A stretch of DNA of 64,000 nt from Polytrichum commune (lineage: Eukaryota > Streptophyta > Polytrichopsida > Polytrichales > Polytrichaceae), in the NCBI GenBank assembly GCA_950295325.1, contig OX485804.1:67990033-68054032 (forward strand), given 5' to 3'. The notes below the pieces were generated by a model that had not been told where the DNA came from, searched no databases, and saw only the letters and a list, made by a program, of their open reading frames with translations. Position numbers and translations under genes: made by a program. The stretch's first letter is position 1, and the number at the start of each line of letters is the position of its first letter. Shown here piece after piece: positions 1 to 64,000 of this stretch.

Positions 1-849
1 GAGGGAGGACCCCCACACACCAAACAATACTCGTCCCACATGCTCATGGTAACCTCCAAATCCAACCGAAACCCACCAAGTAAATTCCTCAGTAAAATTC
101 AATCCTTGTTCCAAAAAAGTCTCAAGAACAATATAAACTAGACGTCGCACTCCACGACTTTTCTCTGTGATTCCTCGCAACAAATTAAAGTGCACTTCTA
201 ATCTCGACTCGCGTACACACAGCTCTCAACAACTAGATGTTCACGATTTCCATCTCCAACCATCTCCACCGATCCAACAAGGCCCCTACCAACTAGTAAA
301 ACAGGAGCTTAATAAATTCTTTGTTCACGATGTTCACAATTCTAGACGGAGATTGGTGGAGGGAGTTCCTAAAGTCTAACTCTCACCGCAACAGTAAGCT
401 GAAACCTGTGGCCTTTTTCCAGTACTGATTCCTCCCCCAACAGAAGTGAAGCTCCTCATGAAATTCTCAACTCTCATACAACAACAGACTGAATCATGAG
501 TTTAGGGCATTATCTCATGAATCTGAAGATGGATAGGTACTGATGCGGAGCTTCCTTATGATGATCTAGAGATATACAAAAGGATAGTTTTCTGTAGATT
601 TGAATCTAGCTGCTGTGAGTAAGAAGCTTGAAGGTTTGAAGCTTGAGCTACAAGCCTCTCCACCGGCCACCTCCTTTGATTCTCATTTTCTTCTTCTTAA
701 GTTAGTCTTCCTGGAGATGCCTAAGCACTATGTGGTCGTGTAGTAAATGTTTGTTGTTTTATGAAGGAAATAGAATATAGTGGCCAAGGCCCACCCGGTG
801 TCAAAAGACACCCCCATTACTAGGGTGGTGTTTAGTAGCACCTAGGTTA
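1..849. other. Intergenic DNA, no gene recognised
   Basis: Only short open frames are present and none has a recognisable domain or a plausible exon chain. Nothing supportable is seen here until the inverted-repeat elements begin. Confidence 0.5.
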
Positions 850-1184
850 GGGCCACTTCACACACAAGCCAAGGGCCGTGACCGTGTAATTGTGAGGGCC
901 CTCGACTCTCATTAATATGGCCGTTCCAGTTGTTTGACTGATATGGTATATTGGAATTTGCTGAGGACTGTCTTTTGGAGGTGGGCCTGACTCAAGTTCC
1001 AGCATATCATGAAACATTATTTTATAATCTATCATGTAGGAATCCATGTAGATTTTTCATCCATAATACTTTCTTTGGGCCTTTAGGCTTTCACCTTCTA
1101 ATGTGAAGTCTTGGCCTTTCTGACCAATGAGAGATCGTAGAATGCAATGGTCACATGCCTTCAATCTCATGTATGAAGCGATTC
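850..1184. mobile_element. Tourist-like (PIF/Harbinger-type) MITE copy 1
   Basis: The left end reads GGGCCACTTCACACACAAGC and is preceded by TTA. The right end is a degraded inverted copy (GTATGAAGCGATTC) followed by TTA at 1185-1187. The same terminus occurs at 7402 and 41894. A 3-bp TTA duplication with GGGCC ends is typical of PIF/Harbinger MITEs. There is no coding capacity. Confidence 0.6.
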
Positions 1185-1190
1185 TTATAC

Positions 1191-1625
1191 CAGAGAGAAG
1201 GAACTATCGTATACGAGTGTACCTCTCACTCATCTAATATAACATCTTGACCCCTATAGGTTTCTTGCCAATTCATCTTAAATGACTTCGAGTCGACTAA
1301 TTCAGGGTTCATTCATCTAATATAAAAGCCATGAATAGTATGTAGCCCAGAGTTTTTTTTCTAGTTGATTTGACATCATAATTAACTTTAATTTGAGTCA
1401 AGTAGATTCATTTGGAAACTTCAAACGAAATATGATGTCAAATCAACCAACCAAAATTTACCTCCAGGCTACATGCCATTTTAAGGTTTGTATGTTGGAT
1501 GAATGGATTTCAAATTGATACACTCAAAGTTGTTTCAGATGAAATGGCAACAAATCTATAGAGGGTCAAGATGTTATGTTGGATGAATGAGAGGTATGCT
1601 CGTATACAATAATTCCCTCTCTCCG
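1191..1625. mobile_element. Foldback element with ~60-bp terminal inverted repeats
   Basis: The left arm (from GAACTATCGTATACGAGTGT, near 1201, to about 1255) is complementary to the right arm (about 1563-1620). Both arms contain a CGTATACGAG-type core, a CTCATTCATC(C/T)AA segment and an ATCTTGACCC segment. A related copy lies at 42425-42680 and a single arm at 43065-43150. It is non-coding and I cannot assign a superfamily. Confidence 0.6.
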
Positions 1626-1713
1626 TTGTACTCAAGGAGAGGGTGAGAAAGTTGATTGCTATGTACATCATGAAAGCTACTATTTAAAGCCAATTTAACA
1701 TCTAGATAAAGAT

Positions 1714-2007
1714 GCTCAGCAAATGTTAGGATGCTTAAGAATGTCTTCCTCTTGCATACTAGACTATAAATACATGACACTTGCCATTAAAATGCTCACT
1801 AATGTCTTTTTCTTGGATTCAAAACGCAAAACTATCATCTCAAGTATCCCAATGTGCTACGTTAAATGTCGTAATTTGTTTCACTTTAAAAAGTTACTTG
1901 TGTTGACAAATAGTATCATATTGGCAACTATCGGACATGACACTTTGAGACTTCTAGGCATCTAGTTAAGGCCCTTCACAAATAGTGTATGTGACACTAA
2001 ATACCAT
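1714..2007. mobile_element. Truncated copy of the ATGGTATTTAGTGTCAC-end element
   Basis: This stretch parallels 9800-10086 almost base for base. Shared landmarks are the CATACTA block, ACAAATAGTATCATAT, GGCATCTAG, GGCCCTTCACAAA and the terminus GTGACACTAAATACCAT. Only the right-hand part of the element is present. Confidence 0.55.
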
Positions 2008-3755
2008 ATACGGTGTACCACGACATAATAAGAAGTGCACACATTGAACTACAACAAAGAAAACACAATGTTTTAACTCTTGTGCCTCCATACAGTGGCC
2101 CAACCTAATATGACCATAATTGATGTGGTAAAGGATCCCTTAGTAGGTCCAAGGAGTTTTTCATTATGTGCTACTAAAGAATATCTCCAAATTGGCACTT
2201 CAATTCGATCACCCAACATGAGTTGTGAGGCACTCAAGGGGGTTACTCCCGTATTTTTAGAAAACTACGTGAGAACGAATATAGGGTCCACATTAAAGTT
2301 GCAAGCTACAAATTATAAAGCTTTTACTTGTAATAGAGCTCAAGTTATATATTGAACTTTGTGTAATAAATAAATTAGGGTGTTTACAAATTGATCATGT
2401 TAGAGAAGTTTTAAAACTAGCATAATATAGGGTTCAGTAGGGTGGGGAATCAAAATAATATATATTAAAGCCCCACTATGGATGAGCACCATTAGATGAC
2501 ATCTCATGGATGTCTCTTGGTACTTGGATGTGATGTGTTGGGTCAGATGTGGGAAGGGCTCATAATGGGTTTGTGCATTGTATTTGGCTTTGTGAGCTCC
2601 TGATTAGGATTTGTGGGAGCTCTTTGAAGTTTTTATGTATGTGCAAACTCCCACCATCTTGCAAACTAGGTGAATGTTGATTATTGGTTATTGAAGGTTG
2701 GATAGTAGTGCAAACACATAGTTGTGCTCCTCTATGCGCCCATCCCACAACTTCATTTTTCCTAGTTTCAAAAAAAACAAATTTTGCTCGCTTGGTATAT
2801 GGGTAGGGTTTTGAATTCTCCTTGTGATTTCTCACTTTTTGGGGAGCATTGTCGATGCAAAAGAGGTGGTGACATCAACACGAGGCGTTCGTATGAGTGA
2901 TACCTATTGCAACTCGAGGTATTCGGTTCTAGTGAGGTTGTTGGTCACAAACCAAGTTTGCAATGTCTTTGAAGTTGAAATTGTTCTCACTTGCTAATGC
3001 CTCCGCTAGTCCAACACAATGGATTTTGCAAGTGTAATGAGGGCAACACATATGCAAAACTAATACTACTACTTGAAGGTATTCATATTGTACAATGACC
3101 CTTTCAATTCTTTAATATTGAGAGTAGACGAAGGATTAATTGTAAGCTTGAGGTGCTAAATAGGATTTTTTCGAATGTATATGCTTTACCACTAGTTGAT
3201 CCCAACCTTGAATCCAGAAAGTGGATGCGTATGGTTGACATAGGTTTTGTTTATGACTCCTAACAAACTATAAAATGCATAACATATGAGGTTGAAATCC
3301 AAGATCTTACCCCTCTCGACTACTATGATTAGCCATTGCCTCCACATGTTGGTTCTAGAGTTAGCAATGAGAGCATTGACATGTGTGGCATCTTACATGA
3401 AGTCCACATTGGTGAGTGCCAAGGTTATGGCCATATACTTGTTGATCAAAGAGAAACTCGAGAAAGATATGAAATTAATAACCCTAGAGGATCACCAATG
3501 GCACTTGATGTCTTCATACCATAATTTTGTGGGTGTAGTAAAGGTCAATTGTGTGGAGTGTTGTAAAGAGTTTGGATCCCCCATTGAAGATCATTTCCAA
3601 ATACAAAATCCACAACCTCTTTGCCAGTTTTCTAAAATGTCACCTCATGTCTAGCATACATATTCGAAATTGGTGCCAAAAAAAATGAATGTAGTTCATT
3701 GATCATCCCCAATCACAAGCCTTTGAAGGGAAGTTTATTTGTCTTGACCATCAAG
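2008..3755. other. Intergenic DNA with decayed open frames
   Basis: Two overlapping frames near 3286-3654 are open for 60-120 codons but match nothing I recognise, and they are flanked by stops. They may be remains of a transposon. No gene is supported. Confidence 0.4.
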
Positions 3756-4147
3756 CACTACACCATATAGGATATTTAGTGTTTGATTGTATTTAGTGTT
3801 GTTGCCACCCTTTATGTCTAACACTAATTTTCAATATCTTGCTAATTAGTGTTAGACATAAATATGTTGCTATCTTCCCTACTGCCACCTCCCTTATTAT
3901 ATCTTTCTTTTCATATCCTTACTAACAATAAATTCAAACATTTAACTTCCACATATTACCATAGTTGATATTTAGTGTTAGAGTTTACATTTAATGATAC
4001 TTACTTTCATAGGGTTATTGATATTTAGTGCATGCATTCGTATTTAGTGTATCCAACACTAAATACCCTATTTAGTGTTGTTGAGCAGGGTGGGGTGGTA
4101 ACAACACTAAATATAATCAAACACTAAATATCATGTTTAGTGTAGTG
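3756..4147. mobile_element. CACTA-like MITE, 392 bp
   Basis: The termini are inverted repeats of about 55 bp. The left end begins CACTACACCATATAGGATAT, and the right end, read in complement, begins CACTACACTAAACATGATAT. Both then continue TTAGTGTTTGATT(G/A)TATTTAGTGTTGTT(G/A)CCACCC. The CACTAC start suggests the CACTA (En/Spm) class. Flanking trinucleotides are AAG and AAT, a near-match to a 3-bp target duplication. Internal inverted copies of the TTTAGTGTT motif are also present. It has no coding capacity. Confidence 0.7.
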
Positions 4148-7100
4148 AATGTTAGAAAATTACATAATAGTAAGGTCCATAATATTTACCTGTCTATGAT
4201 ATAACATCCCCCTAAAAACACCTTGTGTTCTCACATGTTCCCATTGAATATAGGGGAGTGAGCCCCCCGAGGTGAGCCATCACCATAGAATCTCATCAAT
4301 GTGATAAAAAATGTAAATAATATACAACCACTTCAATCCTTCCATGATGGATTTAGAATTTAACAATCTAAACATTCATCGTAATCACAACTCTTGTTGT
4401 TTTGATCACATGTCTCATAATGTGTCATGACATCATAGATAGTAGACTAGATTGACAAAGAGTTGCAAGCATGATATACTCTTGAAATGATCATATTGTC
4501 ATAGTGTATCTTGAGATGTTAGGACTTCTTGCTCAATATAAATAATCATTACTTATGAAACTTCATAATTGAGCCTCTAGAAGTGATAGACAATTTTGAT
4601 ATGTGCAAGTGGAAAATCATGTAAACTAGCCAAACTCGATCATTTGTATTCAAAGATCTTATTTTGGGACGTATAGGTCATGGACTCTTTAAGGGCTAAG
4701 GATCCCCACATTGGCTTTTTGAATGCGTTTTGTGAATTTGGACACCTACATAAGTGTATTTTTGGTCGATCTCGTCAACTAGGACACAAACTTGATGTAG
4801 ATGATCTATCTATCTATTTGTATTATCTTGGTCGGTTTAAAACAAATGTCTTAAAAGAGAATTGGATCCAAAAACATGATTGCACACAAGTACACAATTG
4901 TGATTCAAAGTAAATAGGTACCAATTTTTTTTTTGTCTTAGCATTGAATATAGCAAATGAGAGTATTACATGCTTGTGTCATCAGTTTATGCACATTACA
5001 ACAACCAAAAATGGGAGGACAAAACTCGAGCGAGTCAAAGCATATGATGGAAACCCTAAGTAAATTCCATACTTCCAAGAAGTAAGATGGTTGAAATACC
5101 ACCCTATATGTGCATTTTTCATAAACAACGCAATGCACATGCAACAAGATTGTGTTTACAACAAGAGATTCATTAATAAGATTCAATCATAAGATTCACT
5201 AATAAAATCACATGCGTTCGTTATAGTGTCCAAATTTCATGCATAAGTCTACCTAGTTATACCAATGTTAGTTTTTTTCTTCCAATGTTGCGGAATGTTG
5301 TGCCAAGTGTTGGTTAAATAATATCATGCACAAATTTATACTCCTTCAATAATACTTGAATTAAGGATAGTTTTTTGAATCAAAATCTTTGGAAGGTTGT
5401 TTCTTTCACACAACAAGTGTGAAGAGAACTTTGAAATGTGCAAACGTTTTCTTTACGCCAAGTCCATAAATTTAAATGCTAGAATCTAAGTGGCTTTAAA
5501 GTCATTCACCCTTAACTTCCCAAGCCCATGAAGGGTTGTTTTTAAGTGCATTTCACTCAATATTGGTTGTGGACTTTTCATGGACAAGTTTTGAGGTTAA
5601 AATGGGATTTATCCATAGGATCTTAGAACATGGGCAAATGAGCTATTTGAAGGGGAGAAATTGGCATGATTGACCTTTTGGTTTTTCAAATGATAACAAT
5701 TGCATGAAGTGATGCACAAGAAAATGCCATGTACTATCCCCCAAAAAAGGCCTTTGACTAATCAAACTCACTTGGAAAGTGAGCAAATGCTTGTGTGATC
5801 CATTAGATGTGAACAACTCAATAGTTTAGCACTTCCAGAAATTCTCATGCCATTGTGCAAACCATGACAATTTAGCCACCTTGCATTTGGAGTATGTAAA
5901 TTGTCCCATATTTCTAACCACAAATATGCAAAGAATTCTTAAAAATCACAAAGTGTCCAAATGTTAAATTGGATGTGTCATGTGATCACAAAAGGCCTCT
6001 TTTACATGAACATCAAAAATTATTTTACTTTTACCAAATTAAATTATTTTGATCTTCATGCAAAGTTTGCATTGAGGTGGCAAACATTGATTGGAGTCAA
6101 CACCCTCACAACACAACAAAACATGATTATTATCCACTTTTAACATTTTATTTTTACACATTCTAATCATCTTCAAGCTATAGGGGTCAAGAGTTTATAG
6201 ATAGATATCCACGTTGGCTTGATGTTTATGTTTATTTTGATTGTCATCCATTAAACATAAATGGGTTGCTTGGGAAGTTACAGGGCTAAGCCATGTTTCA
6301 TCTTAGACCATCTTACACTGAACAAAATGCTTTGGACCTTTCAAGTTCAAGGGTTAGAAGTGCATACAAGGAGGACTTGGGTGTGCTTTACCCGGTAGAC
6401 TCTCATGATAAACCCTAAACCCTAATTTAAAATCACGATAGTTACGATCACCTACATTGGATATCTGGGGCCAAGGAAAATCAACCGACCCCGGTGTCAA
6501 ATCGTTTATTTTAAATTAAAACACTTATAAATTACTTTGCATTATTCTCACAAGATGTTGAAGCAGAAGAATGCTTGTAGATATTGTAATTAGTCACGGC
6601 CGTTTTTGTAGTTGATTTGCACCCGTACTAATCATATTTTATATGGAAACTTATATTTGAGTGGTGCATGGTTGGGTGTGAATCTAAGAACAAAAATCAA
6701 ACAAGCGTGTGTCATAAAGAAATTGGACTATGTGCTCACAATCTGGTAACCATTCTATACATAAAGAGTCAACATGACTGAGAGAACCTGTACGATCTTT
6801 TGTTAACAACCAGAACCTCACATTGACTGTAACGAACATGATATTTGCTACGAGCTCCAAAAATCAAAAGGACGATGGCTTCAACGCGCACTCCGATTTG
6901 GATTTGCTAATCATCTCACACTAATTGTTGTTTCATACCCCACGAGAAGTGGGTGGAGATAGAGAGAGAAAGAAAAAGTGTCCATTTAAGGCCCGCTTAC
7001 GTTACCCCATGGAACGGGCCCTCCCTTGACAATTCATCTCGGATGATTACAAAGACCGAGACTGAGCTCACATGATAATGAAAGTGCCATAAATGGATAG

Positions 7101-7391
7101 CTTGTGAGTTGATTATGTGTGTGTACTACTCTACATGTTCCCTCTCTTTTTAGTATTTGTAATATTTGAAAACTAGATCCGAGTCCCAAAATTGTGCCTA
7201 ATCTAAACAAAGGGAAGTTAGCCCCATCGCACTTTGCTGGCCTCCTGCAGGCCCACCTCAAACAGCAAGTGCGTGTATACAATTTTATAAGATAAAAATA
7301 TGAAAACCGAATGACGGGTTTCCATTGTCAAAGTTATAAAAAAAAATTACAACTCCCACAACACCATCCCCTCACCACTACTATATTGTTT
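4148..7391. other. Intergenic DNA, no gene recognised
   Basis: This is AT-rich sequence with only short frames. A telomere-like AACCCTAAACCCTAA motif lies at 6411-6425, the one distinct signal found here. Confidence 0.45.
6411..6425. repeat. Telomere-like motif (two plant CCCTAAA units)
   Basis: AACCCTAAACCCTAA corresponds to two copies of the plant telomere unit. In plants such telo-boxes can be promoter elements, but no gene start is visible nearby, so this is probably incidental. Confidence 0.4.
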
Positions 7392-8417
7392 ATGGTATTT
7401 AGGGCCACTTCACATACGAGCCAAGAGCCGTGACCATGAAATTGTGAGAGCCCAAAAGAAAATGTCCAAAGGCCGTCCCAACACACCTCCAAAATCATGT
7501 AGTGTGGTCACGGACCGTCGAGTGTTAGTGTGAAGTCATATGTGATTGGGCCCTTAACCAAATGCTATTTCAAGAAATTTTTATTCATGTGGGTCCTCAC
7601 GCATGATAAAATAGAATAAATCAACGGGTGTGAGCATTCGGAGTGCCATGGTCTTTCGGTTTTGTGTTAGGCCTACCTCCAAGAGGTGGTTTTTGAAAAT
7701 AGTCCAAGTGACCATGAAACGCGAGCCATTCGATGCCGTGGAGGAATCCATGTAGACTTTACATCCATCTTGCATTCACATACTCCGTTGGTCCCTCAAG
7801 CGGAGTGCGAAGCGAACTTGGACCGGCTCTGCCTTTTCCACCAATGAGAGTGCTTGAAGTGTAATGGTCACGGGCTCTCGGTCTTGTGTGTGAAGTGGCC
7901 CTTAGTGTCAGAACACTATTTGCAAACAATCTAAACTAGATGCCTAGAGGTTTTAAAATGTCACGTCTAGTAAATGTCAACGTGATACTATTTGTCAACA
8001 TAAACAACTTCTTGAAGTGAAATTTTGTTTACATTATGACATTTAGCATAGCAAATTGGGATACTTGAGACAATAGATTTGCGTTTTAGTATGCCAGGGG
8101 GGATGTACTATTGAGCATACTAATGGCAAGTACCATGTGTTTACATTTTAGTATGGAAGAGGAGGATTTTCTTGAGCATACTAATGCCAAGTGTCATTTG
8201 TGTACACTTTTAATCAACTTGTACATTATTGTGTGACATAAACATAAACTTCATAAGACTATTGAGCATATCTCATGCTAAGATATTAGAAAGTGCACTT
8301 GAACGCCAAGTGTCATGAGGTGACAGTGATGTTGAACTTGTTGATCATTACTGTAACCTAGCACACTCCTCAAAATAAGGTAAGTGACATTACTATGCAC
8401 GTGACACTAAATACCAT
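7392..8417. mobile_element. Inverted-repeat element split by a nested MITE
   Basis: The outer ends are ATGGTATTT (left) and GTGACACTAAATACCAT (right), which are inverted repeats once the inner insertion at 7402-7901 is removed. Its net length is about 523 bp. It is related in opposite orientation to the element at 9598-10086, sharing the ACCTTATTTTGAGG and GGCATCTAG-type segments. It is non-coding. Confidence 0.6.
7402..7901. mobile_element. Tourist-like MITE copy 2, nested insertion
   Basis: The ends are GGGCCACTTCACATACGAGC and the complement of TTGTGTGTGAAGTGGCCC. They are flanked on both sides by TTA (7399-7401 and 7902-7904). Removing the element plus one TTA restores GGTATTTAGTGTCA, the normal terminus of the host element. 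This proves the target duplication and gives the order of insertion. Confidence 0.8.
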
Positions 8418-9125
8418 CACATCATGTGACCCCCAATCCTTATCAAAGTGGGGTTAGAATGGACATAGATCTATTCACACCTATTATTGTGGGTTGAAAG
8501 CTAACACGGGTAGAAAATATCGTGATCCACTACATACTTATGTGAGGGTTAAAATTAGATTGTCTTATGAATAAAAAAAGATCAATATTCATATCTAAAA
8601 TGATGCTATTTTTTTATTAAAAAATGATGATTTTAATAAAAGATTGATATTCTAATCTCCAACCCACGTCCATTCATGTTTGTGTAGAACACATTGATTT
8701 CAAATTCTTAGTTTTTGAACACATGCTATTACGGACTCAAAAATGACATGGGGTCAAGAAAGCCACATTGACCATACTTATTGCATCAAAATCATAGTGA
8801 ACCACAATCGTGGATGTAGTAGAAGGTTAAGAATTGACACATGTGGGTTTGGTACTTGAATGTCACTCTTGCAATGTTCGTCAACGAGACTCCACACTCA
8901 AGCATGAGAATGTGTAGTGGCCCTAGGGTTATTTATGGTCCTGTCAAGCATCACCTTACGTTGCAATAATAAGCAAAGTCTAAAGAGCGAACGGCACAGT
9001 TCCCAACTACCTATGCTCCATCCGGCTTCCATTATTTCAACCAAAATAAAGTAATGAATAACCAACGTGAATTTGAGCCTGTTGGCCTTACCCTGCTCAA
9101 GAATCCTCTTGATGTAGGGTGGGAT

Positions 9126-9500
9126 TTACTGCCTACGTTGTGGTGGGTGGGCTTTTGGCTTCTTACCTATCCAATTAGTTTTTTCTCTTTTGTCAAGTAG
9201 ATAGAAGATTTCGCAAGCGGGAATCGAACTGACGACCACTTCATTCGGAAATGGGTACCTCTCCACTAACACCTGATAGTTTGGGGTCATCTCATACCAT
9301 TCTTTCAACCATAAGTAAACCCACCGTCCATTCACACGTAAGGTGTAACATTTAGGTAAAATCATAAGCGTGAAGATATCTTTGAATGCAGGTGGTAAGT
9401 AGAACAAAGGACCTCTCCTAATTTGGATTAGTGGAATGACAAGCATTTTCCAATGTCTCACAAAGTTAGCAACATGTTTAGTGGTTTGGTTTCCAAACAC
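9126..9500 (-). mobile_element. Possible tRNA-derived SINE-like sequence
   Basis: On the minus strand, GTGTTAGTGGAGAGG (about 9255-9272) resembles a pol III A box. AGTTCGATTCC (9220-9230) closely matches a B box, at tRNA-like spacing. The surrounding 124-codon minus frame shows no recognisable domain. The call rests only on the two boxes; boundaries and tail are not defined. Confidence 0.4.
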
Positions 9501-9597
9501 CTATATATTGAAGGGTAATAGGAAAAAACTGACCTCCTATAGGTTGGTTGTTGATTCATCCCTAATTAAAAGCCCACCACACCATTTATGGTATTTA

Positions 9598-10086
9598 ATG
9601 CCACATACGTAATTAGTGTCACTCACCTTATTTTGAGGTGTATGCAAGGTGAACACTAATGACCAACAACTTCGTCATGAGTGTCACCTCACGACTCTGA
9701 TATCGTGGCATGAGTATGTTTAATAGTGTTATGAGGTGTATGCTTATGTTACACGATGATGGTCTACGAGTCGACTGAAAGTGCACACGAGTGACACTTT
9801 TAAAGTGCTCAAGAACATCTTCCTCTTGCATACTAAAAATGTAAACACGTGACACTTGTCAGTAGTATGCTCAATAACCTTTCCATTGGATACTAAAACA
9901 CAAAACTATCATCTTAAGTATCCCGACGTGCTACTCTAAATGTCACGGTGTAAATATTTGTTCACTTTAAGAAATCACTTTTGTTGGCAAATAGTATCAT
10001 ATAGGCAATTATTGGATGTGACACTTTGAGACCTCTAGGCATCTAGATTTAGGCCCTTCACAAACAATGCATGTGACACTAAACAT
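9598..10086. mobile_element. ATGGTATTTAGTGTCAC-end inverted-repeat element, 489 bp
   Basis: The left end ATGGTATTTAATGCCACATA is complementary to the right end TGCATGTGACACTAAACAT. The interior matches the net sequence of the element at 7392-8417 in inverse orientation, and its right half matches 1714-2007. There is no open frame of note. It is a non-autonomous element of uncertain class. Confidence 0.6.
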
Positions 10087-11300
10087 CACAAATAATGTAG
10101 ACTAGTTTTGCGGTGTCTGACCACACTTTTAGAGTTGATTTATCTAAAATAATAATCTTGAGATTTTAGAGCAATAATCGACGTTTTCATCATCCCCTCC
10201 TCAGGTTTGATCCTACCTTGGGCAACATTTTTCACCTATAATGAAAGTTACCACAACCCTTTGGCATCAACTGAGGCCCATAATAAGGGCCAACACTAAG
10301 GTGTCAACAATGAACACCGTGCATAAAGACCCAAAGTATGTGTGTGTTATTTGGTTAACTTGTCATGTTCTCCAACTTCCACAAACTCACTAGATTTACA
10401 CAATAGAACTTGTGGAGTTATAGTAGAAGTGCATATTTGTTGATTCTTTACTTGAACACGTGTGTCCCCCATTGTGGTCATTTTGAGTGTGGAGTAGTTA
10501 AAGATAATTGGAAGACATAGCTAGTCGAGTCTCTTTCAAACATGTATCTCTATGATGTTCATTCGTCAATTCTCATCTAACCACACATCGATCAAATATA
10601 GGTGACCGATTAAGAAAAGTAACCAAATAGCACCTGTGTACCTTAACCGTTTTTCTCATCCAGCGTAGTGTTCATCCCATCATCCAATAACTCTAATTTT
10701 TTAAACTAAAAACTAGCGTGAAGTGGAGGAAACCTGCCGTCATCAGTTGTTGAGTGCAATTAAGCACAATAACAAGTCCTTCAAAAACATTACAGAAAAA
10801 CCGATCGGTTCTTTACGAGATGCATAACATTACATAGCAGGAGCGCATGTTTTGTGGGCCCAACCTAAGTTATAGGAATAAAAAAACATTCGTATCCCTG
10901 ACAAGCCATAAATTACAGTTGGAATCTTGAGTTCATCAAAGAGATATCAATGATGGCTACAACTTAAACATTGTAGAGCATGGAGAATCGAACCCAATAA
11001 TAGAAAAGAGAACAACCTTGCCTCTTGGTAATGTTATGTGGGAGCATGTCTTTTATTTAGTTATGTGGATTCATCTCAATTATATCAAAAAGGGGAGGAT
11101 TCAAATCTCTCCTCCCCTTTATCCTCTTTCATCCACTCCATCTGCGAACCCCAAACCAAATTCATCCACATCCACCCACATCCATCCGCATGGCTCACTC
11201 GTGAGGTGTTAAATTTAGGGTGTGGGGTTTGAAGGGCGATGACGGGGAGCTTTTACCGCGGAAAGGGGAAAACAGCCCCCATTCAAAATCGCAACGGTCA
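10087..11300. other. Intergenic DNA upstream of the kinesin-12 gene
   Basis: No gene is recognised. Composition shifts from AT-rich to more GC-rich near 11220, which probably marks the approach to the promoter and leader of the gene starting at 12096. Confidence 0.4.
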
Positions 11301-11478
11301 CAGCCCCCCCTCGGCCCGCCTTAACACTCTCCGTCGTCATTGCTTCATTGCTCGCTTCCTCCGACGCCATCTCTCCCCTCGTCCAGAGCGGTGCTTAACT
11401 TAGGACCTCCTCTGGACCATCAAGGTAAGTCCGCAGGTTTCCTCTCTACCGCCAGGATTTTGTGTCGTGGAACGAGGT

Positions 11479-11735
11479 GCACGGGAGGCAAAGAAATCCG
11501 CGTTTGCGATCAAGAGTGCTCGGAGAGGTTGAGTTTGGGGGGAAGTGTTTGGATTTGACGTCTTAAAATCTCAGGACCTTACAGGTAAGTCCTTAGGTCC
11601 GCACTCTAGAGCCTGCTTATTGTTGCGTTGAACGAGGGGGAGCTTAAAGGAAGAGATTCTCTGTGTGAAGATCAAGAGGAGGCACGGGAGACAAAGAAAT
11701 CTGCATTTACGATCAGCAGTGCTCGGGGAGGTTGA
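11479..11735 (+). repeat. Imperfect duplication in the kinesin-12 upstream/leader region
   Basis: A block of about 54 bp beginning GCACGGGAGG at 11479-11533 recurs as GCACGGGAGA at 11682-11735. Each is preceded by AGGTAAGTCC (near 11422 and 11582). Both copies share AAAGAAATC, CGATCA and GTGCTCGG segments. The region is probably the promoter or 5' leader, so the copies may be duplicated leader exons or regulatory sequence. Confidence 0.55.
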
Positions 11736-12095
11736 AGAGATTTTCCGTTTTGAGATCAAGAGGGGGACCATAGCCGGGGAAATTGACGTGTGAGGATGAG
11801 AGTGAGAGATCTGGGACGTTGAAGTGGCTGTGTTATGTTGTTGTTGTAGAGTGGCGGTTTGTTTGCTTCGTAAGGGCGAGATGGACGGGAGGTGGAGGAG
11901 TTAAGGTTTGGGGGAGAGTGTGTAAGAGATCTGGTAGTGGGAAAAAGTAGGAAGAAGTTTGGGATTGACGTCTTGTCAATCGGGGGATGAGGACTAGGGT
12001 GACAGAGAGTGTGAGTGAAGAAGGTGAGTGACAGTAAAGAGAGCGAGAGAAATAGAAGGGAGAGAGAGAGAGGGTTAGGGAAGTGTGAGGGTGGA

Positions 12096-15000
12096 ATGGG
12101 AAGGGGAGCTTCGCCGCTCCGTGCTATTGTGCGAAACTCTCCCAAGAAGCCAGCGCAGGAGAATATGGACGTGGGTTTCTTGAGCGTTGGAGAGTTGACG
12201 CCGACGAGGAAGCCACTGAGCTCTATTGCGGAATGTGGACGGAACCCTCTGTCGTCGTCGGACGAAAACTTGCCGGACGCTTCGACACCGAAAGGGAAAC
12301 TGGATGCTACAACTCCTAAAGCGAAGAAGAAGAGCGGCGGCGGGGGCCAGTGTCTGTTTCCTTTGGCAGAGAATGTAGATCGCTCTGAGGGGGCCAGTGG
12401 AACCCCAGATAAGCAGCATGGAAATGGGAAGAACCACAAGAAGTCGCAGAGCCGCCAGCCTTCCCCAATGAAAACGCAGGCTGTGGTTAATAAAACTCTG
12501 CAGGAGAATCCTCCCACGGAGACTTGTACTGGTGCGGAAATTGCTGGTGACATGTCTCAATCAGCAGCAGCAGCAGGAGGCCAAATTGTTAAGGGGCCGC
12601 AATTTGAGCAGCATGGACACACTCCCCGTTCAAATAGGCACGAACGCGGGTCAAAGTTAAGCAATGAGGCAGAAGTAGTGTCATCATCCCGGCCTAATTC
12701 GAGCAGCAGCTTGCAACCCTCCGCTACACCTGCCAAGAGCGTGACCCGTACTCTTAAATACGGAGCAGCTGGAGGTCCTATTGCGGCAGGTTTGTCAACC
12801 TCTCGTGCCATCGTGCCTCTTGCAACTAGTGGACGAAATATGCAGCCTGGAACCAGTGAGCAGCACTTCGAGCTCGAGGAGGATCACGAATTTTGGCATG
12901 ACCATAATGTCCAGGTCCGTTCTTGACGTAGTAGCTCTTTCCATTACTATTTGTGTCCTTGAAAGTTTTTACACAAGCAAATAGTGTCCTAAGTTCAAGT
13001 CTGGAATGCAATTATCCTTGTTTATCCCAATGCGTTGGTCTGCGTCTTATGACTGGAGGAATTTCCTATTGTTCAAGTTTTGGATTGTGTACTAAATTTC
13101 CCCATTTATTAAGACAGGCATCTTGTCTGCATTTTCTTTAAGTGCCGATGTCACTTCATCAAAAGACTCCATGATTACCCAATGCGGATACATGCCTACC
13201 CTATATTTCATGCTTCATTCGCATACCTGAATTCAATTTAGTTTTCAATGCAATTACCATTGTCTCTCGTATTGTGTTGGTCTACCTATGACGACGCAGC
13301 AGTTCCCTCCTCAAATTTTGGGTTGTCTCCCTGTTAGACATCCATTTCCTTTAAATCCTGATGTCATTTCCTCGACAGTCTCCATAATTACCCAATGCAG
13401 ATAGATGCCCTGCCGATATTTCATTCGTTCGTTGTAACTAAGCATTTCAATACACTGTAGTTTCAATGCCAGTAAGAAAGCACAGTTTGTAGCTCTCTGA
13501 AAGGTTGATGTGGTTGCGCTCTCTCTATATGGCTCACGATCTGGTGTCAGGTTACTTCACTGTACACTGAATTGTTTCTGGACTGCTTCGCTCCTCTGTG
13601 TACCGTTGTATGCCAATTTATGCAATGGTTGTGTGCACAGGTTCTAATTCGAACAAGGCCCATGAGCAGCACGGAGGTGGCCTCTCAGGGATTCAGCAGA
13701 TGCTTGAAGCAAGAAAGTCCACATACAATCACCTGGGTTGGACCACCAGAATCTCGCTTCACTTTTGACCACGTGGCGGGTGAAATTGTGACACAGGTTT
13801 GACTTCAGAACTAATTTGGATATTGAACTAACTGCAGAGTCGCTTACTCGTCAAATTGAAACTGTCTCTATAGACTTTTACCTGATGCCATACTGACGAT
13901 TCGGAATGGATGCCATTGATTGTCTTGGTGGATTCCTCACATCAGCTTTCCTGAAATTGCAGGAAAAGCTGTTCAAAGTGGCAGGATTGCCAATGGTGGA
14001 AAACTGCATGGCAGGGTATAACAGCTGCATGTTTGCATACGGACAGGTTATTTCTTGCACCTGGAGCTCTTGCTGTCATCGAACTACTTAACAGATAATG
14101 GGTATCTTGGGTAATCTCCGGCATTTGTGCTTTGTTCCTTCTTGCGCCTCTAAGCAATCATGCACTAACAAATTCTTCGACACTGCAACAGACTGGTAGT
14201 GGTAAAACCCACACAATGCTCGGAGACATCGATCACCTTGGCGATAAACCTAGCGATAACCGAGGAATGACTCCACGGGTGTTCGAGTACCTATTTTCAA
14301 GAATTCACCTGGTATACATAATTTCATGCTCGTTTCTGTGAGTGAACCTTGATCGATATATGAGTAACACAATTTGTCAAAAAAGATTATTTGTCGCAAA
14401 GTGTCGACTGGTTCTGAGTTAAGAAATCTTGGTTCTGCAGGAAGAAGAACAGCGAAGCAATGAGAATTTGAAATTCTTGACGAAATGCTCCTTCCTGGAA
14501 ATCTACAATGAGCAAATTACTGATTTGCTGGAGCCATCCTCAACTAATTTGCAGGTAATCCACATGAAAGTAGAATTGAATTTGGCAAAACTTAGTAAAG
14601 TTGCATCATTCTGGAGAAGGAAAGTGAATTTTGTTGGTGGTTTAACCATTTTCTGGGCGCTTGCAAACTCTCTGGCAGATGCGAGAGGATGCACGAAAGG
14701 GAGTCTACGTGGAAGGATTAACGGAGATCGAAGTTCACAGTGTGCAAGATGTGATCCAGTTGCTACTCCAGGTGTGTTTGTGCATCCTCTACCTGAGATA
14801 CAGACATTGAGTATTCTAGTCGCATAGTGGTTCGATAAATCAAAAATTCTTATTATAGCTTACGTGCTATTATAGGGTTCGGCCAACAGGAAAGTGGCAG
14901 CCACAAATATGAATAGAGAGTCCAGCCGTTCGCACAGCGTGTTCACATGTATTATCGAAAGCAAGTGGGAAAGTGAATCGATGACTAACATTCGATTTGG

Positions 15001-18000
15001 ACGACTGAACCTGGTTGATCTGGCTGGCTCTGAGAGGTAAGTCTTTTACAATGATCACATTTTTCAGTTTTAGAATTCCTCAGTGCCTTTCATGCTTATA
15101 ATTATTGTTTCAAAATCCTCATTACAAACTGTTTGGGATAGGCAAAAAACATCAGGAGCTGAAGGCGAGCGGCTGAAAGAAGCTGCCAACATCAATAAGT
15201 CTCTGTCCACTCTAGGGTAAGCATATAATCTGTGAAGCATCAATGAGGCAAGAAGAGATTATTACACTTAGTATTCAGTAAGATTATATTTTCTCAAGAA
15301 GTTGACTCTCTTCGGTCTCTTTGCAGACTGGTGATAATGATATTAGTTGATGTGGCGAATGGGAAACAACGTCATGTTCCTTATCGCGACTCCAAACTCA
15401 CCTTTCTTTTACAGGTTTGTTATCAATGTTATTGTTGCTCTGGCCATCAAGAACTTGAAATTGACTCATTTCATTTTGGTTCTCTGCAAATCATCTTAAT
15501 AATATGCTGATTAGATGGATGGTACCTTTGGCCTTGCAGGATTCTCTCGGAGGAAACTCAAAGACTACCATCATAGCCACCGTGAGCCCGTCAAGCTGGT
15601 ATGTAAGAAGTCGTATTGTCAAGTGTATTTTAAGCGTTTCAATAATTTTCCTCGCATTCAGCGCGCGAAGAAAGGAACGTTTCAATCATCGATACAAGTA
15701 GACTAGGTGTTCTTCTGTTCAATTACTGACAACGTTTTCTGGTCGCAGCAATGCACTGGAGACTTTGAGCACTCTGAAGTTTGCACAGCGGGCGAAGCTT
15801 ATTCGCAACACGGTGTGCTTCAGACTCTTGACAATTCTCTTCACACGGTGGATTTGTTAGTTCTTAACAGTTTAACTGTACCTCTGCTTACAATCCAGAC
15901 ACTCAATTGAAGATTAATTCGGAGTATTTGTAACAGGCTGTCGTCAACGAGGATGCTTCTGGGGATGTGAAAGTCCTGCGGGCTCAAATTCAACAAATGA
16001 AGGTTAGCGTCGTACTATTTACAATCCCTGTTGTTCATGCACATGTCTACAATAAAGTGTTTGTTTCATTGCTTGTCTGCAATTATGCTCTACTCATACC
16101 TTTGAACTTGTGATGGTATACGTGTGCCACAACACAGGAAGAGTTGGATCGCCTCCGTCGACAGAGCATTTCCAGGATTCCGTTGTCACAGGATGACTTC
16201 AATCCAGTCCGAAGTTCATTCGACTCGTGGGGAGATGCAAACAAGTTTTTCGGGAGCCCACAAGTATCAAACAGAAAGGTGCCCTGGTTACGAGCTTTTA
16301 ATTGTTCAGATTTCTTTTCAAAAATTGGATGTTCGTACTTGGTGGTGGATGTATTGGTCATCATAGTATTAACCTTATAAAGAATGCCGCATTTTGCCAG
16401 GTGAGACAAATGGAGGCGGTAGTGGCTGGAGCATTGAGACGTGAGCAGGCAGCTGATGTGGCTACGAAGCGTCTTGCAGCTGAAATTGAGCAACTCAATC
16501 GTCTGGTATGTTAACACCCCTCTCGAGCCACAGTGCTTTTTCTTTCTTTCTTTCCAACACCGTTTGGTAAAGAGTTGTTTCTAATGAGTTATTGGTATAT
16601 TCCAGGTCCATCAGAGGGAGGCTGATACACAGAGCAGCAAAATGATTTTGAGGTTCCGTGAAGACAAAATTAGGAGGTTGGAGACCCTCTCAAAGGGACT
16701 ACTGTCTGTGGACTCTTATCTTGCTGAAGAAAAGAACATGTTGATGGAGGAGATCCAGCTGATGCGAGAGAAAGTGGACCGTAATCCTGAACTAACAAGA
16801 TTCGCAATGGAGAATATTCGCCTGCTAGACCAACTTCGCAGGTATGACGGTTTTGTGTTCCAATCCGCAGTTTTTCAGGTCGTTGAGGTGTCGTTCAGGT
16901 CTGTGCCGAGAAGGTGCAATTAAAGTTGCATCACCACCATACATGTCACCAACTTATTCTATATGAATTTGGGTATCTGCGTATTGGCAGTGTACAAGAA
17001 TACCATAATGGGGGAGAAAGGGAGGTCATGCTAGAGGAAATTGCCAACTTGCGGGACCAGCTTTTGGAAGTACTAGATGGCAAGATTGCTGTTGATCAAG
17101 GCCTTGTTCCTCTGACAACCCCTCAGGTATGCTACAGACATACAGATATATAGGATTTCACTTGTGATTTGCACTTTCTGTAGAAATTTGCTCAGAAATG
17201 TTTTGGCATATTTTGACAGTGATATCTTTTGCGCAGAAAAAAGCTCTTGCACCAGAGCTAGCTTCTGCAGCTCGGGAGAATGAGCTTCTGCGAATTGAGG
17301 CTGATAACTATCGTTCCGAAGTGGAAGAGTTGAGAAGCAATTTAAGCTCTTCTCTAGAAGGCTATGCCAAAATGGGAAAGTGAGTATCTCTTAAGTTTGT
17401 AATATTTGTGAATATCTGCATGTTCCAGGAACAATCATGGTCTTCCTTTTGAAGTCTCACAAATTTCATTTTGAAGTCTATACCTCTACTTGTTCTAAAC
17501 CTACTGGTACATGGATGTAGGCAAGTCGATGAACTTCAGGAAGAGATAACAAAACTGAAGGCGGAACTCGAAACAAAAGTGGATATTCCAGAGTTACCAA
17601 ACCTTGAGGCTACTGAAGTGGAGCAAGCCAGGCAACAGGAATTAATTGCCGACCTTAAGTTGCAGTTGGAGCAGGTCAAACATCTTCATGCCCATTTATT
17701 CGTTAATATGTTGATTTGTTCGTCGTCAGCTAATTTGCGAAAACTTGAATGATATTGAAAAAAAATCATGACATGTGCGTACTTATACAGAGTATGGAAA
17801 AATCGAAAATGCAAGAAAGCGTCAGTGAGCAGTTGGATCATCAATTGAAAGAAGCTTTGCAGGAGGCGCAGAAGTTCCAGGCTGAGCTTGAGGTGTGATA
17901 CAGTACATTGCATTGCATTGCATTACATCTCTTCACTGCTCTTCTGGGTACTGTATTTGGGCATTGCATGGCATGCTGTAAATTGTATGTCGAGATAACC

Positions 18001-21000
18001 CCTTTGTGGCTGCAGGCTACTAAGGAGGCATTCGAATCAGCAAGGGTGTTAATGAAGAAACTTCAGAGCAAAGAAGCACATCTGGTAGCAGCACAGGTAT
18101 GGCTATAGTACCCTGAGGCCTGTTCATTCAAGGATGTTTGCATCAAGTGGAGTCTCGACTTACAATTGCTTTGACCTTTGCTGTGCACAGTACACTGCAG
18201 CGGTGAAGCAAATTAGACTCGAGACAGAGGAAATGGCTGTGCAACAAAGTCAATCCTTGACAAATATTCAAGAAATGGCAGTTCTCTGGCGCATGAAAGA
18301 GACTGAGCTGAGAGAGCAGCTTGAAGCAGCTCATTTAACCATCGAGAAGCTTTCGGGAAGGGGACGAGAGCAGGGTTCTTCTCCAGGCCCTGTACGTGGA
18401 TTCTCTGGCACTGGGGTTCACAGTGTGGGAGCAGAAGATGGGTCTTTCGAACGGTTACAAAGAGCTCAAGAGATTGAGATGCGTCATGCTGAGGAGGTCA
18501 TGCAACTCCAACTGGTATTGGAGTCATTGGAGGCTGTCCTTGAAGAAGAGCGATCTCAAAGAAAAGAAGTAGAAGATAAACTTGCACAGCTTGACGTGCC
18601 CGTTGGAGAGGCAGCCGGCAGCTCTGAAGCAACAACTCAATTGGAGTCGGAACTTGCGACCATCCAAGCGACTCTAAGTGAGGAGAGATCCCTTCGTCAG
18701 GGGTTGGAAGAGAAGGTAGCAAAGCTCCTACAGCAGTTGCAAGATGCTCAAGAGGTCACATCTACCTTGCATGCTGAGGAAGTAAGACAGACAAACGAGA
18801 CAACATATTTTGATGCTGTTTCTAGATTGCAAATGTTTTCTCCAGAGCAGAAATCATCTCGTCTGTGTGAGCAACTTGATCATGAGAAGGCACTGGTGGA
18901 GGCCCTAGAGAGTCAAAATCTTTTATCCATCCAGGAATTGGAGGCCCTGCAATGTGAGCACAACAAGGCCATGGAGAAGTTGAAGAGGAGGGAAGAGAGA
19001 GAGAGAATATTGCGGAAGAAGATAGAGCGCTTGGAATTTGAGTTAGTAAAAGAGCAAGAGCTTCGTGCACTGGAACGAGAATATGCAGAAATGAATGAAG
19101 ACGACGAGGAAAAGTTGACACTCGAGAAGAAACTGGAGGCCGCAAAAAGAGAGCTGGAGGTTGCCCATACGGACAATCTGAAACTCAAGGAAGAAGAAAT
19201 GGAGAAGGACGTGACACGTTGTCAAGCAGAAAGTGAGACTGTCCTGGCTATTACTTCCATGCAATCCGAGATCCTAAACCTGAAAGATGACGCTGAATCA
19301 GCAAACAAAGAGCTAGCAGCTGCAAGAGAACAGGTGGCGCAGCTCACTAATCAGCTGGACAATGTGAGCTTGATGTTAGCTGCAATGAAGGAAGAGAATG
19401 TGCAGTTGGTGGGTAAATACGAGGCACTGCAGAAGGAAAAAGATACGCTGATTGATTACTCTGCTGACCAAGCTCAAGCTTTGAATGAAACAGATCACTC
19501 CCTGAATGAAGCTTCACATGAAATGGAGCAGATATTCAGTTATTTCCCACCTTTACATCCCACTAGGTCGAGCCGAGATGGTACTGTTGTCTCGAGAACA
19601 GCAGAGAAGAAGAAGGCTGTTGAACAACTGAAACAACAGTTGCAGCACGCCCAAGAACTTGCCAAGGACACTGAAGGTAGGGTGAGGGTCCTCAGTGAGG
19701 CGGCTTTCGCAATGGCAGCATCCCAACTTCATGAAACACCACAGAAACAACACATGGAAACTCTTCAAAGTGAGATGGAGCTTGCCAAGCGGGAGTTTGA
19801 GAAAAGTGCCTATGCAATGTCCATTTTCGTGCGTTGGCTGTCGGATGTCCTTATTGTTAAGGAGGAAGCAGCAACTAACATGTCTTCGATACTCAAAGAA
19901 CGAGCTCTTGACATAGAGCGAAAGGAGGAACAAATTCTGTCTCTGCAGACTCGCCAAGAGGTCGACCTGTCCATCCTAAGAGAGTCGGAAGAGAATCTCT
20001 TGCAACTTGGCAAGGATCTGGAGGAGGCGAAGGTAAAGGCCACAGAAAATGAGACACTTGTTTCAGACTTGGAAAAGGAGATTACCAGGCTTCAATTGGC
20101 GATGGAAGTACTTGAAACAGAGAAGATGCAACTGTCTGAAGAGAAGTTGAAGTCTGACTGTCAATTGAAGGAAAATTCATCAGCTTTACAGTGCATAGAG
20201 GAGCATTTGACACAGTTGCAGTTTCAACTGAAAGAGTCAGAAGAGAAGGCAGGGGATGCTGCAAAAGCTCAAGAGAGTTTGGCAGTGGCGAAAGAAGAAT
20301 GGGAGGTGGAGAAGGGGGCATTGCAAAATAGTCTCGTAGACCTGGAACAAGCGAAAGTAGAGCTCGATGAGGAGATTCTACGACTCAGAGAGGAGGTAAA
20401 CAAAGTCAATGCTCAGTCTAATGAGCTCCAGGCCTTGTCAGTTGCCATAGACAGGCTGGAGACCGAAAAGTCAGCAGCACTAAACAGTCTCGCAAGACTC
20501 CAGGACGAGAGGGCTATCCTCGATGCCAGTGTAGTGGAATTGAAGGAGCAATTGGCTGAGGTGCGGGAACAGTGCGACGTTCTGAAGTGCCAGGTACGGT
20601 CCCATCGGTACTTGCTCGTGCATTGTGGCTAGAGCTACATCTTTCTTGTTGTTGACTTGGATTGTTCTGAATATAACGTGTATTCCATTGTTGATTCCAG
20701 CTAACTGAAAAGGAGGAGTTGGTCACTCTCAAGGATGAGAGCGAAAGGATTTCGTGCATGAGTATTAAGAAAGAAGAAGAGAAGTCTGCTGAACTAGAAT
20801 GCGAACTGGAAGCAGTGCGCGCAGAACTGAAGCGTAAGGAGTTGCGCTCCAAGGATTTGGAAAGTGAGCTCAGTGAGGCCGTTAAGACCTCAGAATTACT
20901 CGTGAAGGAAGGTGACGAGAAGATTACCGCGCTTGAGGAAGGGAGAGTGGAGTTGTCCCAGGCGATCGAAATGAAAGAGCAGGAACTGGCTGAGAATAAG

Positions 21001-24000
21001 AAGGAGCTAGATGCTCTCCAGATTGAATTACAGGGGCATCAAAACAAATTGAAGCAAGAGGAGGAGAAGACCCTTGAGGCACTCCAGTACTCGCAGCACT
21101 TGCTCAGAGAGAAAGATGAGGAAATTGCCTTGCTCAAGGAGGAAGGTACTCGGATGTCATGTATGAGTGTCAAGAAAGAGGAGGCCGAAGTGGTTGAATT
21201 GAAGAAAGAGGTCGAATTGTTGCGAGAGGATCTACAAAGGAAGGAGACGAGCTTGCGACAAGCAGATACACAGCTCCTTGAAATCCCAAAACAGAAGGAT
21301 GAGCAAATAACAGTCCTGAAGGAAGAAATTGAGATACTGATATCCATGAATGCCAAGATTGACATAGAGCTAGCTGAGTGTAAGGAGGAGTTACAGATGC
21401 TTCAAGTTGAGAGAGAGTCGCATGACTTGATTTTACAAGAAGCTGAGAGCCGTGTTGTTCAGGCAGAGTCTGCATCTGAGAAATTAAAGGAAGAGTTGGA
21501 AGCAGTCAAACTGGAGATTGAGGATCTCAAATCTGTAGAAGAGAAGGCATCCGAACTGCAATCTGCCTCAGTGATGAAGGATGAGCAGATCAAAGAGCTT
21601 GAGGGAGAGCTCGAAAGACTATCCACCAGAAGTGCAGAGCATGAGAAAGAGCTAGCTGAATGTAAAGGCCAATTGCAAGCACTGCTATCACAGGTTGAGG
21701 AAAAGGATTCTCGTCTTAAGGAAGCAGAGAAGAGTGTCAATCAGGCAGTTGCAGCCTCAGAGAAACTAACAGGAGAAAAGGAAGCTCTTGAGCTGGAAGT
21801 TGAGAATCTGATACTTGCAGCAAACGACACCTCTGTTAGGCTCTCAGAGGCTGAGAAAGTGCGGTCTGCTCTGCAAGAGAAGATCACTGATATTGAAATG
21901 CGTATGGCACAACTGGAGGACAGAGAGCAATCCCTGATCATGGAGATTGACATGCTTTCTTCTGTGAACAACAGTGGTGTCAACGATGTGCACGACTTGG
22001 AGCAGGAGGTTCTGAAGCTTAAGGAAGAAAGGGATAGGTTAACTTTAGAGGTATCGAGTATGGACATGCAAGGGGCAATAAGTGACAGATTACAGTTCAT
22101 TCAGACGTTGTGTATCGACACCGATGACCGGATAACCTCAATGCAGTCAGAAATTGATGAGCTCACCTCTGCAAGGGACGCTTTAGAAGCAGAAGTGCAG
22201 GCAATCGAAGCTCATGCTTCACGCCTGTTGCTGGAGCTTGCTGAGAAGGAGCAAATTATTGAACTCTCCCGAAACCATCAAAACATGGATGCAAGCAGCT
22301 GCATACAAGCAGATGCCAGTAAGGAAGATCTCATGGCTGCACAAACCAAGCTCCATGCCGCTGAAGAAAGTATCGTTACTATGGCTCGTACTATTGAGGC
22401 ATTGAACAAGACGAAAGCTGAGAAGGAGGAAATGTTTGCTTCATTGCAGGAGCGATTGGAGAAGACGAAGGAAAATCGCAATCAAGCACAAGACAAGCTC
22501 AATGCACTCACAGTGGCTATGCATGAATTCTCTGTCCTAGAGGAAAGCTGGAGGAATGAAAAGGAGAACATTCTTTCTGAGATTGAGGATGCTAAGTCTC
22601 AATTGACAATGAAAGAAGCAGAATGTTTGGCCTTGCAGGAGAAGAACAGAATGCTTGAGGTTCGTCTTCAAGAATTAGAAGTCGAAGAGGCAGCTACAGC
22701 GGCTGAGCTTGCTGCTTTGGAAAACGATCCAAAGGAAGTGAAGGCCCTGCTAAACGATGACCAAGTGGAACTTGCGAAGACTCAGGCGGCCTTGGCTGGT
22801 GCAGAAGAGAGAGTTAAGCTGTTGGTGGATGCCAATGCCACAATGAGGGATGATTGGGAAGGTGAACGAACTAGGCTGAATTCGGAGAAAGAATTGCTGC
22901 AATTAGAAATTTCTCGGCTGGAGAATTCTACATCGACTCCATTGATGGAGAATAGGGCTGTGGGTGTTGATGCTGAAAACAGCAATGATCAGTTCATTGA
23001 TGAGCTGAAGAGGGAAATTAAGAGAACAAGGGCTGATTGTGAGAATCTAAGAATCAAGATTCGCGAAAGAGATGATACAATCTTGTCAGTGCGATTGGAA
23101 CTGGAGAAAGCTGCAGTCGCACTGAAGGAGACGAATATTGAGATTGAGAAGTATATCAGGGAGAAGGAGGATGCTCTAAGGCGAATTGCAGCATTGGATG
23201 TTGAGCTGGAGGACGCTCGCAAGGAAATCATGAGACAGGAAGAGCAGGTATTCAAACTAGAGATTGAATTGGAGGACTCTCAGAAGGAGCTCATGAGGCG
23301 GGAAGAAGAGGTGTACAAATTTGAGGTTGAATTGGACAGCGTCGTAATGAGAGTGACAGCTTCGGAATCCCAATGGAAATCGAAAATGGACGAGCTGGAA
23401 ATGGAGAGGGAAGAAGCTAAGCTAGAGGCTTACACGATGGCCGAAAAATTCGAGACTTTGAAGAAAGAAATGGAGGATGCACAAGCCGCTGCAGAGGAAG
23501 AATCTCCTGCACGTAAGCAATCCATGCAGGAATTGGAGGACTCCGTCAATCTTTCTCTTGAGAGTATAGCTGCCATCGCCTCGGCCAAGGAAGAAGTTGA
23601 CATCACAAAAGACCATTGTGAGAAAGAGATGGAGACTCTTGCTGTGGACATGCAGTCTCTGAGAGCAGATATTAGCAACAGCTTCTTTGAGTTTCCCGTT
23701 GTCGAGATTCAACAAGATGTAAAATCCATCATTGAGGGTCATCGGGTCGAAATCGCTACCCTGACTGGAAAGGTCAAAAGCCTAGAAGGTCTTCTAGCAG
23801 ATAGTGCCGAGAAAGTTTCTTCCTTGGAAGCTGATCTTGAAGAAGCTCAGAGAGCCCGTGCATCTCTTGAGGCAGCTGAAAAGAAGATCAGTCTTTTGGA
23901 TGCGGAGAACTCTAGGAAGGAGCTTGAGATGTCTGAGGCTGCTGTAACTGAACTGTTAGCGGCTGTATCGGAGAGAGACACTTCTCTATCCGTTTTAAGG

Positions 24001-27000
24001 GAAAGACTTGAGCAGACACAAAGTCTTCTGGAACAGGCCGAAGCTCGATTGGAGGCCAGCCAGTTGGAAGTTGAATCTGCTAAGGTTGCACTCAATGAGA
24101 CTGAGCAGCTGCGCAGTCACGTCCAGTCTCTCCAAAATAAAGTTGCGAAGAAAGAGGAATTTATTAAGGGTCTGGAATATGATATCAATCTGCTGGAGGA
24201 GACGGGTGCTGCTGAGACAGAACAGAAGCAAGAAATTATCAACCAGCTGCAGAAAGAGGTGGATGCGAAGAAGGATGAGCTAGAAGGGTTGAAAAACCAG
24301 ATGGTCATTCAGGAGACCCACCTTCGAGAGATGAAGGAGGAGCTTGTCTCGTCTAAGGCAATAGCTGCCCGAGCAGCTGAAGAAAGCTTAGACATGCGTT
24401 CGAAGTTGGAATCTCGAGTAGCTCTACTGGAAGCAAAGGTGGAGGAAAATGACTGCACTGTGAGTTCGCTGAGCAAAGAGTTACAGGCAACTCAAACACT
24501 TTTGCAGGAGAGCGAAGCGGATGCTGCTAAAGCGCGCGAGGTAACATACCTACTTCGCATGTGCGCTCTCTCTCTTTCTTTGGTCTCTAATCCGTTTTCA
24601 ATGTTCATAATAAACCTTTGAGTTAAAACCTTCAAATCCTTCTGCGCTTCTGATGATAGTTTGTATTGTGATCACTAATCTCTCCATTCCATTTCGGAGC
24701 AGTCTGCAGAAATTTTCAAGACCTATGCTACAAGCCGGTCTCAGGAAGTGATCTTGAGAGAGGAAGAGTTGAAGATTCAGGTAAGGCGTACCTCTAATTA
24801 TTTATACCAACTCTTGCGTTGACTACTACCAAGCTCTGAACTTCATTTTGTGATTGCATGTGTGGTTGCTCACCTCTATCGAATTTAACGACAGGTGGTG
24901 ACACTGGAGAAGAAGGTGGCAGAGCAGCTTCAGATGAGAGAGGATGCAGAGAAGGAACTCAGGCAGTTGAGACAGCAGAAGTTCACTTCACAGGCTGTAG
25001 AATCTCGAGAAGCCCAAGCTGCCGCATTATCCTTGGAAAGGTTAGACAAAAAGTTGTGACACTCATTGACACTCATTGACAATCACACTTGACACTCATT
25101 GGTGATATTTTCATGTTTCCTCACCTGTTATACGCAAATGAAGTGCCACTCACTATGCTTATTCTCTCTGGTAATATACAGGAAAGTGAAGGACATGGAT
25201 GGCCAGCTATCACTTATGCACCAAAAGCTTGAAGTCACAAAGGCTCAGTGTGACAAGAAGGAGGCAGAATGTGTTGAGAAGGACTCACAGGTACTAAGTT
25301 GCCCAGAGCGATGCTATTTTCCTTTTGTTCAGGTTCAGGGTGATTCGTTTGGTGTACCCTATATAACAGAATTCGTACTCCACTCCCTCCCTTATCAGAG
25401 TCATGAAGTGTCTTTAAGTTCCTGGATAATTGCCATGCAGATCAATGTCCTCAAGACACAAATTAGCCAAGTGCCATTTTCAGCCGGAAAGCATGGTCTT
25501 GAAAATCACCAGAAGATAAAGGGGCTTGAAGTATTTGTAGAGCAAATGAATACTAGCAAATCTCTAGCCAGAACAGCCAGTATGGGCCACCATCTAGATT
25601 ACAGCAACGCCGACTTCGCTGCCAAGCGCCGAATCGAAGAACTTGAAGCTCTTGCAGAGAAGCGATTGAGAGAGGTGAGAATCATGCCCTTTTCTTGCAT
25701 GTTTTTTTCGCTGGTAAACTGTACACTTCCAGCCTACAGCATCAATGATGACACAATCGCTAAGTATTGGTGTGGATGCTATTGGATGCAGGTTTACGCG
25801 TTGAATATGAAACTTGCGGAGACTGAAAGTATCATGCACGATGTAATCCGAGAAATTGCTGGAGAGAAGTTGGATATTGAAAATTACAAGGTAGGGCTTT
25901 CGATTTACTTCCTGCCGGGTTTCAAAGTATTTCGGATGATTTCAAACGAATGACGGTCTGACCTGGATTTTATGCAATGCAGGCCATGATTAGCGGGCTA
26001 CAACCGAAAGACATTGTTGCCACTGTTCGACGTCAAAGCCTTGAGAGCCAGGAGAAGGTATTGATAGGTTCTGTGTGAGAAACAATTACAAACAATCACG
26101 ATGTTACATTTTTCTGGGTTAAACAACACATCTAGAACTCTGCCTGATACCATGGATCATTGTCTTTGCAGGGCCAAATGCAAGAACAAGAAGTGCACAA
26201 ATTGAGAAATCAACTGAACGAACTCATTGAAGAGAGAGCAAGGTAAATCATTTGCACTGCCTTCCACAGCTGCCAACTGTTCCTATATTTATCGACCATT
26301 GTACTTTTGTTATAATATGTTACCGCGATTTCTCTTGCTCATTTCCTGATTTCCTTAAAATTCCTTCGCAACAGCTGGCTGGAGGAAATTCAGAGAAGGC
26401 AGGCCGAGGTGGTGGCTTTCCGTGTTACTGCTGAGAAGCTGCGACACCAGGATGAAATTCTTACAGCTGAGAATGAGAAGTTGAAGGTGAATGATAGTTC
26501 TTCATTTCGTCATTTCCACGAATCTTGGGAAGATGCGTGCATCCGCATCCGTGTCTCATATTTACAGTAGCTGATGCTTTCGATGATGATTGCAGACACA
26601 CACCACAGGGCAACAGAAAAGGATAGGAGAGCTGGAACAAGAGATCAAAAAACTCTCTGGCCAACAAAATCTACAGCAACGAATCCACCACCATGCCAAA
26701 ATCAAGGTATTTTGAATCTTGAGGCCCTACATCTCAAAACGGATCAAATTGCCTAGCTTTGTGTTGACGAGTCCTCTAAATCGAGAAATTCCAGCTTTCG
26801 TGGTGTTAACTTTCTTGGGACACTATTGCAGGATGAAAATAATACTTTGAGACTCCAGGTGGAGGAGCTTGGTAACAAGCTCAGACGCTCGGACATGATG
26901 TTCGCTAGGGTTAAAGATGAGCTTGAACGATATAGAATAGGTGCAGGCAAAACCCCCTTCCCCAACATCGATGAAGAACAGCGATTAAAGATTAAGCTAC

Positions 27001-27843
27001 AGGTAATTTCTTCATACTTAGTACAGAATGTACTTGACTTGTTTTATTTGCAAGGAAATATCTGTATGACTTGCTGTGATATATTTTGACGTGTTGTGAT
27101 ATTGGATCTGTGTAACAGGAAGCAGAAGAGGCCAAGATCCAAGTTGCTCAAAAGTTTATTACGCTGAGTAATGCCGTTCTACAGGTATGAACCCATTTGC
27201 CTTCGGAAAGTTGCCTTCTCGATTTTGCGAAGCCGATCAATATGTCTTTGGAGCTATAACTTCTCGAAAGGTGTAAAGTTTCTCATGTTGCCCATATTGC
27301 TATTTATTTACCAGGCGGCAGGTATTCCCAATCCTACAAGGCAAGTTGATCAGTCGGCTGCATTGGAAGCTCTTCGGAGATTGGAGTCACGTCTTCGGTC
27401 AACAGAAGACGAGCTTTCGGAAATGAAACTCAAGGTGAATAAACAATTACACTACATTGTTATTCGTCTGACTTAGTGTGGTCCATATTATTCGTAAATG
27501 ATTTTGCAATGACTGTGGAACTCTAATCAACAACGCAATCTAATCAGCATGGCACATCACTGTTATAGCAAATCACTTTTATAACCACACCAAATCGAGT
27601 ATATAGTGTACCTACAATTCCTTAATTACTTTGTGAGTGGCTTTGTGAGTTCCTTGGCGAGTTCCCTTGTTCTGTGTCATCGTCGTCTATCGCCCTGACG
27701 AATGTGTCTTGGATATGGTGATGCAGACAAGGATAGCAGGCGAGAAGCGGCGGCTCACTGATTTGCGAGGGGTTCAGACGCCTGTGAAGGGAAGTAGTTT
27801 GGCAACCTCGCCCTACTTCTACAGCAGCCCTGCTCCTCGCTAG
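12096..27843 (+). CDS. Giant kinesin-12 (POK/KIN12-like)
   Basis: A plus-end motor of the plant kinesin-12 family, expected at the phragmoplast or cortical division zone in cytokinesis. I assembled 35 exons with GT-AG introns and no frame break, giving about 3,582 aa. Exons: 12096-12914, 13641-13796, 13963-14046, 14192-14311, 14441-14554, 14679-14771, 14876-15036, 15142-15216, 15327-15414, 15540-15598, 15749-15812, 15937-16002, 16138-16278, 16401-16505, 16606-16841, 16991-17126, 17237-17379, 17521-17674, 17791-17892, 18016-18096, 18191-20593, 20701-24540, 24703-24780, 24895-25040, 25182-25290, 25441-25674, 25792-25890, 25983-26057, 26172-26242, 26375-26486, 26596-26706, 26832-27002, 27119-27184, 27315-27434, 27727-27843. 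Seen: a Ser/Pro-rich N-terminus (1-273); motor 274-611 with P-loop GQTGSGKT (352-359), SSRSH (478-482) and DLAGSE (510-515); then a coiled coil to near the end, including a RIHHHAKIK segment recalled from POK tails. The start MGRGASPLR was preferred over an in-frame ATG at 12015 because the added residues look like leader. The tail exceeds the roughly 2,000-2,800 aa I recall for Arabidopsis POK1/POK2. Confidence 0.9.
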
Positions 27844-27902
27844 TTAGTTAGGTTGGGGGATAGAAATATATGGTCAGTCACTTTGTACAGGTAATTGTTG
27901 TG

Positions 27903-28300
27903 CATACAATATGTAATTGGATCCGAATTTCTTATTTTGCTGCTCTCTTAGCAACAAATTTAATCCATCAATTTTGTCTCCCAAAATTACGCAGCTTGGT
28001 TCTTCATTATGTGTTTGCAAGTTTCAATCCAGTCTCGATCCAAGCTTCGCCTTTGGACGGAGTTCTAGGACACTGATTGGCAATGCTTGGCAGTGTTGAG
28101 CGCGCTAAAGTCCCTCCCATTTACACTCCACAAGCATTTCATGCGTCGTTTACATTATACCGAAGCATTGATGGCCCATACAATATGTCAGTTGATCCGA
28201 GTTTCTTGTTTTTACAATACTTCTTGAGCAACAGATTTTATCCTTATTTTGTTCCCCAACTCACTCCCAACTTCGTTGTTTGTGCATATCTAGAGTTTGC
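27903..28300 (+). repeat. Imperfect tandem duplication 3' of kinesin-12
   Basis: CATACAATATGTAATTGGATCCGAATTTCTT near 27903 recurs as CATACAATATGTCAGTTGATCCGAGTTTCTT near 28176. Each is followed by AGCAACA(A/G)ATTT and a TTTTGT(C/T)(T/C)CCC segment. The unit spacing is about 273 bp, probably within the 3' UTR or just beyond it. Confidence 0.5.
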
Positions 28301-29712
28301 TATTATTTACTTCCAGTTCATTTGCATTGCAATGTGCTTGTGTCAATGTTAGTTGCAATTTAACAAAACTAGGTCATTCTATTTGAGGTTGTTGCATTAG
28401 GAGAGGTTCTGCTCCGCTGATTAAAAGTGGAGTCCACTTTTCAACAACTCTCGCGTTGTTTTTTATCCATAAACTTGATAACATTGCGTGCATAACCTTC
28501 AGAGAACATCTCATGCATGTCCAGGAGCATATCGGTTATGTCCCATTAACGGCTGGAGTAGAAAGGATGTCTTGATACTTTTGCAGCTCGTCGTCATCCA
28601 CTCTCGCACTGGTTGTGTAGTTCATTCTTCATGTTCACACGAGACTAAGTCTGATAAGCTGTGGTAGCCAGAACACGAGATACCGAGCAACACAACACAA
28701 GAGAGGAGCATGGTTATAAATGTGAGTTTGAAGCAACTGATCGATTTTAATTTGGAGAGGTGAACTTTATACTTCGAAGTTGCATCAGGAAATTGCACTA
28801 CAACTTTCAATTACATGTAACAAAGTGTTCCAAATAGATTACTTGAGGTTAGATTTATTATTTTTGTAATATAGTTCAGGTGTTGATTGAATGTTCCTGA
28901 ACACCGCTGATATAGTGCAGTCTTGCAAGTTCTGACTTTTGACTCGGTAGTAGGATAATTAGAAACTCTTAGGGGGGAGGTACTTCACACACTCTAAATT
29001 GAGCATATTGACGTATGTGGTACGCATGGTAAATGTGTTTCAAATCATTGGGGGTGCTAGTGTACAGATGATATTTTCAGAAATTTTTAATTGGAGAAAA
29101 ACGTCAGATTGCTCAACTTCACATTGTACCTGAGGTATGTTGAGCTATGGTGTGATGTGTCTGCATCCACTCGAGTTTTGTGACTGCTTGGCCTGTGTCA
29201 CAATGCATCTCACCATAGAGAACTTGCATGATATGAGTGATTCAAAACTTTGCTCAAAAACTTGTAACAAGCAGATGACAAATACAACCTTCTGTGCTCT
29301 CCTTTCTCATGTTATTGGAGAGTCATACAAATCACACTAGAGCTTATAAATGTCATGAAACTCTTGGGATCCTAGTAATTATGAATACTATTGGTTTCCT
29401 TGCAACAAAGAATTGCACTTCATACTCGAACAATCTCACTTGCCACAGCAGCTAGCAATGCAGTTTCTATCATTGTGGTTGCAGAACCACTAACATATAC
29501 CGTCAAAACGAATTCACCTAGACTCCTAAGACACAAGAACCCAGTTTAAGGCCCACTGTGCAAAGAATGATGCGATCAGATACCTTCTTCACCTTGCAAA
29601 ACTTTCTCGACACATCTACTGTATATCTATACATACAAGCAGCTCCACACATTTTGAGTGCAAAACGGGTGTTGGGGCTCCAAACAGTCTAATAGAGAGG
29701 AGGAACAGAGCC

Positions 29713-29734
29713 CATCTATCTATCTATCTATCTA
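29713..29734. repeat. (ATCT)n microsatellite
   Basis: Five tetranucleotide units, ATCTATCTATCT and so on, lie just downstream of the DRP1 stop codon, probably in its 3' UTR. Confidence 0.75.
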
Positions 29735-29798
29735 GGCGCCCACTGTACAAAATGAATCTCAATCGTCCACTTGCATGAAGCAGTATACAAGAGCGCCT

Positions 29799-32700
29799 CT
29801 ATTTTGCCCATGCCACAGAATCAATCTCGTCACGGGCACTCTTGTAAAGTTCGAGACGCTGTGCACAAGCCTTCCTGCGGTCCATCAAGGCAGGGTCTTC
29901 ATCCAACATCTGTGCAAGACGCTTACCCTGGGTACAAAATTTGACCAAAGCAAACAACAGTGGTTAGAAATGAATGAAAACCTTCCTGCTGATTTCTTTT
30001 GGCATCCTAGTCAAATCTCAAATGATAATGCAACAATTTTGTGTTTGATTAGTATTACCACTGAAAAAAAGAGTAATGTAATGAACTTGTGCTCACTTTC
30101 ATTGGTTGGCTTTCTGATGCTTGTATATGATTTAACAGAGCCAATCAGGATCTGTATCAATCTATTGAAAGCTTCATACTCTGAGGTGCTAAAAAAATAC
30201 AGCTAATCTTGAATTGCTGCCTAGTTAACTTTGGGTATAAGATTAATCAAACACCAAATGGTTTTCTGCAATCACATATATGTGACATAGAGCTGAGCCC
30301 ATAATCCCACCTACCTCAACTTTGCCGACTTGGGTGTAGAAGGTGTCAAGTAATGACCGCTTCGCCTCTCGGACCTGGCAGTGAACCACTGCTTTTGGGA
30401 TTGCATTCCTTAACACGTCGTTGACCATGCCAACATAAGCTGATACATTTGACCCTGTACACAAAAACCATAAAATGAGAAATTTAAATATTCATTGTAA
30501 AGACATATAAGCCTTCATTTCCTAAAAGGGGTAGTGACAAATCTTCCTACTTTAGAGGCAGGAATATAACAAAAGGTCTTTTGAGTAAGTGGACGCTTGC
30601 CTATCCTACGCAAATGTGCATCACTGTAGCGGTCCAAAGTAGACGAAGCAGGGTTTCCGCCCTTCTCCACTTCTTGAGGAAGTTTTCTGAAAAAGTCCAC
30701 CGTCAAGTAACTTTGCTCCATCTCAACTAATCTCACAGAAGTCTTCTTACTGTCATCGCGGAACCTCTCTAATGCTGCTGTTGCAGCAGCTGCAAGTTCT
30801 CCTTGCAATGTAGGGAAACGCCTGAGCTCCTGATGACACGATTTACAAACATTAATCCACATCGCTTATCATAATTGTGTTGTGAACTAATGACCCTCCT
30901 CCAGATTTAAATTCAATGCATTCATATGAGCATGGAATGTTCACAGTAGCATGCTGTCACAAGTAGCTAGAATTGAGTCACTTCCGTGAATCGGTGACTT
31001 CCATGCCAAACATACATTTGTTGTGTATCAGTGAAGCAAGAATCTGATACCTAAACTACTTTGAGAAACGGAAAGTTTGAATGCTTACTTGAGTTTCACC
31101 AACAGATTTACGCACCAGATCCCTCAGGATAAAATGAACCTGCACAATATCCCCAAGATGAGTATTATACATATTAACCGGGTCGTACCAGATATTTGTG
31201 TAGTGAAAACTTGCTACCTAAATAGCCGTTTTGGTTCCCAAAGACCGGTTAGGATGTTCACATACCGCATCCACAACAGCCTCTGCTGGTCCTCGGAATA
31301 GGTCTATGGAACCCTCAATAAGGCGTCTGTAACCTTGCTCTGGAGCAATCAAATGTGGTTGGTAGCCATCTGCCTCTGATACAACTTTGCGAATGTTTTG
31401 CATTGACAGCTTTCTATCAAAAGGGAGTTTTCTTAAAGCTGCAGGTAACTGGTTATCAAAGACACCATAAATACGCTCTCCACCAGGCCGCCTGCAAATG
31501 ATGAACCAATCTTCATGTCAAACTCCAACATCTCCTAACTCTCCACGTAATGATCCACACTATTCAACCCATGACGACCAGATGAGATAAAGGATGAGAA
31601 ATAACTCATAAAAATAATACAAAATGTTCAAATAGTCCAGAGTACATAGAGCACAAAGTGCACTGAGAAGAGAGAGAGAGAGAGAGTTTTTCCAAATAAA
31701 TGTACGCACCCCCCATCTAGATGTTCTTTGAAAATATGATCAAATGCTCTGCATATCTCCAAAATCGTATACAATTGAGCCTGCAATAATTGATAGGATA
31801 TAACCAGACATTAGACGAAATTAGCAGGGATAAATTTCAAATAAATAAATATCACGATTTTGTGATCTGCTTTGTTGAGAAAAACCAATTGTATGTAATC
31901 TATGCAAAAATGAAATTTTATCCCTACAGTGCCAGTAAAACCCTGCTATACAAACTGGAAAAGGAGATGACTCACCCCACCATCCACAGCAATTGGCCTT
32001 CCAAGTTGGTTCATTTCATTCTCAAGCTCGTCAATAGTTTTGTTAATAAGAGCCTGAATACTTGGGATACGATTCTTTATTACAGCTTCCAAATGCTGCA
32101 ACCAAGAACATGCAATACCACTCAAGTTGTCAATTCGAAAACTGCAAGAACTTCCATACCGGGACCGCAGAAGTCACCAACCGAAAACTTGATAAATACG
32201 CCATTCTCCACTCACTCCTATCCCAACTAGGGTGGATAGTACTGTGACCCATTATAATCACACCAGGAATAAGGGGCACTATACATACAACAACTGTTAA
32301 ACTCCAAGACCTACAAATCCCCAACTCGAAAATCCATAAACTAATGGAATCTTTCACCCAAATTGCTATAAGGTGCTTGACACACATAATCCTAAACAAA
32401 AGAGAATTAGAAAAGAAACAAGCCCCGGTCCCACTTGACTAAACACAATTACTAACACTAAATCCCAAAACTAACATAGAACACATGGCCCTAACACTAG
32501 CCACACGGTCCACCTATGAAAATAGGCACTAAGCCACCCAAATTCCCATGCTCATGTGGACATGAGAGAGAGGCGGTGAACGGAAATTACGTGTCAGGGT
32601 AAAAGACACTGAAGTTCCTTTTTCTTTCTTTCTTTCCAAACCGGCAAATGTAGATTTCGTGAAATAAGTTCCATCCATGACCTTAGCAAGTAGTCAGGTG

Positions 32701-35022
32701 GACTTTAACACCTGGCAAAGTAATAAAATTTATAGTGGAGCTACTGACGTTTCTAGTTGCTACAAATGCATAATCTACCAATTATCGTACCTTGGAGAGA
32801 AGCTTTGCTAAGTACTCTGAACCCATTCGACTGACAAGATGTCCATAATCTGGACTACTCTGAAAATACTCCCGCTCTTTTCGCCTTGCAGCCACAATAT
32901 CAACATTTCTGTTAATATCGGCTTGTGATCTGTTTACCACTCCAACCCAGGGGTTGACCAAGCGGTATGCTCTTCCTTCAAGGACCTGCCAATAGAGGTG
33001 CATAATTCAGCAGAAGAAACCAGTTTTTAACTTTCAAGTACAAAGTTCCCTTAAACCCATTTGGTGCCCAGACAATTTTGCGTGTTCCAAATCGGCTTGA
33101 TATAGCACCACATGTCTCATCTTCGAGCATTCTTCATATAAAAACTCAGGAGTATGCTTGAAAGAAACTCACATCAACAGCGTTTGTTCCCTTATCCATG
33201 AGATCAAGTTTTGTCAAGACTCCAAATGTCCTCTCGCCTGCCAGTACGACCAGTCAAAGTTACTAAGTTTGAAAAGAGAAACACTTCATGCATTTCCTTA
33301 AATTTTTGTAGTCAAGGTCACGAATTAATACCTCCAGGGTCAACCTCACGAGCAAGCTTGATTGCATCCGAAGTTGCAATATCCTGGTTCGCTGGTGAAA
33401 TCGCCAAAATGAGGGAATTTGGCTGTATTGAACAACATTTTGAAGTTAAGCTAGAAAGTGATAGGAAGAGGAAACATATCATGACATGCAACTCGATAAT
33501 ACTCGAGTACAAATATGATGCAGAGACAGGAATCCAAGCAATGCCTGATAAGTGCTTTTGACTCAATAGAGTAATGACATGAGAAAACAGGGGCTGGACG
33601 AACCTTTTCCACATATGACCTAACCATGTCATCAATATCTTTGACGATACTGTCTGGTTGTCCCTCTGGATATTCCATAAGCACGAGCTTATTAGTAACA
33701 ATGTTGAATTTCATATCAATGCAATCAATCCTAGATGTGTAAACATCTCAAGGCAATGAAATCCATAATGGAGTAAAGAAACACAAGAATGATAATTACA
33801 TTGAAGAAACGTACCTACGGCAACCTTCGTCAACCCAGGTAGATCAATGAGAGTCAAATTCACCACTGCAGTTACAGCACATAGAATTATTATTTCCTGA
33901 AATGATGCAAGGTGATACATTCCAAATGCAGAACTAGATAAAACAGCTCCTGAGAAGGTCTCCCAACACAACTTCAATTTCTTAGATGGAATCGTACCAT
34001 GAGGAGAGTAGATGCTAAGATGGATTGGTACAGGAGATATTTGCTTGCTGCGACCTGTGACTCTGTCCGTCTCCTCTTGGATCTCCCTTCGCACGTATTC
34101 TGGAACAGGATCAATACTCCCCATTATAAGGAGAACATGCCTTGAATGCTCCAAAGAGTTCTAATATCAACTCACTCATATAACATTGCAACGTGGTCTA
34201 CATATGTGTCGTTGCGTCTACAGAAAGTAGGATTATTCGCAAAGTTAGCCATACTCTGCTCTTCGACAGATCACTAAAGAGATACATAGCACTCCAACTC
34301 CGAAACTTCCGTCTATTGTACATTGAGCACCCAAAAACTAGACTTACCAAAGTCATAGAACTTCTTCTTCGGGAGATGAAGAAATTCTCCATATTCCTTC
34401 CCTTCCTCTGTCTTATGTAATTGAAGTACAAGAGGTCGTCGTGTCACAATTCCTGAAGCATTAACAGGGAAAAGTTAGAATAGGTTGCCTCTATATAAAT
34501 GATCTGCCACTGTAGTTCTAACATTTACAATAAGTCCAACCATATTTTTGCCGAAACGCGCGAATACCTGAACCGCGAGGTAGGAAATCTCTGCCTACGA
34601 TGCTCTCCAGCACTGAGGACTTGCCAGAACTCTGTTTCAAACGAGACGAGACAATCAGAAGTCAGACCTCCACGAGAAGTAGACATGCAGGCTCTCATGA
34701 CCAAATAAGTACACATGGAAGTGTGACAGAAGTACAAAAAGAGATAACTGATTGGAAAACAAATCCATGAGTCCTGCTACAAACGTCATTTATTGCCAAG
34801 AAAGATTCTAGAAACGCAGAGACGTATACACGAGTTTCACAGATAATATTAAGTTTTGCAATTTGAAAGTGCGACGGCTGCACAGTTGCGTACCTGGCCT
34901 CCTACAACGACGACCGAAGGTAATGATTCCCAAAGAGTGGGAAGAGCGTTATCACCTCCATAATCTCCTAAAGCCGTGCATATCCTTTGTATTCTATTCA
35001 CCAGTCCTATTAGGCTCTCCAT
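29799..35022 (-). CDS. DRP1: Dynamin-related protein 1 (DRP1 family)
   Basis: A large GTPase of the plant DRP1 class, which acts in cell-plate membrane remodelling and clathrin-mediated endocytosis. Sixteen exons assemble without a break into 609 aa; Arabidopsis DRP1A is about 610. Exons, 5' to 3' on the minus strand: 34894-35022, 34568-34631, 34348-34452, 33998-34099, 33815-33865, 33604-33665, 33332-33422, 33173-33237, 32791-32985, 31976-32095, 31710-31780, 31266-31491, 31089-31139, 30601-30829, 30315-30454, 29799-29927. Seen: start [21 protein letters not shown]1 GGQSSGKSS (41-49); G2 TRRP (68-71); G3 DLPG (141-144); G4 TKLD (210-213); NRS (241-243); then the middle domain and a C-terminal GED ending near EIDSVAWAK. 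There is no PH or proline-rich domain, as expected for DRP1. Every exon is in phase and all GTPase motifs are intact. One intron (donor at 30600-30599) begins GC. The paralogue letter cannot be assigned. Confidence 0.95.
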
Positions 35023-35789
35023 TTCGCTACTTCCACCTTAAACACCTTGTAGTCGCTCCCTAAACTGCAAGAAATGTTCAATTCCTTAAATTCGGTGACC
35101 AAGATATCGTCAGCAATTAGGTCAGTGTTCTAACAAGCATCGTTTGGAGAGTACAATCCCGGTAAACCACCTATACGGCACTCAGAGAAATTCCAAGAGT
35201 CCTCCCTACAGTAACTTTTCCAGCGGAGAGGCAAGGTATCTCCTGATAAAGTCGTGGAACTTACCATCAACAAAATAACTCCTGTTACAATTGCTTAATA
35301 CGCAGCGAGTAACAGCTCAGCAAACTAGCCCTTTCGAGACACGGGGAAAGCTACTGCGTGTCACAAAGCTATATTCCGCAGAACACCGAACAACTACAGG
35401 CGGTTCAAAACTTCTGCTCGGGTTTTTCCACGTGCTTTGAACAGAGCAAATAAAAGCTCGGGCTACACCTCATCGAATTTCTCCAAGCCAGGGCTTCCCG
35501 TAACGCAAAGTCTAGTAAGTATTCTGTGAGCTCCACCAAACTAACACTACTACCACCTCCTGATGTCTAAACGCTTCAAACAATGCAACAAAGAGCAACA
35601 GCTACTGGAATTGCTACAATCCAGTCTGAAGAGACGAGAGAAAAAGGAAGCGGTGCCAACAAACACTCCTGCTGCTAATGCTGCTACCTGATGATCCACT
35701 TCGTTATTGCCAAACTTCGTCCTGCTGCTTCAACCAAAGACTCGAGGAAGCGGATAATTCTCAAATTGCTCCAATCAAGCACTAAAGAG
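35023..35789 (-). promoter_or_regulatory. DRP1 5' leader / proximal promoter region
   Basis: No open frame of note lies upstream of the DRP1 start. Segments such as CACGTGCTTTGAACAGAGCAAA (35430 area) resemble parts of the duplicated units further upstream, so the region probably shares their origin. The transcription start cannot be placed from sequence alone. Confidence 0.35.
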
Positions 35790-36372
35790 ATGAGAACCGA
35801 AAAAGAAAAAAAAAAAGAGGAAAAAAAGTGCCGTACTTAACTACTACGGCCTCTCCAGTCCGTACTAATACCTCAAGTCCCTCAACCTGTCCCAACTAAG
35901 CCAAACAAGAACCTGGTATAAGCAAAGCTATTCGAATTGCTCCGAAGACTAGGAGCAAAAGAGCTCTGAGCGTCACGAATTTTTCTAGCAATACTTGTGG
36001 TCCGCGCTTCTGAACAACAAACGGGCCCCGAATACTCCAATTGCGCCAGAAAATGGCTCAGGAGACGAAAAAGAAAGACGAGAGAGAAAAGAAGAAGAAG
36101 ACGTGTGCGGTACTTAACTACGTGAGGGGCCTCAAGTCCCTCCACCCGCCTCAACCAAGCCAAACAAGAAGCCGGTACAGGAAAAACTAATGGAATTGCT
36201 CAAGCCGCTAGGGAAGGACAAAAATTCAAGGGCCAAGGAATTTTCTAGCAATACCTGTGGTCCGCACTTCTGTCACAGCTTGTCCACCTGCTTTGAACAA
36301 CAAACAGGCCTCAAACACGCCAGAGGCACTCCAATTGCGCCGAAGAGAAGTGCTCAGGAGACGAGAAAGAAA
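35790..36372. repeat. Tandem duplication (~290-bp unit) upstream of DRP1
   Basis: Two head-to-tail units, about 35790-36077 and 36078-36372. Shared landmarks in order are GGTACTTAACTAC (GTACTTAACTAC in unit 1), CTCAAGTCCCTC, AAGCCAAACAAGAA, GGAATTGCTC, TTCTAGCAATAC(T/C)TGTGGTCCG, GAACAACAAAC, ACTCCAATTGCGCC and GCTCAGGAGACGA. The copies differ by scattered substitutions and small indels, and both lie in the presumed promoter region. Confidence 0.7.
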
Positions 36373-39300
36373 GCTGTGAAGTTAAGCGGCACCGCAAGCG
36401 TGAGGGTTAGAAGCAGCAAGAATAAGCACAAGCACAAGAAACAATGACGAAAGAGCTCTGAATTTTCGCGTTTGCGTGGGTCGGAGGAGAGGCGAGGCAA
36501 GGCGAGGCGAGCAGCGGAGAAGAGACACGAGGAGGAAAGCGGGAGGAGGCCTGCCGGCTCCTCCGTAGACCGGGTCCCATCGCCTTGACCAAAGACGCAA
36601 CCCGTCATTTTGCCACCTGGAGGGACGTGTGGCGATGGGCACCCTTTACCGTGGACCTCAACTTTGCTCCATTGACCGGGTCTCGGGGTGTCCTTTTGTG
36701 CCGGGCCGTTAGACCCCACGTCACTGAGGGCGAACTGTTACTTGTGCCTCTTGCTACGCCCTTGACCGTGTCTCGGAGTGGCCGTTAGCAGCTGTCAGGT
36801 GGAGGTCCCCATCACCGTGGACGGTCCCATTCCTGCAGTTAACTGTGTCTATGTCTGCAGTTAACTCATGACTAGCACATGAGATAGGCATACGGCATTC
36901 AGTAACTTTTCGTAACTGGACCTTTTTTTTAAACTTTTTTTTTAATTTTTTTTAAAATTAATTGGTGTGTGGTTAGTGAGGATCAAAGAATAAACACCAT
37001 AAAGTCACATGTTCAAAAGATATCGGACTATGTCGTCACATGTTATTAATCGTGCTTGTATTAATAAACACACATGGCAGGACCTATGTATTTAGTTAAG
37101 GAATCAACAAACATGTACATTTACTAATCGTAATTATATCAAGGTTGATTTAAATTTTTGTTGATATGTCATGATAGATTTGCTAACGTCACACAAGTTT
37201 TGATGTGTAAATCTAATATTTTAATTAAAAGTTGGAGTACATGAAAAAATAAACCGAAGAACACCCACACTTCTTAACCAATACCAACATTGTGTATCAA
37301 TCTCAGACACTTAAACCTCCAAATGTATGCTTATGGTATGTATTAGTGGTTTGGGAAGCACGTACTCTAGTTACGAGTGCTCATATCAACTTACATATAG
37401 TAAGATGAGGTGTAGATAAATTGTGACCATCCAAGAAAGAAAGAAAAAGCAACAGGATCTACTACACTTTGATTTCTTTATACCTTTTGCATTGCAACTT
37501 CAACTTTGACACTTAAAAAAAAAATCCTTATGATTCATAATTGCTAACTAGATAAGACAATTCACAATCCCATTCAAACGCCAAATGTCTATGTGGAGTT
37601 GAAAGTGTCCACTATAGGCCCCTTCTACATTAAGGTATATGTTGGCAGATTAGAAACCCTTTCAATTGATAATAAGAAACATTTAAAGTTGCATCAATTT
37701 GATAGTAGTAGTTACACTCAACACTTAAAGTGACAGTTTTCAAGCACACTTCCATGTGTTGGCAAAGTTGGCAAAACATGCTAGATTACAAAAGTTTGGA
37801 TCCCATCCACATTAAAGTGTGGGCTAATTTCCCCCTTGAAAACTAGATTCTATGATGGGCATGATTGTAGGGGAAAGTTGCAGTTTGAGGGGAACTTGAT
37901 CCCCTTTATGTTTCATGACCTAGAAATTGACTTTCATTTGAGCAAACAAACTTTAAATTTCATAACCTATTGGTGTGGACATGAGATTGTCATATTTTGC
38001 ACCAATTATTTTCATGGTGAAGTATACTTACTATGCAAACCTTGACAGAAATATTCATATTTTTTGGATTTTTTTTTTCATGTTTCTTGAATCTCAAGGT
38101 ATAAATAACTATGCTTCAACTAAGTATGGACATACTTTGAGAAGCAAGATCATCAAATATTCCCTCAAGATTTGTATGTATTCACAAATGACACTGTGTG
38201 CATGCAACTAATGCGATGTACAACAAGAGATGTACTAGTCCACATCTAAGAATAGATGTTGTCATTTCTATCATTGGGGTATGCCGATAAAAATGCACAT
38301 ATAAATTTTCATTTTGTCCAAAATGCATGAATAAGTCTAGATTTACTTAAAACATAGTATAATCCAAATAAATCTAGTTGTGCATACATTAAAGTGGGTA
38401 AGTGCGAGGATGAGCACATTCCAACTTGCATGTTGACCAACAAAAAAAACTTCTCTCATGTTGACCAATGCACGGGAAGAGCTGGTAGTTAATGTAAAAT
38501 TAGCCGATGGACCTTGGCAAATAAATGGATGAAAATTGAATACATAGGCCTTAAAACAGATGGTAAAATAGAAAATATAGGAATTTGACCAGTCTTATAA
38601 AGAAAAAAGATGGTAAATTAGCCGTTTGATATCAAGAGGAGGTGGAAATTGGTTGGACCCCCGAGGGTATAGGTAGTTCTCAGCTAGGTCTCTTGAGGGT
38701 ATGGTTGGGTATCATTAGGCTTTGGTGTACACTTCACTTCTTGGCTCCCCCTACCTCGCTCCGCTTACTTGCTTCCTAGCTCTCCACTTGCTTCTAAGTT
38801 CTTCGCTCCTTTTCTCCCTCCCATTCTATTTGACGTTTCTTAGTGTCATGTTGAGTAGTATTCCGGGCTAAGTGGAAGTCAGTAAGTTAACACGTTCGAC
38901 TAGGAATGTTTTCATTCTCCAACAAAGATTTTTGTATAATGCTTTGTAGATTGGTTGGAGATTAATGATATTGTTTAATTGATTAGAATAATTGGAATGT
39001 AATAACTATCCATTGGTGTCAAATTTGAGTGCAAGGTTTGGCCCCTATTTTTTTTCCGAGTTTAATTTTTTTTTTCAAATTTAAAACATTAACTATAATG
39101 GCTAAAAAACAAAGAACAATGAGAGATATGTGCTTGAGGGGAGGGAAATAGAGATGAATGTGATTGTATTGAAGTACAATAGAGCTAGAGATTAGATTGC
39201 ATGAGCAAATACACATACACAAAGGCATATGAATTACATTTGAAGTGACATAATCACCTTCACCTTTTGCCTTGTTCTTTATTTTATTTTTCCTGCTCGG

Positions 39301-39419
39301 TTCATACAATGCATATGGGATACCTCAACCCCCAGGCCACTTCTCACAAATCGTATGTGTTATTCAAACCTTATCCGTTCTTACACCTGTGACAATCATC
39401 ATTTTATGACTATGAGCAA
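36373..39419. other. Intergenic DNA, no gene recognised
   Basis: The first 400 bp are GC-rich, with a local duplication of TTGACCG(G/T)GTCTCGG at about 36672 and 36761. The rest is AT-rich, with a T-run at 36925-36955. Short frames such as 37836-38045 have no recognisable domain. Confidence 0.45.
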
Positions 39420-40130
39420 CCTAATGCTCTAACTTGCACAATCTTATTTTGCGAGTAGTCAAAGGATTGTAGCTTTTCTGCCTTGATAGTGATTGTTGCC
39501 TCTCATTTCCAAAGAGCCATGTTTTGGAATGACATGGCTTCACACAACTTCAAACAATCACCAAAATATACCACATCGGCCTTTTTTCTTTACCATTTTG
39601 GGATAATATGTGGTTCTTCCATCATTCACCAAATAGTCGATGTTGCTTTGTGGGGTATCTTCGCTCCTCTACAAGCTACCCCTCTCCATGAACACCTAGA
39701 GTATATTGCATTTCCTCATTAGACTGGTCTTGGTGTGAAGCTATTGAAGAACACCCTTTGCTTGTTGGTCCTTCTCTTGTTGCTTGAATTACAACTTGGT
39801 TATCTCCCACTTGCTCCTCACGCTCCTCAATATCTTCATTGAGATTAATCAAAGGTGATTTAGAAGATTCGTCCACCCCATCCACCATAGGGACATCATT
39901 TCTCACACTTGGACGTATCTTCAAATCATTTTCAAATACTCGTCCTATCCTTCATAAACACGACATCTCTACTTTTGATAATCTTGTTGATTTTCAAACA
40001 CATGAGTCTGTATGGTTTGGTGCTTTCACCATAACCAAGAAACAAACATTTGGTGTCTTTTGCATCAAACTTACCTCTTTTTTCATCCGGCAATATTACA
40101 TATTCAATGCATCCAAATGCATGCATGTTT
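39420..40130 (-). pseudogene. Ty1/copia retrotransposon pol fragment
   Basis: On the minus strand, 40126-39932 encodes a segment containing PDEKRGKFDAKDTKCLFLGY and ISRDVVF-like residues (KSRDVVFMKD), the hallmark end of a copia integrase. Below it (39924-39676) is an acidic linker. The segment around 39560-39440 resembles the start of a copia reverse transcriptase (EAM...ALWK) but carries a stop. No LTRs or upstream gag/protease are seen, so this is an old truncated copy. Confidence 0.75.
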
Positions 40131-41001
40131 GCAATCTTTTAATATTGATGAAATCATTAATTTTCTAGCAAAAAAATTTGAGAGGTCAGGAAAGAATAAA
40201 AATCTATCCTTCGAGAGCTTCAAAAAGAACATGTTCAATTAGCATTATGAAGATTCTATAAAATAAAATGGTTATCTAGGTCTGATGCTATTTCTACCTT
40301 GTGTGATACCTTAGAATTTGTACATGTTTTTATATAGAGATCATTCAAAAATAAAGATGATAGGACATTTGTCCTTCTTTTCAAAAAATTAAGAAATTTT
40401 AAATACAATACATTTTCTATTTCTTAGACGATTTGCTTAAAAGTTGTCTACGGGTTTTCAACACAAATATATTGATGTAACTATTGTAGGATCTTTTGTT
40501 AGAATCAAAATGAAAAAAATTGGACTGTTGTATGTTATAGAGAATACTAGCCTGAACCAAAAGACATCCAATTCCAATACAAAAACCCATGCTATACTAG
40601 ACCATGGCCCCTTTAGTAGATATTTGCAAAGGTTGCCAATTGAATTTTATATGGCTAAATTCTATATTTGCAAATTTTCAAATATATATTGATTTGTCAA
40701 AGTATTTGGGAGTTGAGAATCCTTGGCCCTCAAAAGGTAAAGGGCTAGACCAAGTTCGAATCATGACAAGGATGTTATTTATGTGCACTACAATGTCAAT
40801 TTAATGTTGTTTTGATGTTTTACAATGCTTCTTCTAGTTTGAAGATCCAAAATTGAAGTGCTGAAATTGAGGTAAAAAATTAACTATTACTGTGATAATA
40901 TTCAAAATAATGCAGAATTTCAATAATTAGTGTGGGGCAACCTAATTGCACATACGAGTGCACCTAATTACTCAGACTTTTGTGCAACTCAACATGAAGT
41001 G

Positions 41002-41384
41002 CCTACACTAAATATGATATTTAGTGTCACCAATTCTAATTGTCTTGCTCAATACTAATTGCAAACCGCAGTATAGTGCCACCGACACTAAATCTTAATC
41101 CAACATAAATCGTCATTCCTTGTAAAAAATTTGGGGGGTTGTAGATATACAAAGTTGCAAATACTGTCACTTACCAATTGATGTTTCATCCAAGTTTCGT
41201 TCATCCATGACAATATTTCGTCACAAGTTGCTGACAAGCAAAAGTAGGGTTTTGGCCAACAGATGAACTTATCCATCCTCTGTGACAACAATTGTTCACT
41301 TATTCGTAAGAAGTGTCATCCGAAAAGTTAGCATAGTGACATTAAAATACCATATGACATTAAATATCGTATTTAGTGTAGTTC
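41002..41384. mobile_element. Second TTTAGTGTAG-end MITE, diverged
   Basis: The left end CTACACTAAATATGATATTTAGTG matches the complement of the right end CATTAAATATCGTATTTAGTGTAG. The ends resemble those of the CACTA-like element at 3756-4147, including the ATGATATTTAGTG core, but the CACTAC start is lost. It is non-coding. Confidence 0.55.
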
Positions 41385-41893
41385 CTTCTAGAGCGTTTTT
41401 AACGAACTTCATCTTAATAATGAAACCCAAGTAGCCGACCAAGTATGATATACACCGGCTAGTACAAAGTTGCCAAAAGGGGGGTGGCGGGTGAGTCATC
41501 ACAAGCTTCATGAGAAGCAACCACAGCCTTTCCTCGCAATTTGCAAAAAAAACCTTCCCTAGAGAGAGCCTAGCGTGCAAATACGAGGCAATGGGCAATG
41601 GGCCCACTTGTTGAGAGCCTCTTGATACGTTAAATGGGGTTTTTCATCGTATGTATCTAGACTAGTATGGGTCCATGTCATCTTGGCCCTTTGTGCCCTT
41701 ACATACAATACATCATTTTCTCCATCTTTTTGGACCGATGGGCCGGGAATGGTGGGGAACAGGAGGGGAACGGCTTCACCACCATCACCACCATGTTGTT
41801 CATTATATCTAGATCTTTTGCTGACGTCACCCAAGCCCTTTTGGCTACATTCTAGAAATCACCTTCCAAGTTCAACTGATACGGTCCTTTTTA

Positions 41894-42344
41894 GGGCCAC
41901 TTTACACTCTGACCATGGCTCGTGACCATGGAATGTTGAGGACCCTTGAAGTCCTTCATCTCAGGGTTGTTTTATGGACAATTGATATTTCATTTGTGTG
42001 GTCATGGGACCTTCAAGTGTAGTGTAAAGACATACACGAACAATCTCTCCACTGGATGGAATGTCATTACCATGCTATTCATGTGGCTACTTTTCCATAG
42101 TAGATCAAGGGGTAGAGAGATCTTTGAAATGTCATGGTCACTCTATTTTGTGTTTACACTAAGTTCCTGGGGATGAGGTTGATGTAAAATCCTTCAAACT
42201 AAAGAAGTTTGGAAAAACTTATAGTCTCTACACCATCCATCCATTCATTCATTCAAACTTCTTGGGTCTCCCAAGGCCCTCAAGCTCTAGTGCAAAGTAA
42301 AGTGGGACGGTCACAACCTCTCAAGCTCTAGTGTAAAGTGCCCC
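41894..42344. mobile_element. Tourist-like MITE copy 3
   Basis: The left end GGGCCACTTTACACTCTGAC follows TTA (41891-41893). The right end GTGTAAAGTGCCCC is its inverted partner. The sequence CGTGACCATGG inside the left arm matches the equivalent position of the copies at 850 and 7402. The right-flank TTA is not preserved. Confidence 0.55.
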
Positions 42345-42424
42345 TAGTTGTATCCTCTACTAGGCTCTAATCATGAAAGGGTTATCTTTCTAAATAATGA
42401 TACGGCTATCCTTCTCAACAATAA

Positions 42425-42680
42425 GGAATAATCGCATACAAACACGCCTCTCATCCATCGATCCAACATAAAAATGTCGTCCCCTGAAAAATTGTGGCCG
42501 ATTTATCTCATGAATCATCTCATGGGCTAGAATAATTCAAGATCTTTGAAGCTAATTATGATGTCGAATAACCCCCCCCCCAAAAAAAAAAACAACCTCT
42601 TCATCGTATACTATTATAAAGTGTTTATGTCGAATGAATGAGAAGTACCCTCGTAATGCAATAACCCCCTCTCTCCATCC
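42425..42680. mobile_element. Related foldback element (family of 1191-1625)
   Basis: The left arm GGAATAATCGCATACAAACA, with CATCGATCCAACATAAAAATG, pairs imperfectly with a right arm containing TCGAATGAATGAGAAGTACC and CTCGTAATGCAATAACCCCC. The arms match the 1191-1625 family but are degenerate. A further solitary arm is present at about 43065-43150. Confidence 0.5.
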
Positions 42681-43966
42681 TTCCCAATGAACGTGTTCAC
42701 CACAAGGTTTTTCCCGTCAATGTTTTTAAACAAATTGAGCCCCGTTTTTGTCATTGAGTCGTGGAGAAGTGAACGGTTTTAGGCTACTCTTTTGAGTTGG
42801 AAGTTTCTAGAAAAGGCTCACAAGGCACAAGGGTGAAGAAATCGTGACCTGCTCTAATTTGTTTGACTCTAATGGGATTGTTGAAAAAAATCTCACTCTT
42901 CACACAATTCGGAATTAATTAAAGGCTTGCGAAACTTCAAAGAGATGAGGAAGAAATGCTTCCATATTTTGACCATTATAAAGCAGGGTGGACTGCCTAG
43001 GATGCTATCCGGCAATAAGTGGGGGTGATCTTTTGAACCGTTTTTCTTACTATATATGGAGCAAGGGAATTATCATACACGAGTGTAACTCTCATTCATC
43101 CAACATAAGAGCCCTGAAATAGTATGCAGTCCAAGAGGTTACGTTGTTTAGTTTATTTGCGGTGTTATTTATTGGTAGGTGGATACAAAATGCACAGAGC
43201 TATAGGATACCAATTTTCTTCGTTTTGTAGATATATTGGACTATTTCTAATGAAGTATGAGCTGTAAGTCTACATTGATGGTTATGGACATCATGTTTAT
43301 GGTGTATGCATGTGTTAGGCACTTCATTTACCAGTTTTTTTTTCTAACCTTGTATAAATACTCAAGGCTATTTCTTACCTAGAAATTTGTACGTGTATCT
43401 TCTTTTTGTGGCCTGGAACTCTTTATATAAGAGTTATAATTCAGATGGGATGAATGCACGTCATTTTTTAATTTCAACTATGTGTGCACCTCTTAGACTT
43501 TGTAGATTTGAAGTGGTTATTTTTAATTTTAGAAATATAAAAAATTAATTCAATGGGAATGAGAAGAAAAGTGGGCAACTCTGTACTTGGTTAAATTTCA
43601 CCTTCAAATTGGAGGATGAGGTTAGAGATGTTGAATTGGAATGAATCAACCCTCAACCCTGTAGGACCCAGACTTATTGTTACTATGAGCCCCTGATGGA
43701 TGAGTTTACATAGATGCCACGAACCCCAAGCCCATGTGGGCATGTGTTTTATGTACGTGAGCCTAGCCTAGTGAGCACATCATGTCACTTGTGGAATTAC
43801 ACATAGAAGTATAACATGTGGCGTGTTCCAATAAGATCAAATATTGCATTCGTATCAACTCTTTGTTGCCTATGTCGGGAAGATAGTTGGGTTGATACTT
43901 GTGTGCCATGTGGCATATAAATTGAGCTTAAAGTGGTGAATTGGTTTTGGAGGGGGGGCTTTTTAA

Positions 43967-43997
43967 ACCATGGATTGGTTCAACACCAATCCATGGT
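43967..43997. repeat. Perfect 12-bp hairpin
   Basis: ACCATGGATTGG and its exact complement CCAATCCATGGT are separated by the 7-base loop TTCAACA. No gene end lies nearby, so a terminator role is not supported. Confidence 0.6.
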
Positions 43998-45011
43998 AGG
44001 CTTGTCTTCAAAAACATCTCCAACTTCAGGTACTAGGGCCATGATGTCCAAACCTAACGCATAACCTAGAACCAATGCTTTTAATTCACTTTCATACATT
44101 TGAAGCCATCAACTTAGTCGTGTTGGCTTTAGGTTTAGTGTTTGGTCTTGTGATACGCATGTCTTAGTCAAACATCTATCTTATTCAAAAATCTATTTTT
44201 AGGTGCAAGAATGGTTCATTATTCTTTTTTGAACCAACCATTATGATAGTTCTTTAAAAGGATTAATATGAAGGCTTAGTGGTTGGGAAGTCAAAAAGTC
44301 AATGGTCGACACTCACTCAACACCAATCACCTTAGGCACATATATATATATACAAAATATCGCATGTAAGTAACTAGGATTATAAGTGTATTTGGATTCA
44401 TGCATGAATTTGGAACAATTCCAATCGTCAATACGACGTATAGTAGATCGTAAAACTACACAAAATATGGTGGTTGGCGAACACAAAACACAAATATTCA
44501 AAGTTGTGGTTGTTGTGTTTTTTAATGTGTTGATGTCGTTTGATGTTTTTGTCTTCACAAGTGTGCATCCCTTATTATGTTTGGATAGGTGGTTTGTCCA
44601 AATATACTTAAATGTCAGTTAATTTCTTTAAAATTCATCGTGAATTGAGGTTTAATCACTAAAGTCTCATAATTTACTATGGCACTGAATATATACAAGG
44701 TTTGCTAACGATTTTTTTTTTTGCTTGAATTCATTGCACATCTAAAGAAGAAAATTTCCTAGATGTAACCATAATAAGCTCACTTCCCTTACCTTTTTTT
44801 ATGTCTCAATATCATTCAATTCCCTTAGTCTTTGTCATACAACATTCGATTTCTACAATATTTGTTAATCAAAGGAAAATTATCACTTGGATTTTTGGCA
44901 CGTCAACAAAGGAAAATCTACTAAAAGTAACCATACTAAGGTAGTTTACCTTGTCCTATGTTTTTCCAATAAGGTTTTAGTCACCTTGGTCTCATTCTTA
45001 TGGCATACATT

Positions 45012-45032
45012 CCCCCCCCCCCCCCCCCCCCC
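45012..45032. repeat. Homopolymer run of 21 C
   Basis: An uninterrupted C tract sits in AT-rich DNA. Its exact length may be unreliable because long homopolymers are error-prone in sequencing. Confidence 0.8.
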
Positions 45033-45190
45033 GAAATTTATCACATATCAAAAGAGGCAAGACCATCTTGAAAATTTGAGGATTAACCCCCTAAAGGTCC
45101 CGGTATATGCTCTATGGTCTACACAATAGTTTGTACAAGCCCCCAACAAATATTACGATAAAATTTTCCATGGTCTATGAGATTGAAGTA

Positions 45191-45864
45191 CAGTGTTCTC
45201 CCACTTAAGTACTCACTATGAACCAGAGTCGTTAGTGCGCACTTAGTTGGTAGGTGCATACTTTACTTATATCACTTTCTAGACGCTGTGTTTTGATGAA
45301 TCGCAATGGAAAACAGATGAAACCTAAGGCAACCCGCTTCACCAATGTCCAACAATGTGAAATCATTGCAAAGTTGAGCAAGTCGAACGTGCCGAGCAAA
45401 CGGGCAGCGTTTGATGACACAAACATCGAAGATTATTGTGTTGTTATGCTTGAGGACATTGATGAAGTTTTGGAAACGAAGCAAATTGAAGAAGAACCAC
45501 CTATCGATGACAAAGTCCAACCTATCGAGATATTTGCTCCATCTGAAAGTGTTGCTGACTTCAAAGGCTTTGAAGCTCTACACAACATTGTCCTTGACAT
45601 CGACGACCAATTGCTTTGCTCCGATGTTCAAACAGAAGGTGGACAAAATGTATGATGAACTGCGACGATCGTTTGAGACGTTTCAGCGAAATGTTAACAA
45701 ACTGACATTGAATGTCAAGCGTTAAAAACACATGCATTCACAACAAATGACTATGCATGACATGTTCAAACAATAAAGTATGAACCTTGATTTCTGTCAA
45801 AAAAATTGCGCACTTAACAAGGATGCGTACTTAAATGGGTGCGTACTTAAGTGGGAGATTACTG
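45191..45864 (+). mobile_element. Non-autonomous pogo/Tigger (Tc1/mariner) element, 674 bp
   Basis: The left end CAGTGTTCTCCCACTTAAGT and the complement of the right end, CAGTAATCTCCCACTTAAGT, match over about 26 bp. The element is flanked by TA at 45189-45190 and 45865-45866. CAGT termini with a TA target duplication are typical of pogo/Tigger. Subterminal GCGCACTTA copies occur near both ends. The interior encodes the two ends of a transposase and lacks the DDE core. Confidence 0.85.
45294..45776 (+). pseudogene. Internally deleted Tigger/pogo transposase
   Basis: The reading frame opens at 45294 with a basic segment followed by a helix-turn-helix-like RFTNVQQCEIIAKLSKSN, similar in layout to the DNA-binding start of pogo/Tigger transposases. 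It then jumps directly to an acidic tail with LEDIDEVLETKQIEEEPPID. The roughly 300-residue catalytic core is missing. The frame stops at 45653-45655, and a second frame continues with a tail ending QQMTMHDMFKQ, which resembles the PCNA-binding motif found at pogo-type C-termini. No active enzyme is expected. Confidence 0.65.
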
Positions 45865-45866
45865 TA

Positions 45867-46589
45867 TATTATCACAACTTACTACAAAAAAGAAAGTGAA
45901 AGCGTGATCGATCAGTTGGGGCAACAATGACAAGATTTATGTGGTATGTATCTCAATATAGGTCATTTATATGAGCTCAAATCTCCCAATATGTCCTTTT
46001 ACATGTATGTGTGTTGAGTTTTTAATTGGACCATGCAATTGATAAATGAGTCAAATCTAGGTGGGGCCACTTTTGATAGTTTCAACTAAAAACTTCATCA
46101 AGTAATTGCACAACATCTTGAGATCCATTTACGGGTATGTTGAATCTTTCTAAATTAGCGTTTAAAAGGTCCAAGAGGAAGGTGAGAGGCCCATTATGCA
46201 CGTCAAGATGTCACACAAAGGGGTTTGAAATATTTTCTTGATGTTTTTAGTAAAAGTGTCAAAAATGCTCCTATCTCAAATTAGCCTAAACAGCATATAC
46301 CTTATTGCAATCAAACTTGAGAGTATGATTCATAGGGAAATTTGAGCCCATACACATATCACACATAGATATACCACGTATATATAATCATTGTTGTCAC
46401 ATATGACTTTCTTCCCACTTTCTCTCTTTAATAAGGTCTTAATAAGATGTGCTAAATATGGACTCACAACCATACACTAGAGAAAATAAAAATTTGAATA
46501 CTTGTTGCAGGTTAGTACAAAACATCACATGTGACGTATTGCATATAAACCCACCCGGTTCTTTAAAGATTAATTGCTAAGCGTCTAGG
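45867..46589. other. Intergenic DNA, no gene recognised
   Basis: This is AT-rich sequence with no open frame of note and no clear repeat structure. Confidence 0.45.
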
Positions 46590-47249
46590 AGGCCCATACT
46601 AAGCCTCTCCAAACTAAATAGTGTATTTGAATTACATTCTTTCACTTTGATGTTATTGACGATCTAAGTTCAAATACGCAACTTAGGTGCCCTTAAATGC
46701 AAATACATGTGTTGTATTTTGGTCGTCAATGTCTAGTATGAGTACATTTTTTTCTCCTTGCCTTAAAACAATGTATACAATAAGTTTTCAAACACATATT
46801 TTATATAAAGAATTCATTCTAGAACTTTATGAAGCCCATACAAATTGTGTATATGGTTGTATATTGAAACCCCACATCCCTTACCCTTAAGTGTATGAGA
46901 GGCCCAAAGTGAGCCTCTCCATGCACAAAATAGCGTATTTAAACTACACACTTTTCAATTTATCAAATTGTGTAAAAAGTGACCCTATCTAATATTAACT
47001 TTCTCTCCAAGTACACTTTTCAAATAAGTTGAATACCTTGATATTATAAAATATTGAAGTTCAAATACGCGACATGGACGCCCTTGGATGCAAATACATA
47101 TGTTGTATCTGATCATCAATGTCTACTACGAGATACTCATATATTCTCCTTGAAATAACACAATTATATATTATAAAATTATAAACACATAAAATAGGAT
47201 TTATGAACGCAATTTACAAATTGTGTATGTAGCTGTCATATATATTGAA
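46590..47249. repeat. Tandem duplication (~320-bp unit)
   Basis: Unit 1 (about 46590-46885) and unit 2 (about 46888-47249) share, in order: GAGGCCCA...AGCCTCTCC, AATAG(T/C)GTATTT, AGTTCAAATACGC, GCCCTT(A/G)(A/G)ATGCAAATACAT, GTTGTAT, CATCAATGTCTA-type, AATTGTGTATATGGTTGTATATTGAA (unit 1) and its counterpart at the end of unit 2. No coding potential is seen. Confidence 0.65.
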
Positions 47250-47613
47250 GGGGAGGCTGCACACGTTCGAAAATGGCCGGTTTTGAAACAGAGTTTGGTA
47301 AGCCAGGGTTAAAGAATTTCGGCCTTGGCATATGCCTAACCTCAAGGAGCTCGGTTTCAAAATCAATCGGTCCCTCATTTATTGGGTAGAATCTCATGTT
47401 TTCAACTCCAATCCAAAACCGCGTTTTTGCTCGGCTTAAAACCTCCAAATCCGATCGAAGTTTGAAACACACATTTTCACCAAAAAAATAAGAGAGGCCA
47501 ACCTTGAAACCTAGTTCCTCGAAGTTAGGCACATATCAAGGCTGAAATTCTTTTACCTCGGATTACCAAACTCCATTTTGAAACCGGCGTTTTTGAACAT
47601 GTGTGGCCTCCCC
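47250..47613. mobile_element. Foldback MITE with >100-bp inverted repeats, inserted in a duplicated unit
   Basis: The left arm begins GGGGAGGCTGCACACGTTCG and the right arm, in complement, begins GGGGAGGCCACACATGTTCA. Pairing continues for more than 100 bp (GGTTTTGAAAC, GAGTTTGGTAA, AAAGAATTTC(G/A)GCCTTG, GTGCCTAAC-type segments). The element interrupts the end of duplication unit 2. Unit 1 shows the unoccupied site TATATTGAAACCCC. Confidence 0.75.
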
Positions 47614-48923
47614 TCGAGACCCCATGTCCTTGAAGGGTTAACTGTTTTTCAGTTATAGTTGGATGATAGTGAAGGAGCCCCCAAGAGTAGCTTAGTGCAC
47701 TTCTCTTACTAATAATCGTGTTCTTGAGAGATGTCTGTTGGAATCCAATTGCTCCTCCTTTCCTCTTCGCAGTCATTGCTTCCGAGTCCCTGCCGCTTCA
47801 CAATTCTTCAATCTTCTGTAGCCCCAACATCCGTAGAATACTATACAAGCTTTGTGACTATGTATGATGATCAGAAAGGTATTTTAAAATTTCTTGTTGT
47901 TTTGTTTTTTGGGGGGGGAACTATGGGTGGTTTCGTCAGGATTAGAGGTTGGTTTCTGTCTGCAATCCCTCGTCACCAGGCTGGGGACAAGACGCCGAGG
48001 GTTTGTGATTGAATATTGTAAGCTTAGTTGTAAATTGCCATGAGGTTACATATCTCTTGAATATTCTCGTATAAGAATATACGAGGAGAATTTGGCAAGA
48101 AACGTATGGTCATGTACAACATTCCAACAAGAAATGAACTACGATGTGATGAGAGATGATGGTTGTCGTGTTTTGGATTAATACTTTCGGTTGTGAGACC
48201 TAAGAAGAGGTTAAGAAGGTTTAGTCATGTCCGAGTTCTCGGATAACAGGATATGGTGGAGGTGGTGGAAGGAAATTAGGACGGAGAGACATGGAAGCCG
48301 TTGCGAACTCGTCTCCTGACTCACAAATATGGATCAGCGTAATTTGAGAACAATTCAGAGTACAAGGATTGTTGTCGCCCTCTGAGAGTAGTCTCGTGAA
48401 CAGGTTAGCATACTTTCTTAAAATTGTCATTCCTTGCATTTGAGAAACATCGGTTACCGAGGCATATGCAAAGTAGAGTTGAAGGTTTTGTATCGTCTTG
48501 TCACATTCGGGGCCTTGTTTTGCTCATATAATAAATGTTGATTGAGCAAGAGACACTCCCAAGAACTTTATGAATTATCTCACTAAGAGAATAACTGACG
48601 GGTTCCTTTGAGCACATTCTTATATTAAGATGGGTAAGAATAACTCCATTTCAATTTGCCCCACCTGTTGAGGCTTTGCTACTGATGTTGATCCTTTGCA
48701 ACTCTAAAACCTATCAAATGATAGATATGCAAAAAGATATTGCAAGGAGTTGAGGTTTTGGCGCTAGTTGTCATTTGATCATCTAACATCTTGTAATGTC
48801 AAGAAACATAACATGCTCTTCTTGCTTGCATGCAATCTCTTAGCACTCCATTTTGTTGACTTCATTGTGATACCGCTCGAACAGGGGTTCCTTCCAACTG
48901 TTGGACAATTACAAAGGTCCAAT
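47614..48923. other. Intergenic/upstream region of the kinesin-3-like gene
   Basis: No exon is convincingly recognised, although the gene may begin upstream of 48924. A near-palindrome (ATTCTCGTATA-AGAA-TATACGAGGAGAAT) lies at about 48062-48091. Upstream in-frame codons reach an ATG at 48768 but encode a hydrophobic stretch unlike the rest of the N-terminus. Confidence 0.4.
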
Positions 48924-51900
48924 ATGGGATCAACATCTGAAAGTCCACGAGAGGATCTTACAATACCACTCCATGCCAATGTTTCGTCCGTGGAATTAAT
49001 AGATACAAGAACAGTCCTCACACGGAGGAGTTCTAGTGCTGGAGCACCCACAAATAATCATTCACCCTTTTGGTCCGCGGAAGACATTGAAGACAAACAC
49101 AGTAAATTCTAATCTCCTAAAAGCTTCCAACGTAGATAAGTAGTTGTAAAATAGTGCAAATGTAATATGTTGGAAAATAAAGGTTACGTGCGCACACATT
49201 TTGAGATTTGGTTTTGTTTTTACCGAAATGTGCATCCTCTGAAAGTTGTGCTCAATGAACATTTCTTCTTGCAATTATCAAGATGATGTTCCTTCATAAC
49301 TTCTCTTAACTCAATTCATGTTATTTTTCCTCCTATGGATGACTTCCAGCAAGGCGATCAAACGTTACTGCATCAGAATGTAACATGAGCACAGGGACGC
49401 CACGGTCACCACATTCCCAAAGCGGTGATAAAGACAAGGTGATGATTGATGATTCCAAGTTTTCAGAATATTCTTTGGAAAGCTCAACTATCTACTGATG
49501 GTTACTTGTTTGTTAAGTAATCATAAGGGAATGTAATTTCATATTCTAAAAGCACTGTTGGCATTCAACCCTCACACGAGTTTCATCTATGTTGCTCTCA
49601 ATTAACCCTGAAGTAGACTTCCTTGGCAATACATGTAGGTTAAGGTTTTTGTTCGAATGCGACCATTTTCCGAGCATGAGAAAGTATGCCCTCTACGACA
49701 GGTAATCCTATCGACGTGATGGAAATTGGAAATATGAAAATGGATATCTTTTTGAAGCCGGGTGGTCTTGCTCAATGCTTTGTGATTGTTGTTGTCGTTG
49801 GTGCTCATGTTCAGAAAGTATTTCCAGCAAAGAAAGGTAGCAAACCATATTCTAGACTCCATTTAACCATGCAAATTACTCTTCAGGTAATTTGCTTGAT
49901 CGGTGACAAGATCGTGGTGCGTGAGGTGGATCACCAACGCCACAAGATTGGCCCTACATCTAAAGATTGGCGTCGCACTGAATCTTTGGAGTTCAAAGTA
50001 GACTACGTTCAGGTATGTATCCACACCACTTTCATCCACTTTGAAAAGAGAATGGAAATGTTTTGAACAAGAGCAAAGAGATTCAAACAATATTTCTACT
50101 GCACTTTTGTTGGTAGTAATGTGTTCTCCCAATCCATGCTTGGTCAGCCCCCTTGGGATTCTTACACCTTATGTTGTAGTTCTTCGTCGAGATGAATCAC
50201 TTAAATAAATTGCGTGTAGGATGACAGCTATTTGCAGGTTCAGAGCTCGGATGCAAAGGAAGAGTCTCAACGCCGCATGTATGATACGCTTGGAGTCCCT
50301 TGTGTCCAAAATGCCCTAGACGGCTTGAATACAACGGTGCAGTTCCACGCCCCCCCTCATAGGCTACTCCTCCCTCTTTAGTAATTGAGTTGACCTTTGA
50401 GTGCAACAATATTATCAAATCAACATAGTGTGTTGTTCAATGTTGGGAAACATATATATTGTTCTGAATATGCACCTTGTCTTTCGTCAAACCAGATCAT
50501 AGCTTATGGTCAGACAGGCTCAGGGAAGACATACACAATGATGGGGGATGATACAACCTCAGGAAGAGGCTTGGTATGTGATGTATTTCATGTATTACCT
50601 TTATTTTCAAGAGCCTAAGCTTAGCAAATAGTCATTATATCGTCCTAAAACATTGTGCACACATTGACCCCAAAAAACGAACACTTTAGATAGTTGTCAA
50701 ATGGATCCAAATTTTGCGTTGTCAAAAGACAATCAATACAGAAAAAAAATTATGAATATATAGTAATGATTGTCCACTCATACCAATCAATGGCATGGTA
50801 CTCTATTTTTTGCCAGATGCCGAGGCTGGGTTGCCAGTTGATGCATCGCGTCAACAACGAGTGTGCGAAAGGTTCACACATCACTGTTCAGGTAATGCTG
50901 GATCCTATACTTTGGTGTGTACTCAAACTCTCTTTGGCACAAATCAAATACTGATGTAAGAAATTGATTTAATCAGGTGAGTTATTTTGAAATTTATCAA
51001 GAAAAGATTCGTGATCTGCTATCGTTTGAGAAATCGACTGATCCTCCTCCACGAGCAACACGACCCCGAACACCTACCTTTACAGTCAGCGAAGTGGGAA
51101 GTCCGGTGGAGGGTGAGCGTGCCGATGAAGATCGATCGTCACAATCCGAGTATGTTCTTGACGAATGTAATCATCCCGCAATTCAAGCAGACGACTCCGC
51201 ATTAGAGGTTGCCAGTGCAGAGAGTGACCCTGGCTTTACTGTGATTGATGAGCTCGGCAACGCCATGGAGGGCCGTCCCCAACAACCAAAATTTGAGTCA
51301 ACTGCTAGGCTCAAAGCAAAGAGAAAATCTAGTATGTCAACGACCTTGAAGGATGCAACACCGCAAAAACGAAGTAACCAATTTTCATCTCTTGTGTTTG
51401 GAGATTCTGGCGGGGTGAAGAAAGAGACGTTCCTCAGGGTTCGAGAGCACCCTGTGACGGGCCCTTATGTGGAAGGTTTAATTTGGAAAGAGGTGAGAGA
51501 ATGGGCGGACATGGAGAGGTTGTTTAAACAAGGTGCAGCAAATCGCACAACCTATGCTACAGACATGAATGAGCACTCCAGCCGCAGCCATGCCCTTTGC
51601 ACCATCAAAGTTACACGGGTACAACGTGTTTTTATTTTTTTCCTTTGATTCTTTAGCCCCAGCAACTCATTGTGATGTGGTTAGTTTTAAAGTGGGCCTA
51701 TCAGTACATTTAGATCTTTCATATGCTCACAAAGGAAATCGGTGTTCCGAAAGAGTTCTATACACAATTCTCAAGAGCCTAATTAACAGAATTGACACTT
51801 GAGAAACATTTGAGTCTCATTTGATGGTGCTTAGTGAAGGTGTACGCCCATTCAAGCAATATCTTGATGGAAGCATACCACTAACTCTCCAAGACGATAG

Positions 51901-54900
51901 AAAACTCTACTAATATGGTGTTGTGTTTGTTCTCTTGCTCATCCATTGCTTTGAATATAGCACAAAACACACTTTACGAAATCATATGTTTCGATTAGCC
52001 TCATTACAAAAGTTTTATACTTGTTGGATTCAACATGACGTTTAGTGCCTAAATGCATCTACTTGATGTCCCCAAACAACTAGGTCATTTTGAGTAAACG
52101 TTAGACAGACTCAAACTGAAGAGAAGATCATCATTGAACAAATGGATCATGTATAGAATATCTACGAATTAATAGCGATTACATGTATGGTACATTTGAG
52201 CAGGAGAACACTATGTGTTGAATTTTTGACAAAAGGTATTCGGTTTTGAATAACAGAGTCACGGGGCAAATATTCCTGGTTTATGCTCCAGTTTTATCCA
52301 TCTCGTTGATCTTGCAGGTTATTCCTTGATCTTCTCTACTGTATTCAACATAAAGAACCCGAGATTATATTGATGAGAATGGTCTGACTTACTTCCCTTC
52401 ACCTCTCCTCTCCAATGTCACGTAACATTAGTTGTTCTTTAAATGGGATATCCTCTTTGAAAATTCTTATTTTAAGACTTCAAAATGAGTTATCACACAT
52501 CACGTACAGTAGTTCAAAAAAACAGAAAATCTATAGTATGATATTCACCATTATGTATCTATGGATCGCTTAGATGAGTAAAGTTTTCTCACTACAGTTA
52601 TCTTGAATGCCCCTTGAATCATAATAGGCAGTGAAAGAGGAGGCACAGATTTGGCAGCATCACGCGCTGATGAATCTCGCTGCATAAATAAATCTTTGTC
52701 TATGTTGAACGAGGTAAATTGCATGTTCTTACCTCCAAGCCAATTCTCATGTCACCGATTTGTTGCATCGTAATAATTGATCTATTTGTGAGAGAAGTTA
52801 TTGTATTGACTGATGAAATTGCAGTGTTGAATTAACCGAGAGATACAAGCCGAATGCAATTGACATTTCTCTTGTGATTGTAGGTGATCCTAAGCCTTTC
52901 CAAGAATACATTCGTGTCGTATAGAAACTCAGTCCTGACATGGCTACTTCGAGATTCATTTGGCGGCAACAATAAAACATATATGGTTGCAAATATATCT
53001 CCAACAGAGCAGGTTCAAAATGAAATCCCCAAAATATATTAAAAGATACCATACTAAATTTCTCAAATATCCATATTCATTTATTGCATGTTTACTTTAA
53101 AACATGTTGTAGAGATCCTCATATGTTATGATGGATTTTACTAGCTTCAATGAGCACCGTCCACTTTTTGAGCCCGTTGAAATAAGGTAGATTGAGCCCA
53201 AGGTTCTAAATTCCGTTGGATATTGTATGTGTGGCAGGATTTGCGAGAGAGCGTGAATACACTTCGTTATGCTACGAAGGCAAATAAAATACAAAGCAAC
53301 CCACATGTTGTTGAGGCAGATCCACGAAATAGTCTCATCTACAAGCTGAAAGAAGAAATCTGCACTTTGCGCTATTTGTTAGCTTCTTTCTCGACCGACA
53401 AAAATAATGGAACCCCTGCTCCATCCGTTCATACCATTCCACAAATCGCAGAGGTGCAATCTTTGTTGCTCTATTTTCTTTGTAAACTTCCAAATCTTTG
53501 TAGTCAGGCAATATGTGGATGAAAACTATGTTTTCCAGGAATAATCCCCTCTTTCCACAAGATAATTTCAGGCATATAGGACTATAACTACAACCTTTAC
53601 TCTCTCGAAATCAACGCAAAACAGAGTTACTTCTGAACTCACATATTTTATGACCAGAATATCCTATGCAGGCATGCCCACAGGTCATAGACAACTTAAA
53701 CAGAAGGGAGAACGATGATATTGAATTGTGTTGCCTTGAGCCAAGTACAATAACAAGTGTTCCCAGGGTGTCACCCGTAACAACACCTCCAAATACTCCA
53801 CAAAGCCCGGTCCATGAATTGATGTGCGCAAAAGAAGGAACCATCACAAAATCCACTTCAGTCTTCAAGGCGACGATGGCAAGTTATGCCATCAACAACA
53901 TGAATCAGAGGACTTTAGAGCTTACCAACAGATTAACAGCTTTCTCACAGCATCGGCCAAGTCATCTAAGCCTCCAAGCAACTCCATCCCAAGGAAGTGT
54001 CAATCGAGTTGTTTCTTCCATTACCACATATACAAAGAGTGCACATGCCTCAGAAATGCCTGCCATTTTCTTTAACATACGTCCAAATGCTCAACCAAGT
54101 AGTGCAACACAAGAAGACACTTTTGAAGATGCTGAAGAAGAACTTGACAAGGTAACGGATGCAGGATGTCAAGTGGATTGCACTATGTGTGGATTGACCC
54201 AGACTGTTGAGCAAGGGAACAATACACAAGACTGTGGATTGGCTTCTCTTATGATGGGGTACATAGATTTTCAAAGTCCATATGAAACGGCTGAGGTGGA
54301 ACAACAAAGGCAATCAAATCATCCTGTAACTGAAGCGGAGGATGATAGTAGAATGGTTATTATTGAAGGAGGGCAATCTACTGGTTTGAGCCAATTGGAA
54401 GATGATAAACATGACAAATCCACGCCTCAAATACTGGCAACTCAAGTTGAGGAGCAACAAACCCCTAATGTTGGTGCTCCAATAATAACTAGTCCTAAAC
54501 AATCAACAATGTATATTAAGTGTGGCCAGACAACTTCACGTAAGAGAAGTGTTGCAGATATGATGCATCAGACGAAAGGATTTCGATGCATGGATGATTC
54601 CCGTGGCATCATAGAGCAAGAGTTCCTGAGAAATGTCAAGGCCACTGAGGTGGGACACCGACCTATTCCTGACATTCCCGATGCTAGCAACCAAATCAAA
54701 TGGGATCAACTGGCAAATATGGGTTCTGGACATCATAGTACAGTCAAGGAATCTGAAGATATGGATATTAAGAGAGAAAGTGATGCAACTCAGTTGGGAA
54801 ACCCGATGGTATGGATGGACTTTGGCACATCTTTTGCTGCACATAAGGTTCCAAATAATAATTTTGAGGCAGAAAGTGGAGGGCAATTGATGACTATGAA

Positions 54901-57877
54901 AAGGTGCGTACCAACTAATGTCTCCCCTCACGTGCACCTAAATGACTGCGGAGCACATGTTGAAGGTCATCGAATCCCAGGGATTGAGGCTGGGGTCTCT
55001 AATGTGGGCCACCAAATAGAATTGGAGGAGTGTGGAGGAATCGGTGCAGGTCATCAGAGTGACTTGAGAGAATGCGGGGTGATTGGCATTTGGGATGAAA
55101 CAGTCCCCAAGGATTTTGAAAATACAAAAGTGGGTCAAGTTATGGTGGAAGATTGTAGGCGAGAGCAACCAAATTCTAGATTTGTAGATGGGGGGCAACA
55201 AATTACACACAAAGGCCATGGAGTTGTTGATGTGGAGAATCAAACTTACCTCAAAGATTGCGGGGCACGTGATATTGGGCTCCAGACCTTTTGGAATAGC
55301 TTTGGGGCGTCCGATGCTGGTCACCAAGTTACTTTGAAAAAATGTGGAGCCATCGATGTCGGACACCAAGTGACCTTAAAGGATTGTGGAGCACTTGATG
55401 TAGGACAACAAATTACCTTGAAAACCTGTGGAGCTATAGATGTGGGGTATCAGATTAGCTTGAAAGATTGCGGGGCACTTGACATTGGCCATCAAACAAC
55501 CTTGAAGGAATGCGGAGCCAATGATGTTGGACATCAAACTACACTTAAGGATTGTGGAGCGGCAGACGTAGGACACCAGACAATTATAAAAGAATTTGGA
55601 GCTGCAGATTTTGGGCAACAGATTGTTTGGAACCAATTTGCATCCTCTGATGTTGGACATCAAATTCCAGCGAAATGTTTTGGCGTTGTCGATGAGGGGC
55701 ACCAAACTACCCTCAAAGATTGTGGGGCACGTGATATTGGGCACCAGAGTTCTTGGAATGACTTTGGGGCCTCTAATGCTAATCACCAAGTAACTTTAAA
55801 GAAGTGCGGAGCCATTGATGTAGGCCACCAAGTTAGTCTGAAAGCATGCGGGGTTGTTGACGTTGGATATCAAATTAATTTGAAATACCGTGGGGCAATC
55901 GATGTTGGGCACCAAACAAGTCTTAAAGATTGCAGAGCAAGAGATGTTGGCCAACAGATCACGTTACAAGATTGTGGAGCAGTCGATGTGGGACATCAGA
56001 CAACTTTGAAGGAATGTGGAGCTACAGACGTCGGACATCAAACAACCCTTCATGATTGTGGAGCTTCTGATGTAGGTCAACAAACCGATGTCGATGGGTT
56101 TGGAGCAATCGATTTTGGGCAACAAATTGTGTGGAACGAGTTTGCAGGCGGGGATGTTGGATGCCAAATAACTCTGCAAGATTGTGGGGTTATTGGTGCG
56201 ACACATCATGATACGTTAAAAGATTGTGGGAGGAATGATATTGGGCACCAAACCCTTTGGATAGATTTTGGGTCCTCTGATGCAAGTCACCAGGTGAGCT
56301 TGAAGGACTATGGAGCCATTGATGCTGGCAATCATGCAACATGGGAAAAATACGGAGTAATCGATGCAGGACATCAGACTAACTTGAAAGGTTGCGAAGC
56401 TACTGATGTTGGATACCAAATTACTTTGAAAGATTGTGAAGTCGTTGATGTTGGACACCAGACCGTAATGAAAGAGAGTGGACGTACAGACTTAAGGCAT
56501 CAGACCACACATAATGATTGTGGAGTTGCCGATGTGGGACAACAAACCATCTCCGGTAAATTTAGGTCAACTGATGTTGGGCACCACATTGTATTGAATC
56601 ATTGTGCATCTGCAGATGTTGGCAACCAAGTTTCATTCAAAGATTGTGAAGGTATTGATGTTAGCCATCAGATAGTATGGAATGAGTTTGGGTCCACCGA
56701 TGTGGAAAATCAAACCGTTCTGGAAGAGTTTGGTACTATTGATGTAGCCAATCGAGCTACCTTGAAAGACTGTGGAGCATCGGATGTAGGGTACCAAACT
56801 ATATGGAATGAGTTCTGGTCCTCTGATATTGGGCAACAGATCACTTGGCAAGATTGTGGAGCCATGCATGTAGGGCATCAGACCTCTTTGAAAGATTGTG
56901 GTGCATCTGATGTCGGACATCAGATCGTCTGGAATGAAGTTGGCTCATATAACATGGGCCATCAAGTCATCTTGAGAGATTGTGGAGCAATGGACAAAGG
57001 CCACCAAACCATTTGGAATGAGCTCGGGACCTCGGATGTTGGGAATCAAGTTTCCTTGCAAGTTCTCGGAGACCTCAACACCGAAAATCAGTCGACCTCA
57101 ACAGACCACTATGCTAATGACGTCGGGAACCAAATCACGTGGAACGAGCTTGGGGTTTTGGATGTTGGGCTTCAAATTACATTGCGAGAATGTGGCGCCA
57201 TCGACGAGTGTCAACAAATAACTTCAGAAGATTTTCAAACAACTACAGAGTCTAGACATGGGATTGTTTGGAATGATTCCAAAAGCCTAGATGCTTGTAA
57301 CCAGATTACATTGAACGAAAACGCATGCCTTGACACAAGACACCGAATGAATTTAGAAGATTATAGAGCAACTGATGCGGGACATCGGGTCTGTTGGTCA
57401 CAATTTGGGTCTTCTAATGTTGGACACCAAAGGTACATGAGAGAATGTGGAGTGATTGATGTTGGCCATCAAAGCACTCTTCATGGTTGCCACGCAACTG
57501 AGGTGGGTATTCAAAGTAGTGTAGGGGACTGTTGGACAAAGGAAATTCAACAACAACGTTTCTGGCACACAACGTGGTCTCTTGATGTTGGGTATCAAAC
57601 TACTTGGAATGATTTTGGAGTCGTTGAAACTAGCATTCAAATCGTACCAAAAGAATATGAAGAAATTGATATGGCAATCCAATATGATCAAATAGGCACA
57701 GATGAGTGCAGCCAATCATCAAACTACCATCATCCTTTCGATGCAAGGCACCAACCTCCTTGCAGTGAAACTGGTTCCAACGATACAATTTGTGAACCAA
57801 CAGACTCGGATAACCAAATCACGTGGAGGGACAACAAGATTGCTGAGGCAGGTAATCAATGTACTTTGAGGGATTGA
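48924..57877 (+). CDS. Kinesin-3-like motor protein with 14-residue repeat tail
   Basis: A microtubule motor. Thirteen exons join in phase to 2,021 aa if the frame ends at 57877: 48924-49101, 49350-49438, 49639-49701, 49887-50012, 50220-50336, 50496-50573, 50817-50891, 50977-51618, 52257-52317, 52628-52713, 52884-53012, 53238-53453, 53672-57877. Seen: a Ser-rich leader (1-89); motor from [10 protein letters not shown] (90-99), P-loop GQTGSGKT (196-203), SSRSH (443-447), DLAGSE (474-479). [16 protein letters not shown] and [18 protein letters not shown] are close to kinesin-3 signatures as I recall them. About 132 low-complexity residues (262-393) are inserted after the IRDLLS strand. No FHA domain follows the motor; the tail is instead a long repeat array. 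The start codon is uncertain. A donor at 57852 would bypass the stop and extend the protein to about 2,370 aa through 58916-59988. Confidence 0.85.
54645..57877 (+). repeat. 42-bp / 14-residue coding tandem array (~75 units)
   Basis: Translated units follow [DE]-[CF]-G-A-x-D-[VI]-G-[HQY]-Q-[TIV]-[TS]-[LW]-[KN]. About 47 well-kept units run from 55256 to 57240, with decayed units on both sides. A higher-order period is visible: the unit DCGARDIG...QTFWN at 55256 recurs as [14 protein letters not shown] at 55718 (462 bp, 11 units) and as [14 protein letters not shown] at 56222 (504 bp, 12 units). A WN-containing variant unit recurs within each block. The frame is unbroken throughout. Confidence 0.9.
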
Positions 57878-58915
57878 AAGAATGTCATTGTTAGACCAAT
57901 AACAAAGCCGAGTTGTTGTGGGCAACGAAAGTTTTCCACCAAATCATGTGGCACAGCAGTGGGTCTTATCATGTGGGCCCTCCAATCAATTTATAGGATT
58001 GTGCAGTGTCGAATGTCAGCAATCAAACGGTGCGGGAAGAGTTTGGATACCTTGATGGATTGAGCGGGACTTGCACGTTAAAAGATTTCCCAGGGATCAG
58101 TGCACGTCAATAATACCCATATTGAGAGTACTGGGCAAGATAAAATCAGGCCACCAAGTGTCATCGTAAAACATTGAAGGGTTGTGTACCGGACCTGGTG
58201 GATGAGTGTATCTATTGAGTGGCATGGTGCAAACCGTCAAACCTCTGATAGCATCATACTAAAAAGAGAATGATTGTCATGAGCACCCAACAGGTCCCAA
58301 CACAGGATTGAATGTGCAAGGTGGACTTGATAAGGATCCACTAACTCTCAAGTCAATTTTATAAAAAAAAGTCCCACTTAGGTTTGATTCATGTTTAATA
58401 ACTGAAGCAGAGACACAAAGTGGACTTGCAGGATGGGACACAACCTGGAGGAATGTGGATACGGAAACAAGTATCCATGAGACATGTCTCTCAACACAAC
58501 AAAGGATCTCAAGTATGGCAAACAACAGCATGCTCCAAAAATGCTCAAGGTTCGGGACGGAGCAACAGCTTCCTGTCCTGAGATCATGTAAGTCACCACT
58601 GTGACCACAATGCTGTAACAAAGAGATAAGAGGCCACAGGATTATATTTTATCATAGAAGTAAGCACGACAGGAATGGAATTTAGACACCCATAGAGATT
58701 TATCCACCAGGAGTTTCTGATGGTTAACCTGGAGTACCATGGGAACTTGGAGCTATAGGTGCATGAAGGTAGATGTATCCAAACAAATCTGGAGACTTTT
58801 CTCCAAAGTAACAAGCTGCCACATCATAAAATTTGTAATTTACGCTTTTTGAACTGTTTTTCCCAGAGAGCCTTCAAAACAGCATTCTTCTTGCCACTCA
58901 CTGTAAATGATGCAG
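57852..58915 (+). other. Candidate phase-1 intron carrying decayed repeats
   Basis: The donor reads GAGGCAG|GTAATC and the acceptor GATGCAG|GTCAGG. Splicing joins G and GT into a glycine codon and keeps frame into a long open exon. Both sites fall in the D/E-A-G-x-Q part of the repeat. The interior still encodes broken repeat units (for example DCAVSNVSNQTVREEFG near 57997), shifted in frame and interrupted by stops, so it looks like former coding sequence. Confidence 0.55.
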
Positions 58916-59988
58916 GTCAGGTTCAACACATTAATTTCCAAAAGGGAGACTGGAACAATCTTGATGGCCAAATTTACTCAGAAGAACAGACTATGCTTGA
59001 TAGGGGTGTTCAAACAAATACCTCAATGAATGGAGTCCAGGCGATTGATGGGTGCACTTGCTTTGATTATAAGAATGAGGAATCGGCTTCACACTCCAAG
59101 TGCAGCAATTCTCCAAGGATCGGACTGACCCTCTGCATTCTTTGGCTATATTTACAGGGTATTAACAAGATGACAAGATACAGGTCTCAAAAGAAAGTTC
59201 ACAAAACAGTACAAACTGCAGGAGAAACAAGTCCAGACTTCTCATATGACCACCAACTTCAATTATCAAAACCTAACAACTGCGCCCTTGGCAACTTTGG
59301 GAGCCAAGAAAGCAAAAACATATCTCCCATCTCTAGCCTGACACTAACCATCTCCTCTGTGTGGATCCTCTTCAAGCTATCTAGTGCTGCCAGGGAAACG
59401 GAGGTGACAAGAGGACAAGTGACTAGAATTGAGTTTGTTCCCATAAATCACCAAAGGGGTCTTGCAACTGCAGCTCATAGCCAAAGAGTTTTCATATGCT
59501 CCAGGCCTGAGCCAACTACAAATCAGCTGCAGTATACAGGAGTAGATTCGATAACATTCAGGAGCTCAACACCATTTCTGATACAACTATGTGGATGCCG
59601 TTCACTTTTGAAAGCCACCATTGTTGCAGGTTCAGGCTATGGAGCAGTAAGGAAACGAGCTTGCAAGGTTGTCTGCCACAAACCTGGAGAATGGATCATC
59701 CATTTCCTAAGGGCTGGAGTGAACCAATTAAGCTCTGGAAGGACGGTGCACCTCCAAGTGGAGCCATGCTTAGAGGAACAAGCAGAGTTCATATACATGC
59801 CGGCTGAGCGTTGTACAGGAAGAAACGGATTTGTCGTGGCACGTGTAAAGGCTGAGGCAAGAGGTAACCTCAATGGGCAACCAATGTTGAAACCCATGGA
59901 GCTTACTACAGGAGATAAGCTTGTGCTTTACAGTTCGGACTGGTCTACAACTTGCACCATGTATTTTTTCAATCTTATCACTTCATAA
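58916..59988 (+). CDS. Probable terminal exon of the kinesin-3-like gene (unrecognised domain)
   Basis: The frame is open for 356 codons to a TAA at 59986-59988. It begins GQVQHINFQKGDWNN and contains RGVQTN and GVQAIDG, echoing the D-x-G-x-Q pattern of the upstream array. The C-terminal 170 or so residues (from about VTRIEFVPINHQRG to MYFFNLITS) are rich in predicted strand-forming residues with many cysteines, and I do not recognise them. It is either the last exon of the kinesin gene through the intron 57852-58915 or a separate gene; the in-phase join favours the former. A hydrophobic stretch near 59120-59158 might be a small in-frame intron. Confidence 0.6.
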
Positions 59989-60756
59989 GAATGATGAACA
60001 TCTCCTCCGACATGCAACAAGCAACAAGCTCTGCCCAGAACAAATGCTTCCACAGGCAGCAGAGCCCAGTCTCCACGCACAGATTTAAAACACGGATTGA
60101 GCGCACAGAAAGTTGACATGGACCCATTTATCATGGACATTTCCAGCAACGAGGGGTTTCATGTCCAAGATGCCTGACCACCACCAACAGGTGTTCGAGG
60201 GCAGAAAATGACAGACAGAAATCCAAGGGCAGTGCTGAAAACCAAGAGCCTACACATCCACCATCCAAATCGCCTACTGTGAGTCCTGACTCCCCATCGC
60301 AACAATTATGCTTCAGAAATCAATACATGTGTCCACTCTCATCCCAAATACATAAATTGCAGAAAACATACTGGGAATGACAATAGCAAGCCTTCAGCAT
60401 TGACAAGTACTGGTAGACCCCTCCTAACAGGCCTTGGAATATGTTGAAGCAACTGGTCTTCAGCACTTGGGAAAGTTGATTCCAGTATGTTTCCTCGTAG
60501 TTCCGAACCCATACATCCGGTTGCTCTCGCATTAAACAGCACTGGCCCCTTTCATCGCCACTTAAAGTCATACAAAACGACTGATTTGATGTTGTAGCTC
60601 CCACTTTTAGTGACCATGAAACCAAAAAGCGGTTCATAAAGTAGCTTGAATTTTTAAATGGGAGAAGTCGTTTCCTGCTGTCCTGGCCAAATGGTATATC
60701 CTTATGGTACAACTAACATTCCATCTTCAACAGCCTTACTCATGGTTGCTGCAATT
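59989..60756. other. Probable 3' UTR and convergent intergenic region
   Basis: No supportable coding sequence. A minus frame at 60320-60712 is open but lacks any recognisable feature and probably belongs to the 3' UTR of one of the flanking genes. Confidence 0.4.
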
Positions 60757-61080
60757 TCAATCTTTTAAAGATTTTAGCAACCCTGCAACTGCCTCTGATA
60801 CTAGTCCCAGCTCTTTCCTTTGCGCCAAAATGCTCGGTGCCCCATCCTGAGCATCAAGTATATGAAGAGGACTCCCTTCAAAATCTGCCTCTTCAGTGAG
60901 AGAAGGTTGCACTTTATCTGAGTCGCATGTACCCAATTTTGGCATTGCACTTGGCTCCCATGGACCTAATTCTAATGCTGGAGCAGGTGTGGTGGAGTCA
61001 GGAGACAAGCATACCATAATCCTATAACCTTTGGATCCTGGAACAGGGGAACCATGGCAGCCAGCTGATATAAAGGCTTC
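60757..61080 (-). CDS. Candidate last exon of an unidentified minus-strand gene
   Basis: Open for 107 codons to a stop. It starts after an acceptor-like TTGCAG (complement of 61081-61086) with EAFISAGCHGSPVPG and ends LVSEAVAGLLKSLKD. Possible upstream pieces on the same strand are around 61545-61505 (LNVFVSGHSKIVASIDFQ), 61650-61590 (STEEFDEIFPWLPSK) and 61922-61830 (DFAYTAMNIPLLASNDVND). I could not join these in one frame with valid splice sites, so the gene may be decayed or my exon choice wrong. No family is recognised. Confidence 0.35.
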   Translation of the reverse strand, partial: EAFISAGCHGSPVPGSKGYRIMVCLSPDSTTPAPALELGPWEPSAMPKLGTCDSDKVQPSLTEEADFEGSPLHILDAQDGAPSILAQRKELGLVSEAVAGLLKSLKD

Positions 61081-62544
61081 CTGCAATTCCACAGGGCACG
61101 TTCAGAGTTACGTTCAGAGTTGACAACAATGAAATATACTGGAGTGATTTCACTACAAGCACTTCATAATGCAGGACAATGGAAACTAGAGAAAAATATG
61201 ATGCAGGTGTGTACTGAAAACCATTTCCTGGTTACTTCCAGTCAAGTGCTAATATAGAATTCAACCTGTTTTATCTGCAGAATATTGTAAGTTTCTGGTG
61301 TTAAACCATGTTTATCCACACCAAAATTCACAAGAGAATAGGTATGACTCCACCTCACAAGTGGCATAGAAATAAAAATCAATGCTCAGATGCAAAATTT
61401 TATGCTCTAGCCGAGTCTTAAGAGTTTGACAGATCCCAAATGAAGACTGATTCCAAAGACTGTCATGCAAAAAAAGTGAGCTGAAAAACTAGTCATAAGC
61501 AATGCTCTCTCCTGAAAATCAATTGAGGCAACTATCTTGCTATGGCCACTCACAAATACGTTCAGATCTGCAGATAGAAATGTACCTTTGATGGCAGCCA
61601 TGGGAATATTTCATCAAACTCTTCAGTGCTCTTCTTGAGGAGGCTTATCATTCTGTTCTACGAACTAAAGCCCTTGGCCAAGACAAAACGTGTCAACTCT
61701 CCGGTCACCATCTATAACAGCAGACTTTCCAGTCACTGAGCATTACAGAGCCAAACTCCTCTCACAGTTTATCCATTACAAGTAAAGCATGACACAAGAC
61801 TTAAGATGCAAAAAGAACGTGCCTGCAAGATGGCCACCAACAATCTGGCAAGAACTGCATCATTAACATCATTTGATGCAAGGAGAGGGATGTTCATTGC
61901 AGTATAAGCAAAGTCCTGCATGTTCCGATTCCAACTCCAGATTAGACACAACAATAAATGCATCTAGGCCATTTACAAGAGCTGCTGATTGAGAAACCTG
62001 CCTCTATGTATGTACGTGGCTCAAGTGCAAAAACACACTAAAGTGCTCCACATCAACTACAAAATCTAAGAGCATGATAACATTTTTGGAGATTGACACA
62101 GCTTAAGCCAGTACTTTGTCCCTCTCCTTGTCAAGTACAGGCCGTGTCTTCGGACAATCGGCTACTAAATGATTTATCTGCTGATTTGCTTCAGCTTGTC
62201 ATGCCTTGATATCGCCACTGCTTGACGTGCTTGCGGGTTTAAGCCCACGTTAAATTGTGAGATGTAATGTCTTGTACACTACACTAATCTCTCAAATTTG
62301 TAAAATAGTGTGGTGTTCTCTTATGGAGTATACCACATTAAATCAATCAAGATAACTAAACTAGTTACAAAAGTTGGAAATGGTGAATCCCACACTAAAC
62401 AGAAGAAAGGGTGTAGTGCTTTAAGCTGCTCACCAAGACTGCTGCAGCCGATGCTTAACAACTAAATAAAGCGCCATGTTGTGTACGGGCCCCCTAACAC
62501 CGCAATTTGCTGCCATCCAACGCCTGTAATCCACATATCCTCAA
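61081..62544 (-). other. Possible upstream exons of the unidentified gene
   Basis: Several short protein-like segments occur on the minus strand, listed with the 60757-61080 exon, but they are separated by stops and lack a consistent splice chain. Nothing else is recognised in this stretch. Confidence 0.3.
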
Positions 62545-63300
62545 ACATCTTCACAAAAATCTATCACACCAAAACATGACTTTGCGGTTTTCCGCCCCTT
62601 CCAATTCCTATTTGCAGGGTATCTCATCTCTACACATCATCATCAAACGCAACATGTGACGCAAAACTCTCGGTGAAAAAAATGCTCTTGCTTCCTCTTC
62701 TTCTCTCTTCTCACCATCTTCACGAAAATCACTACCGCTTCCTCTTTTTCTCTCCAAATCAGCTTCACAAAGTTCGATCACATCGGAGCATTACTTTGCG
62801 GTTTTCATCCCCTTCCAAATCCTACTTACAAAATCTCTAATGTCCACGGATCATAATATCAAACGCAACATGTAACGCACAACTCTCGATAGAACATAAA
62901 CTACCGTTTCCTCTTCTTCTCTTCACATCATCTTCGCAAAAATCTATCACACTATCGTAGGGTGCCATCTGGTTCGACATAAAATAATTCTTTGCTTGAA
63001 GAAAATTGAAATGTATCATATGCACATTGGTCAAAACGTATTGAATCCTACGTGGAAATTCCCTTTCGGCACTCAAAGTGCTGAACCCCACATTATCTAC
63101 AGTACTTCGCGGTATTCAGCCCTTCCATTTCCTACTTACAATATCAAAAGCAACATATGAGGCAAAACTCTCAACAGAAAAAAAATTCACCTCTTCTTCT
63201 TCTCTTCACATCATCTTCGCAAGAATCTATTGCAGTGCCCTCCGACATTTGCGGTGTTTCGGCCTTCCAAATCCTAGTTGCAATCTCGCTCAGCTCCACG
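62545..63300. repeat. Degenerate tandem repeat (3-4 units, 140-310 bp spacing)
   Basis: Units begin near 62578, 62791, 63103 and 63243 with (A/T)CTTTGCGGT-like sequence. They continue with CCCTTCCA(A/T)(A/T)TCCTA, CAAA(C/A)GCAACATGT, GCA(A/C)AACTCTC, TCTTCTTCTCTTCACATCATCTTCGCAA and end with AATCTAT(C/T). Spacing varies because of internal insertions or deletions. Confidence 0.6.
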
Positions 63301-64000
63301 GATCACAACACCACTGGCCGAGTACTCGACCTCGATCAGAAGCAAAACCCACCAAAAAAAAACTACGAACTGAAGGCCAATGTGACCGAGCGATGCAACT
63401 CGCAACCTACCAATGTGATCCTGTGGCCCAAGCCATGTCGCAGCAATTCTTTTGGCGAAGGCGCCATCATGTGTGTCAAGCGCGGCGGTGTCGTGGAGAC
63501 GATGCTGTGACGACGCCACCATTGTTCCTGGCTATTGCTATGGCCAACACTTTGCAACTATCAATTGCAACTAATAAGTTTATCAATCCTTCTTTCTTTC
63601 AAGCATCTTCAACGTCTGAGTCGTCTTCTTCGTATTTTATAAGGTAGCTAATGTGGGTCAAATCATCAATTTCCAAATCTATGTTGGAGATACTTCTTTC
63701 ATAAGATGTTTCAGTTACGTTCTTATGCATATTTTGATTGTTGGGATTGAGTAAAAGAATTTATTTGTATATTATGCACCGTTGAGAAAATTGAACTTTG
63801 AGTGTTCAAATTGCAAACCGAATTTTAAGGATGTTTCAAATCATATGTTTCTTGTAACCTTTTTCTTTCCAACTTCTATCTAATAATGAATACGTACTAT
63901 CTCTACCACAAATGAAAATTCGGATGAAATTTCATGCTTAGATTATATTTATTTTCAATTTATCCTTATTACATGCAAAAAATCATAATGAATCCAAATA
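63301..64000. other. Intergenic DNA, no gene recognised
   Basis: A plus frame open from 63078 to 63647 overlaps the tandem repeat, is of low complexity and has no recognisable domain. The last 350 bp are AT-rich without features. Confidence 0.35.

Follow-up and report, generated by a model that had tools for sequence, protein, structure and literature searches.

A kinesin-3 gene of the moss Polytrichum commune with a 14-residue repeat array and a candidate LC8-type tail

Which kind of kinesin carries a tail built from dozens of copies of one 14-residue unit, and what might such a tail do? A locus of the moss Polytrichum commune raises this question. Within the window, by which we mean the whole stretch of 64,000 nucleotides analysed (contig OX485804.1), an earlier note made from the sequence had placed a kinesin-3-like motor fused to such a repeat at 53672-57877. 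This interval is a single exon, the last of those that join in one continuous frame, of a larger plus-strand gene. We propose the anatomy of a whole moss kinesin-3 gene, in which a linker leads from the motor to an array of about 64 units, followed by two hydrophobic segments and then an FHA-like domain; this is very probably correct, the last join being a splice prediction. The explanation that combines this kinesin-3 anatomy with an LC8-type tail is the best that we can offer as a whole, and we hold it tentatively, at not far short of an even chance.

Gene model, motor and array

Thirteen exons, from 48924 to 57877, meet at GT-AG borders in 12 of 12 joins and yield a single frame of 2021 aa before the stop (Table 1). 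The P-loop and DLAGSE can be read straight from the translation of exons 3-12, and Pfam Kinesin matched on two of the motor exon ORFs. A PDB sequence search with the motor gave 156 matches; among the best 60, the top 25 rows are KIF13B, KIF1A, KIF14, 'kinesin-3 motor domain' or KIF1C-related, and KIF3B follows in row 26. KIF13B, KIF14 and KIF1C are members of kinesin-3, and on this comparison the motor groups with that family. These rows bear out the family named in the earlier note; the position given there does not hold, as the motor lies outside 53672-57877. The insert in the motor is read from a gap between two PDB-aligned stretches, at query residues 175 and 311, and Pfam Kinesin_assoc matched after the motor with E 0.018 over 32 residues, under its cut-off. 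The motor is joined in frame to the long repeat tail within this single GT-AG-bordered model, as the earlier reading had it. It is extremely improbable that the motor and the repeat belong to two genes or are neighbours by chance, in view of the frame-keeping joins at GT-AG splice sites and of models from Sphagnum and Calypogeia in which a single protein comprises motor, repeat and FHA-like end.

Table 1 Features of the array kinesin gene, in window positions
Feature	Position	Strand	Basis
Exon 1, in-frame ATG as inferred start	48924..49101	+	phase-compatible GT donor; start codon without homology support
Motor and neck, exons 3-12	49639..53453	+	one open frame, GT-AG; Pfam Kinesin; Sphagnum/Calypogeia exon matches; PDB
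Exons 3-7	49639-49701, 49887-50012, 50220-50336, 50496-50573, 50817-50891	+	
Exons 8-12	50977-51618, 52257-52317, 52628-52713, 52884-53012, 53238-53453	+	
Motor insert of ~135 residues, between RDLL and FLRVREHP	51025..51429 (borders approximate)	+	PDB alignment gap
Exon 13: non-repeat linker, then array	53672..57851	+	frame open to TGA 57875-57877; donor CAG|GTAATC at 57851
Array, ~64 units of 14 residues	54944..57694 (aa 1045-1961, ~2.75 kb)	+	register count; codon test; TRF in part
Proposed intron	57852..58915 (alternative 3' end 58870)	+	decayed repeat units in another frame
Exon 14 (predicted), ending in the stop; codes for two LC8-like motifs of canonical wording, two hydrophobic segments and the FHA-like domain	58916..59988 (acceptor 58916 or 58871)	+	tblastn with P0001
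Motif DRGVQTN, canonical LC8-type wording	58999..59019	+	pattern; Sphagnum VDVSVQTE seemingly at the same place, by eye
Hydrophobic segment PRIGLTLCILWLYLQGI	59113..59163	+	Sphagnum counterpart by eye TSKIASMLCSLLILIML
Motif HKTVQTA, canonical LC8-type wording	59200..59220	+	pattern
Hydrophobic segment ISSLTLTISSVWILFKL	59329..59379	+	counterparts by eye in Sphagnum, Calypogeia, Physcomitrium
Divergent FHA-like domain	59527..59985	+	P0006 match; profile matches on Pfam FHA of kinesin-3s; codon test

A non-repeat linker fills the first 1.27 kb of the interval 53672-57877, and the array follows it. Counting by register gives 64 units, a few of which are weak matches, with the core Q in 55 and a D four residues earlier in 50; TRF recovered periods of 42 and 84 within part of the array. 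About 75 copies over more than 3 kb had been claimed: the 14-residue repeat is present, but its extent is nearer to 64 units and 2.75 kb. Its description as unbroken applies to 49 gapless units in register (aa 1121-1806) and not to the whole, because the register breaks near aa 1101-1120 and 1807 and the exon opens with linker. Over these 49 units, synonymous change is saturated (pS 0.753 vs pN 0.350), and the 60 closest unit pairs give pS 0.612 and pN 0.177. They hold no in-frame stop, whereas 2000 neutral simulations contained 22.2 on average and none was stop-free, and the other five array frames contain 10 to 48 stops each. Saturated synonymous sites, a lower level of nonsynonymous change and the absence of stops together show that the array is old and that its protein sequence is under constraint, which agrees with the selection on the protein that the earlier note had proposed.

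As far as it was checked, the repeat is also no characterised domain, in agreement with that note: Pfam gave three exon matches, all under their cut-offs, and a homology search with the array alone, over limited lengths and a limited candidate set, found five proteins, all of the same gene family. Given the limited lengths and candidate sets of the protein searches, they allow no conclusion that an array gene is absent from Marchantia or Physcomitrium. Three other genome loci that match the array (L002-L004) differ by eye in their repeat wording and were set aside.

Elsewhere in the window, a second kinesin gene lies upstream at 14423-24621 (+). Two small ORFs hold pieces of its motor (Pfam Kinesin, one under cut-off), and the two long ORFs behind them, 847 and 1308 aa in length, look coiled-coil-like by eye and have a strong G and A skew. 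Dynamin-family fragments occupy two minus-strand ORFs at 33318-34160 (-) (Pfam Dynamin_N, one above and one below cut-off), and a 214-bp unit occurs twice at 62542-62944 with 76% matches.

The end of the gene and its FHA-like domain

The frame of exon 13 stops at TGA 57875-57877. A tblastn search with residues 1901-2302 of the Sphagnum protein P0001 nevertheless matched 58801-59985 (36%, 1.2e-59), and P0001, which carries the same repeat as P. commune, runs on into the C-terminal part matched there. The sequence between, 57852-58870, has 15-18 stops per frame, and the proposed intron contains two degenerate array units, one scoring 12.1 bits (57997-58047) and one 4.8 bits (57937-57978), compared with 3.0 for the best of 48 control stretches. 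A good donor is found at 57851, and the acceptors, 58871 or 58916 (uncertain which), are in phase; the donor 57849 was rejected, as its join is out of frame. An intron that removes the decayed end of the array is probably the simplest reading of these predicted sites.

The competing view is that this TGA is the true end, so that a truncated kinesin would lack the FHA-like domain and 58916-59988 would belong to another transcript. The frame does stop there, and three Sphagnum-like proteins, identical to P0001 at 1572/1673, 1579/1665 and 1507/1579 aligned residues, run uninterrupted from linker through array to C-terminus in apparently plain open frames (prediction method not stated); an intron in P. 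commune would for this reason be new. Against this view stand the good donor with its in-phase acceptors and the state of the downstream ORF, which is open over 409 codons, has 39% identity with Sphagnum over 309 positions and shows an excess of third-position differences from a P. commune paralog, called C4 below (pS 0.81, pN 0.37 over 147 codons of the FHA-like domain). From these three properties the downstream ORF seems to be still translated, and we regard an end at the TGA as very unlikely.

Pfam called no FHA in the window ORFs or in the plant relatives scanned, and the earlier note had stated that no FHA domain follows the motor. The C-terminal region does, however, match the post-motor region of P0006, which we take from its identifier to be Mesostigma, at 28% over 145 residues (3e-12). 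When a six-row plant profile of this region was compared with 159 proteins, 133 rows in 132 non-member proteins matched at E up to 10 (best 2.9e-5), and 129 of the 133 fall at aa 440-640. In the matched proteins checked with Pfam, the profile match overlaps an FHA call over cut-off in five of five; of two further proteins, the first has a weak FHA call that the match overlaps, and the second lacks any FHA call. By hhalign, the FHA-like profile scored 71.8, whereas none of 60 column shuffles exceeded 18.9; with only the four bryophyte rows the score was 43.8 (the shuffle control was made for 71.8 only); a first hhalign against one FHA row was weak (28.6 and 18.3). The 129 hhalign segments were located by the same C-terminal profile, so that the independent part of this comparison is their identity as kinesin pieces, checked with Pfam on seven proteins. 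Given the profile and hhalign matches to kinesin-3 FHA domains, the statement that no FHA follows fails: on profile comparison, the tail does carry a divergent FHA-like domain, moved from the usual place beside the neck to the C-terminus, some 1,600 residues past the motor. At the alignment positions that we take to be the phosphothreonine-binding residues of FHA, the moss rows seem, by eye, to have replacements. An AlphaFold model of the domain from three aligned rows (pLDDT 35) was discarded.

Relatives, paralogs and the history of the array

The nearest rows to this motor and repeat are bryophyte proteins, in accord with the plant origin assumed for the pairing. A protein search placed Sphagnum balticum, Calypogeia fissa and Marchantia on top, with Mesostigma slightly lower among other kinesins (best 120 of 7743 matches). 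A motor-only search with a 1e-60 threshold gave 39 matches, which include Physcomitrium (two), Ceratodon, Selaginella, Calypogeia and Closterium, and two rows that, by their identifiers, are presumably Ginkgo and Spirogloea. The same motor-repeat pairing, which the earlier note had suggested looking for in other plants, occurs as the same gene in Sphagnum and in a looser version in the liverwort Calypogeia. These nearest array-bearing relatives, Sphagnum balticum P0001 and Calypogeia fissa P0002, share with P. commune the order of motor, D-x-G-x-Q repeat, hydrophobic segments and FHA-like end, but one pattern finds 34 cores in Sphagnum and 14 in Calypogeia vs 51 in P. commune, and gaps that are multiples of 14 make up 24/33 and 5/13 vs 44/50.

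One motor exon has three matches in the P. commune genome, among them two further family members. The C4 paralog (L016/L017, G000:C4:24938000-24957999) has a short tail, a TQTP motif and an FHA-like end. It and Physcomitrium patens P0121 resemble the array kinesin in their FHA-like end and a hydrophobic segment, and differ from it in having a short linker (165 residues in Physcomitrium and ~200 in C4) with one TQTP motif and no array. The C1 paralog (L018, G000:C1:45618000-45627999) is a third land-plant kinesin-3 paralog that groups with Ceratodon M758_11G114200, and no FHA match was found in the 10 kb searched, which reach ~4 kb past its motor. The assembly itself is 408 Mb in 64 contigs, and six contigs of 42-78 Mb would fit about seven chromosomes.

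In a 19-row tree, which leaves out Spirogloea, outgroups and some kinesin-3 rows, the land-plant rows form one clade (100/100), within which an A clade (84/84) and a B clade (81/85) separate, both unstarred. Within the A clade, Calypogeia with its loose repeat lies outside two moss groups whose four rows unite at 99/96: the array-bearing pair of P. commune and Sphagnum (98/95) and, as its sister by motor, the C4 paralog with Physcomitrium, both without an array (100/100). The array label requires two changes on this tree. The array may have been gained in the common ancestor of mosses and liverworts and lost in the short moss paralog, or there may have been two independent gains. Mesostigma groups with Closterium, Spirogloea and land plants in a 26-row tree (100/99) and, weakly, with animals and fungi in the 19-row tree (79/81). 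Since both trees consist mostly of kinesin-3 rows, they are no test of other kinesin families.

What the array may bind, and how it compares with known systems

It is conceivable that the array is a multivalent LC8-type scaffold that dimerises and extends the motor, with LC8 as a putative partner; from the unit sequences we consider this reading tentative, somewhat short of an even chance. The unit core is D-V-G-[H/Q/N/Y]-Q-[T/I/V]. The available text of one source on LC8 recognition gives a polar residue at -4, a residue no smaller than Val at -3, none of the bulky aromatics at -2, Q at 0 and T/V/I at +1, and adds that LC8 prefers T/V/I at -1 and that partners favour P, D or E at +2 (PMC6607443). 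The array fits the rule at -4, where D is joined by N and E to reach 58/64 units, mostly fits it at -3 (V in 34 and I in 7 of 64), and fits it at -2 (G in 47/64, W in 1/64) and in its Q at 0, which is followed by T/I/V at +1 in 47 of the 51 units with those residues there. The preference at -1 does not hold, with H in 32, Q in 10, N in 9, Y in 5, I in 3 and L in 2 of the 64 units, and +2 is mostly T, S, V or I rather than the P/D/E of LC8 partners.

Each unit would then be one extended peptide of the type bound by LC8/DYNLL dimers. An LC8 dimer takes one strand from each of two chains, so that many dimers would zip two tails together in parallel, like the rungs of a ladder. Single sites would be weak, because the residue at -1 is atypical, and avidity along the array could compensate. 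LC8 loading might dimerise the motor and stiffen a tether of up to ~0.3 micrometre (916 residues x 0.34 nm), and the hydrophobic segments and FHA-like domain, as the presumed cargo end, would be kept far from the microtubule.

How well do the counts bear this out? Two strict LC8 patterns, written after the sequences were seen and counted against 2000 shuffles, are unenriched in the P. commune tail, with 5 vs 2.35 expected (199/2000) and 2 vs 1.11 (612/2000). They occur 3 (414/2000) and 3 (77/2000) times in the Sphagnum tail, once each in Physcomitrium (228 and 107/2000) and in Closterium (143 and 73/2000), and 0 times in Calypogeia and Mesostigma. A loose pattern suggested by the array itself is the only strongly enriched one (55 vs 8.1). 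Canonical LC8-like motifs are found in Sphagnum (DVSVQTE), Physcomitrium (DVDTQTP) and Closterium (SVGVQVP), and beyond the P. commune array as DRGVQTN and HKTVQTA. The C4 paralog has NVETQTP, which is collinear with the Physcomitrium motif in a global alignment (chance 689/5000); the best 8-residue likeness between these two short linkers, with 5 identical residues, was equalled in 83/151 shuffles.

These counts are where a disordered multivalent tether for a non-LC8 partner, such as another protein, the microtubule lattice or a membrane adaptor, gains its appeal, the LC8 likeness then being a shared x-Q-T wording. The strict patterns do not exceed composition, 56/64 units have H/Q/N/Y at -1, and both faces of the peptide are conserved (D, G, Q on one; V, H, T/I, L/W on the other), as in recognition motifs generally. 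Such a tether would, however, turn the canonical motifs at the array edge and in the short relatives into coincidences, although each of these motifs alone is statistically weak; we think it doubtful, without being negligible. The array might also fold, each unit forming a beta-strand and a turn that stack into a beta-rich rod and stiff spacer. Hydrophobic positions alternate (-5, -3, +1, +3), DCGA/EFGS is turn-like, and AlphaFold's top model for 14 units consists entirely of strand (pTM 0.51), with three Foldseek matches at E <= 0.001 to beta-helix proteins. That model has a mean pLDDT of 50.4, the other four have 23-36, and TM is at most 0.19 in the three matches and at most 0.41 in the 50 rows listed, a confidence at which we judge both model and matches uninformative. 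In a parallel stack, moreover, a D that recurs at one position of each rung is unfavourable, and we consider a folded rod unlikely.

Returning to the LC8-type scaffold, four places in the P. commune genome hold LC8 exon pairs; judged by eye, two of these are canonical and two have diverged. One canonical LC8 was compared and is identical to the solved cytoplasmic dynein light chain 1 at 57/62 residues; one diverged copy was compared with the solved LC8 as well. Two LC8-like genes (L005, L006, L009, L012) are unlike the canonical ones at several residues of their second half. The residues at which the diverged paralogs depart from the solved LC8 are, we assume, groove residues, and it is possible that the diverged LC8s have co-evolved with the H/Q/N at -1 of the array. 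A fuller scenario is that an ancestral single LC8 site in the neck-FHA linker grew into an array of ~60 sites, that the LC8 load sets dimerisation, length and stiffness, and that diverged LC8 paralogs may read H/Q/N at -1, all in a lineage that lost cytoplasmic dynein 1; we consider this rather doubtful as a whole.

Our results can be set against what has been described for kinesin-3. The P. commune gene has its motor sequence, LRVREHPxxGPYVEGL motif and FHA homology in common with KIF1A, KIF13B, KIF16B/Klp98A and Unc-104. It differs from them in that its FHA-like domain is C-terminal and too divergent for Pfam, in the array between motor and FHA-like domain and in the motor insert; Pfam called neither a PX nor a PH domain, whether in ORFs of the window or in those plant relatives that were scanned. 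The accessible part of a plant kinesin survey that appeared in 2006, ahead of the bryophyte genomes, finds neither a kinesin-3 in plants nor an FHA in photosynthetic eukaryotes (PMC1434745), and that of another survey could place none of the moss kinesins in family 3 (PMC3472504). In the portion available of a further study, kinesins that combine motor and FHA are inferred to be an ancestral eukaryotic type (PMC2867816). A Selaginella relative is already named KIF16B-like in a database. Judging from the P. commune locus and the genes related to it, a kinesin-3 with an FHA-like domain was retained in land plants. In the part of the literature covered, we found no paper on the P. commune array kinesin and no described kinesin with such a tail, as the earlier note had supposed. 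The family is thus known, its plant branch is little described and, within the literature covered, the array tail is new.

A comparison can likewise be drawn with known multi-site LC8 partners, which form stacked LC8 beads according to the available text of one study (PMC5963919). ASCIZ/ATMIN, Nup159, Chica and Bassoon have several x-Q-T motifs per chain, as the array does, and the array differs from them in its ~64 units, strict 14-residue spacing and atypical -1 residue, its sites being putative only. To our knowledge none of these four is a motor, and we know of no LC8 ladder that would approach this one in size. LC8 is retained in plants without dynein, as stated in the accessible part of another source (PMC2239267). 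Should the array be an LC8 ladder, plant LC8 would have a dynein-free use and the motor would be one tuned by multivalency.
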